The notes under the pieces are model-generated. The model was not told where the DNA came from. It worked only from the letters and a program-made list of their open reading frames with translations, and ran no database searches. Shown here in pieces: positions 1-49,449 of a stretch of DNA of 49,449 nucleotides. Position 1 is the first letter of the stretch; each line of letters begins with the position of its first letter. The position numbers were made by a program, and so were the translations under genes. The DNA is from Candidatus Kuenenia stuttgartensis (GTDB taxonomy: Bacteria > Planctomycetota > Planctomycetia > Pirellulales > UBA1268): assembly GCA_945890755.1 (NCBI GenBank), contig CAMDDA010000004.1, forward strand, positions 1-49,449. The letters are read 5' to 3'.

Positions 1-7
1 CAAGGAG

Positions 8-421
8 GTGTCCATGAAGCCGTACTCAAAAGAGTTCCGCGGAGAGGTGCTGGCGGCCTGCGATCGAGGTCGCGGGACGCGCGAGGTTGCCACGCACTTC
101 AACGTCAGCGAGTCGTGGGTTCGACGCGTCAAACAAGAGCGTCGCGAACTCAACAAGATTGCGCCGTGCCTGACGCGACGACGCGTGCCCCTGTGGGCTG
201 GGATTGCCGACCGGATGCGAGAGGTCATCCGAGAGAAGCCAGACCTGACGCTTCGGGAGCTCAAGGCAGAGCTTCAGACGAATCTCTCCGTTCAGACGCT
301 GTGCACGGCGCTGCACAAGCTTCGCCTGACCGTCAAAAAAAAGTCCTCATCGCCACGGAAAGGGAGCGGCCGGACGTCGCCGAGAGGCGGGAGGAACTCA
401 AGCGAGAGCAGACGCAACTGA
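8..421 (+). CDS. IS630-family transposase, frame 0 (HTH domain)
   Basis: RBS aaggag at 2-7, GTG start at 8; [46 protein letters not shown]; overlaps next frame at A AAA AAG. Confidence 0.8.
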
Positions 422-942
422 ATCCCGACCGGCTTGTCTTCATCGACGAAACGTGGGCGAAAACGAACATGACCCGTCCTCGAGGGCGGGCGCCCAAAGG
501 CGAGCGACTGCTTGCGAGCGTACCGCACGGTCACTGGAAGACGACCACGTTCCTCGCGGCACTGCGGGCGACGGGCCTGACAGCGCCTCTGGTCGTCGAT
601 GGGGCTATCAACGGCGAACTCTTCCTGGGCTGGGTCAGGTTCCATCTCGTGCCCACGCTTCGTCCAGGCGACATCGTCGTCATGGACAATTTGGGAGCTC
701 ATAAAGTCGCGGGAGTTCATGAGGCCATCACGGCCGTGGGTGCAAGGCTGTTGTACCTGCCGCCATACAGCCCGGATCTGAATCCGATTGAACTCGTCTT
801 CTCGAAGTTCAAGTGGCTCTTGCGGAGTGCATCAGCGAGGACCGTCGAGTCGCTCTGGTCGCTGTGCGGTGAACTGCTCGACCGGTTCACTGAGGCCGAG
901 TGCCGCAACTGCTTCAAGCATTGCGGCTACCGCTACACGTAG
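334..942 (+). CDS. IS630-family transposase, -1 frame (DDE catalytic domain)
   Basis: Within ORF 115..942; IS630 DDE motifs [23 protein letters not shown]; expressed by -1 frameshift near 335-343. Confidence 0.8.
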
Positions 943-1094
943 ACAGGACGCGCTCTAGGGTGGACGTGTAAAGAATCTGCCTGTCCGGGCCCCACAGCCC
1001 TGATGCCCGCACAAGGCACGTTTCACGTTTCTGTAATTTTCTGACACACGGTCCTTTTTTGACAGGAACGTGGCGGTGGGCCACACTCCACCAA

Positions 1095-2270
1095 ATGCCG
1101 CACCCCAGGCCACGACATCTCGAAAGCCGCATTCGACAGGCTCTGACCTGGTCGCCATCGGTTTCGCTCGTGGGAATGCGGCAGTCCGGCAAGACCACAC
1201 TCGTCAAACGGATCTGCCCCGGCTACCTGTCTTTTGACGACGATACGCTCGTGGGAGCAACCGAAGCCGGCACGTGGGATCGGTTCCTCTCCCAGCCCCG
1301 GCCGCTCGCTCTCGACGAAGTGCAAAAGGCGCCCCGGGTATTCTCGCGGCTGAAGCTCTGGATCGACGAGCGTCGCCGACCGGGCCAATTCGTGCTCACT
1401 GGATCAGTCCGGTTCTTGAGCCGTCGGGCGATCCGCGAGTCGCTGACCGGACGGACCGCGCTCCTCGAACTGCTCCCGCTCACGGTCGCCGAGGCCCACG
1501 GCCGCCCGCTCGCGAATGCTGTCTCCCGCCTGTTGAAGCTCGATGAAAAAGCGATCCGGCAACTGGAGGGCGACGCCTGGTGCTCCGCATCGACACTGGA
1601 ATCGTACTGCACTCGCGGAGGCATGCCCGGGATCTGTTTTCATCGGAACGATACCGTCCGCCGGCATGCCTGGGACAGTCATCTCGATGCCGTGCTCGCT
1701 CGTGATCTGCAGTTGGTCTACGCGACGCGGATCGGCGTGTCTCGCATCAAGGGTCTGTTTGCGCACATGGCAGCCCAGCAGGGAGAGCCGTTGCCGCTCG
1801 CCCGGCTGGCCCGCATCGTGGGTGCGAGCGACAAGACGACGACACAGCTGCTTCAGGCATTCGAGTCGCTGTTTCTGATTCGCCGTCACGGCAAGGGCTG
1901 GTATTGCGAGGACATGGGGCTGGCGGCGGCCGCCTGCAAGGCTTCTTGGCTGCATGAGGCCGTGCCGCTGCGTCGCTGGGTGTTCGGGGAGTTGCTTGCC
2001 CAGCTCCAGATCCACCACGCCAACAGCCATCAGTTCGGCGAACACCGCACCCGCGGGGGTGCCTATGTTCCGTTCGTCATCACGATCGAGGCTGGCACGG
2101 TGCTGCTCACCGTCGATGCAGCGCCGGCCCCTTCCGAGAAATCGTTGAAGAGTCTCGGGAGCTTCCGTGGTCGCGGCCGGCATGTCGTGCGCGTGGCCCT
2201 GCACGCGGGAGACGAAGGCTGGCGAACCCGCCGCGGGGTCTGGTGCCTGCCCGCCCGCTGGCTCGCCTGA
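1095..2270 (+). CDS. AAA ATPase with DUF4143-type C-terminal region
   Basis: Walker A GMRQSGKTTL, LALDEVQ, FVLTGSVRFLSRRAIRESLTGRTALLELLPLT; ATG at 1095 inside ORF 1059..2270. Confidence 0.75.
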   Translation: MPHPRPRHLESRIRQALTWSPSVSLVGMRQSGKTTLVKRICPGYLSFDDDTLVGATEAGTWDRFLSQPRPLALDEVQKAPRVFSRLKLWIDERRRPGQFVLTGSVRFLSRRAIRESLTGRTALLELLPLTVAEAHGRPLANAVSRLLKLDEKAIRQLEGDAWCSASTLESYCTRGGMPGICFHRNDTVRRHAWDSHLDAVLARDLQLVYATRIGVSRIKGLFAHMAAQQGEPLPLARLARIVGASDKTTTQLLQAFESLFLIRRHGKGWYCEDMGLAAAACKASWLHEAVPLRRWVFGELLAQLQIHHANSHQFGEHRTRGGAYVPFVITIEAGTVLLTVDAAPAPSEKSLKSLGSFRGRGRHVVRVALHAGDEGWRTRRGVWCLPARWLA

Positions 2271-2438
2271 CGGCGACGCCAGACCGCTCCGCGCAGAGGA
2301 TCCGGGGCCGCAATGGGTGATTTCGGTGCCGAAGCGATGGATGTGGTCCCGCCGGCCCCCGCGTGAAAACCGGCAGTTTCGGGGTTTCGGGCGAACGGGC
2401 GGATGTGCTACCGTTCCCGCCCCCTCCGGACCCGATGC

Positions 2439-4076
2439 ATGTACAAACTCCTCCTCTGCTGGCGGTATCTCCGCACCCGCTGGATCGCGCTGGCGAGCGT
2501 GGTGAGCGTCACGCTCGGCGTGGCCACGATGATCGTGGTCAACGCCGTGATGGCCGGCTTCTCCCATGAGATGCAGACGCGAATTCATGGAATCCTTTCC
2601 GACATCGTGTTCGAGGCCCACTCGCTCTCGGGCTTCCAGGATCCGGTCTGGCATATGGAGGAGATCCGGCGGGCGGCAGGGGACGACATCGCCGGGATGA
2701 CGCCGACCGTGGCCGTGCCGGCGATGCTCAGCTTCCAGGTCCGCGGCCAGTGGATCACCCGGCAGATCATGTTCATCGGGATCGACGAGACGACGCACGC
2801 CTATGTGAGCGACTTCGGCCGCTACCTGCAGCATCCGGGCAACCGGGAGCGGCTCTCGTTCGCGCTGCGCGAGGGGGGCTACGACACGGTCGACAGCCAG
2901 TCCGACGGGCCGGGACCCACACGGCCGGCGCTCGAAGGAGCGGGCTGGCCCCACCGGCGGATGCGAGTGGAGCGAGAGCGGGTGTGGCGGGAGAAACTCG
3001 AGGCTGATCGGGCCAAGGCCGCGGCCGACCAGGCCGCCGAGGGCGTGCAGCCGGCGTCGGCCGTGGGGCCGGTGCGGCCGGTCGATCAGCAGGTCGATGC
3101 AGTGCTTGCGGCCACGAGTCAGTCGGCTGCTGCGGCTGTGGCGAGTGATCAGCCCAAGGCGCCTGACCCATTCAAGGCCGCGCGGCCTGACGAGGGCCGC
3201 GCGATGGATCCGGCCAAGGAGCAGTTCACGGGCATCGTGCCGGGCATCGGCCTGGCGAGTTTTCGCGACTCGACGGGCGTGGATCGGTTTCTGGTGCTGC
3301 CCGGCGACGACGTGAAGGTGACGTTCCCGACGGCGGGCACGCCGCCGAAGGCCGTGAGCGACACGTTCACGGTCGTCGATTTCTACGAGAGCAAGATGAG
3401 CGAGTACGACTCGAACTTCGTGTTCGTGCCGATCGCCCAGCTCCAGCGGATGCGCGGGATGATCGACCCGCAGTCGGGCCTGGCGAGCGTCAACTCGATC
3501 CAGATCAAACTCAAGGACGGCGCCGATCTCGACGTCGTCCGCGACCGGCTGCGGAAGGTCTTTCCGGCCGACATGTATGCCGTCTCCACCTGGCGGGACA
3601 AGCAGGGGCCGCTGCTCTCGGCCGTGGAGATGGAGATGTCGGTGCTCAACATTCTCCTGTTTCTGATCATCGCCGTGGCCGGCTTCGGCATCCTTGCGAT
3701 CTTCTTCATGATCGTGGTCGAGAAGACCCGCGACATCGGCATCCTCAAGTCGCTGGGCGCCGGCTCGACCGGCATTGCCGGGATCTTCCTGGGCTACGGC
3801 CTGTTCCTCGGGCTCGTGGGAGCCGGGGCCGGGCTTGGGCTGGGGCTGGCGATCGTCTGGAACATCAACTCGATCCGGGCGGGCGTCGAATGGTGCACGG
3901 GCCAGCGGGTGTTCGACCCGTCGATCTACTACTTCTTCAAGATTCCCACGATCATCGAGCCGTTCACGATTTTCTGGATCATCGCCGGTGCCGTGGCGAT
4001 CGCCGTGGCATCGAGCGTGCTGCCCGCGCTGCGGGCGGCCCGGCTGCACCCCGTGGAGGCGCTGCGTCATGATTAA
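2439..4076 (+). CDS. ABC transporter permease, LolC/E-FtsX-like
   Basis: MYKLLLCWRYLRTRWIALASVVSVTLGVATMIVVNAVMAGF; C-terminal EKTRDIGILKSLGAGSTGIAGIFLGYG and ALRAARLHPVEALRHD; overlaps following ATPase gene. Confidence 0.85.
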   Translation: MYKLLLCWRYLRTRWIALASVVSVTLGVATMIVVNAVMAGFSHEMQTRIHGILSDIVFEAHSLSGFQDPVWHMEEIRRAAGDDIAGMTPTVAVPAMLSFQVRGQWITRQIMFIGIDETTHAYVSDFGRYLQHPGNRERLSFALREGGYDTVDSQSDGPGPTRPALEGAGWPHRRMRVERERVWREKLEADRAKAAADQAAEGVQPASAVGPVRPVDQQVDAVLAATSQSAAAAVASDQPKAPDPFKAARPDEGRAMDPAKEQFTGIVPGIGLASFRDSTGVDRFLVLPGDDVKVTFPTAGTPPKAVSDTFTVVDFYESKMSEYDSNFVFVPIAQLQRMRGMIDPQSGLASVNSIQIKLKDGADLDVVRDRLRKVFPADMYAVSTWRDKQGPLLSAVEMEMSVLNILLFLIIAVAGFGILAIFFMIVVEKTRDIGILKSLGAGSTGIAGIFLGYGLFLGLVGAGAGLGLGLAIVWNINSIRAGVEWCTGQRVFDPSIYYFFKIPTIIEPFTIFWIIAGAVAIAVASSVLPALRAARLHPVEALRHD

Positions 4077-4773
4077 GGCTTCGTCGCTGCTCCGCGTGCG
4101 CGACCTCCGCAAGAGCTACCGCTCGGGCGATCACCGGCTGGAGGTGCTCCGCGGCGTTGACTTCGACCTGGCGACCGGCGAGTTCGTGGCCGTGGTCGGC
4201 CAGAGCGGCTCCGGCAAGAGCACGCTGTTGCACCTCATGGGCCTGCTCGATGCGGCCGACTCGGGCGAGATCGAGCTGGGCGAGATGCGGATCGACCGAC
4301 TGCCATCCGCTCGCCGCGACCGGCTCCGCAACTCGGCGATCGGCATGGTGTTTCAGGCGTATCACCTGCTGCCGGAGCTTGACGCGCTGGAGAACGTGCT
4401 CGCGCCCCTGATGGTGCGGCACGGCGTCATCGAGTGGCTGCGGGTGCGGCGGGAGGCCCGGGCCCGGGCGGCGGAGTTGCTCGCCCGGTTCGGTCTCGGC
4501 GGCCGGCTGCACCACAAGCCGCGGCAGCTGTCCGGCGGCGAGATGCAGCGGGTGGCGATCGCACGGGCCTTGGTCACGCAGCCGCGGGTGCTCCTCGCCG
4601 ACGAGCCGACGGGCAATCTCGACGAGGCCACGGGGGGCGAAATCCTCGACACGCTCTGCGAGTTGAACCGTGCCGACGGCCTTTCTATAGTGCTCGTCAC
4701 CCACGACGCGGCGATCGCCCGGCGGGCCGACCGGATCGTGCGGCTGGCCGCGGGTCGCGTCGAAGCCGCCTGA
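4069..4773 (+). CDS. ABC transporter ATP-binding protein, LolD/MacB-like
   Basis: VVGQSGSGKSTLLHLMG Walker A, LSGGEMQRVAIARAL signature, VLLADEPTGNLD Walker B; ATG overlaps permease stop (ATGATTAA). Confidence 0.9.
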   Translation: MIKASSLLRVRDLRKSYRSGDHRLEVLRGVDFDLATGEFVAVVGQSGSGKSTLLHLMGLLDAADSGEIELGEMRIDRLPSARRDRLRNSAIGMVFQAYHLLPELDALENVLAPLMVRHGVIEWLRVRREARARAAELLARFGLGGRLHHKPRQLSGGEMQRVAIARALVTQPRVLLADEPTGNLDEATGGEILDTLCELNRADGLSIVLVTHDAAIARRADRIVRLAAGRVEAA

Positions 4774-4801
4774 CCGGCCCCGCCCACCTGAAAGGCTCGC
4801 C

Positions 4802-5659
4802 ATGTCTCGCATCGTGTTCATGAACGACCGGCTCGTGCCCGAGGCGGACGCCCGGGTGAGCGTGTTCGACCACGGCCTGCTCTACGGCGACGGCGTGTTC
4901 GAGGGTCTGCGGTCCTACTCGGGCCGCGTGTTCCGGCTCGACGAGCATCTCGACCGGCTCTACGCCAGTGCCCGGGCGATCTGCCTGGAGATTCCGCTCG
5001 CCAAGGAGGCAGTGGCGAAGGCGGTGAACGACACGCTCGCCGCCAACAAACTCTCCGACGGCTACGTGCGGCTCGTCGTGACGCGCGGCGCCGGCTCGCT
5101 CGGCCTCGATCCCAACCGCACGAAAAACCCGCAGGTGATCGTGATCGCCGATACGATCGCCCTCTATCCGCGTGAGCATTACGAAAAGGGGCTGCGGATC
5201 ATCACCGCCGCCACGCAGCGGACGCAGTCGGCCGCGCTCTCGCCGCGGATCAAGTCGCTCAACTATTTGAACAACATCATGGCGAAGCTCGAGGGCCTGC
5301 AGGCGGGCTGCGTCGAGGCCCTGATGCTCAACCACAAGGGGGAAGTGGCCGAGTGCACGGGCGACAACATCTTCGTCGTCCGGGGCGCGAAGCTGCTCAC
5401 ACCGCCGCCAGACGCCGGCATCCTCGAGGGGATCACCCGCAACGCCGTCATGGAACTGGCTCAGGCGGCCGGCATCGACTGCCGCGAGCAGGCGCTCGTT
5501 CGGCATGATCTCTACACGGCCGATGAGTGCTTCCTGACCGGTACGGCCGCCGAGGTGATTCCGGTCGTCGAGATCGACGGCCGGAAGATCGGGGCCGGTG
5601 TCCCGGGCCCGATCACGGCCCGACTCACGCAGGACTTCCACGCCCTCGTGCGGCAGTAG
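4802..5659 (+). CDS. ilvE: branched-chain amino acid aminotransferase (class IV PLP)
   Basis: VFDHGLLYGDGVFEGLRSYSGRVFRLDEHLDRL; INYLNNI-like KSLNYLNNIMAKLEG; ECTGDNIFVV. Confidence 0.9.
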   Translation: MSRIVFMNDRLVPEADARVSVFDHGLLYGDGVFEGLRSYSGRVFRLDEHLDRLYASARAICLEIPLAKEAVAKAVNDTLAANKLSDGYVRLVVTRGAGSLGLDPNRTKNPQVIVIADTIALYPREHYEKGLRIITAATQRTQSAALSPRIKSLNYLNNIMAKLEGLQAGCVEALMLNHKGEVAECTGDNIFVVRGAKLLTPPPDAGILEGITRNAVMELAQAAGIDCREQALVRHDLYTADECFLTGTAAEVIPVVEIDGRKIGAGVPGPITARLTQDFHALVRQ

Positions 5660-5680
5660 ACCCGTCGCTCCGCAAGGGGC
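5656..5680. repeat. diverged copy of the REP-like hairpin after ilvE
   Basis: GTAGACCCGTCGCTCCGCAAGGGGC vs reverse complement of 39752-39777 unit GTAGGCCCGTTGCTCCGCAACGGGC. Confidence 0.55.
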
Positions 5681-5692
5681 AGGCTGCCGGCT

Positions 5693-6130
5693 TCACCGCC
5701 TGGGACGGTGATCCTCGTCCCCCATGCCGTCGTATCGCGACACGTAGCCCGGCTCACGGGCGCGGACGATCTCGGCCTCGTACTCATCGACGATCCGCCG
5801 CTGGAGATGTTCACGACAGGCGGCGTTGATCGGATGGGCGATGTCGGCGTAGAGCCGGAGGCGGCCTTCGTCGTCCCGCGGCAAGGTGTTGGTGGTGAGC
5901 TTGGTGCCACACTGGTTGCAATAGCAGGCCCGCAGCGGGTTCTTGAAGCCGCAGCCGTGGCAGTGGCCGCAGAGCTTGCGGCTGGGCATGGCGACGAACG
6001 GCCCGCTCGGGCCGCCGATGATCTTCAGGTCCCGAATCACGAACGCCGCGTCGATCGTGATCGAGCAGAAGGCCAGCAGCCGCTCGGCAGCGTTCTCCAC
6101 CAGCTTGATCCGCACCTCGGTGATTTCCAT
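5693..6130 (-). CDS. spoVG: SpoVG family protein with internal zinc-ribbon-like Cys cluster
   Basis: [52 protein letters not shown]... [20 protein letters not shown]; insertion [29 protein letters not shown] at 6130. Confidence 0.88.
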
Positions 6131-6140
6131 CGCGTCTCCC

Positions 6141-7088
6141 TCACCCGCACAGCCGCACGACGAACACGCCCGGCCAGAGCCGACCGCCGTCGGGCCGCCG
6201 CTGTGCCTCGAGTCGCGCGGCGATGCCCCGCGCCTCGGCCGCCGTGCGGGCCAGGGCAAAGCAGGCGCTGCCGCTGCCCGTCAGTCGCGGCGCCGTCGCG
6301 CCGGCTCTCGTCAGCGCATCGAGCAACCGATCGACATCGGGGCAGAGGGCGCGGGCGGGCGCTTCCAGCGCGTTGTGCATGAGCGTGGCGGCGGCGCGGC
6401 CGTCACCGCGGGCGAGCGCCACGGCGAGGCGGGTCGCGTCACCACGGCGGGCGGAGTCGGGCGTGCACTGGCCGTAGACGGCTGCCGTGGAGAGTCCGGC
6501 CGCGGGCCGCACGATTACCGCCGGCAGCGGCGGAATATCGGCCACGGAGTCGAGCACTTCGCCGCGGCCGCTGGCGATCGCCGGGCCGCCTGCGAAGAAC
6601 CAGGGGATGTCGCTACCGATCCGGGCACCGACGGCCGCCAACTGTGCCGGCGACCATGCGAGCCCCCAGACGCGTGCCGCCGCCATGAGCACCGCTGCTG
6701 CATCGCTGGAGCCACCACCAAGACCGGAGCCAGCCGGAATCTCCTTCGCGAGTTCGATGTCGAGGCCCTGCGTGACGCCGGCCTCGGCAGCGAGCGCTTC
6801 AGCGGCTCGGACGACGAGATTCCGGCCGTCGGTCGGGACGTCGCCGGCCAATACGGAGCCGTCGGCGGTGGCGAGCGCACCGGCGTATCGCACCTGCAGC
6901 GAGATGCCAGGAGTCTCGGTCGCCCGCACGACGAGCGTGTCGTGAAGCGAGACCGGCACCATGAGCGACTCGATCTCGTGGTAGCCGTCCGGGCGTCGCG
7001 CGAGCACGGCGAGCGAAAGGTTGAGCTTGGCCGGCGCGCGAACGGTCAGCGAATCACGAGCGGCAAGGAGTGCTGGTTCCACGGGCAT
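6141..7088 (-). CDS. ispE: 4-diphosphocytidyl-2-C-methyl-D-erythritol kinase
   Basis: [39 protein letters not shown] motif [23 protein letters not shown]-like [11 protein letters not shown]. Confidence 0.92.
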
Positions 7089-7213
7089 GAAAAAACCACC
7101 ACCATCCAGCGAATTGCGAGAATCCCCCTCGCCAAAACGCCCGCACTCTACCCCTCGCCCGGGCCGTGGTCAATCCGGCTTCGCACCCGGCGGCTCACCC
7201 CGTTTTCCGACGA

Positions 7214-7429
7214 TCAACGCCAGTTCGAGACGAACGCCAGCGTTAGCAGGGCGAGGACCAGGCCGATCGCGACCAGCACGGCGAGCAGAATCGAGATGCT
7301 GCGGCCGGCCCAGAGGTCGTCGCGGATCATCTCAACGCGGTCGTCCTTGGCGAAGGACTGGTTCCAGACGGGAAATCGCCGGTCGTCGTAGACCCAGCGG
7401 GTGCGTTCTTCCAGGTGCTGCTGGCTCAT
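7214..7429 (-). CDS. small single-TM membrane protein
   Basis: 71 aa, C-terminal TM SISILLAVLVAIGLVLALLTLAFVSNW. Confidence 0.55.
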   Translation of the reverse strand: MSQQHLEERTRWVYDDRRFPVWNQSFAKDDRVEMIRDDLWAGRSISILLAVLVAIGLVLALLTLAFVSNWR

Positions 7430-7533
7430 GGCGGGGAACCGAGGAATGCGGGGTAAGATTGCATAAACCTACCCCACCGGAATCGGGCATGCCAGAGCGG
7501 GCAGCCTGCCCGCCGCCCCCGTCACGCCAGACC

Positions 7534-8688
7534 ATGGAACCGACCACCCCACGGCACCTCCTCGAGCCCGACGACGGCCTGGCCGCCTGGCTCGCCGCCC
7601 ATGGTCAGCCCGTCTGGCGGGCCAAGGCGATCCGCCGCTGGCTGTTCGCCGGCCGGGCGATGTCGTTCGCCGACATGACCGACCTGCCGGCGGCGGTGCG
7701 GGCCGAGCTCGAGGCCGACTTCACGATCTGGACCACGTCGATCGCGATGCACCATCGGGCCGACGACGGCACCGAGAAGCTGCTCCTGGAGCTGGTCGAT
7801 GGCCACCGCATCGAGTGCGTGCTCCTGCGGGATGGCGACCGGCGGACCGTCTGCATCAGTTCGCAGGTGGGCTGCGCGATGGGCTGCGTGTTCTGTGCGA
7901 GCGGCATCGACGGCGTCGTGCGGAACCTCACCACCGGCGAGATCGTCGAGCAGCTGCTGCGGCTCGCGCGGCTCCTGCCGGCACATGAACGGCTCAGTCA
8001 TATCGTGGTGATGGGGATGGGCGAGCCGCTCGCGAATCTCGATCGGCTGCTGCCGGCCCTCGCGCTGGCGCAGCACGCTGACGGCCTCGGCATCTCGCAG
8101 CGGCGGATCACGATCTCGACCGTCGGCCTGCCGCCGGCGATGGATCGGCTCACTGCCGAGAATCCCGGCTACCACTTGGCCGTCTCGCTGCACGCAGCCG
8201 ATGACGAACTGCGAACGCGGCTGGTGCCTGTGAACAAGGCGATCGGAGTGGCCGAGGTGATGGCCGCCGCCGACCGCTACTGGGAGGCATCGGGTCGCCG
8301 GCTCACGTTCGAGTACGTGCTGCTGGGGGAGGTGAACGACTCGGCCGATCATGCCCGCCGGCTCGCCCGGCTGATCGGCGGCCGCGCGGCCCTGCTGAAC
8401 GTGATCCCCTACAACCTCGTCGCCGGCATGCCGTGGAAAGAGCCCACGAACGATGCCCGCGAGCGGTTCATCGGTGTGCTCGAATCGGCGGGCATCAACG
8501 TGCAGATTCGCCGCCGCAAGGGGGCTCGGATCAATGCGGCCTGCGGGCAGCTCCGGCGGCTGGCGGCCCAGGTGGCGAGTGATCGGCCGCGGGCCAGTCA
8601 ATCGCCAGTGGCTCAGACGAAGGAACCGAAGAGCAGCACGGCGGCGAGCACGACGCCGAGAATTCCTCCGAGCCACACGGCCCAGTGA
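7534..8688 (+). CDS. rlmN: 23S rRNA (adenine2503-C2)-methyltransferase
   Basis: Radical SAM CAMGCVFC, MGMGEPLANLDRLLPAL, RLTFEYVLLGEVNDS, NVIPYN; alternative ATG at 7490. Confidence 0.92.
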   Translation: MEPTTPRHLLEPDDGLAAWLAAHGQPVWRAKAIRRWLFAGRAMSFADMTDLPAAVRAELEADFTIWTTSIAMHHRADDGTEKLLLELVDGHRIECVLLRDGDRRTVCISSQVGCAMGCVFCASGIDGVVRNLTTGEIVEQLLRLARLLPAHERLSHIVVMGMGEPLANLDRLLPALALAQHADGLGISQRRITISTVGLPPAMDRLTAENPGYHLAVSLHAADDELRTRLVPVNKAIGVAEVMAAADRYWEASGRRLTFEYVLLGEVNDSADHARRLARLIGGRAALLNVIPYNLVAGMPWKEPTNDARERFIGVLESAGINVQIRRRKGARINAACGQLRRLAAQVASDRPRASQSPVAQTKEPKSSTAASTTPRIPPSHTAQ

Positions 8689-8837
8689 ACGGTGGCCAGG
8701 CCGATGGCAGCGGGATCCTCGTGCCGCGTGGCGGCGAACACGAGGCTCGCGAGCGCGAGGAGCGGTAGCCCGAAGAACACGCCGGGCACACGGTCGGCGA
8801 GTTGTGCCAGAAGCAGCGTCGGCAGCATGTCGAACAT
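8613..8837 (-). CDS. small membrane protein, hypothetical
   Basis: 74 aa with two hydrophobic segments; intergenic apart from overlap with the 3' end of rlmN. Confidence 0.45.
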   Translation of the reverse strand: MFDMLPTLLLAQLADRVPGVFFGLPLLALASLVFAATRHEDPAAIGLATVHWAVWLGGILGVVLAAVLLFGSFV

Positions 8838-8879
8838 CGGAGGCTTTCCCTTTCCCTGGGTGGTGCGGCGCGGCTGCCG

Positions 8880-9605
8880 CTAGGTCTTCTGCGCAGCCGG
8901 CTCCCCGCCGCTGCCCGCTCCCTCGTCCGTGGCCTGATCCGCGGACTGTTTCCCGTCCTTGCCATTTGATTTCTTCGACTTGGCGTCTGCCGCCTCACGG
9001 AGCGGACCGGCCCACGCGTCGTACACGACCAGCAGGTTGAGCATGCCTGCGAGCACGGTGTAGAGCGTGCCGATGTCGAATCCGCGGCCGAGCCGTTCGT
9101 GCCAGACCGAGAGTTGGTCGATCGTGCATTGCTTGAATGGCGGCCGGTCCACGAATGCCTTGCGTTCGAGGCTCGGTTCGGTGGCGAGGACTCGCTCCGC
9201 GTAGGCAGCCGAGACGAACTGCCCCTGTTTCAGTGGCGGCGCGAACCATCCGCTCGCAAAGTAGGTCTGGCGGGCGGAGCCATTCAATCGCATGGACTGC
9301 AGCATGGCGGGCACGGCAACGGCGCCGATGCCCGCCTGGCCGAGGAACGCCAGCCGCGTCTCGCCCGGCCGCCACGAGGCATAGACGACGCGACCGTCGC
9401 CGAGCCAGAGGCCGACGATCAACGCCGCGAGTAGGCCGCCCATGAATAGGCCGCCTTTCGTCGTGCGGCGCTGATAGAGCTGGCCGAGGCCGGGCACGAG
9501 CCAGGAGAGCACAGCTGCCAGAGCGGGATTGCGCAGGTCGATCGTCGAGCCGTCATCCGGCGAGATGGCGACGAATCGCGGTGGTGCGGAGTCCTGACGG
9601 CCCAC
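8880..9605 (-). CDS. DUF6677-like multi-TM membrane protein
   Basis: NPALAAVLSWLVPGLGQLYQRRTTKGGLFMGGLLAALIVG (TM2-like GLGQLYQRRTTKG motif); three or more hydrophobic segments. Confidence 0.65.
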   Translation of the reverse strand: MGRQDSAPPRFVAISPDDGSTIDLRNPALAAVLSWLVPGLGQLYQRRTTKGGLFMGGLLAALIVGLWLGDGRVVYASWRPGETRLAFLGQAGIGAVAVPAMLQSMRLNGSARQTYFASGWFAPPLKQGQFVSAAYAERVLATEPSLERKAFVDRPPFKQCTIDQLSVWHERLGRGFDIGTLYTVLAGMLNLLVVYDAWAGPLREAADAKSKKSNGKDGKQSADQATDEGAGSGGEPAAQKT

Positions 9606-9753
9606 GGCGCATACCTGTGACGAAGGGAAGTCGGAAGTCTATGGCATCGGACCGGGCCCTGGAATGACCGGGCGTAGCGTGGCCGGTTTGCAGCGGTGTC
9701 GATTTGCTACGATCAGTATCTGTTTCCCAGTTTGCCTCAAAGGCGCCATCGTG

Positions 9754-10092
9754 ATGCATCGCAGGCTGTTCGTCACCGCCGCGTTTTTTTTCGTGGGCGG
9801 GTGTTCGTCCAAAAAAACCAAGTCCGGGCTCGATCGTTTACCGGCGGCTCCCGCAGGGGCCCGCAAGCGGATGAAGGGCCCGCAGACGATGGGCAACCTG
9901 CTCGTCGCCAGCTACATCGACGACCTCAAGAGCCCGCAGGCTCAGAAGCGGATGCGGGCTGCCGAGGAGCTCGGCAACATGGGCGACGGTGCGAAGTCGG
10001 CCCTCCCCGCGCTCCAGAAGCTCACATCCGACAAGGATCCGAAGGTGAGCGCCGCGGCGAAGCAGGCGATCACGTCGATCAAGAAGAAATAG
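9754..10092 (+). CDS. lipoprotein with HEAT-like repeat
   Basis: Lipobox-like FFFVGGCSSKK; AQKRMRAAEELGNMGDGAKSALPALQKLTSDKDPKVSAAAKQAI. Confidence 0.7.
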   Translation: MHRRLFVTAAFFFVGGCSSKKTKSGLDRLPAAPAGARKRMKGPQTMGNLLVASYIDDLKSPQAQKRMRAAEELGNMGDGAKSALPALQKLTSDKDPKVSAAAKQAITSIKKK

Positions 10093-10097
10093 GCGAT

Positions 10098-10988
10098 CTA
10101 GTCCCAGAGCCGCCGGACGACCTGGAACCGTGGGGCTTGGGCTGCAGTTGGCGACGCGGCGGCCTGGTCGTCGTGCTGCCGCTCGTCGGTCCACGTCGGG
10201 GCCAGCTCGCGCCAGACCCGTTCGACGGTGGCCGCATCGACCCGCTCGGCGGCGTCGCCTGCCGCGGCGACGAGGGCGAGCCGAGCGAGCGTGACCACCG
10301 TGCGGGGCACGCCGCCGGCAAACCGGCTCAGTGTCGCCACGGCCTCGGGAGAAAAGCCGTCATCAACGCCGCCGGCGCGGCGGAGTTCGTGGGCGAGGAA
10401 GGCGGCGACTTCGGCCTCACTCCATGGCGTCAGTTCAATCCGCACGGCCGCCCGTCTTCGCACGGCAGCAGGCACGGCGGCGAGGCCCGCAGGTGAGGCG
10501 GTGGCGACCACGAGCGTGCGGGAAAAACGGGGCTCGACCGCGGCCACGAGCCGCTCGATGCCCTCGACGGCATCGGCAGGGCCGAGATCGATGTCGTCGA
10601 AGATGAGTGCCGTCGGCCGCTCCATGAGCGCGTTCTCACGGAGCCTGTTCTCGAGCTTCTGCCAGGCCCGCAGCGGCTCCGCGCGGCTGAGCGGATCGAG
10701 CGGCAGGCGTTCCAGGAGCAGGTCGAGCCACTCGCCGGTCGGCAGGCCGCGCAGGGACAGCACTGCCACTTCTGCTCCCAGCCCGCCGAGGCGGCGGGCG
10801 GCAACGGCGGCGAGGTGGCTCTTCCCCATGCCGGAGTCGCCCACCACGAGGCATGACCGCTGCCGCTCTTCGACCACCCACTCCAGCCGCGCCAACGCCT
10901 CTTCCTGCACGGCCCCGCAGTAGAAGGACTCCGGCTCCAGGCTGCCGGTGAAGGGTGGGTCGGTGAACGTGAGGCGGTCGCGTACCAT
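10098..10988 (-). CDS. ExeA/GspA-like AAA ATPase
   Basis: MVRDRLTFTDPPFTGSLEPESFYCGAVQEEALARLEWVV; Walker A VVGDSGMGKSHLA; LIFDDIDLG. Confidence 0.75.
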   Translation of the reverse strand: MVRDRLTFTDPPFTGSLEPESFYCGAVQEEALARLEWVVEERQRSCLVVGDSGMGKSHLAAVAARRLGGLGAEVAVLSLRGLPTGEWLDLLLERLPLDPLSRAEPLRAWQKLENRLRENALMERPTALIFDDIDLGPADAVEGIERLVAAVEPRFSRTLVVATASPAGLAAVPAAVRRRAAVRIELTPWSEAEVAAFLAHELRRAGGVDDGFSPEAVATLSRFAGGVPRTVVTLARLALVAAAGDAAERVDAATVERVWRELAPTWTDERQHDDQAAASPTAAQAPRFQVVRRLWD

Positions 10989-11059
10989 GGGCGGAGTGTA
11001 GCGACGGAACTGCGGCCGGTCAGGACGAACTTCGCCGCGAAAACAAGGCATCCGGCCAC

Positions 11060-11767
11060 ATGAGTGAACGCTTCTTCATCCCGAGTCCGCCGGCGGACGG
11101 TCGCGTCGTGCTGACCGGCGACGAAGCGCGGCACCTGGTGCGCGTCCTGAGGGCGAGTGTCGGGGACGACGTCGTCGTGTTCTCAGGCGCGGGGGTCGAG
11201 TGGCCCGCGCGGATCACCCGGCTCGGCCGCGACGAAGCCGAGCTCGAAACGGAGCCGGCCCGTCACGATCCGCCCGCAGTGGGCCCTGCGGTGTCGATCG
11301 CCGTGGCGTTGCCGAAGGGAGAGCGGCAGAAGTGGCTCGTCGAGAAGCTGACGGAACTCGGCGTGGCCCGGCTCATCCCTTTGGAGACCGAGCGAGGCGT
11401 GGCGGAGGCGACGCCGGCGGCCTGTGAGCGACTGCGGCGGGGTGTGATCGAGGCCTGCAAGCAATGCGGCCGCAACCAACTGATGACAATCGGTGAGCCC
11501 CGGTCGGTGACGACGGCGGTCGCCAGCATGCCGCCTGGCAGCCGCGCGGTCATCGCCGATCCGGGCGGCATATCGCTCGACCCGCGCGGCCTGGCCACCG
11601 ATGCGACGAACCTCCTCGCGCTCGTCGGTCCCGAAGGGGGCTTCACCGCTGCGGAGATCGCCGCGGCCGAGCAGGCGGGCGCGATCCGCGTCGGCCTCGG
11701 CCCGCACATCCTCCGGATCGAGACGGCCGCGATCGCCCTCGCGGCGCGGCTGGCAGGAGACGGTTGA
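11060..11767 (+). CDS. rsmE: 16S rRNA (uracil1498-N3)-methyltransferase
   Basis: MSERFFIPSPPADGRVVLTGDEARHLVRVLRASVGDDVVVF; ALPKGERQKWLVEKLTELGV; LVGPEGGFTAAEI. Confidence 0.92.
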   Translation: MSERFFIPSPPADGRVVLTGDEARHLVRVLRASVGDDVVVFSGAGVEWPARITRLGRDEAELETEPARHDPPAVGPAVSIAVALPKGERQKWLVEKLTELGVARLIPLETERGVAEATPAACERLRRGVIEACKQCGRNQLMTIGEPRSVTTAVASMPPGSRAVIADPGGISLDPRGLATDATNLLALVGPEGGFTAAEIAAAEQAGAIRVGLGPHILRIETAAIALAARLAGDG

Positions 11768-11853
11768 CAAGAAATGAACACAAGTATAGATATTGGTTTG
11801 AGCGGCGAGAAGCCTTCGAGCAGTGAACACAGCCCCGCGTGGGAGCAGGCGTC

Positions 11854-12525
11854 ATGGCGAGTGTGATCTTCGAGGAACGGGTGGAGGTGCCGCTCGGCCT
11901 CACGGGACTCGCCGACTTTCGGCGGTGGTCCGTGTCTCCCGACTTTCCCGAGACGGGCCGCATCGACTTTCTCGCCGGTACTATCGAGGTCGATATGTCC
12001 CCGGAAGACATCTTCTGTCATGGCGTGCTCAAGGCCGAAGTGGCGGCCGTGCTCCAGCGGCGAATCAAGGACCACACGCTCGGGCTGCTGCTCATCGACT
12101 CGACGCGAGTCGTCTGCGAGCAGGCTCAGCTTTCAGTCGAACCGGACATCGTGTTCGTGTCGCACGCATCCCTGCGAGAGGGGCGTGTCCGGCTCGTGCC
12201 GAAGGCGTCGGGTGAGCCGGGACGGTTCGTGGAGATCGATGGGCCACCCGACATCGTGGTCGAGATCGTCAGCGACACGTCGGTCGAGAAGGACACTGTC
12301 CGGCTTCCGCAGGCCTACCATGCGGCAGGTGTGCGGGAGTTCTGGCTGCTCGACGCCCGCGTCCGGCCGGCGACGTTCCGGATCCAGCGGTGGACCCCCG
12401 CCGGCTTCGTGCCGGTCGCCGGCGTGGAGGGCCGGCAGTGGTCCGAGCCGCTCGGCTGTGGCTACCGCCTCGAGAGCCGCGGGAACTCCCTCGGCGGCCA
12501 GGACTTTGACCTCGTCGAAGGGTGA
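11854..12525 (+). CDS. Uma2 family endonuclease (DUF820)
   Basis: RIDFLAGTIEVDMSPED, SVEPDIVFVS, PPDIVVEIVSDTSVEKDTVRLPQAYHAAGVREFWLLDAR. Confidence 0.85.
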   Translation: MASVIFEERVEVPLGLTGLADFRRWSVSPDFPETGRIDFLAGTIEVDMSPEDIFCHGVLKAEVAAVLQRRIKDHTLGLLLIDSTRVVCEQAQLSVEPDIVFVSHASLREGRVRLVPKASGEPGRFVEIDGPPDIVVEIVSDTSVEKDTVRLPQAYHAAGVREFWLLDARVRPATFRIQRWTPAGFVPVAGVEGRQWSEPLGCGYRLESRGNSLGGQDFDLVEG

Positions 12526-12584
12526 TGCGGAGGTGGCCGCAGCGGGCCGTCAGTCGCAGCAGGGACACCGCTGCGGCACGTCGA

Positions 12585-13346
12585 TCACGAGCGTCGCCGG
12601 CGATCTCGGCGCCGCACGAGGCTGTGTCGCCACCGCCATCCGGCCGCTGCGAATGCGGCGCCAACTAGTGCAAGAGTGGACGGTTCCGGCACGGCCGTGG
12701 CAGCCAGTCGATCGACACCGTCGTTGTAGTTGGTGGAGTTGGTGATGCCCCAATTCAAGACGACGAGAAACGGGTCGCTCGGTTGGGCCGCAAACGACAT
12801 CGGATCGGTGCTCTCCAGTCTCGCCCACAGCCCGTACAAGCCGCTCTGATCAGGGTCGAGAATTTCCCAGACCACGTGGTGATGCGACGTGAACGACGCG
12901 AGGAGCGACGGGTTCACCCCGGTGATCCCGGAAGGGTTCTCGGCATCGGCGGCCGCGACGGTCGTGGTGCCGCCGATGCTGTCGATCACGAGGCTGGCGT
13001 TCGGTGTCGGAAGCGGAGCGGTCTCGTCGGTTTGGGGGTTCCAGTAGAGCAGCGGCGCGAGAAATCGAATATCGAGCGACGTACCGGATGGCAGGCTGGA
13101 AGCGCGAGTCCAGCCCGGTGTGCCGTCGTTGAGAATGAATCCGCTGTCATTGACGAAGAGTTCCTCTGTGTCGAAATTCCGATACACCTTGGGAGAGACC
13201 GTGATCTTTCCCGTGGCAGTGTCGTAGCCGACGAGAAAGGGGGTTCCGTGTCCGGCCGCATGCCGCGGCAGGCCCGCCGCGACCAGGAGGCACGACGCGG
13301 TGATCACGGGCAGGAACGACACTCTCGGCGCGAATACCTGTGGCAT
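12585..13346 (-). CDS. PEP-CTERM sorting domain protein with HG... N-terminus and SHHH motif
   Basis: Signal peptide; C-terminal AVPEPSTLALVGAAFAAAGWRWRHSLVRRRDRRRR; SFTSHHHVVWEILDPDQSGLYGLWARLES. Confidence 0.8.
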   Translation of the reverse strand: MPQVFAPRVSFLPVITASCLLVAAGLPRHAAGHGTPFLVGYDTATGKITVSPKVYRNFDTEELFVNDSGFILNDGTPGWTRASSLPSGTSLDIRFLAPLLYWNPQTDETAPLPTPNASLVIDSIGGTTTVAAADAENPSGITGVNPSLLASFTSHHHVVWEILDPDQSGLYGLWARLESTDPMSFAAQPSDPFLVVLNWGITNSTNYNDGVDRLAATAVPEPSTLALVGAAFAAAGWRWRHSLVRRRDRRRRS

Positions 13347-13427
13347 CGGTTCGATTCTCTTCAAGGGGTGACGGAGAAGGGCTGAATGGCTCGGGCGTGT
13401 TGTCTGGGAGGTCGCATCGCTTTTGAT

Positions 13428-14201
13428 TCATTGCATTCGAGGAAAGGCATCGGGCATGGCGAAGTTCGAATCCGTGGGTGATCGAACCGCTGTGACCCAC
13501 CCCTGCACGGTCTCGGCGGGAACGCACTCGACATGCCCATCGAGGCACAGGTAGTGGGCGTGGCCGCTGTGGAGGCGGTCGGTGGTGCCAGCCGCGGCAC
13601 CGCCCACCCCTACCGGCACGACCACTTCACCGGGATGGATTTCCAGGCGGATGCGTGACCAGATCCAGCCTGCCGTGCGTTGCTCGCGGGAGAAGTTCAT
13701 CGGGCTGAACCAATCGTTTGGATGGGCGTGGTCGTTCTCGGGAGCGGGGTCGCGGCGCGGGGAGACCTCGAACGCGAAGATCGTCCGCGATGTGGCGGTC
13801 ACCTGGCGCATTCGCGAAACTGCCCCGGGCACGTCCATCGTGAGATACGAACTGACCATGTAGCTGGTTGCCCGGTTCGCGAGCCGTTCGGCCGCCCGGG
13901 CATCACTTGGGCAGATCCGCACTGCATCGCAATCCTCCAGCCAGGGAGCCACCGTATAGACCCAGGACTGTGAGTTGCCTTGCGCATCCTGCTCGTGATC
14001 CGTTCGCGGAAACCGCCCTTGATGGGCGTCGGTGTAGCCGATCACTGCAAGCCCAAGCTGGCGCAGGTTGCTCGCACACTGCGTCCGGCGGGCAGCTGCG
14101 CGGGCAGACTGCACCACCGGAAGCAGCAACGCGACGAGCGTGCCGATGATCGCGATGACCACCAGCAGTTCCACAAGCGTGAAGGCTCGGGCGCGGATCA
14201 C
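13428..14201 (-). CDS. DUF1559 type IV pilin-like protein (H-X9-DG)
   Basis: [65 protein letters not shown] matches H-X9-DG. Confidence 0.88.
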
Positions 14202-14204
14202 CGG

Positions 14205-15131
14205 TCACGCCTTACGGGCTTGAGGCTGGTTGCGAACGTGTCGGAGGCGCCGCCGGGTGATCCAGTAGATCCCGGCGCTTCCGATCACCCCGAGCACAAC
14301 GGCGCTCGGCTCGGGCACTGGGGCTACCGTGACCGTGAGACCGTACGTCGGAAATCTGTTCCCTTCCGCACCGAACGTTTCGGTCTCGGTGAGCTGCGCC
14401 GCGTAATTCGCGCCGCCAACGAAGATGGAGTAGTCGCCGGGGGCGAGATTCCACAATGTCGTGGTGACGAATCCGTCAGCGTTCCCGTCTCCCACCAGCC
14501 CCGGTGTGGCGCCGAAGTTCGTGGACGACCCGTCGGCCGCATAGCCCGCGAAGCTGAAGCTCCGCAGCGAGTCGGAACCACTCGAGGCAGCCGGGTAGTC
14601 GGTGAGGCTGTTGCCGATCGACCACGCCCCGAGAGCATTGAGCGAGCCCTCCTTGCCCGAGCCGCCGAGGCCCGTGCCGGCCGACGTGCCGAACGTCGTG
14701 ATCAGCCACTCGACCGACAGGCTGGAGTGGTCATGCGCCAGGGGGCTCGACGTGTGCGAGAGCCCCGAGAACACCGAAAAGGCAGGCAGCAGCGTGTCAT
14801 GATTTCCGGTCTGCTGACCAGGCGCCGTGCCTGTCACGAGGTTCTGCCGCTGGGCGGTGATCGCGACGCTTTGCGTGCCGGTAAGCGTAAACCGAAAGGC
14901 CCGAAAGCGATGGCTGTCGCCCCAGTCGCCGTCGGTCGCATCGGCCCAGCCGAAGCTGCTTGAGACCGTCTGGTTGGTGATCGTCGAGCCCGACGTCGTG
15001 ATCGTGCCGAAGTTACGGCCGGAGTAGCTGATGTGGGCGAACGCCGGCGATGCGAAAACCGTGGCGAACGCCGCCGCGGCCGCCAGTGCAGCAGTCTGTC
15101 TGCAGAACAAAGAACCCGTCGAACGAATCAT
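14205..15131 (-). CDS. PEP-CTERM sorting domain protein, predicted mature N-terminus HISYSGRNFG
   Basis: Signal ...ASPAFA|HISYSGRNFG; C-terminal VPEPSAVVLGVIGSAGIYWITRRRLRHVR. Confidence 0.82.
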   Translation of the reverse strand: MIRSTGSLFCRQTAALAAAAAFATVFASPAFAHISYSGRNFGTITTSGSTITNQTVSSSFGWADATDGDWGDSHRFRAFRFTLTGTQSVAITAQRQNLVTGTAPGQQTGNHDTLLPAFSVFSGLSHTSSPLAHDHSSLSVEWLITTFGTSAGTGLGGSGKEGSLNALGAWSIGNSLTDYPAASSGSDSLRSFSFAGYAADGSSTNFGATPGLVGDGNADGFVTTTLWNLAPGDYSIFVGGANYAAQLTETETFGAEGNRFPTYGLTVTVAPVPEPSAVVLGVIGSAGIYWITRRRLRHVRNQPQARKA

Positions 15132-15300
15132 CTGAATCTCCTTGTGATTCCGTCGGTCCACGGCGCGGCCATGGGGATTGACGGCTGATCAGGCTGCGGT
15201 CCGATCCCGCGGGCAGACACGCTGTCGGCCGGCGGCGGAAACGCTTGGAACTGGTGAGACGCCATGACGCGGGGCCGTTCGGTCCCGCGGCTCGACCAGA

Positions 15301-16017
15301 TCAGGCCCTTGGTGGCGGCGCGTCGGGGGCGGATCGCACACCAAAGACGGCCGTATCGAGGAACACGGTGGTTTCGAAGGGCACGGCCGCAAACGTGAGG
15401 CTCACTGGTGGTGGCGGGAGCGAGCCGCCGACTGCGAGCCACTGCGTGAGGATGCCGCCGCAGGCGAGCATCGCCTGGAGCGTCACGGTGCGCATTCGCG
15501 AAGGAGACGGCGTGGGTTCGTCGGGGCTCGTAGGCAGAGAGGCGGGCTCGGAATCGTCGCCAGTGGGCTCGGCTGCCAGCGATTGGTAGTCGGCGCAGAC
15601 ATCGGGCTCATTCGCGAGAGTTCGGGACGGAACACCGTAATCGCTGCAGCAGGTCGGCTTCTTCGCGGCACAGCATCCGCCGGCCGGCGCTGTCGGGGCG
15701 GCATCGGCCGCGACCCGACGTTCGAGCGCGACCAGAACGGCCGGTTCGACGCTGTGGGCCTTGGCCCAGGCGAGCCGCTCGGCCGGCGTGTGGCAGCAGC
15801 AGTTGGCGAAGCACTGTTCGGCCGTCGCGCAGCCGCAAGGCTTGTCCATGCAGGGAAACGGCCGCGAGCGATCCTTGGCTGCGAGCCGCGTGTCGGCCAC
15901 CGCGTCACCGCGCGGCGCCAACATGCCCATGGGCAGCGGCAGGCCGCTGGCGAGGAGCGCATAGCCCACAACCATCAGCCATGTGGTCACCCGGCGCAGC
16001 CCTGTCAGCGTGTTCAT
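15301..16017 (-). CDS. Cys-rich membrane-anchored protein, copy A
   Basis: N-terminal TM; PFPCMDKPCGCATAEQCFANCCCHTPAERLAWAKAHSVEP; second cluster GGCCAAKKPTCCSD; C-terminal APDAPPPRA; paralog at 19757-20485. Confidence 0.75.
   Translation of the reverse strand: MNTLTGLRRVTTWLMVVGYALLASGLPLPMGMLAPRGDAVADTRLAAKDRSRPFPCMDKPCGCATAEQCFANCCCHTPAERLAWAKAHSVEPAVLVALERRVAADAAPTAPAGGCCAAKKPTCCSDYGVPSRTLANEPDVCADYQSLAAEPTGDDSEPASLPTSPDEPTPSPSRMRTVTLQAMLACGGILTQWLAVGGSLPPPPVSLTFAAVPFETTVFLDTAVFGVRSAPDAPPPRA
15413..15955. repeat. long direct repeat, copy A (partner about 19875-20430)
   Basis: e.g. agcgagccgccgactgcgagccactgcgtgaggatgccgccgcaggcgagcatcgcctggagcgtcacggtgcgcattcgcg occurs at both loci; boundaries approximate. 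Confidence 0.85.
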
Positions 16018-16090
16018 ACGGACTAGGCTACAACCCCGCCCAACCCCGGTCAAACGCCGGCCCGCCCGCAGCCTGCCTATCGCGGTGCCT

Positions 16091-17239
16091 TTAGTCGCGC
16101 CCTTGCGTTTCCTTGGCGGTGCACTCTCCGAGGAGTTTTTTGGCGTCCGAGTCCTCCGGGGCGATCGCCAGTGCCCGCCGGCAATGGGATTCCGCGGCCG
16201 TCCGATCCCCGGTTGCGAGCAGCGCCCTGGCCAGATCCATATGCCCCTTCACGAATTCGGGATGGGCGGCCACGGTAAACCGCATGAGGTCGATCGCGAC
16301 TGCCGGATCGCGGCCATACGCGAGCAGCCATGCGGCTGACATCGCCAAGCCGTGCTCCTCCATCATCAGTCGATCGTCCCCGGTCGTCTCAGCTAGGAGC
16401 GCCGGGTAGCGGGCAACAGCCGCCTCGATGCCGTCGCTGCGAATCATCTCGACGAGCCGCACGATCGTCCACGGCTTGGCGGGGTGGATGCGGCCACGCA
16501 GGATGACGACCCCCCGCGGATCGGGAGCGAGCAGCGTTTCCGCGTCGGCGCGAAAACCGACGAACGGATCGTACTCGATGTACGTGGCAACCCGTCGGGC
16601 TGCTTCCGGCCCCTTCAACCGCCAGACCGCGTGGAGCGCTCCGTCGATGCCGGCGGAGATGCCGGCGGCCGTGACGATTCTCCCAGTGTCGACGAACTTC
16701 GCATCCCCGTGGCACTTCGCCGCCGGTGCAATGAACTTCAGGAGGGCGACGTTGTCGTGGTGCGTGGTGACATCGAGCCCGTCGAGCAGTTGCAACTTGC
16801 CGAGAATCGAGGCACCGTTGCAGACCGAGAGCACCAGCCGCGCCGTGCTGGCTCGAGCGGCGATCCACTTCATCAGGTGCGGGTCGTCCATCGCCGCCTC
16901 GACGGCACCGCCCGGAATCACGAGCACGTCGGCTGCCGGGTTCTCGGCAACGTCGATCGGTGGCACGAGCCCGAGCCGACCGATGCTCTCGACTGGCGTC
17001 CGGGCTGATCCCACCCACGAGACGTCGAATAGCGGTGCTCCCTGCTCGTCGCGGGCGCGTGCGAACACCTCCGCCGGTCCGGCTGCGTCGAGCAGCTCGA
17101 CTCCCGGAAACAGCACCACCGCCACGCGAGTCACCTCGGCCGCGGGATCACGGCCCCAGGAGCGGTTCGGCGTGAGCACCGGCGTGACAACGAGGCAGAG
17201 CAACGGAAGCAGCAAGCGAAGGGAGGGTGTCGTGGTCAT
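16091..17239 (-). CDS. Secreted GATase1/DJ-1-PfpI-like domain fused to TPR-like C-terminus
   Basis: RVAVVLFPGVELLDAAGPAEVFARA; VLSVCNGASILGKLQLLDGLDVTTHHD; C-terminal GHMDLARALLATGDRTAAESHCRRALAIAPEDSDAKKLLGE. Confidence 0.75.
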   Translation of the reverse strand: MTTTPSLRLLLPLLCLVVTPVLTPNRSWGRDPAAEVTRVAVVLFPGVELLDAAGPAEVFARARDEQGAPLFDVSWVGSARTPVESIGRLGLVPPIDVAENPAADVLVIPGGAVEAAMDDPHLMKWIAARASTARLVLSVCNGASILGKLQLLDGLDVTTHHDNVALLKFIAPAAKCHGDAKFVDTGRIVTAAGISAGIDGALHAVWRLKGPEAARRVATYIEYDPFVGFRADAETLLAPDPRGVVILRGRIHPAKPWTIVRLVEMIRSDGIEAAVARYPALLAETTGDDRLMMEEHGLAMSAAWLLAYGRDPAVAIDLMRFTVAAHPEFVKGHMDLARALLATGDRTAAESHCRRALAIAPEDSDAKKLLGECTAKETQGRD

Positions 17240-17249
17240 GGCTGGTGCC

Positions 17250-17699
17250 TTAGCGAGACGGTCGGGATGTCAGGGAGAGTGTTCCGATATCGGGGTCGTT
17301 CGGATTGATGGTCACCGTCAGCGTGGATCGGTCCGGATCGGCGTACCTGCCGAACAGCCGATCGAACGGCATTCCACCGCTGGGAGGCGTGTCGAGCCAA
17401 TAGACGACGAGGCGGTAGGTGCCCGCCGAGACGCCGGCATCGGACCCCGGCGCCGCCGACGTGAACCGTCCATCGGAACCGGTGATGAATGCGGGGGGTG
17501 ATCCTCCGGGCGGATCGACGGCCACGAACCGCACGGTCACACCGGCAGTCGGTTTTCCATCGACAAGGATCGTGCCGGTGACCGGCAACACGGGAGGCCC
17601 GGATGGGGGCGGTGCGTGCTGGCACCCGCCAAGACTGACGAGCAGCGCGATCACGCCGAGGGTCGGGGCACGGTCACGATTCCCGGCGTGAAGGCTCAT
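17250..17699 (-). CDS. carboxypeptidase-regulatory-like lipoprotein
   Basis: Lipobox LLVSLGGCQ; VTGTILVDGKPTAGVTVRFVAVDPPGG...TGSDGRFTSAA...AGTYRLVVYW. Confidence 0.75.
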   Translation of the reverse strand: MSLHAGNRDRAPTLGVIALLVSLGGCQHAPPPSGPPVLPVTGTILVDGKPTAGVTVRFVAVDPPGGSPPAFITGSDGRFTSAAPGSDAGVSAGTYRLVVYWLDTPPSGGMPFDRLFGRYADPDRSTLTVTINPNDPDIGTLSLTSRPSR

Positions 17700-18679
17700 G
17701 GCGAATCCCCGGGACGCTCCCCGCGCGACCGTGACACATAGGCGTACAACACCCGCGCATCAATTGCATCCTGCAAGAACCGCACTCCGCCATCGAGGCA
17801 CAGGGCATTCGCACCTCCGGTGTGAAAGCCATAGACGCCCTGATGATTGCTGCAGTTCACGTTGCACGGGCCGAGGCCCGATGGCGCCCACGTCGCGCCC
17901 CCCGCCTCGTAGGACAGCACCCAGTTGCAGCCCTGGCCCGCCCACGGTGCCCAGGTGGCGGCGGTGCTTGGATTCGCCTCGGTCTGCCGGCCCATCACCC
18001 ACCGGGCGGTCATCCCGGCCCGCTCGTGAAAGGTGATCGTGACGGAGGTGCCATCGGTCGTGTCGCGCAGGCGTGGCTGCCGGAAGATCGCCGTGCCGGT
18101 GAATAAGCCACTGCCATCCTCCGGAAATGGCGACATCGCCCCGACGGCCCAGGGATCCCGAAGGAACGGAGTCGCCGGGACTGCGAACGGTGCCCCCCAG
18201 CTATACACGGCCGTGAAGTCCGTTACGGCCGCCGTGAGATTCCCGTCCACTGGAACCCCCAGCGACTTCCGGACGCCCTGCACCCGTGCGGACGCAGGCG
18301 ACGACGGACAGCGGAACGTGGGGATGACCGTGTTCACCGCTGGCTGATTGCCGGCCGACGTCCAATCGTCCCGCTGAAGATAGCGATCGGCTGTGCTCCG
18401 CTCCTCGAGATACGGAAGGAGGCGTGTGAAGCTGCTGCCGGCCGGCCCGGCGGTGTTGTATGGGCCGCCGTAGGTCGCCGCCGGCAGGAGTTGCCGTGCA
18501 TTCTCGTGGAGCGACACGGCCAGGCCGATCTGCCGCAGGTTGCTCTGGCAGGCCAGCCGCCGCGCGATCTCCCGGGCCTGCTGCACCGCGGGGATGAGCA
18601 GGGCCACGAGCGTGCCGATGATCGCCAGAACGACGAGCAACTCGACCAACGTAAAGCCGAGTTGCCCGCCGTTCCGCAT
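17696..18679 (-). CDS. DUF1559 type IV pilin-like protein (H-X9-DG)
   Basis: [73 protein letters not shown]. Confidence 0.9.
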   Translation of the reverse strand: MRNGGQLGFTLVELLVVLAIIGTLVALLIPAVQQAREIARRLACQSNLRQIGLAVSLHENARQLLPAATYGGPYNTAGPAGSSFTRLLPYLEERSTADRYLQRDDWTSAGNQPAVNTVIPTFRCPSSPASARVQGVRKSLGVPVDGNLTAAVTDFTAVYSWGAPFAVPATPFLRDPWAVGAMSPFPEDGSGLFTGTAIFRQPRLRDTTDGTSVTITFHERAGMTARWVMGRQTEANPSTAATWAPWAGQGCNWVLSYEAGGATWAPSGLGPCNVNCSNHQGVYGFHTGGANALCLDGGVRFLQDAIDARVLYAYVSRSRGERPGDSP

Positions 18680-18722
18680 CGATCGTCTTCTCCGCCTACG
18701 CGGACACGGACGCGACATACGA

Positions 18723-19535
18723 TCACGCCGCCGAAAGGCGAGCGATCCGCCGTGCGCGACGGCGGAGCAGCCAGCTAGACACGCCGCTCGCCGCGCCGAG
18801 CCCGGCCAACGTCATCGTTCCCGGCTCTGGCACCGTCGCCACCATCGAAAACGAGCCCACGTTCGCGCCGGCCGTGCCCCCGAAGGCGGTCGCCCACTCG
18901 GGGCTCAGCAGCAGCGTGCCCGTGATCGTGAGCGCCGACGCATCAGCTGCGAGGCTGCTCACGCCCAGATCGAAGGCGTTGAATCCGAAACCATAGTTGT
19001 TCACCAGCACGAGCCCGTCGCCTCCGCGGGTGGGATCCCGCCGCAGCGCGAAGTCGCCCCAGAGAAAGTTGCCGCCGCCAATGGCCGCATCGGCCGCGTT
19101 CATGGTCACGCCGTCGAATCCGATCTGCTCACCCCCCGACGTCACGAACCCGCTGTTCGTCGACGCCGTCCATGATCCAAGCACGTTGCTGGGATCGTAG
19201 TCGAGCGTGGACGCCTGGCGGTTGCGGCCAGTGGGATCCGTGACCGCGGTGCCGTTGACCGGGTGCAGCAGGTTCGTCGGCGTCGTAGGCGACCCCGGCG
19301 GTACCGGCACGGTCCCCGACTGGATCTGCGCCGCGGTCAGCGTGGCAGCCTGGTTGTCGAGCAGCCCGTAGAACCGGGTGTATGTCAGGAACGGATTGAT
19401 CGCCGCGATGTCGAACGTCATCGTGGCCGCACCCCCGGTGACTTGGCCCGCTCGCGCGACCCTTGCACCCCCGGGCATGAACGCCAAACCGAACAGCGCC
19501 GCCATACCCATAAATGAATACCGAATGCATCTCAT
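18723..19535 (-). CDS. PEP-CTERM sorting domain protein
   Basis: Signal peptide MRCIRYSFMGMAALFGLAFMPGGARVARA; C-terminal VPEPGTMTLAGLGAASGVSSWLLRRRARR. Confidence 0.8.
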   Translation of the reverse strand: MRCIRYSFMGMAALFGLAFMPGGARVARAGQVTGGAATMTFDIAAINPFLTYTRFYGLLDNQAATLTAAQIQSGTVPVPPGSPTTPTNLLHPVNGTAVTDPTGRNRQASTLDYDPSNVLGSWTASTNSGFVTSGGEQIGFDGVTMNAADAAIGGGNFLWGDFALRRDPTRGGDGLVLVNNYGFGFNAFDLGVSSLAADASALTITGTLLLSPEWATAFGGTAGANVGSFSMVATVPEPGTMTLAGLGAASGVSSWLLRRRARRIARLSAA

Positions 19536-19756
19536 CGTCGTTCTCCTGTGAAGAGCCCTCGTCGGAACACCGTTTCCGGGGCCGAGAGGGCCTTGGATCG
19601 GCACGCCACGCACGGCGGGCGGCGAAGCGCACGCGGGGCGCGGAGTGCGTTGTGGATACGCTCGACGCGCGGACGCATGCCCGCACGAACGCCGCACGTA
19701 TCACGGACGACAGGGGATCGCCGCGGGCAGAGTGGCCCACAGCGTGGCAACGCGAC

Positions 19757-20485
19757 TCACGCCCGAGGCGGCGGAGCGTCTGGCGCGTGCAGAACCGAGC
19801 CAGGGTGGTCGTCCGCCAGCACGATCCGATCGACCAGGGGGGGCAATGGACGGGCAGCTTCGACCTTGAGAGGCGGGAGCGAGCCGCCGACTGCGAGCCA
19901 CTGCGTGAGGATGCCGCCGCAGGCGAGCATCGCCTGGAGCGTCACGGTGCGCATTCGCGGAGGAGACTGCGTGGGTTCATCGGGGCTCGTAGGCAGAGAG
20001 GCCGGCTCGGAATCGTCGCCAGTGGGCTCGGCTGCCAGCGATTGGTAGTCGGCGCAGACATCGGGCTCATCCGCAAGAGTGCGGGGCGGATCGCCGCGAT
20101 CGCTGCAGCAGCTGGGTTTCCGCTTGGCCTTGGCGGCGCAGCATCCGCCGGCCGGCGCTGTCGGGGCGGCATCGGCCGCGACCCGACGTTCGAGTGCCAC
20201 GAGCACGGCCGGCTCGACGCTGTGGGCCTTGGCCCAGGCGAGCCGCTCGGCGGGCGTATGGCAGCAGCAGTTGGCGAAGCACTGCTCGGCCGTCGCGCAG
20301 CCGCACGGCTTGTCCATGCAGGGAAACGGCTGCGAGCGATCTTTGGCAGCCAGGTGCGTGTCGGCGACGCGGTCGCCGCGCGGCGCCAACATGCCCATGG
20401 GCAACGGCAGGCCGCTGGCGAGGATCGCATAGCCGGCGATCGCCAGCCAGGACGTCACCCGGAATCGTCGCATCCGCGCGTTCAT
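19757..20485 (-). CDS. Cys-rich membrane-anchored protein, copy B
   Basis: Core nearly identical to copy A (15301-16017); PFPCMDKPCGCATAEQCFANCCCHTPAERLAWAKAHSVEP; C-terminal HAPDAPPPRA. Confidence 0.75.
   Translation of the reverse strand: MNARMRRFRVTSWLAIAGYAILASGLPLPMGMLAPRGDRVADTHLAAKDRSQPFPCMDKPCGCATAEQCFANCCCHTPAERLAWAKAHSVEPAVLVALERRVAADAAPTAPAGGCCAAKAKRKPSCCSDRGDPPRTLADEPDVCADYQSLAAEPTGDDSEPASLPTSPDEPTQSPPRMRTVTLQAMLACGGILTQWLAVGGSLPPLKVEAARPLPPLVDRIVLADDHPGSVLHAPDAPPPRA
19875..20430. repeat. long direct repeat, copy B
   Basis: As copy A with few substitutions and a short insertion encoding AKRKPS. Confidence 0.85.
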
Positions 20486-20551
20486 GGCGAGGAGTCTACG
20501 CCCGCAGCCTGCACGGTTCAAACGCAGTGGCGATTCGGAGCCGGAATGTCG

Positions 20552-21334
20552 TCACATGGCCCGGACGTAGTCGATCGCCGCGGCGAGTTCCTCGCGGGCG
20601 GTTCGCTCCTCGACCGGCTCGAGGCCGATCCAGCCGCGATAGGCTCGCTCCTCGAGGGCGGCGAACACGGCCGGCAGATCGACCTGACCCGTGCCGAGCG
20701 CGACCGCCCGGCCCCGGCCGGCGAAGGCGCCGGCCACCGCGTCGGTGGCATGCACGCTCTCGATATGCGAGCCGAGCATCTCGATCGCCGCGATGGGATC
20801 GTGACCATGCACGATGGCTGCACCCGTGACGAGGTCGCAACTGATCGACCCTTCCGGTAGTGCCGCGACGAGCCGCGCGAGATCGGCGGGGCTCGCGCGG
20901 CCCACCTCGGCGCAGAGCGTGGCCCCGACCCGCTGGCCCCACAGGCCGATGTCGGTGAGCACGTCCACGAGCAGCTGCCACTGCGGGCCTTCAGCCTCGG
21001 GCGATATGTCGCCGACGTGGTTGAGCACGACGCGGGCGCCGAGCGAGTGGGCCAGATCGAGCGCCTGTTTCGTGGCGGCGATGCGTCCCTCGAGCCGGTC
21101 GGCATCGGCATAGCCGCCGCGGGTGCGGAACGTGACCGCCGACACGACGATCCCCTCGTCACCGAGCCACTTGCGGATCTGCCGCAGGCCGGTCTGCGTG
21201 AGCTGGTCGGGGGCGAGTCCGCCGCGGGCGTCGAGCTCCACCGCCGCGAGGCCGAGGTCGCGGGCCCGGCGCAGGGCGGTCCGCAGGTCGCGGGAGAGCG
21301 ACACGGCGGCGACGGAAAGACGCGAAGTCTCCAC
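20552..21334 (-). CDS. sugar phosphate isomerase/epimerase (xylose isomerase-like TIM barrel)
   Basis: AVSLSRDLRTALRRARDLGLAAVELDARGGL..., ALDLAHSLGARVVLNHVGDISPE..., AIDYVRAM; GTG start inferred. Confidence 0.7.
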   Translation of the reverse strand: METSRLSVAAVSLSRDLRTALRRARDLGLAAVELDARGGLAPDQLTQTGLRQIRKWLGDEGIVVSAVTFRTRGGYADADRLEGRIAATKQALDLAHSLGARVVLNHVGDISPEAEGPQWQLLVDVLTDIGLWGQRVGATLCAEVGRASPADLARLVAALPEGSISCDLVTGAAIVHGHDPIAAIEMLGSHIESVHATDAVAGAFAGRGRAVALGTGQVDLPAVFAALEERAYRGWIGLEPVEERTAREELAAAIDYVRAM

Positions 21335-21397
21335 AAGCGTGACCCTGAGTGATGGATGAACCCGAGCGCAGACCCGAGAGCATAGTATTCTGTCGCC

Positions 21398-22198
21398 ATG
21401 CCCTCGCTCGCCCAGGTCACTGCCGAACTCGAAAGGATCGCCCCGCTGCGGCTGGCGGCCGAGTGGGATGCCGTCGGCCTGCTCGTCGCGCCGCGGCAGG
21501 ACGTGATCAGTCGGGTGCTGACCTGCCTGTCGCTGACGCCCGCGGTAGCCGCCGAGGCCGTCCAGGAACGGGCCGATCTCGTCGTCACGCACCATCCGCT
21601 GCCGTTTCGGCCCGTGGGACGGATCACCGGCGACACGGGCACCGGCCGGGTGCTGCTCGACCTCGTGCATGGCGGCTGCGGCGTGTGGAGCAGCCACACA
21701 GCCTGGGATTCCGCGGCAGGTGGGATCAACGATCAGTTGGCGGCGCTCATCCAGCTGAACCACGTGTCGCCGATCGAGCCCGACGCAGAAGTGCCGCTCG
21801 CCGGCTTCGGCCGTACCGGCACGGCCGGCGATGGCGAGACCGTCGCCGACGTGGGCCGGCGCATCGCCACCGCGCTGGATGTGACGGTTGTAGAGATTGT
21901 CGGCGATCCCGCTCGGCCCGCTGGTCGTGTGGGGATCGTCTGCGGCTCGGGCGGCGGTTCGATCGCGGCCGTGCGCCGCGGCGGCTGCCAGACCCTCCTG
22001 ACGGGCGAACTCAAGCTCCACGAGGCGCTCGAGGCCGAAGCCGCAGGCCTGGCGGTGGTTGCCGTGGGGCACCATGCCAGCGAGCACTTTGCCATGCGGA
22101 CGCTCGCCGAGCGGCTGGCCATGGCGATTCCAGGACTTACCTGCCAGGCGAGCCGCGCCGACCGCGATCCATTCACTGCCGTGACGGTATCCGACTGA
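21398..22198 (+). CDS. Nif3-like dinuclear metal center protein
   Basis: LAQVTAELERIAPLRLAAEWDAVGLLV; DLVVTHHPLPFRPV; SSHTAWDSAAGGINDQLA; LTGELKLHEALEA; AVGHHASEHFAM. Confidence 0.88.
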   Translation: MPSLAQVTAELERIAPLRLAAEWDAVGLLVAPRQDVISRVLTCLSLTPAVAAEAVQERADLVVTHHPLPFRPVGRITGDTGTGRVLLDLVHGGCGVWSSHTAWDSAAGGINDQLAALIQLNHVSPIEPDAEVPLAGFGRTGTAGDGETVADVGRRIATALDVTVVEIVGDPARPAGRVGIVCGSGGGSIAAVRRGGCQTLLTGELKLHEALEAEAAGLAVVAVGHHASEHFAMRTLAERLAMAIPGLTCQASRADRDPFTAVTVSD

Positions 22199-22280
22199 CC
22201 GGCGCGTTGATCCGGGGTTTTTGCGCGCTATCCTTACGAGTCAGTCAGGCGTCGCATCTCCATTGACCCAAGGCGGTTTC

Positions 22281-23015
22281 ATGTGCCGGTTTCTCACCGC
22301 CCTGCCGGTCTACAACGAAGTCGCGCACGTAGGGGGTGTGCTCGACGAGGTGCTCGCCATCACGCCCGACGTGCTCGTAGTGGACGACGGCTCGACCGAC
22401 GGCACGTCCGACCTTCTGGCCGCCCGTCGCGACGTGCGGGTCGTACGGCATCCGATCAACGCGGGCTACGGCGCGGCGTTGGCAACGGCATTTCGCGAGA
22501 CCCTGGCCGGCCCCTGGGATGGACTCGTGACGATCGATTGCGACGGCCAGCATCAGCCCCGGCTGATTCCGGAATTCGTGGCGGCGTGCACCGACGGCAC
22601 CTCGGACCTCGTGAGCGGCAGCCGGTATCTGCAACGGTTCGCCGGCGACAGCGAGCCGCCGGCGGCGCGGCGGCGGATCAATGCCGAGATCACCGCCGAG
22701 ATCAACCACCGGCTCGGACTGACCCTCACCGACGCCTTCTGCGGCTTCAAGGCCTACTCGCGGCGGGCTCTGGAATCCCTCTCCATCACGGAGACCGGCT
22801 ACGCGATGCCGCTCGAGGTCTGGGTGCAGGCCGCGGCGGCGGGGCTGCGGATCGTGGAACTGCCCGTGCCGCTCGTGTATCTCGATCTGGCGCGGAGTTT
22901 CGGGGGCGCACTGGACGATGCTGCGACCCGTCTGGCCTATTATCGCCGCGTGCTCGACCGGGCCGAGGCGGCCGTTGCCGTCGGTCCGGCCACCGGCGCG
23001 CACGCGGCGTCCTGA
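22281..23015 (+). CDS. glycosyltransferase family 2
   Basis: ALPVYNEVAHVGGVLDEVLAITPDVLVVDDGSTDGTSDLLAARRDVRVVRHPINAGYGAALATAF; TIDCDGQHQP. Confidence 0.88.
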   Translation: MCRFLTALPVYNEVAHVGGVLDEVLAITPDVLVVDDGSTDGTSDLLAARRDVRVVRHPINAGYGAALATAFRETLAGPWDGLVTIDCDGQHQPRLIPEFVAACTDGTSDLVSGSRYLQRFAGDSEPPAARRRINAEITAEINHRLGLTLTDAFCGFKAYSRRALESLSITETGYAMPLEVWVQAAAAGLRIVELPVPLVYLDLARSFGGALDDAATRLAYYRRVLDRAEAAVAVGPATGAHAAS

Positions 23016-23074
23016 AGGCCGCTGGGCGTTTTGCAGCCCCCAATCCGCAGCCCCGAGGGGTCTCGTTTCACGCA

Positions 23075-24733
23075 ATGCCTCCGTTTCGCCGCACCCATCG
23101 GGCCCCGGATGCAACCGGGGCGAGAGTGATCGATCCGCCGGTTCAAGCCGCGGCCGACGGCGTTGGATCGATCGAGGCGCTCGTCGATAACAACCGGCTG
23201 CTGCGGGCGGCATTCGACACGCGGATCGGCGACCTCAGGCTCTGGGAGCTCGTCGCGGCGACTCGTCGCGAGGTGCTGACGGTGGCGGCCGAATACTCGC
23301 GCAGCTACCGCGACATCGTGCGGCCCGACAACGTGGCCGACTGGATCGCGCGGCCGATCATCATGGGCGGGCATCAGCCCGAGCTCTTCCATCCGGGCGT
23401 ATGGCTGAAGAATGCCGCGCTCGACGCCTATGCGCGGCAGGTGGGCGGGACGGCCCTCAACATCGTCGTCGATTCCGACCGCTGCGCTCGCGCGAGTGTC
23501 GCCGTGCCGGTGGGTACGCCGCGGGAGGCAAAGCTCGAGCATGTGCCCTTCGACGCTGCGGCGCCCGAGATGGCCTGGGAAGAGCGGGGCATTCTCGACG
23601 AGGAGTGCTTCGACTCGTTCGGCGATCGGGCGAGCGACCTGCTCGCGCCGCTCGTGCCCGACTGCATCCTCAGGCGGTGGTGGCCGCTGGCGATCGAGCG
23701 GGCGTGCGAGTCGCATCGGCTGGGCCTGGCGATCGCCCAGGCGCGGCACATCCTCGAGCAACGGTTCGGTTTCGAGACGCTCGAACTGCCGGTCAGCGAG
23801 ATGATGCGACTGCCGACCGTGATGGTGTTCATGGGCTGGCTCCTCGCCCACACGCGACAGCTCCACGAGGCCTACAACGCGGCGCTGGCCGCCTACCGGC
23901 GCGAGCAGCGAGTGCGGGGCCGCGGCCGGCCGATGCCCGATCTCGCGGTTCGCCACGATGCGTCGGGTGAATGGCTCGAAGTGCCATGGTGGCTCTGGTC
24001 GCGGGACGATACCCGTCGCCGGCGGGTGTTCGCCCAGGCCACGCCCGACATGCTCGCGCTCTCCGACATGGAGACGCTGCGGGTCGAACTGCCGATCGCC
24101 CCCGACACCTCGGCGTCGAAGTGGATCGACGCGCTCTCACGAATGGAGGAGCACGGCCTACGACTGCGGCCGCGGGCGATCCTCACCACGCTCGTTTCCC
24201 GGGTGCTCGTGGCCGACGTGTTCGTGCATGGCATCGGCGGCGCCGCCTACGACCGGATCACCGACGACATCGTGCGGCGGCTCACCGGCTGCGATCCGCC
24301 GCGGCATGCCGTGGTGTCGGGCACGCTGCGGCTGCCGGTCGAACGGGCGTTTCCGGGTTTCACCGCCGACGATCCCGGGGCCCGGCTCGCCGCCCTGCAG
24401 CGACAGATCCGCGATCTCGAGTTTCATCCGGAGACGTTCCTGGAGCCACTCGCGGCGCAGTCGCAAGAGGTTCGCGACCTCGCGCTGGAAAAGCGACGCT
24501 GGATCGACACGTTTCCGACGCCGGCGCTGGCGAAGCGGCGGTGTCGTGAGATTCGCGCGGCCAACGAGCGGATGGTGTTTCACGCGCGGGAAATCAAAGA
24601 CGACCTGTTCGCGCGGGTCGGCCCGCTCGCGACGGCCGTACGGACGCGAAAGCTGCTGACAAGCCGGGACTATCCATGGTGTTTTTACGCGGAAAAGACG
24701 CTGAAAAGTTTCCTGCTACTGGAATCCGGCTGA
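23075..24733 (+). CDS. uncharacterised protein, possibly BshC-like fold
   Basis: IMGGHQPELFHPGVWLKNAALDAYARQVGGTALNIVVDSDRC recalls the BshC GQQPGLF...W region; 552 aa continuous ORF. Confidence 0.5.
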   Translation: MPPFRRTHRAPDATGARVIDPPVQAAADGVGSIEALVDNNRLLRAAFDTRIGDLRLWELVAATRREVLTVAAEYSRSYRDIVRPDNVADWIARPIIMGGHQPELFHPGVWLKNAALDAYARQVGGTALNIVVDSDRCARASVAVPVGTPREAKLEHVPFDAAAPEMAWEERGILDEECFDSFGDRASDLLAPLVPDCILRRWWPLAIERACESHRLGLAIAQARHILEQRFGFETLELPVSEMMRLPTVMVFMGWLLAHTRQLHEAYNAALAAYRREQRVRGRGRPMPDLAVRHDASGEWLEVPWWLWSRDDTRRRRVFAQATPDMLALSDMETLRVELPIAPDTSASKWIDALSRMEEHGLRLRPRAILTTLVSRVLVADVFVHGIGGAAYDRITDDIVRRLTGCDPPRHAVVSGTLRLPVERAFPGFTADDPGARLAALQRQIRDLEFHPETFLEPLAAQSQEVRDLALEKRRWIDTFPTPALAKRRCREIRAANERMVFHAREIKDDLFARVGPLATAVRTRKLLTSRDYPWCFYAEKTLKSFLLLESG

Positions 24734-24793
24734 AAATCCGCATATCTTGTCGCGCAACGGACTGATTCGATTGCCCCAGGGAAAGGAGGCACC

Positions 24794-26392
24794 ATGCAGC
24801 GGAGCCAACGCACGCATTCGAGGGCCGATGCCACGGCCGTGAAGCGGCCCAAGTCGAAGCCGCGGTTGAAGATTCGCCCCGGCACCGGTCGCACCACTGC
24901 TGCGGCTGCGCGACCGTCCAAGCCCCGAGGCGGCGAGACGGCTGTCGAACAACTGCGGCTCGCCGAGGGCACCGTCCTCGCGGCCGACAGCGTCGCCGCC
25001 GTCGAAATTCGCCCGTCCGGCACGGTGGTCAGTCGTCGTCCGCTCGCGGTGGCGAAACGGTCGCCCGTGCTTCACGTGCCGATGCAGTCCGCCGTGCCGG
25101 CCGCTCCTCCGGCCTGGATGCTCGAGGAGTGCCGCGTGGCGCCCGCCCGGGCCGGCGATCAGAACGAGATTTTGCAACTGCTGGCGGGCCTGCCCACGCC
25201 CCCTTCACGGGCCGAATTCCATGCGGCGGTCGATCATCCCGATCACGATGCCGCCAACCGGCTCGTGGCCCGGCTCGCCGGCCGCATCGTCGGGCATGTC
25301 GAGGTCGTGCCGCGGGACATCATGCTCGGGGCAACGGCGCCGGGCACGGCCGATGGCATCACTGTGCGCGGTGCGGTGATCGACCGGGTGGCGGTGCTGC
25401 CGGAGTGCCGGGGCGCCGGCCATGGGCAGCGGCTCGTGCAGTCCGCCGAGGATCGCATGCGCCAGCTCGGAGCGGTCGTGGCATTCTCGCGCACCAGGAT
25501 CGCCCCGTCATTTCATGAATTGGGCTGGAGCGTGCTGGCCCGCGACTGTGCCACTCCCGGCCGGCCTGCCGAGATCCTCGCCCGGCTGCTCGAAGGCCCG
25601 CAGCGGGCGGGCGAGGCGGTGACGATGCGGCAGTGGCGGCACGTCGAGCTGCCGGCGATCCTCCGCATCTACCGGCAGAACGCCGCCCGGTTCGTCGGGC
25701 CGCTGGAACGCAACGAGAATTACTCGCGGTGGCTCGTGAGCCGCGGAGCCTTCGATTCGATCCTCGTCGCCCTGGTAGGGCAGGATCGGTACGACCTCCA
25801 TGAGACGACGGCACGGATCGTCGGCTACTGCGTGCAGGCGGGGCACCGCGTGCTCGAAATCATGGCCGACCCGGAATTTCCGGGGCTGGAGCAGGACATC
25901 CTCGCCCGCGTCTGCGGCGAGGCGATCGAGAACGACCGGCAGGAGATCGTCTACGAGTCGCATGCCGCCGACCCGCTGCATGCCGCCGTCACCGGCGGCG
26001 AGAGCCTCGTGCAGAGCGGCGACAGGATGATCGTGGCGAAGGTGCTGCGGCCGGCGGACCTGCTCGGCGCGTTGGTGCCGGCGGTGGCCTCGCGGGCGGC
26101 CGCGGCGGGTATCCGGGAAACGGTCGAGCTCGGACTCGAGGCCCCCGGCTTCCGTGGCTCCGTGATCGTCGCCGACGGGAAGGCGGCGCTGCACGTGGGC
26201 CGCGTGGGCCGCAGCTACCTGAAGCTCGCGGATGATGAGCTCGCGCGGCTCCTGCTCGGGCAGTGCGATCCGGTCGAGGCTGCGGCTGCGGGCCGTCTCG
26301 AGTCGTCGACGCAAGTCGCGATCAAACTGGCCGGGCAGCTGTTCCCGCGGATGCCGCTGTGGTGTCCGCTGTGGGATGACCTGCCCGCGTGA
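24794..26392 (+). CDS. GNAT N-acetyltransferase with basic N-terminal extension
   Basis: RBS aaaggagg; RGAVIDRVAVLPECRGAGHGQRLVQSAEDRMRQLGAVVAFS. Confidence 0.7.
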   Translation: MQRSQRTHSRADATAVKRPKSKPRLKIRPGTGRTTAAAARPSKPRGGETAVEQLRLAEGTVLAADSVAAVEIRPSGTVVSRRPLAVAKRSPVLHVPMQSAVPAAPPAWMLEECRVAPARAGDQNEILQLLAGLPTPPSRAEFHAAVDHPDHDAANRLVARLAGRIVGHVEVVPRDIMLGATAPGTADGITVRGAVIDRVAVLPECRGAGHGQRLVQSAEDRMRQLGAVVAFSRTRIAPSFHELGWSVLARDCATPGRPAEILARLLEGPQRAGEAVTMRQWRHVELPAILRIYRQNAARFVGPLERNENYSRWLVSRGAFDSILVALVGQDRYDLHETTARIVGYCVQAGHRVLEIMADPEFPGLEQDILARVCGEAIENDRQEIVYESHAADPLHAAVTGGESLVQSGDRMIVAKVLRPADLLGALVPAVASRAAAAGIRETVELGLEAPGFRGSVIVADGKAALHVGRVGRSYLKLADDELARLLLGQCDPVEAAAAGRLESSTQVAIKLAGQLFPRMPLWCPLWDDLPA

Positions 26393-26397
26393 CTGGC

Positions 26398-28143
26398 CTA
26401 CCGTCCGCGGGCGCCGGCGAGCCACTCATCGGCCCACGTGCGCACGCCGTCCACACCCTTGCGGTGGCAGAAGTCGCCGAGCGTCTCGCCGGACTTCCGC
26501 TCGGCCTTGTAGCAGGCGAGCACCGCGGTGAGCTCCGGGCACAGGTCCTCGAACGGCACCACGTCTTTGTAGTGCGTGTTGAGCCGGTCGCCGAGGAGCC
26601 GGCCGCCGAGGAAGATCGTGTACTTGCCGGCCGTGCGGCCCACGATGCCGATGTCGGAGTTGTAGGGCCGGGCGCAGGCGTTGGGACAGCCGGTCATCCG
26701 CAGCGTGAAGGCGTCGTGCGTGAGGCCCAGCTTGGCCACTTCAGGCTCGAGTGAATCGATGAGTCCGGGCAGTACCCGCTCGCTCTCCGCGACCGCCAGG
26801 CTGCAGGTGGGCAGGGCCACGCAGGCCATGCTCCAGCGACGGAGCGTGCTGATCTCCTCCGACGTCTTCACACCATGGGCATGGAGGATGTCGGCGATCC
26901 GCACGCGGTCAGTCGCCGTCAGGTCGGTGAAGAGCAGGCTCTGGTGCGACGTGATCCGCACGCCCGGTTTGATCTCCCGCAGGATGCGTCGCACCGCCGT
27001 CTTCAGCTGGAATTCACCCGTGTCGTGCACGCGGCCGTTCTCCACGTTGAATCCGTAGAAGAACTTCCCGTCGCCCTGTTCGAACCAGCCGATGTGGTCG
27101 TCGAAGCCGTGCACGTCGGCCGGGTGGCAGGGCGCGAGCGGCTTGCCGAAATACTCCTCCACCTTCGCCCGGAAGTTTTCCAGACCCATCGTGTGGATCG
27201 TGTACTTGAGCCGGGCCGTCTTCCGGTCGGCACGGTTGCCGAAGTCGCGCTGCACCTTCACGATCGCCTCGGCGATGGCGAGTACATCCTCCGGGGGCAC
27301 GAAGCCGAGCCGCTTCGCGAGCGCCGGAAACGTCTTGGCGGCGCTCGGCGTCACGCCCATGCCGCCGCCGGCGAGCACGTTGTAGCCGAGGATCTTTCCC
27401 TGCTCGTGCACGACGATGAAGCCCAGGTCGTTGGCGTAGACGTCGACGCAGTTGTCCTCGGGCAGCGCAAAGGCCGTCTTGAACTTCCGGGGGAGGTAGG
27501 TCGGGCCGTAGATCGGCTCGATCACATCCGGGCCGCCGGCCACCCGCGATTGCTCGCCGGTGTCGGGGTCGGTGAGCCAGATCTCGTAGTAGGCTCGCGT
27601 CCGGGGTGCGAGGTGCTTGGCGAGCTCATCGAGCTTGGCCTGCATCTGCTCGCGGACCGTGTCGCCCTTGATCGGCGCCGGGCAGCACATGATGTTGCGC
27701 TCGACGTCGCCGCAGGCGGCGAGCGTCGTCATCTGGTTGGCGTGCACCCGCTGCATGAAGTCCTTGAGTTCACCCTTGACGACGCCGTGGTGCTGGATGG
27801 CCTGTCGCGTCGTGAGCCGGATCGTGCCATTGCCCAGCTCGTCGCCCATGTCGATCGCCGACAGCAGCTGCTCGGCGGTGAGCTTCCCACCGGGCACGCA
27901 GGTGCGGATCATGAACGAGATCTGCCGCTCGCTCTTCTTCCCGTCCACGGACTTGCGGGTCTCACGGTCGTCCTGTTGGTAGGTGCCGTGGTTCTTGAGC
28001 AGCTGGACCGAGGGCTTACCGAAGCCGGGAAGCCCGTCGGCAAGCTCCTTGGCGATGTCGCCCCGGAGGTAGTTGCTGGCGGTCTTCGCGACCTCGACGG
28101 CGGAGGGCTTCGCGGGGGCACCGGCGGGCGTTTCGTCGGACAT
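26398..28143 (-). CDS. sulfite/nitrite reductase hemoprotein (assimilatory sulfite reductase-like)
   Basis: SFMIRTCVPGGKLTAEQLL, GTIRLTTRQAIQHHGV, GDVERNIMCCPAP, MACVALPTCSLAVAESER, RMTGCPNACARPYNSDIGIVG. Confidence 0.9.
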   Translation of the reverse strand: MSDETPAGAPAKPSAVEVAKTASNYLRGDIAKELADGLPGFGKPSVQLLKNHGTYQQDDRETRKSVDGKKSERQISFMIRTCVPGGKLTAEQLLSAIDMGDELGNGTIRLTTRQAIQHHGVVKGELKDFMQRVHANQMTTLAACGDVERNIMCCPAPIKGDTVREQMQAKLDELAKHLAPRTRAYYEIWLTDPDTGEQSRVAGGPDVIEPIYGPTYLPRKFKTAFALPEDNCVDVYANDLGFIVVHEQGKILGYNVLAGGGMGVTPSAAKTFPALAKRLGFVPPEDVLAIAEAIVKVQRDFGNRADRKTARLKYTIHTMGLENFRAKVEEYFGKPLAPCHPADVHGFDDHIGWFEQGDGKFFYGFNVENGRVHDTGEFQLKTAVRRILREIKPGVRITSHQSLLFTDLTATDRVRIADILHAHGVKTSEEISTLRRWSMACVALPTCSLAVAESERVLPGLIDSLEPEVAKLGLTHDAFTLRMTGCPNACARPYNSDIGIVGRTAGKYTIFLGGRLLGDRLNTHYKDVVPFEDLCPELTAVLACYKAERKSGETLGDFCHRKGVDGVRTWADEWLAGARGR

Positions 28144-28315
28144 GGCAGGCGGTTGTTCTCGCGGGAAAAATGTGGAAATGAATCCTCAGACAGAATAGTA
28201 GATCGACACTCCTGCGGCGACACTGGCTCCAGGCTCAAAACCGCGGAGACAAAACCCTGGGTATCGCGGCCCCTTGGTGCATGGGCCGGCGAGAATCGGC
28301 GGCGGAGGTTCACGG

Positions 28316-28849
28316 GTGGCATCGACGCTTGCAGACTCACTTGCCGAGGGCGACCCCGCTGCCTTCGCCGCACTCTACGACCGGCTCTCGCTCAGGCTGT
28401 TCAATACGGCCCGCACACTGTCCTCGGCGGCCGACGCCGAGGACATCGTGCATGACGTGTTTGTGGAACTGGCGAGATCGCGGCAGCGGCTCGCGGGTGT
28501 CATCGATCTGGAGGCCTATGTGTTCACGATGCTCAGACATGCCGTCAGCCGCCGCCATCGTCGGTTCGCGATCGATCGCAAGGCCGTCGGGCTGATCGCC
28601 GCTGAGCGGCTCCGGAGCGGCGTGGCAGGTGAGTCGCCACCGCGGCTTCCCGATGACGACCTCGCGGCAGCCGTGGCCGCGCTGCCGGCTGAGCAGCGGG
28701 AGGTGATTGCCTTGAAGATCGACGGCGGGCTCACATTCGCCGAGATCGCGGCCGTGATGCACACGAGCCTCAACACGGCGGCGAGCCGTTACCGCTATGC
28801 GTTGGAAAAACTCCGAGCCTCTCTCGCGACGACGGAGGTGCAGCGATGA
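28316..28849 (+). CDS. ECF RNA polymerase sigma factor
   Basis: YDRLSLRLFNTARTLSSAADAEDIVHDVFVELAR; LPAEQREVIALKIDGGLTFAEIAAVMHTSLNTAASRYRYALEKLR. Confidence 0.85.
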   Translation: MASTLADSLAEGDPAAFAALYDRLSLRLFNTARTLSSAADAEDIVHDVFVELARSRQRLAGVIDLEAYVFTMLRHAVSRRHRRFAIDRKAVGLIAAERLRSGVAGESPPRLPDDDLAAAVAALPAEQREVIALKIDGGLTFAEIAAVMHTSLNTAASRYRYALEKLRASLATTEVQR

Positions 28850-29295
28850 CCCACCGACTCGATCCCCAACTCGCCGCGATCGAGCAACGCCTGGAACGCG
28901 CCTCGCAGCCGACAGCGAAGCCCGGCCTGCGGCCACGCGTGCTCGCGGCCGTCGCTGACGCGCTCCACGAAAAGGTGCCAGCCACCAAATCTGGGTGGTC
29001 TGGGGAAGCCGCCGTCCTATTTTCTCCAGATGTGGTGGCCGGCACCTTTTTCTTGGCCGCTACGGCCGCGGTGCTCTGGCTTGTCGCGGGCTGGGTTCCG
29101 CAGCCCATCGCTCCTTTGACGCTCGCTGAACGCGGCCGGATCGCTGGCGTGCGCGACGAGGCGTTTGGAGCGTTCGCAGCCAACGCCCACGCTGCCGATC
29201 CTGCCCCCCGCGCGGCGCGCGGGAGCGACGTTTGCGCGCGTCAGGGCGTGCTCTGCGTGTTCGATGGGCATCGACTCCTCGAGGAGATTCTCTGA
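28846..29295 (+). CDS. small TM protein following ECF sigma factor (possible anti-sigma-like)
   Basis: ATGA overlap with sigma stop; TM LAATAAVLWLVAGWV; contains REP-like insertion. Confidence 0.6.
   Translation: MTHRLDPQLAAIEQRLERASQPTAKPGLRPRVLAAVADALHEKVPATKSGWSGEAAVLFSPDVVAGTFFLAATAAVLWLVAGWVPQPIAPLTLAERGRIAGVRDEAFGAFAANAHAADPAPRAARGSDVCARQGVLCVFDGHRLLEEIL
28969..29052. repeat. REP/MITE-like imperfect inverted repeat inside CDS
   Basis: GAAAAGGTGCCAGCCACCAAATCTGG ... CCAGATGTGGTGGCCGGCACCTTTTTC; 84 bp, a multiple of 3. Confidence 0.75.
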
Positions 29296-30986
29296 TGGGA
29301 TATCTGATGTTTTACGTCGCCGTGATCGCTGCCTGCCTGCTCTGGTCGGCGACGTGCATTGCCGCGGCGGCCCGCACCGACCGCCTCTGGCTGCGGTGGC
29401 TCCTGATGGCGATCGCCGTGCTCGTGCCGCCGCTCGCCCTCGCGCCCTGGGTCGGGCTGACGGCGCTGCTGGCGTTCGGTGCACGGCTGCAGGTGAACTG
29501 GTTCGCCCCGACGGTCAGCGCGTGTCTTGCGTCCATCGTCGGTGGGCTATGGATCCGGGCGGCGGGCCTGTTGCGACGGCCTGGAGCGAGCGGCTTCGAG
29601 GCCGCGGCCTGGCCTGTCGTCGGTCTCGCCGCGATGTTCGTGATGGCGAAGGCGGTGGCCTTTGGCACGCTCTTGTTCATCGACAATGCCGTGGTCGCCG
29701 AGGGACGGGCGCTGCGGGTCGAGGCGGCCCAACTCCTGCAGGCGAACCTGCCGCCCAGACCCTCGGCCGACGATGACGCGGCACCGCTTTACCTGCGGGC
29801 CTTTGCAACGCTCGAGGCCGCGCAGGACACGGATGAAAACACGGCCGCAGCGAACGACGCTCTCCTGTCAAAGCCGCTCTCGGTGGACGTCTCTGCGGCG
29901 GAGCTGACCGGGTTCCTCGCGCGTCATGCCGATGTACTGGCGCTGGTGCGGCGGGCCGCCGATCGGTCCGGCTGCTGGTTCGTGCGCGACTGGTCGCGTC
30001 CATCGTTCGACCTGTCGCTGCCCGAGATGCAACAGATGCGGAAGGTAGCCGCGCTCCTCGTGATCGCCGCCCGTCACGAAGCCGCCGCTGGCGACGTTGC
30101 GACGGCACTCCGTGACGTTGCGCGGATCCGCCGTATCGCGATGCATGCTGCGGCGGAGCCGGTGCTCGTGTGCGGGCTCGTCGGCCAGGCGATCGACAGG
30201 CTGGCCCTCGAGACACTCGCCACCGTTCTGCCGATGGTGCAGCGACCGGACCTGCCGCTCTTCGACGAACCGGCGGTTCGCGACAGCATCGCGACGCCGC
30301 TGTCGTTTGAGCGGCACTTACTCGGTGAAGAGGCGTTCGGCCTCGCCACTCTGGCAGATCTGGCCGACGGACGAACGCATCTGTCCAAGTTGGCAGCGAT
30401 GGATGGTGCGGCCTCTTTGGAGTCGTCGTTCAGTGAGCCGCTCGCCGTCCTCTACCGGTGCTTCATGCTGCCGTCAGACCTGACGAGCTAAAGGGGCTTC
30501 ATGCGACGGTATCAGAGGCTGATCGGGTCGATGGCTGGAGCAACCCCCGGCGGCTTCGGTGACTCCATCAGCGTGGCCAAAGGGATCGAATCCGACATCG
30601 CCGTCCGTCGCGCGGGCCTGTTCACGGCGCTGATGACCCCGGCCATGTCAGGGGTCGTGAAGACGCAGGCAAAGGGTGAGGCCTTGCACCGCTCTGCCGA
30701 CGTGCTCGTGGCGGCGACGCGAAGGCGGCTGGTCATGGGTGCGCCGCCTGAGACCATCGAGGCACTCGTGCCGGGGGGCCTGCCGGCATTGCCCCGCGAT
30801 CCATTCACGGCCAGGGAACCGCTGATCGCGAAGCAGGACGGCGATGCCTGGGTCGTCTACTCGGTCGGTCCCGACGGCGAGGACGACGGCGGGCCACCGA
30901 CCGCGGGCGCCCAGCCGCCGGAGGGCAATGACGATGTCGGCCTGCGGTTGCAGGTGTCGGCCGGCACGCCATCCAATGGGCCGTAA
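29295..30986 (+). pseudogene. membrane protein gene interrupted by in-frame TAA at 30489-30491
   Basis: 29295..30491 and 30501..30986 are in the same frame; FMLPSDLTS*RGFMRRYQRLIGS reads through naturally; C-terminal YSVGPDGEDDGG. Confidence 0.6.
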
Positions 30987-31111
30987 GCCCATGCATTGCT
31001 AAGATTTACGCCGCGAAAGGAAGTCCCGGGAGGGTGCACGGGGCGAAATCCCGATATAGAGTGGAATGGTATCGGCCCGTTCGGTGCCCTCCCGCCTTCG
31101 CGAGGCCCGCC

Positions 31112-34100
31112 ATGCAGAACCGCTCGGCCCCCTCCATCGCCCGCTCCACCCACGGGCGTGGCTCCTTCCGCTTCCTGGCCGCCGGCCTCGCGCTCGGCCT
31201 GCTCGGGGCCGCCCGGGCCGTCGCCTCGCCCACGCCGGAGCAGATCGCATTTTTCGAGACGAAGATCCGGCCGGTGCTCGCCCAGCACTGCTACCAGTGC
31301 CATTCGGCCGAGGCCCTGCGGGCCGGCAAGCTCAAGGCGAGCCTGCTCGTGGACTCGCGGGCCGGCATGGCGAAGGGGGGCGAGAGCGGTGCGGCCGTGG
31401 TGCCCAACAACAAGGAAGAGAGCCTTCTGCTGGCGGCCCTCAAATACGACGGCTTCGAGATGCCCCCGGCGGGCAAGCTGCCGGACGAGGTGATCGCCGA
31501 CTTCGAGACCTGGATCGACATGGGTGCTCCCGACCCGCGGGACGAGCCGGCCGCCACGATCGACGAACGGACGATCGACGTGGAACAGGGACGGCAGCAC
31601 TGGTCCTATCGCCGCCTTGGGCCGGTGGAGGTGCCGGCGGTGACGAATGTGGCGTGGCCGCAGAACGACATCGACCGGTTCATTCTCGCCAAGCAGGAGG
31701 CGGCCGGGATCACGCCGGCCCCCGAAGCGTCCAAAGCCACGCTCGCACGGCGGGTGTTTTTCGATCTCACCGGCCTGCCGCCGAGTCCCGATGAGCTGCA
31801 GGCGTTCCTCGACGATGCCGCTCCCGATGCCTACGACAAACTCGTCGATCGGTTGCTCGCCAGCCCGCGGTTCGGCGAGCGGTGGGCCCGCCACTGGCTC
31901 GACACGGTGCGATTCGGCGAGAGCAGCGGCTATGAGTTCGACGGCGATCGGCCCGGCGCCCATCACTACCGCGATTGGGTGATCAAGGCCCTCAACGCCG
32001 ATCTGCCGTACGACGAGTTCCTGCGGATGCAGGTGGCGGGCGACCTGATCAAGCCCGGCGACTACGAGGCGACGGCCGCCACCGGGTTTCTGGTGGCTGG
32101 TCCGTATCCGGGGCAGGTGACGGCCAAGACGGTCGAGCCGATCCGTTACGACCAGCTCGACGACATGGTGGCCACGCTCGGGTCGAGCGTGCTGGGCATG
32201 ACGATCGGCTGCGCCCGCTGCCACGACCACAAGTACGACCCGATCGGTCACCGCGACTACTACGCGATGATCGCCTGTCTCGGAAAGGCCGTGCAGCGAG
32301 ATGCCGACATCGACCCCGATCCGATGACGACGAAGCAGAAGCGGGATGCCTGGCTTGTCGAGCGGGCGCCGGTCGCGGCTGTGGCCGAGCGGTTCCGTCG
32401 CGAAGAGCTTCCTGGCCAGCTGGCCCGCTGGCTCGCCACCGACGCGGCGACCCAGCAGGCGGCGGGCTGGCTGACGCTCGATCCGCAGACGGTCAAAGCC
32501 ACGAAGGCGACACTCGTGGAGGAGGCCGGCGATGCCGTGTCGGCGTCCGGGAAGCTCGAGTCCAACGACACCTACGTGCTCACGTTCCGCACGCACCAGC
32601 GGGATGTCGCGGGCCTGCGGCTCGACGCGTTGCCGAGCCCATCGGCCCCCGGTGGCGGTCCCGGCACGGGCAAGGACGGCGGGTTCCGGCTCTCGACCGT
32701 GAAGGTGACGGCCACGCCGCTCGTGGCTGCTCCCGACCGCAAGCCGGTGACGCCGAAGCTGGCTGCTGTCGCGACCACGTTCGAAGACACGGGATTCGAG
32801 TTCGCCAAGGCCCTCGACGGCGACGCCGCCACGGGCTGGTCGACGGCCGGCCAGCCGGGCAAGGACCAGACTGCCGTCATGGCCTTCGACAAGCCGGTCG
32901 GGTTCGACGGCGGAACACTGCTCACGGTGGAGCTGAAGTTCGAGGGCAGCGGCAACGGCCTCGCGAGGATGCGGCTGGCAGCTGCCGCCGATCCGGCCGG
33001 CGTCGGCCTCGCCGGGGCGTCGGCTCCGCAGGCGGCCCGCGAGGTCGCCGCGATTCTGGAACGGGCCCGTAGCGGTGGCCGCGATCCTGCGACGGGCCCG
33101 GATGCTGCGGAACTGCACCGCTGGTTCAGTCGCGTGAACGAACCGTCGGCCATGGTGCAGGCCGCCCTCGACGCGATCGACGCCAAGGAGCCGAAGCCTG
33201 ATCTGCTCAAGGTGTATGCGACCACGAACGGTGGCTGGGTGATCACGGGCAACTCGCAGGCGGTGCGGAGCGGCAGCCAGGATGTGTTCGTGCTCGCCCG
33301 CGGCGAGGTGGGCCGCAAGAAGGGCAAGGCGGTGCCCGGATTCGTGCTGGCGGCGATGGCGGCGGATGGCGCCGAACAGAAACTGCTTTCGGGGCCTGAC
33401 GCCAAGCCACTGCCCGATTCCCGGCTCGGACTGGCGGCCTTCCTCACCGATGTGTCGCAGGGCTCGGGCCCCCTGGCCGCCCGCGTGATCGTGAACCGGC
33501 TCTGGCACCACCACTTCGGCCGTGGGATCGTGGCCACGCCCAACGATCTCGGCACGCAGGCGGACCCGGCCACGCACCCCGAACTGCTCGAATGGCTCGC
33601 CAATCGGATCGTCGAGAATCACTGGAGCCTGAAGAGCATTCATCGGCTGATCGTGACGAGCGCCACCTACCGGCAGTCGGGGGACGTCAGCGAGGCGGGG
33701 CGATCGAAGGATCCCGACAACAAACTGCTCTGGCACCGCAAGCCGACGCGTCTCGAGGGCGAATCGATTCGTGACGCGCTGCTCGCGGCTTCCGGCACGC
33801 TCGACCCCAAGATGTATGGACGGGCCGGGCTCGACGTGAAGGTGCCCCGGCGGAGCGTCTATCTCAACGTGAAGCGCAGCGAACCGATCGGCTTTCTGCA
33901 GGTCTTCGATCAGCCGGAGCCGGTGCAGCCCGTGGGTGCGCGGGGCGTGGCCACCGTGCCGACGCAGGCCCTGGCGATGATGAACGCGCCGTTTGTGCGT
34001 TCCGCCGCGGAGAACCTCGCGAAGCGGGCTCGCACGTCGCTGGCCATTCCGCCGGCCGACCCATCAGGGCCGGCGGCGATCGACTTCTGCTTCACGGCCG

Positions 34101-34261
34101 CACTCGCACGGCAGCCGAGTGACGTGGAGCGGGCGCGATTCGCCCAGTTACTTGCGGCCCGCGAGCAGGCGAACGGAGCCGACGCGGCGGGCAGGCAGGC
34201 GGCGCTCGCCGACGTGTGTCATTTGATCTTCTGTTTGAACGAGTTCGTGTACGTGGATTGA
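31112..34261 (+). CDS. PSCyt1/PSCyt2 (DUF1549)/PSD1 (DUF1553) planctomycete cytochrome protein
   Basis: HCYQCHSAEALRAGKLKASLLVDSRAGM; RVFFDLTGLPPSPDELQAFLDD; RHWLDTVRFGESSGYEFDGDRPGAHHYRDWVI; GCARCHDHKYDPI. Confidence 0.92.
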   Translation: MQNRSAPSIARSTHGRGSFRFLAAGLALGLLGAARAVASPTPEQIAFFETKIRPVLAQHCYQCHSAEALRAGKLKASLLVDSRAGMAKGGESGAAVVPNNKEESLLLAALKYDGFEMPPAGKLPDEVIADFETWIDMGAPDPRDEPAATIDERTIDVEQGRQHWSYRRLGPVEVPAVTNVAWPQNDIDRFILAKQEAAGITPAPEASKATLARRVFFDLTGLPPSPDELQAFLDDAAPDAYDKLVDRLLASPRFGERWARHWLDTVRFGESSGYEFDGDRPGAHHYRDWVIKALNADLPYDEFLRMQVAGDLIKPGDYEATAATGFLVAGPYPGQVTAKTVEPIRYDQLDDMVATLGSSVLGMTIGCARCHDHKYDPIGHRDYYAMIACLGKAVQRDADIDPDPMTTKQKRDAWLVERAPVAAVAERFRREELPGQLARWLATDAATQQAAGWLTLDPQTVKATKATLVEEAGDAVSASGKLESNDTYVLTFRTHQRDVAGLRLDALPSPSAPGGGPGTGKDGGFRLSTVKVTATPLVAAPDRKPVTPKLAAVATTFEDTGFEFAKALDGDAATGWSTAGQPGKDQTAVMAFDKPVGFDGGTLLTVELKFEGSGNGLARMRLAAAADPAGVGLAGASAPQAAREVAAILERARSGGRDPATGPDAAELHRWFSRVNEPSAMVQAALDAIDAKEPKPDLLKVYATTNGGWVITGNSQAVRSGSQDVFVLARGEVGRKKGKAVPGFVLAAMAADGAEQKLLSGPDAKPLPDSRLGLAAFLTDVSQGSGPLAARVIVNRLWHHHFGRGIVATPNDLGTQADPATHPELLEWLANRIVENHWSLKSIHRLIVTSATYRQSGDVSEAGRSKDPDNKLLWHRKPTRLEGESIRDALLAASGTLDPKMYGRAGLDVKVPRRSVYLNVKRSEPIGFLQVFDQPEPVQPVGARGVATVPTQALAMMNAPFVRSAAENLAKRARTSLAIPPADPSGPAAIDFCFTAALARQPSDVERARFAQLLAAREQANGADAAGRQAALADVCHLIFCLNEFVYVD

Positions 34262-34389
34262 GTGGATGCGGATCCCGCAGGCGATGGCCGATCCCCCGGC
34301 TTGCGCCTGGGGGCTTGTATGGGAAAACGGTTGGTGGCCATGGTTCGAGGGTGCGAGAGGCCGGCGCCGACACGATGTGGAGAACAGAG

Positions 34390-35844
34390 ATGAGCGGCAT
34401 GTCATCAAAAATCGGTGAACTCCTGCTGCCGGCCCGCCGGTCGTTCCTCCGTGACGCCGGGCTGGGCTTCGGCGGCCTGGCGCTCGCGTCGCTGCTCGGC
34501 GAGGAGTCCCGGGCGACCGCGGCCAGTGGAGCCTCCGCCGTCCGCACGCTCCCCCATCACCCGCCGAAGGCCAAGCGGGTGATCTGGCTGTTCATGACGG
34601 GGGCCCCGTCGCAGGTCGACACGTGGGACTACAAGCCCGAACTCCAGGCCCGCAGCGGCGAGCCCCTGCCGGGGGCCGACAGCCAGGTGGGGTTCTTCCA
34701 GACGAGTGGCAAGTGCCTTGCCAGCCCGTTCAAGTGGGCGCAGCACGGCAATTCGGGCACGTGGGTGAGCGACCTGTTTCCGCACCTCTCGAAGCACGTG
34801 GACGACATGTGCTTCATCCATTCGATGCACCTCCGGGCCAACAACCACGCCCCGGCCGCGATGGAGCTGATGAGCGGGTTCAGCAGGCCGGGCATGCCGA
34901 GCATGGGCGCCTGGCTCGACTACGGCCTCGGGAGCATGAATCATGACCTGCCGAGCTTCGTGGTGATGCACGAGCGGAAGCCGCGCGGCGACGACCAGAT
35001 CTGGTCGGCCGGTTTCCTGCCGAAGAGCCATCAGGCCCTGGCCATCGACGCCCGGCGGCCGGTGGCGATCGACAACCTGGCCCTCCGCACGGGGCACACG
35101 CTCGACTCGCAGCGGGCGCAACTCGATCTCCTGGCCGCGCTCAATGCCGAGCATGCGGCGCTTCGGCCGACGCAGGCCGACCTCGCCGCCCGCATCTCGA
35201 GCTTCGAGCTGGCCTACCGCATGCAGACCGCTGCCCCGGAGGCGATCGACCTCTCACAGGAGTCGAAGCTCACGCACGAGCTTTACGGCACGGAGGATCC
35301 AAAGTGCAAGGTGTTCGCCAGACAGTGCCTCACGGCGCGGCGGCTCCTGGAGCGGGGCGTGCGGTTCATCCAGATCTTCGCGGGCAAGCACGTCGGCGGC
35401 GATGGAGCCGTCGATGACGTACCGTGGGACGGCCACAGCAACATCGAGGTCAATCACCGCGAGTGTGGTCTGGCGACGGATCGGCCGGCGGCGGCGCTTC
35501 TGGCCGACCTCAAGGCTCGCGGTCTGCTCGAGGACACGCTCGTCATCTGGGGGGGCGAGTTCGGCCGCACGAGCGACTCGCAGGGGGGCAAGGGCCGCGA
35601 CCACAACCCCGGCGGGTTCACGATCTGGATGGCCGGCGGCGGCGTGAAGCCCGGCTACCACTACGGGTCGACCGACCCGTTTGGCTACAAGGCGGTGGAG
35701 AACAAAGTGCACGTCAACGACCTGCACGCCACGCTCCTGCACCTGCTCGGCATCGACCACGAGCAGCTCACCTACCGCCACAATGGCCGCAACTTCCGGC
35801 TCACCGACGTGGGCGGCCACGTGATCCACGACCTGATCGCGTGA
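34390..35844 (+). CDS. DUF1501 domain protein (Tat-like signal)
   Basis: LPARRSFLRDAGLGFGGLALASLL; VIWLFMTGAPSQVDTWDYKPEL; VIWGGEFGRTSDSQGGKGRDHNPGGFTIWMAGGGVKPG. Confidence 0.92.
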   Translation: MSGMSSKIGELLLPARRSFLRDAGLGFGGLALASLLGEESRATAASGASAVRTLPHHPPKAKRVIWLFMTGAPSQVDTWDYKPELQARSGEPLPGADSQVGFFQTSGKCLASPFKWAQHGNSGTWVSDLFPHLSKHVDDMCFIHSMHLRANNHAPAAMELMSGFSRPGMPSMGAWLDYGLGSMNHDLPSFVVMHERKPRGDDQIWSAGFLPKSHQALAIDARRPVAIDNLALRTGHTLDSQRAQLDLLAALNAEHAALRPTQADLAARISSFELAYRMQTAAPEAIDLSQESKLTHELYGTEDPKCKVFARQCLTARRLLERGVRFIQIFAGKHVGGDGAVDDVPWDGHSNIEVNHRECGLATDRPAAALLADLKARGLLEDTLVIWGGEFGRTSDSQGGKGRDHNPGGFTIWMAGGGVKPGYHYGSTDPFGYKAVENKVHVNDLHATLLHLLGIDHEQLTYRHNGRNFRLTDVGGHVIHDLIA

Positions 35845-35901
35845 GGAGCCCGGTCACGCCACACGCAGCCCGGTCAGGCCGGACCGGAAGAGAAGCCAGC
35901 C

Positions 35902-35916
35902 TGTCACGGCGTGACA
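35902..35916. repeat. hairpin TGTCACG-G-CGTGACA at DUF3500 stop
   Basis: 13-bp GTCACGGCGTGAC core is the exact reverse complement of the core of 39728-39748. Confidence 0.5.
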
Positions 35917-36977
35917 CGGCCACCCGGCAGGTCGAAATCACCAGTCATGTCGCGCCACACGCAATGGATGTGGTTGGCGGGATTGCCCTCGGCGTCGGGC
36001 TGGACGTTCACGAACTCGATCAGGAACGTCGGCCCGGTCACGCGATAGGCATGGCCGATGCCCGGCTCGAGGCTGCCGAGCCAGGTGAAGCGGACGGCGG
36101 CCCAGCCCTTCGGCGCTTCCTCGATCAACCGCAGTCGCTCGGCGGCCACCTCGGCGGGCATCCAATTGCAATAGGCATCGACGAGCCGCCGGAGTGCCGC
36201 CTGCTGCTCTGCCGTGAGGTCGCCCCAGCGGATGCCGGTGGCTGGCTCCTGCGGCGGCTGCGGCTCACCCGCGGCGCGAATTTCCTTCGGCAGCTCGGCT
36301 GTCACTGCCTGCTCCCGCTGGGCAGTGGTCAGTGATCGCGCGAGTTCGAAGGCGAGCATCTCTTCATCGCGGAGCACGCGCAGGCCCCGCTCCGGCAGGC
36401 CGGTGAACGACGTCTTCACCTCCGCCGGGTTGGCTCCCATGAACTGTGGCGTGGAATCGACCACGGCCCCGTCGCGAATCGTGAAGTTGAGTGAGAGGTG
36501 ATGCCCCTCGACGGAGAGACTCCATGTGCCGCTGTCGGCGGGCGTGCCGAAGATCGTGAAGAAGTAACGTTTCGGGTCGCGGATGTTCTTCGCCCGCTCT
36601 CCCTCCAGTCGCCGCAGGATCTCCTCCAGGCTCATGATGACGAGCGACTTGTCATAGCCGGTCTGGGAGAGTGCCGAGCGGAGCAGCGTCAGGGCGGCCT
36701 GCTCCTGGGCCGGCGTCATGTCGCGGAGTTGCACCCCCTTCCGGGCGGCTTTCGGCACGAAGTGCCAGTCGGTGCGGGTCGCTTCGCCGAAGGCCCGCAC
36801 ACCGCCGGATTTCTGGTCGGCATCGAGCGTGTCGATCCAGGCGGCCGCGGCCTGCGAGAGCGACGCAGGCGATGACTGCTTCAACGCCGCGGCCCTCGTC
36901 GTGGCGACGGCCATTCCGATGACGGCTGTCGCTGCGAGGGCCGCCGTCAGCCAGCGGCGGTGAAGAACGTATGACAT
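35904..36977 (-). CDS. DUF3500 domain protein
   Basis: Signal peptide; YFFTIFGTPADSGTWSLSVEGHHLSLNFTIRDGAVVDSTPQFMGANPAEV; NHIHCVWRDMTGDFG-like end. Confidence 0.82.
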   Translation of the reverse strand: MSYVLHRRWLTAALAATAVIGMAVATTRAAALKQSSPASLSQAAAAWIDTLDADQKSGGVRAFGEATRTDWHFVPKAARKGVQLRDMTPAQEQAALTLLRSALSQTGYDKSLVIMSLEEILRRLEGERAKNIRDPKRYFFTIFGTPADSGTWSLSVEGHHLSLNFTIRDGAVVDSTPQFMGANPAEVKTSFTGLPERGLRVLRDEEMLAFELARSLTTAQREQAVTAELPKEIRAAGEPQPPQEPATGIRWGDLTAEQQAALRRLVDAYCNWMPAEVAAERLRLIEEAPKGWAAVRFTWLGSLEPGIGHAYRVTGPTFLIEFVNVQPDAEGNPANHIHCVWRDMTGDFDLPGGRVTP

Positions 36978-36998
36978 CGGAGGGCTCCGCGTGGAGAA

Positions 36999-37709
36999 TC
37001 AGTCGTGGTCCCGGGCGGGATCGCGATCGTGATGAGCCTGATCGACATGCACGTGCACGTCTGGGTGCGTCTGAAAATACCTCGTCCAGGCCTCGTCCGA
37101 CACCTCGGCACCATCGAGATAGAGATTCCAGAGGCCTGGCAGCCGGGCGACGGCATCGAGCCCCTCGTCACCGAGCGGAACGTCGATCAGATGCAGCGAC
37201 CGGAGATGCACAAGTTCGGCCACGGCGCGGCCAACGTCGGCGCCGGTGAGGTGCGGGCCGCCGAGCCGCAGGCTCCGCAGCCGGGGAAGCGCCGCGAGCG
37301 CACGGATCCCGGCCGGCGTGCAGGCCGCCTGCGGCACGTTGAGGTCGCGGAGCCTGGTACAGCGGGCGAGTTCTCTCACGCCGGAATCGGAAAGCGGTGA
37401 GTCGCGCAGGACGAGCCGTTCGATGTCGGGCAGGGTCGCGAGCAACCGGGCCCGGCCGTCGTCGGCCACGCCCGCCCGGAGGACGAGCTCCCGCAGTCCG
37501 ACGAGGCCGCGGAGCGATTCCCATTCGGCAGTGGTGAGCGGCTCCTCCGCCGTGATCCGCTTCGCCTCGCCGGCCCGCACGGCGGCCACCTGGGCGGAGA
37601 TCGCCGCGGCGGTGGGCGTCGTCGGTGCCCGACCATTGCCAGCCGGTGGTGATATCCCGCAACCGAGGCTCAAAACTGCTGCCAGCGGGAGGAGCGCAGC
37701 GGACCTCAT
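36999..37709 (-). CDS. leucine-rich-repeat lipoprotein with His-rich tail
   Basis: LSLGCGISPP lipobox; repeated LRSLRLGGPHLTGADVGRAVAELVHLRSLHLIDVPLGDEGLDAVARLPGLWNLYLDGAEV; tail HPDVHVHVDQAHHDRDPARDHD. Confidence 0.7.
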   Translation of the reverse strand: MRSAALLPLAAVLSLGCGISPPAGNGRAPTTPTAAAISAQVAAVRAGEAKRITAEEPLTTAEWESLRGLVGLRELVLRAGVADDGRARLLATLPDIERLVLRDSPLSDSGVRELARCTRLRDLNVPQAACTPAGIRALAALPRLRSLRLGGPHLTGADVGRAVAELVHLRSLHLIDVPLGDEGLDAVARLPGLWNLYLDGAEVSDEAWTRYFQTHPDVHVHVDQAHHDRDPARDHD

Positions 37710-38485
37710 GGCCGCCGCCGGCGGGCAGTGCCAAACGGTGCCGATCCGGGCGACTGATGGGCGGCACGATACTGCGAGGGTGTCTGGCCCATGATCCGGC
37801 GAAACGTCCTGGTGAAGTGAGCGTGGTCGTGGAAGCCGCAGGTGACGGCGACGGTCGCGATCGGATCATGCGTCTCCGCAAGCCGGCGGCACGCCGCCTC
37901 GACTCGCACCCGCAGAAAATACTGGCGAGGTGAGGTGTCGACCAGCCGACGGAAGAGCCGGTCAAAATGACTCGGCGACATCCCGGCGATCCGGGCCCAG
38001 GCATGACTCGACAGGTTTTCACCGTAACGCTCGTGCATTCGCTCGACGACGCGGGCCACCGGCTCGACGCCGCCGGGCCGCTCCCGCAGTTGCTCGACGC
38101 GACGCGACACACCGGCCAGACCGATCACGCGGCCGGCCTGGTCGTGGAGCGGCACCTTCGTCGTCATGACGAGCCGCGGCGACCCCTGTCGTGCCGGCGC
38201 GCTCTCGATCCGGTTGATGATCGGCCGGCCGGTGCGGATCACCTCGGCGTCGTCGCGGGCATACTCGTCGGCCCGGCGGCGGCCGAAGAAGTCGTGGTCG
38301 GTGCGGCCGACCGCATCGGCCTCGTGTGCCACGCCGCAGAACTCGCATCCCAGGCGGTTCAGAGCGATGAATCGGCCCCGGCGGTCCTTCACGAAGAACG
38401 ACACGTCCGAGAGGAGCGCGAACAGCTGCACGAGGTCGCCACCAGCGACCTGCGACCAGAAGGCTTGTTGAAGTCGGGCTGTCAC
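37706..38485 (-). CDS. AraC-family regulator with N-terminal PAS domain
   Basis: FFVKDRRGRFIALNRLGCEFCG PAS; RIAGMSPSHFDRLFRRLVDTSPRQYFLRVRVEAACRRLAET...VTCGFHDHAHFTRTFRRIMGQTPSQYR HTH; GTG start inferred. Confidence 0.85.
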   Translation of the reverse strand: MTARLQQAFWSQVAGGDLVQLFALLSDVSFFVKDRRGRFIALNRLGCEFCGVAHEADAVGRTDHDFFGRRRADEYARDDAEVIRTGRPIINRIESAPARQGSPRLVMTTKVPLHDQAGRVIGLAGVSRRVEQLRERPGGVEPVARVVERMHERYGENLSSHAWARIAGMSPSHFDRLFRRLVDTSPRQYFLRVRVEAACRRLAETHDPIATVAVTCGFHDHAHFTRTFRRIMGQTPSQYRAAHQSPGSAPFGTARRRRP

Positions 38486-38497
38486 AAGAGTGGATTG

Positions 38498-38524
38498 TGC
38501 AAGCTCTTGCCAGCGCGGTGCAAG
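38498..38524. promoter_or_regulatory. candidate AraC operator: direct repeat GTGCAAG x2 at 20 bp spacing
   Basis: gtgcaagctcttgccagcgcggtgcaag between divergent araC and P450 starts. Confidence 0.4.
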
Positions 38525-38584
38525 ACAGCGGCCGCCGCGCGGCGTAGGGTAGTCGGTGCATCGTGTCCGCGGAGAACCCCTGCG

Positions 38585-39727
38585 ATGGCCGACATTCCCG
38601 ACCCCTTTCGTGAGCCCCGGCGGACGGCGGGCGTCCTCGGCCTCCCGGCCGACCGCGAAACGATCCCGATGATCCTGCGGCACGAGGACGTGCGGAAGGC
38701 GGCCAAAAACTGGCAGACGTTCAGCTCGGATGCCCCGCATCGGGTGCCGATCCCCTCCGAGGAGCACCTGCGGAGCGTGCGGCAGCTGCCGATCGAGACC
38801 GACCCACCCGAACACTCCGAGTATCGAGAGCTCGTCGAGCCGTTTTTTCTGCGGGCCAAGCAGCCGGCGTTCATCGCCCGCGTCGAGGCGATCGTCGATC
38901 GGCTGTTGGCGGAGGCGGTGGGTCGCGAATCGATCGAGGCGGTCGGGGAGCTCGCGTTGCCGCTCCAGTCGCGGGCGCTCACGGTCCTGCTCGACGTGCC
39001 CGAGACGGAGGCCGAGCGGTTCATCGGCTGGGGTGTGCACGTGTTTCATGGGGAGCATGGCGTGCGGCAGGCGGCCGAGCTGGAGCGGTACTTGAACGAG
39101 CAGTTCGAGCTGGCCGCCGCGAATCCCGGCGCCGACTTCTACGGCCTCTTGACGACGGCCACGTTTCGCGGGCGGCCGCTCACGCGGCCGGAGCAGCTGG
39201 GCTTCGCGAACCTCATGTTCGCAGGCGGCCGCGACACGGTGATCCACTCCGCGGCCTGCGCGATCGGCTATCTGGCGGAGCGGCCCGAGGCGCTCGACTT
39301 CCTACGGGCCGATCCGGCCCGGATCATCCACGCCAGCGAGGAATTCTTTCGGGTGTTCATGCCGCTCACGCACATCGGCCGCGTCTGCCCGGTCGACACC
39401 GACGTGCACGGAATGACCGTCAAGGCCGGCGACCGTGCGAGCCTCTGCTGGGCCTCGGCAAATCTCGACGAGACGGTCTTCGACGCAGCGGACGAGGTGC
39501 GGCTCGATCGGCGGCCGAATCCCCATGTGTCATTCGGCTTCGGGGTCCACCTCTGCCTCGGCGCCGCCCACGCCCGCACCGTCATGCGGGCCTTGCTTGC
39601 CCGGCTGTGTGCCCGCGTCGAGCGGATCGAACTCGTGTCGAAGGTCGATCGCATGGAGCATACGACCGCCTACGACCGGCCACTCGGCTACGAGTCGCTC
39701 GTCGTGCGGCTTCACGCCGGCTCGTAG
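38585..39727 (+). CDS. cytochrome P450
   Basis: I-helix-like MFAGGRDTVIHS, ExxR EFFR, heme-binding FGFGVHLCLGAAHAR. Confidence 0.92.
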   Translation: MADIPDPFREPRRTAGVLGLPADRETIPMILRHEDVRKAAKNWQTFSSDAPHRVPIPSEEHLRSVRQLPIETDPPEHSEYRELVEPFFLRAKQPAFIARVEAIVDRLLAEAVGRESIEAVGELALPLQSRALTVLLDVPETEAERFIGWGVHVFHGEHGVRQAAELERYLNEQFELAAANPGADFYGLLTTATFRGRPLTRPEQLGFANLMFAGGRDTVIHSAACAIGYLAERPEALDFLRADPARIIHASEEFFRVFMPLTHIGRVCPVDTDVHGMTVKAGDRASLCWASANLDETVFDAADEVRLDRRPNPHVSFGFGVHLCLGAAHARTVMRALLARLCARVERIELVSKVDRMEHTTAYDRPLGYESLVVRLHAGS

Positions 39728-39777
39728 GCCCGTCACGCCGTGACGGGCATAGCCCGTTGCGGAGCAACGGGCCTACG
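39723..39777. repeat. REP-like double hairpin/bidirectional terminator
   Basis: GCCCGTCACG-C-CGTGACGGGC (39728-39748), GCCCGTTGC-GGA-GCAACGGGC (39752-39772), outer 11-bp IR CGTAGGCCCGT/ACGGGCCTACG. Confidence 0.85.
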
Positions 39778-39791
39778 AACTTTGGCTGTCA

Positions 39792-41282
39792 TCACGCCAC
39801 GATTTCCTTGATCGGTTCCACGTGCTCGACGCCGACGAGCTTCTGGTCGAGGCCGCCGAAGAAGTAGCTCAAGCGATTGGGGTCGAGGCCGAGGCAGTGC
39901 AGGACCGTCGCGTGGAGGCTCTTCACATGGAAGCCGGTGCGGCCGTCGTGCACGGGCGTGATCGCCGCCGCGCCCAGTTCGTCGGTCTCGCCCACGCTCA
40001 CGCCCCCCTTGATGCCACCGCCTGCCATCCACATCGTGAAGCCAAACGAGTTGTGGTCGCGGCCCGTCCCCTCGGCATATTCGGCCGTCGGCTGCCGGCC
40101 GAACTCGCCTCCCCAGATCACGAGCGTGCTGTCGAGCAGGCCCGACCGCTTGAGATCGGTGAGCAACGCGGCCACCGGCTGGTCGGTGTTGCCGGCGTGG
40201 AAGTTGTGGTTTTTTTCCAGGTCGCCATGGGCGTCCCAGTTGTCGTCGTTGTGGGCGCCGCCGGAATAGAGCTGCACGAACCGCACGCCCCGCTCCACGA
40301 GCCGCCGGGCCAGCAGGCAGCGGCGGCCGAAGTCGGCTGTGCGGCTCTGGTCGAGGCCGTAGAGCTTCTTCGTCTCCTCGGTCTCCTTGGCGAGATCGAC
40401 CGCCTCCGGCGCGTGCTCCTGCATCTTCCAGGCCAGTTCGTAGGAGGCGATCCGCGCGGCCAGTTCGGAATTGTCGCCGCGGGACAACGCATGGGCGGTG
40501 TTGGCGTCGCGGAGGGCGTCGAGCACCGCCCGCTGCGCCTCGAGCGGCATGTCTTCGGGGGGGGCCAGGTCGAGGATCGGCGCGCCCTTCGAACGCAAGA
40601 GCGTGCCCTGGTAGGTGGCGGGCATGTAGCCACTCGACCAGTTCTTCGCCCCCGAGATCGGGCCGCCCGTCGGATCGAGCATCACGACGAAACCGGGGAG
40701 GTTTTCGTTCACGCTCCCCAGGGCGTAGTTGACCCACGAGCCGAGGCAGGGCGCCCCCGACTGGATCTTGCCAGAGTTCATCTGCAGCATCGCGGAGCCG
40801 TGGATCGGCGAGTCGGCCGTCATCGAATGGATGAAGGCGATGTCGTCGACATGCTGGGCGACGTGCGGAAACAGGTCGCTCACCCACTTGCCACACTGGC
40901 CGTACTGTTTGAACTTCCACTTTGGCCCGACGACGCGGCCCTGGCTCTTCTCGCCGCCGCGGCCCTTCGTCTTGACCTCGATCGTCTGGCCGTCGAGCCC
41001 GTAGAGCTTCGGCTTGTAGTCGAACGTGTCGACGTGGCTGGGGCCGCCATACATGAAGAGGAAGATCACGCTCTTCGCCTTGGGGGCGAACATCGGCGGC
41101 TTCGCAGCCAGCGGATTCACGAACGGCAGGCCGGTGGCGGCCTGTGTCTGCCGGGCGAAGAAGCCCTGATCGAGCAGGCCGGCCAGCGCCAGGCCCGTGA
41201 ACGACGCCCCGGCTTCCCAGAAAAACTCCCGCCGGGTGCGGCGGCAGAATGGTCCGCGATGGGGTGCGTGGCTGTCGGTCAT
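39792..41282 (-). CDS. DUF1501 domain protein
   Basis: RRTRREFFWEAGASFTGLALAGLL; SVIFLFMYGGPSHVDTFDYKPKLYGLDGQTI; VIWGGEFGRQPTAEYAEGTGRDHNSFGFTMWMAGGGIKGG. Confidence 0.92.
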   Translation of the reverse strand: MTDSHAPHRGPFCRRTRREFFWEAGASFTGLALAGLLDQGFFARQTQAATGLPFVNPLAAKPPMFAPKAKSVIFLFMYGGPSHVDTFDYKPKLYGLDGQTIEVKTKGRGGEKSQGRVVGPKWKFKQYGQCGKWVSDLFPHVAQHVDDIAFIHSMTADSPIHGSAMLQMNSGKIQSGAPCLGSWVNYALGSVNENLPGFVVMLDPTGGPISGAKNWSSGYMPATYQGTLLRSKGAPILDLAPPEDMPLEAQRAVLDALRDANTAHALSRGDNSELAARIASYELAWKMQEHAPEAVDLAKETEETKKLYGLDQSRTADFGRRCLLARRLVERGVRFVQLYSGGAHNDDNWDAHGDLEKNHNFHAGNTDQPVAALLTDLKRSGLLDSTLVIWGGEFGRQPTAEYAEGTGRDHNSFGFTMWMAGGGIKGGVSVGETDELGAAAITPVHDGRTGFHVKSLHATVLHCLGLDPNRLSYFFGGLDQKLVGVEHVEPIKEIVA

Positions 41283-41319
41283 GGCTGGCCTCCGGTGGGA
41301 GCCGTCGTGTCGTGCGACG

Positions 41320-44241
41320 TCAGTCGAGGTAGGCGAATTCGTTGAGGTTGAGCAGCATCAGGCAGTAGAGTTCGATCGCGCGGCTCGGGCTCACGCCGTC
41401 GGTGCCCTCCAAGCGGTCGACCAGCGCCACGCCGTCGGCAACCTCCTTGTCGGTGATCGGCCGCACCAGCGCGATCTCGAGGGCCCGGCGGACGATGCGG
41501 GCCGTGTCGTCGTCGGCCGTCGTCCCCGGCTGTTCGGCCGTCGCCAACGCCTCGCGACGGGCGCGGTCGGCGAACACCCGTGCCTGCTTTTGTAAAAAGC
41601 CGCCGTTCATCATGCCCAGCGCCTGCGTCGGCTGCGTGGTCACGAACCGCACCGGGCACGACGTGTCGGTGTCGGCGGCGTCGAAGTCGGCGATAATCGG
41701 CGTCAAGAGCGACCGCTTCCAGTGGGCGTAGATGCTGCGCCGGGCCTGCTCTTCCGGCGGCGACGAGCCCCAGCCCTTCCCCGGCACCGACTGTCCGGCC
41801 ATCACCTCGGCGGGAATCTCCGGATAGACGCCCGGGCCATACATCTTCGGATTGAACGTGCCGCTGGCGACGTGGACCGAATCACGCATTTCCTCCGCCG
41901 CGAGCCGCCGCATGTCGAACCGCCAGAACGAATCGTTGAGCGGATCTTTTGCCAGTGCCGCCGTATTGGCGGTCGACGCGGCGCGGTAGGCCTCCGACAC
42001 GAGGATCAGTTTGTGGAGGGGCTTCAGCCGCCAGCCCGTGGCGATGAACTCCGCAGCCAGCCAGTCGAGGAGGGGCGGATGCGTGGGGGGATCGCCGGCA
42101 AACCCGAAGTTGCTCGAGCTTCGCACGATCCCGCGGCCGAAGTGATGCTGCCAGATCCGGTTGGCCACGACCCGGGCGGTGAGCGGGTTGTCGGGCGATG
42201 CGATCCACTTCGCCAGTGCCAGACGGCGACCACTCGAATTGGCATCCGCCGGGGGCACGATCTCCGGAGTTGGGGCCTTGAGGATGCCTGGAAAGGCCGG
42301 CTCGACCCGATGCTCGGGCTTCTGCTCCGCATGCGGATTGCCCCGATAAAAGACGAACGTCTCGGGCGCGGCACGGCCACGCTCGGTCACCACCAGCGCC
42401 TTGGCGACGGGCACCTGCTCCTTCTTGAGCTTCTCGAGTTCCTTCAGTCGCTGGTCATACTCGCGCCTGCCGTCGGCACCGAGAAGTTTCTCGCCATCGT
42501 CTCGGATCGCCTGGGCGATGTTGAATTCCTTCTGGCCGGCCTTCGCCGTGAGTGACCGCTTCGTGAAGCCCGGCCCCGACCAGGCCAGCGAGAGCCCCTT
42601 GCCATGGAGCCATTGAAAATAGTCGAGCCGGATCGGCAGCCGGCCGGCCCGGAGCGACACGACCGCGGTCTTTGGACTGCCCTCGCCGTGGATGCCGTCG
42701 TATTCGAGGATCTTCCTGCCGTCGATCGAGAGGCGGCTGCCGTCGTCGGAGTCGAGCACGAACGTGTAGTCGCCATCCGCGGGCACCTTGAGGAAGCCGG
42801 TGAACACGTAGCCGAACGAATCAGGTCGCAACGACGGCGCGACCGCGATGTCGAAGAGATTGCTCGACACGATGCCGACATCCTCGGCCTTGAGATCGTC
42901 GAAAACGGGGAGCGTGTTCCACGTATCGCGGTAGAACTGGAACTGCAGGTCGTCGAGATCGCCGCCGGCGGCAGGCCTTGCCGCCCGCCGCTCCCAGTCG
43001 TTGCGAAAGCGGGTTTCGATCGCCGTCACAGCCTGCTGCGCGGCATCGCGGCGGCGCTTGAGATCGGTCACCCTCTCCTGGTAGTCCCGCCTTTCCGCCT
43101 CATTCATGAAGATCGGCCGCTCGATGCCCGGGCCGCCATTGGCCATCGGGGTGATGTTGTGGAAGAACGCCAGCATGGCGTGGTAGTCCCGCTGGGACAG
43201 CGGGTCGATCTTGTGATCGTGGCAGCGGGCGCAGTTGAGCGTGAGGCCGAGGAAGGCTTGGCCCGTCGTGGCGACGATGTCGTCGAGCCAGTCATAGCGG
43301 GACTGGAGCTGGTCCGCCGGCTCGTCGTCCCAGGTGCCGAGCCGGTAGAAACCGGTGGCGATCAGCGCGTCGTTCGACGGATCGGGCAGCTCGTCGCCGG
43401 CGAGTTGCTCGATGACGAACTGGTCGTAGGGCTTGTCGTCGTTCAGCGACCGGATCACGTAGTCGCGGTAGCGCCAGGCGTGCGGCTTGTCGCCGTCGCG
43501 CTCGAAGGAGTTGGTGTCGGCGTAGCGGACGAGGTCGAGCCAGTGGCGGCCCCACTTCTCCCCGTAGTGGGGCGAGGCGAGCAGCCGATCGACCACCCGC
43601 TCCCAGGCCTGCGGCGACTCGTCGGCGAGGAAGTCGCGGACCTCTTTCTCGGAGGGCGGCAGGCCGGTGATGTCGTAGGTGGCCCGACGCAAGACCGCGA
43701 CCTTGTCGGCCCGGGTGGGCACGGGCAGGCCACGGCGAGCGAGCCCATCGCGGATGAACGCATCGATCGGATTCGTGACGCCCTCGACCGCGGGCACCGC
43801 TGGCCGCGCGAGCGTGCGAAAGGCCCAGTGCTCCTTCCACTCGGCCCCCTCGTCGATCCACTGGCGGAGCATGTCCACCTGAGCCGGCGTGAGCCGCGGT
43901 CCCTCGGGAGGCATCTGGAGATTGGGATCGGTGGACGTGATCCGGGCAAGGATCTCGCTCTCCGCCGCCTTGCCCGGCACGATCGCCCGGCTGCCGCTCT
44001 CGAGTTCACTGGTCGCGCCGGCCCGGTCGTCGAGCCGCAGGCCAGCCTCCTGGGTGTCGGGACCATGGCAGGCCACGCACCGCTTGGCCAAGAGCGGCTG
44101 GATGTCCCGCGAAAAATCGACCGGCTCGGCGTCGGCCGTGGCTGCGATTCCAGCCAGAAACCTGGTCAGAATCGCGGAGTAGCAGGCCGCGGTGGCCACG
44201 CGGTGGCGACGCTGGGGCGTATGCAGGCGACGCATCGGCAT
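41320..44241 (-). CDS. PSCyt1/DUF1549/PA14/DUF1553 planctomycete cytochrome protein
   Basis: RCVACHGPDTQEAGLRLDDRAGA; RRATYDITGLPPSEKEVRDFLAD; PA14 FTGFLKVPADGDYTFVLDSDDGSRLSIDGRKILEYDGIHG; NRIWQHHFGRGIVRSSSNFG. Confidence 0.92.
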   Translation of the reverse strand: MPMRRLHTPQRRHRVATAACYSAILTRFLAGIAATADAEPVDFSRDIQPLLAKRCVACHGPDTQEAGLRLDDRAGATSELESGSRAIVPGKAAESEILARITSTDPNLQMPPEGPRLTPAQVDMLRQWIDEGAEWKEHWAFRTLARPAVPAVEGVTNPIDAFIRDGLARRGLPVPTRADKVAVLRRATYDITGLPPSEKEVRDFLADESPQAWERVVDRLLASPHYGEKWGRHWLDLVRYADTNSFERDGDKPHAWRYRDYVIRSLNDDKPYDQFVIEQLAGDELPDPSNDALIATGFYRLGTWDDEPADQLQSRYDWLDDIVATTGQAFLGLTLNCARCHDHKIDPLSQRDYHAMLAFFHNITPMANGGPGIERPIFMNEAERRDYQERVTDLKRRRDAAQQAVTAIETRFRNDWERRAARPAAGGDLDDLQFQFYRDTWNTLPVFDDLKAEDVGIVSSNLFDIAVAPSLRPDSFGYVFTGFLKVPADGDYTFVLDSDDGSRLSIDGRKILEYDGIHGEGSPKTAVVSLRAGRLPIRLDYFQWLHGKGLSLAWSGPGFTKRSLTAKAGQKEFNIAQAIRDDGEKLLGADGRREYDQRLKELEKLKKEQVPVAKALVVTERGRAAPETFVFYRGNPHAEQKPEHRVEPAFPGILKAPTPEIVPPADANSSGRRLALAKWIASPDNPLTARVVANRIWQHHFGRGIVRSSSNFGFAGDPPTHPPLLDWLAAEFIATGWRLKPLHKLILVSEAYRAASTANTAALAKDPLNDSFWRFDMRRLAAEEMRDSVHVASGTFNPKMYGPGVYPEIPAEVMAGQSVPGKGWGSSPPEEQARRSIYAHWKRSLLTPIIADFDAADTDTSCPVRFVTTQPTQALGMMNGGFLQKQARVFADRARREALATAEQPGTTADDDTARIVRRALEIALVRPITDKEVADGVALVDRLEGTDGVSPSRAIELYCLMLLNLNEFAYLD

Positions 44242-44326
44242 CCCTTCACAAAACGAAAGCTCGGGTTATTCTAAGCGGCGTTAAGTAAGTGTCAAACACA
44301 GGGCCCAGAGCGTCGAGGGTGCAGTC

Positions 44327-45547
44327 ATGCGGGTGCTTGTAGATGATCGCGGCGCGGGATGGCTCGTGCGGATGACGATGCTCGTGGCTGCCGTCTGTCT
44401 GCACGGTCCTGCTTCCGCCTCCACGAAAGATGACAAGCCGATGCACGCGCCGCTTTGTGCTCCGACGCACCACCCCTTCGGCACACTCCCCGATGGCCGC
44501 CCCGTATCTCTCTTCACGCTGGAGGTGCCCGGCGGCTGGCGGGCCGAGATCACCGACTACGGCGCGATCCTCACGGAGTTTCATGTGCCGGTCGGATCAG
44601 GATCCGACGGGCAGCCAGTCGATGTCGTTCTGGGGTGCGGCACGCTTGCCGGCTATCTGGCCGGGCACCCCTATTTCGGCGCCACATGCGGCCGCGTTGC
44701 GAACCGCATCGCGGGCGGTGTCTTCGAGCTCGATGGCAGGCGGTACACGCTCGCGAAGAACAACGGCGAGAACCACCTGCATGGCGGCCTCGTCGGCTTC
44801 GACAAGAAACTCTGGAAGGCGACGCCGCGGCTCTCCGACCGCGGCCCTGCCGTCGATTTCGAAATCGTGTCGCCGGCCGGCGACGAGGGCTATCCCGGCG
44901 CGGTCGCGGCGCGGGTCACCTACACGCTCACGCCCGACGGCGAACTGTGGGTCGAGATGTCGGCCACGACCGACGCGCCGACGATCGTGAACATGGTTCA
45001 CCATTCCTATTGGAACCTCGCCGGTCACGATGCAGGCACGATTCGCGGCCACGAGCTCGCAGTGACCGCCGATGCCTATCTGCCGGTCGATACCGGCGGC
45101 ATTCCCACCGGTGCGATCGCCCCGGTCGCCGACACGCCTTTCGACCTCCGGCCCGAGCGGCGGCCCGCGGTCACCCTGGGCTCCGCAATCGACGGCCTGC
45201 CCCCGAGTGCCGACGGGACGAATCCCGGCGGCATCGACCACAACTTCGTGGTCCGTGGCTGGCAGCCTGACGGCAGCCTGCGGTCGGTGGCCGTGCTCCG
45301 CGACCCGGCGAGCGGCCGCACGCTCGAGATCCTCAGCGACCAGCCCGGCATCCAGGTCTACACGGGCAACTTTCTCGACGGCAGCGTGAAGGGCAAAGAT
45401 GGCGTGGCCTACGCCAAGCAGGCTGCGATCTGCCTGGAGACGCAGAAGTATCCCGATGCCATCCATCATCCCGAGTGGCCGAGCACCCGGCTCGACCCGG
45501 GGCAGACCTATCGCCACACGATGGTCCATCGGTTCGGCGTGCGGTGA
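44327..45547 (+). CDS. galM: aldose 1-epimerase
   Basis: VVLGCGTLAGYLAGHPYFGATCGRVANRIAGGVFELDGRRYTLAKNNGENHLHGG; NMVHHSYWNLAGH; GGIDHNFV. Confidence 0.92.
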   Translation: MRVLVDDRGAGWLVRMTMLVAAVCLHGPASASTKDDKPMHAPLCAPTHHPFGTLPDGRPVSLFTLEVPGGWRAEITDYGAILTEFHVPVGSGSDGQPVDVVLGCGTLAGYLAGHPYFGATCGRVANRIAGGVFELDGRRYTLAKNNGENHLHGGLVGFDKKLWKATPRLSDRGPAVDFEIVSPAGDEGYPGAVAARVTYTLTPDGELWVEMSATTDAPTIVNMVHHSYWNLAGHDAGTIRGHELAVTADAYLPVDTGGIPTGAIAPVADTPFDLRPERRPAVTLGSAIDGLPPSADGTNPGGIDHNFVVRGWQPDGSLRSVAVLRDPASGRTLEILSDQPGIQVYTGNFLDGSVKGKDGVAYAKQAAICLETQKYPDAIHHPEWPSTRLDPGQTYRHTMVHRFGVR

Positions 45548-45558
45548 GCCATCCTGCC

Positions 45559-46728
45559 ATGAGTCATGCCGACAATCGGATCGAATCGACGCTCCTGCGG
45601 CGGATCAACGAGCGGCGGCTGCTCGAAGCCATTCAGCGGCACGGACCGTCGTCGCGGGCCGCGCTCACGCGGGTGTCGGGGCTGACGGCGCCGACCGTTT
45701 CGAAGGCTGTCGATTCGCTCCTCAAGCGGGGCCTCGTCGAGGAACTCGAGCCAGTCGAGCAGTCACTGGGGCGGCCCGGTCGGCTCGTGCGGATGGCCGC
45801 GGACTCAGCGGCAGTGCTCGGCGTGGTGATCGATGCGGGCACCTGCTGCGTGGTGGCCACCGGCCTGGAAGGCACGGTGACCGAGGAGCGGACCGTCCGG
45901 TTTCCGACGCCGGCGAGCTACGCCGCGCTGCTCGACGCGGTGGAGGCGGCCTGCCGGGCCGTGATCCAGGGGCATGGCGCCGCCGTCCATGGGATCGGCG
46001 TGAGCGTGCCGGGGCTCGTGAACGAGCGGCTCCAGGAGATCGTCTTCTCGCCCAACCTGCACCTCCTCGATAAGCACAATCCCGCCCGTGATCTCGAGCA
46101 GCGGCTGGGCCTGCGGTGCGTGCTGGTGCAGGAGAGCGACGCCCTGGTGCTCGGCGAGCGGATGAGCGGTGATGCCCAGGATCTCGACGACTTCGCGGTG
46201 CTCGATGCGGCCACGGGCCTGGGCCTGGGCGTGATGAGCGGTGGCCGCCTGCTCGCGGGCCACAGCGGCATGGCGGGGGAGGTGGGGCACATCACGGCCG
46301 TGGCCGACGGCGTGCGATGCGGCTGCGGCAATCGGGGCTGTCTTGAAACGCTCGCCACCGACGCCGCCCTGCTGCGGCTGCTCGGCGAGAAGCTGGGCCG
46401 GCCGGTCGGCCTCGACGAGGCGGCGGCACTGCTCGATGACCGCCCCGGCGATTTCCAGCACGAGATCCGCACGGTCACCGAATACCTGGCGATCGCGATC
46501 GCCGCTGTCATCAACATCTTCAATCCGACGACGCTGTTCGTGCACGGGCGACTGCTGGCGGGCTCGCCCGAGCGATTCGCCCGGGTGCTCGAACGGGTGA
46601 AGCAGCGGACGCTCACCGCGTCGCTCGCCGACTGTGCGATCGTGGCGACGAAGTCGAGCAAGCGGCAGGGGTCCATCGCCGGCATCATCCACCATCTCAC
46701 GAACTCGTGGGCTCCGTCGATCCGCTGA
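45559..46728 (+). CDS. ROK family transcriptional regulator
   Basis: N-terminal wHTH SRAALTRVSGLTAPTVSKAVDSLLKRGLVEEL; LDAATGLGLGVMSGGRLLAGHSGMAGEVGHITAVADGVRCGCGNRGCLETLA. Confidence 0.9.
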   Translation: MSHADNRIESTLLRRINERRLLEAIQRHGPSSRAALTRVSGLTAPTVSKAVDSLLKRGLVEELEPVEQSLGRPGRLVRMAADSAAVLGVVIDAGTCCVVATGLEGTVTEERTVRFPTPASYAALLDAVEAACRAVIQGHGAAVHGIGVSVPGLVNERLQEIVFSPNLHLLDKHNPARDLEQRLGLRCVLVQESDALVLGERMSGDAQDLDDFAVLDAATGLGLGVMSGGRLLAGHSGMAGEVGHITAVADGVRCGCGNRGCLETLATDAALLRLLGEKLGRPVGLDEAAALLDDRPGDFQHEIRTVTEYLAIAIAAVINIFNPTTLFVHGRLLAGSPERFARVLERVKQRTLTASLADCAIVATKSSKRQGSIAGIIHHLTNSWAPSIR

Positions 46729-46750
46729 GCCTCTCCCATCCGGAGCCTTC

Positions 46751-47521
46751 ATGACGACCACACCCCGCTGTTTCTCGCTCGCCGGCCGCACGGCGCTGGT
46801 CACCGGCTCCACGACGGGCCTCGGCCGGGCGACCGCCCGCTGCCTGGGTCTCGCGGGGGCGAAGGTCGCGGTCAACTACGCCAACTCACAGGCCCGTGGC
46901 GATGAGACCCTCACCGCTCTGCGGGCCGACGGGATCACGGCCGAACTGTTTCGGGCCGACGTGACGAGCGAGACCGAGATCGATCACATGGTCACGGCGA
47001 TCGAGCAACGGCTCGGACCGCTGGACATCATCGTGTGCAACGCCACGCCCCCGCAGCCGCTGAAACCCATCGAGGAATACGACTGGGCCTTTCACCAGCA
47101 GATGCTCGACTTCTTCGTGAAGAGTCCCTACTTGCTGGCCCGCCGGGCGTTGCCGGGCATGAAGGCGCGGCAGCACGGCCGGTTCATCAACATTACGAGC
47201 GAGGTCTTTCATCTCGGCGTGGCCCCCTTCTCGGCCTACGTCGCGGCGAAGGGAGGGCAGACCGGCTGGTCGCGGAGCATGTGCCACGAGCTCGCGCCGT
47301 TCGGGATCACGGTCAACATGATCGCCCCGGGCTGGATCCCGGTGGAGCGGCACGAGAACGACCCGCAGGCCGACAAGGACGCCTACCTCGCCACGATCCC
47401 CGTGGGCCGCTGGGGCAAGCCCGACGAGGTCGGCTGGGCGGCGGTCTATCTCGCCAGCGACGAGGCCGCCTTCGTGACCGGCCAGACGATCGCCGTCAAC
47501 GGCGGCCGCACCTGCTGGTAG
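46751..47521 (+). CDS. SDR family oxidoreductase
   Basis: GRTALVTGSTTGLGRATARCLGLAGAKVAVNYA; FSAYVAAKGGQTGWSRSMCHELAPFGITVNMIAPGWIPV; YLASDEAAFVTGQTIAVNGG. Confidence 0.92.
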   Translation: MTTTPRCFSLAGRTALVTGSTTGLGRATARCLGLAGAKVAVNYANSQARGDETLTALRADGITAELFRADVTSETEIDHMVTAIEQRLGPLDIIVCNATPPQPLKPIEEYDWAFHQQMLDFFVKSPYLLARRALPGMKARQHGRFINITSEVFHLGVAPFSAYVAAKGGQTGWSRSMCHELAPFGITVNMIAPGWIPVERHENDPQADKDAYLATIPVGRWGKPDEVGWAAVYLASDEAAFVTGQTIAVNGGRTCW

Positions 47522-47529
47522 GGCGGGAA

Positions 47530-48942
47530 TCACGCGTCGTAATACAGGCAGAACTCGTACGGATGCGGCCGCAGCCGCATCGGGGCGATCTCCTTCTCGC
47601 GCTTCCACTTCAGCCAGGTGGTGATCACGTCGTCGGTGAACACGTCGCCGCGGAGGAGGAAGTCGCCGTCGCGCTCGAGCGCGTCGAGCGCCTCGTCGAG
47701 CGAGCCCGGGGCCTTCGGCACGTTGGCCAGTTCCTCCGGCGGCATGTCGTAGATGTCGCGGTCGAGCGGCTCGCCCGGGTGCATCTTGTTCTGGATGCCG
47801 TCGATCGCGGCCAGGAGGATCGCCGCGAACGTGAGGTAGGGATTGCAGGTGGGGTCGGGGCAGCGGAACTCCACCCGCTTCGTCTTGGGGCTCGCCGAAT
47901 ACATCGGAATCCGGCAGCTGGCCGAGCGGTTCCGCTGGGAGTAGGCGAGGTTCACCGGCGCCTCGTAGCCGGGCACGAGCCGCTTGTAGCTGTTGGTGGT
48001 GGGGTTGGAGATCGCGAGGATCGCCGGGGCGTGGCGGAGGATGCCGCCGATCGCATGGAGGGCCATGTCGGAGAGCCCGGCGTAGCCCGTGCCGGCGAAG
48101 AGCGGGTGGCCGTCCTTCCAGAGCGAGATGTGGGTGTGCATGCCGGAACCGTTGTCGCCGTAGATCGGCTTGGGCATGAACGTGGCGGTCTTGCCGTGCC
48201 GTCGGGCCACGTTCCGCACGATGTACTTGTAGAGGCACATCTGGTCGGCCATGCGGACGAGCTCCTGAAACCGCATGTCGATCTCGCACTGGCCGGCCGT
48301 GGCCACCTCGTGGTGCTGGGCCTCCACGTCGATGCCGCACTGGATCATCGTGAGCATCATCTCGTTGCGGATGTCCATGAGCTGGTCGGACGGCGGGCAG
48401 GGGGCGTAGCCCTCCTTGTGCCGCAGCGTGTAGCCGAGATTGGGACGCTCATCTCGGCCGCGGTTCCACTCGGCCTCGATCGAGTCGAGGTGGAAGTAGC
48501 CCTCGTGGGCGTTCTGGTCGAACCGCACGTCGTCGAACACGAAGAACTCGGCCTCGGGACCGATGAAGCAGGTGTCGGCGATGCCGGTGCTCTTGAGGTA
48601 GTTCACCGCCTTCTTGGCGATGTTCCGCGGGTCGCGGGAGTAGTCCTCGCGGGTGATCGGGTCCTGCACCATGCAGATCATCACGAGCGTGGGGATCCGG
48701 GCGAACGGATCGACGACGGCGGTGTCGGGCATCGGCACGAGGAGCATGTCGCTCTCGTTGACCGCCTGCCAGCCGCGGATGCTCGAGCCGTCGAAGCCGA
48801 GGCCGTCGGAAAACGTGTCTTCCTCGAGCTTGGCGACCGGGATCGTGTAGTGTTGCCAGGCCCCGAGAAAATCGGTGAACCTGAGATCGACCGCCTTCAC
48901 TTCCTTCTCGCGGCACATCGCGAGCACTTCACGGGGCGTCAT
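47530..48942 (-). CDS. glnA: glutamine synthetase type I
   Basis: [93 protein letters not shown]. Confidence 0.95.
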
Positions 48943-49003
48943 GGAATCCTCCTGGGCAGAGGACCATCGTACCTCCGCGCGGGCGGGAGTGCCTTGGCAG
49001 GCC

Positions 49004-49327
49004 TCAGCCGCGACTCAGGATCACGGCGTCCTGCCCTTCCTCGGCCTGATCGCCGTGCAGCCCCGACCAGGCTCCCTTCACGTAGCCGCGGTGGGTGGTG
49101 AGACCTGCGGCCTGCATCACCCGCTGCATCGCCTCGTGTGTGTAGGCGACCGCGCCGCGGGGGTAGACGGGATCATTGGCATAGACGCCGGGCCCCAGTT
49201 CGATGTGGAACGTGGCCTTCCAGGGCGTCTTGCCGCGCGTCGCCGCGGCCTCGAGGGCCTCGGGCGAGTGGAGGAAGAAGGAGGCGTGAACCCGCCCGTG
49301 GAGGATAGCCCGGTCAATGGCACTTCC
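49004..49327 (-). pseudogene. C-terminal remnant of SAM-dependent methyltransferase-like protein
   Basis: Frame without a usable start: [94 protein letters not shown]; in-frame TGA immediately upstream (49328-49330). Confidence 0.55.
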
Positions 49328-49449
49328 TCAACGGTCTTCCGGCCGATGAGCGACTCGTGAGCCTCGGGAGGAGCGGCCCGGGCGTCCGGAGCGGGTTTTC
49401 TCGAGACGCCCCGCACCCGCTTCGGTGGCGTTTTTCTCGCGTCTACGCA

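Follow-up and report, generated by a model that had tools for sequence, protein, structure and literature searches.

The locus and its genes

The window, by which the whole analysed stretch of 49,449 nucleotides is meant, carries on its minus strand two operons, A and B, each headed by a gene for a Cys-rich protein, followed by genes for a PEP-CTERM-type protein and a DUF1559 pseudopilin-like protein (Table 1). This order had been reported to occur twice by the first-pass annotation, and it is indeed found at 20485->17696 and at 16017->13428, as are the lipoprotein-like ORF and the DJ-1/PfpI-TPR protein (described there as GATase1-TPR) behind the former, the second PEP-CTERM protein (by Pfam) behind the latter and the Cys clusters in both copies. 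The PEP-CTERM and DUF1559 identities are backed by Pfam matches, including N_methyl, except for the first PEP-CTERM protein of operon A, which scores below the cut-off.

Table 1. Features of the two operons in the window
Feature	Positions	Strand	Basis	Remarks
Cys-rich leader protein, copy B	19757..20485	-	ORF list; family, alignment and spacing analysis	242 aa
Intergenic region B, leader to PEP-CTERM gene	19536..19756	-		221 nt
PEP-CTERM protein, operon B	18723..19535	-	Pfam PF07589 above cut-off	start at the MRCIRYSF ATG after AGGAG
DUF1559 pseudopilin-like protein, operon B	17696..18718	-	Pfam PF07596, E 7.5e-40, and N_methyl	alternative start 18679
Small lipoprotein-like ORF, operon B	17250..17699	-	ORF list	no family above Pfam cut-off
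DJ-1/PfpI domain and TPR protein, operon B	16091..17239	-	Pfam PF01965, E 2.1e-15	last gene
Cys-rich leader protein, copy A	15301..16017	-		238 aa; ends APDAPPPRA-stop
Intergenic region A, leader to next gene	15132..15300	-		169 nt
PEP-CTERM-type protein, operon A	14205..15131	-	PEP-CTERM match below Pfam cut-off	
DUF1559 pseudopilin-like protein, operon A	13428..14201	-	Pfam PF07596, E 7.9e-16	
Second PEP-CTERM protein, operon A	12585..13346	-	Pfam PF07589	

The locus had been described as a duplicated module, a description that is abandoned here because only the Cys-rich gene is common to both operons at the DNA level. Its two copies show 90% nucleotide identity over 591 nt, while the DUF1559 genes have only ~143 nt in common, with 71% identity, corresponding to the N-terminal, pilin-type part. 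The PEP-CTERM proteins that come first in each operon belong to separate sequence clusters. Relatives of the first PEP-CTERM-type protein of operon A are found behind leader genes at loci L039 and L050, the former also containing a relative of the second PEP-CTERM protein, and the leader gene of L034 likewise precedes a DJ-1/PfpI-TPR protein. The predicted mature N-terminus of the first of these operon A proteins is HISYSG, right after a signal peptide ending in SPAFA, and that of the second is HGTPF, preceded by HAAG.

The Cys-rich protein family

The Cys-rich proteins form an unnamed, Planctomycetota-wide family, of which ~65 members were examined. Most are 181–325 residues long, with anammox-like short forms of 118–163 residues. 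No Pfam or NCBIfam model matched the family: DUF2946 (PF11162) was absent, at E up to 10, from all 23 long members scanned and, at E up to 1, from all 10 short ones, and no CopL model of NCBIfam was detected at E up to 10 in the 23 members scanned. Comparison of the predicted structure with the PDB retrieved no similar fold up to E = 10.

The N-terminus is predicted to form a single helix of moderate hydrophobicity (KD 1.6–1.7; residues 2–23 in the AF2 model). This one helix agrees with the earlier designation of the protein as anchored, for which nothing further was found. The Cys-rich domain (residues ~48–106) is predicted by AF2 with confidence (pLDDT 87–95), while the linker leading to the Pro motif is of low confidence. 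In copy B the hydrophobic helix is followed by the cluster CMDKPCGCATAEQCFANCCCHT, CCxxK..CC, the invariant ACGG and the C-terminal APDAPPPRA immediately before the stop codon. Close to the C-terminus the family carries PPxxPPR, PPPR or a comparable Pro motif. PP is present among the final 15 residues of 63/63 members versus 20/495 control proteins (4%), and PP[RK] in 47/63 versus 5/495.

The distance from one Cys to the last PP is 48–52 residues in all 63 members. When measured from the CxG Cys it is 48–52 in each of the 49 long members, 44 of which fall at 49–50 (sd 0.7), and in the 14 short members a Cys lies 50–52 residues before the last PP. The spacing upstream of the CxG Cys in the long members, on the other hand, ranges over 64–171 residues (sd 22), and the linker between Cys and Pro motif has an identity of only 18%. 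In five DUF2946 proteins from Planctomycetota the motif is located 46–49 residues from the second Cys and 49–52 from the first. The combination of hydrophobic helix, Cys cluster and terminal Pro motif resembles the anatomy of metal-sensing leader ORFs such as CruR and CutF.

Position at the head of operons

At 62 of 63 leader loci the next gene lies on the same strand, and the intergenic region after the leader gene has a median length of 214 nt as opposed to 84 nt. A same-strand gene ends within 60 nt upstream at 12/62 loci, copy A among them. DUF1559-like genes, which constitute 8.8% of the called genes at the examined loci, are found among the first three downstream genes at 43 of the 61 loci with a relative; these counts do not represent independent events, because many loci come from related genomes. 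The association of the Cys-rich gene with DUF1559 exceeds chance. A conserved linkage in other genomes had been put forward as the check on the first-pass annotation, and the attempt at refutation failed, as linkage to DUF1559 is kept across Planctomycetota and that to PEP-CTERM near the window's clade.

The gene order recurs at many unrelated positions. An orthologous slot beside an epimerase-like gene and/or rsmE is occupied at 16 loci with varying cargo, comprising DUF1559, DUF4198, PepSY_TM or PEP-CTERM sets. The copy B leader together with the first ~150 nt of its intergenic region (to 19609) is 95% identical to its counterpart in a sister genome (L032), where a different gene follows. 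Neighbours of leader genes include PepSY_TM, DUF4198 and AhpC-TSA proteins. In a further family of the phylum the short relatives are placed at the head of different operons.

RNA and DNA signals

In related genomes the intergenic region contains conserved hairpins and a covarying RNA element, R1, which spans the leader gene by its pairing with the 5'UTR: the segment GUGGAGAGYGAGC finds its partner inside R1, ~840–1,000 nt away. R1 does not adjoin the start codon. The R1 model gives a weak match in the window (19610–19697, E = 6.1), where the element is not convincingly present, and intergenic regions B and A fold only slightly better than shuffled sequences (z = -1.8 and -0.9, respectively). 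No Rfam match was obtained for six related loci and the window region, and no intrinsic terminators were seen on the minus strand of the window intergenic regions. Towards its 3' end the leader gene contains more C than G (p 1e-21), a bias to which its Pro and Ala codons contribute and which is the one observed feature that bears on the copper- and Rho-dependent termination of CruR. A search for Fur or Zur boxes ahead of the leader genes gave none that was consistent, and a de novo motif search there yielded GTGGAGAG.

Proposed mechanism

It is proposed, with a probability of about 0.7, that the Cys-rich protein is exported and senses a metal in cis while still a nascent chain, its gene being the leader or upstream ORF with which the operon begins. 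The proposal builds on the observed family, its anatomy and fixed spacing, the operon-head position, the cargo exchange at one locus and the covarying RNA in relatives; from these we infer the arrest, the identity of the metal, the direction of the response and the choice between Rho and RNA refolding. The N-terminal hydrophobic helix would target the translating ribosome to the membrane, where the thiol-rich domain and the Cys ~50 residues before PPxxPPR could encounter the metal once they have left the ribosome. Whether the metal is bound would then alter how long translation pauses at the Pro motif directly ahead of the stop codon, and the pause, acting through the intergenic RNA or Rho, would decide transcription and translation of the downstream exported genes (DUF1559, PEP-CTERM, DUF4198, PepSY_TM). 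With a nearly identical leader before each, the two differing exported-protein operons of the window would come under one signal.

The sensed metal would most likely be Cu(I). Many of the targets would start with His after signal-peptide removal, and copper is therefore suggested. The metal handling surmised in the first-pass annotation gains from the same N-terminal His products and from the PepSY_TM, DUF4198 and AhpC-TSA neighbours, with the metal itself being assigned by inference. The notion of one duplicated surface or periplasmic system was mistaken in kind, the anatomy being that of a cis-acting leader before differing operons. More tentatively, the sensor ORF may lie inside a leader-spanning RNA helix and form a two-part switch, in which pausing at the Pro end and formation of the helix would jointly set expression of the downstream operon; the literature searched contained no arrest peptide combined in this way with an RNA helix that spans its leader.

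If correct, the proposal extends nascent-chain metal sensing to a new Planctomycetota protein family, in which the ~50-residue geometry from Cys to terminal Pro recurs without a detectable match to the family of CruR. It would also provide a regulatory handle on DUF1559 pseudopilins and PEP-CTERM proteins, two very common and poorly understood planctomycete classes, some of which would be placed in a probable copper regulon.

Alternative explanations

The Cys-rich product could instead be a periplasmic or membrane metal-binding protein, a metallothionein-like store or chaperone that partners the DUF1559 and PEP-CTERM proteins. Its conserved, confidently predicted Cys-rich domain and conserved linkage to exported proteins would suit this role, which is nevertheless considered unlikely, as it leaves unexplained the terminal PP of every member, the fixed distance over an unconserved, low-confidence linker, the long intergenic regions and the constant leader before unrelated cargo. 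The protein may also have a double role, structural and regulatory. That the arrangement reflects shared ancestry only, an old block of exported-protein genes over which the Cys-rich gene has no control, is improbable: related planctomycetes do share an orthologous slot beside rsmE, and DUF1559 genes abound in the genomes concerned, but the identical order is found at many unrelated positions, the leader stays where the cargo changes, and the short relatives head other operons.

Least probable of all is a reading of the gene as a small mobile cassette. In ~12 loci the leader gene is closely flanked by inverted repeats, GTGGAGAGYGAGC, that might be taken for transposon-like ends (the pattern TGWGGAGAGYGAGC gained nothing beyond them), but the gene is as a rule present in one copy per genome, at conserved positions, and R1 adjoins a leader gene at 12/13 places. 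Of ten transitions between the arms, nine are of the kind that preserves G-U pairing in the sense transcript, each arm matches its own partner better than a swapped one (1 of 20,000 permutations), the right arm sits within the covarying RNA fold, and no such repeats flank the window copies. A transposon- or MITE-like cassette, which would call for multiple dispersed copies, was accordingly rejected, the repeats going with the leader gene and being present essentially in single copy.

Comparison with known systems

The principle is known from two Proteobacteria, and as far as found the literature holds no instance for the Cys-rich family or for planctomycete operons. The arrest peptides of RAPP type, ApdA, ApdP and SecM, stall ribosomes and monitor protein export (PMC10987492, PMC12992588). 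They are exported leaders with a C-terminal Pro motif, as is predicted for the Cys-rich family, in which, however, the Cys domain points to metal and arrest at PPxxPPR is putative. CopL of Xanthomonas and Stenotrophomonas, discussed together with CutF in PMC9973294, acts only in cis; it too contains Cys, and its gene precedes copper genes, although no fitting NCBIfam match connects it to the family.

CutF from Rhodobacter capsulatus (PMC9973294) is an exported, Cys-containing leader with a Pro-rich C-terminus, encoded upstream of metal-homeostasis genes and followed by RNA structure before the next gene, and thereby resembles the Cys-rich proteins, whose own N-terminal signal is putative. Most members of the Cys-rich family exceed the limit of <150 residues of the CutF-like set, as do both window copies, and only the anammox-like short forms come near it. 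Against the CutF-like stem-loop that hides a Shine-Dalgarno site stand, in the relatives, conserved hairpins and R1, the latter away from the start codon, and in the window weak folds; in one family the RNA and the 5'UTR pair over the full length of the leader gene.

CruR from Bordetella pertussis (Bp2923, DUF2946; PMC9426467) differs from the Cys-rich proteins, which are longer, have no DUF2946 match, possess an extra 7-Cys cluster, and carry CxG instead of CXXC and PPxxPPR or PPPR instead of RAPP; their putative targets are DUF1559, PEP-CTERM or DUF4198 proteins. In CruR the CXXC and RAPP motifs are 45 residues apart, a distance kept within 1–2 residues, and insertion of five residues between them strongly reduced copper control (PMC9426467). 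Both kinds of gene open an operon, with a C-over-G stretch in the leader gene, a long intergenic region behind it and PepSY_TM among the usual targets. In both proteins an export signal and a Cys metal site, putative in the Cys-rich family, are combined with a Pro-containing motif close to the stop codon, at a nearly equal, fixed distance from the Cys motif.

Organization of the two operons

Two Cys-rich genes, the only copies in the assembled part of the source genome, lie on the minus strand of the window, and each heads an operon. The first-pass annotation placed both gene sets at the correct coordinates, but described them as a duplicated module, while the DNA likeness of the two halves comprises only the Cys-rich gene (534/591 nt identical between copies A and B) and about 143 nt at the pilin-type start of the DUF1559 genes. 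The proposed association of Cys-rich, PEP-CTERM and DUF1559 genes is real and conserved, although its logic was misread. The best-supported reading of our comparative analysis is that the Cys-rich proteins are a new family of putative exported nascent-chain metal sensors, heading operons for exported proteins. In this reading arrest, the metal and the direction of regulation are putative.

Features of the window and of related loci
Feature	Location	Strand	Remark
Cys-rich gene, copy B	window 20485-19757	-	heads operon B
PEP-CTERM gene	window 19535-18723	-	operon B, second gene
DUF1559 gene	window 18718-17696	-	operon B, after PEP-CTERM gene
Small lipoprotein-like ORF, then DJ-1/PfpI-TPR gene		-	end of operon B
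Cys-rich gene, copy A	window 16017-15301	-	heads operon A
PEP-CTERM-type gene	window 15131-14205	-	operon A; PEP-CTERM scores below Pfam cut-off; predicted mature N-terminal His
DUF1559 gene	window 14201-13428	-	operon A
Second PEP-CTERM gene	window 13346-12585	-	operon A; predicted mature N-terminal His
Product behind leader	L083 5734-6534		further example of predicted mature N-terminal His
R1, new structured RNA element	L060 8359-8453		directly behind leader gene, as are the R1 entries below
R1	L065 7156-7249	-	
R1	L061 8530-8627		
R1	L076 8603-8702		others also exist

The gene following the leader is on the same strand in 62 of 63 loci, at a median distance of 214 nt versus 84 nt in controls; a same-strand upstream gene lies less than 60 nt away in 12/62 loci, copy A included. 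The downstream families are DUF1559 (44 loci), DUF4198 (11), Phenol_MetA_deg barrels (10), PepSY_TM (9), PQQ_2 (9) and AhpC-TSA (5). In 16 loci, the window among them, the leader adjoins the same epimerase-like gene and/or rsmE, and the cargo at this address is DUF1559 alone, DUF1559 with DUF4198, DUF1559 with PepSY_TM, or PEP-CTERM with DUF1559, a few contigs stopping before the cargo is complete. The window carries two full sets at this slot. Window 19609-20461, which covers the leader and the ~150 nt of intergenic sequence directly behind it, has a counterpart with 95.3% identity in a sister genome (L032); the similarity ends inside the intergenic region because a different gene comes next. 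The leader and intergenic segment form the conserved unit, as expected of a regulatory cassette.

A Uma2-type gene (Pfam PF05685, 11854-12525) sits between the operon and rsmE in the window and was not seen at the same slot in other genomes. The region 30857-44241 contains stretches that resemble each other in inverted orientation (66-68% nucleotide identity) and cover planctomycete cytochrome genes (PSCyt1/DUF1549/DUF1553) and partner genes.

The Cys-rich protein family

No Pfam or NCBIfam model matches copy A or copy B, and 23 long and ten short members gave only scattered chance hits. Relatives occur in 46/392 Planctomycetota genomes; a scan of 84,980 species gave 24 loci, nearly all in records titled planctomycetes and one titled bacterial MAG only, and profiles searched iteratively against the fetched loci yielded about 70 matches. 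Residues P55, C56, C61, G62, C63, C69, C73-C75, T77, C115, C189, G191 and the terminal P239 and P240 are invariant in the family alignment A1. AlphaFold2 predicts the N-terminal helix and Cys-rich domain with confidence (residues about 50-106, pLDDT 87-95), and the linker with low confidence.

The C-terminus reads PPxxPPR, PPPR or similar, and all 63 members have PP among their last 15 residues, versus 20/495 control proteins. In all 49 long members the invariant cysteine of the C-x-G motif lies 48-52 residues from the last PP (25 at 50, 19 at 49; sd 0.7), while the spacing before this cysteine, measured from the CCC cluster, ranges from 64 to 171 (sd 22). In short members (an anammox-like family and others) a Cys is found at 50-52 in 14/14. 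The linker of long members is only 18% identical, and such constant length with drifting sequence would be expected of a nascent chain whose length is gauged by ribosome and translocon, not of a folded partner protein.

Two second copies appear disrupted. That of the sister genome (L032 8475-9150) has an in-frame stop ahead of the C-terminal module, reflecting either a true pseudogene or a sequencing error. That of genome G048 (L063 7625-8311) seems to be broken into two overlapping frames, likewise ahead of the terminal Pro motif.

RNA features

A conserved element, R1, is present in the intergenic region of family f5 and of two genomes of family f2. It has 94 positions and 25 pairs with 96% of cells paired, and its covariation score was reached by 0/500 shuffles. 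Among 119 genomes of the class it was found at 13 places, 12 adjoining a leader gene; the remaining one is a weak match with no leader gene beside it. The motif GUGGAGAGYGAGC, in the 5'UTR about 50-70 nt upstream of the leader start, is complementary to a segment within R1. The two arms co-vary between genomes (1/20,000 permutations equally good, the genomes being related and not all independent), and 9/10 transitions between arms retain G-U pairing when read as sense RNA.

The window contains at most a trace of R1 (19610-19697, E = 6.1). Its intergenic regions have predicted folds only a little more stable than those of shuffled sequences, and terminator prediction gave no intrinsic terminator for the minus strand. 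Other RNA features, or Rho, may serve the mechanism there. Over their final 150 nt, leader genes contain more C than G (p about 1e-21), an excess for which the C-rich codons of Pro and Ala account in part.

Proposed metal specificity

The all-thiol site of the Cys-rich protein suggests Cu(I), in line with a survey of CutF-like proteins, which linked copper to the Cys-type members and Ni/Co to the His-only ones. A His directly follows the predicted signal-peptide cut in 24/81 products behind the leader versus 18/173 (p = 2e-4, from a regex-based count over related, non-independent loci). These products belong to several unrelated families, both operon A PEP-CTERM proteins included, with predicted mature N-termini such as HISYSG, HGTPF, HDTW, HTTVM and HGECC. 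Copper is commonly bound through an N-terminal His, as in CopC and the histidine-brace sites of LPMOs, so the excess is suggestive only; these products are possible histidine-brace copper proteins.

Comparison with CruR, CutF and DUF2946

DUF2946 proteins of the planctomycete phylum, some with SRAPP ends, precede metal- and pilin-type genes (e.g. L118, L125). In L118-L122, L125 and L126, from other planctomycetes, the ends are mostly SRAPP-like and the neighbours are a ZnuA-like gene, a Fur-like gene or pseudopilin genes; these proteins are probably further copper or zinc leader ORFs.

CutF of Rhodobacter capsulatus has a Cys motif and ends in a Pro-rich C-terminus, with a stem-loop in the intergenic region (PMC9973294), and arrest of CruR, the DUF2946 protein of Bordetella pertussis, was later demonstrated in vitro (PMC12992588). 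PepSY_TM and AhpC_TSA recur as partners of CruR, as they do behind the Cys-rich leader. As putative sensors, the Cys-rich proteins would resemble CruR and CutF in principle, but are not members of DUF2946.
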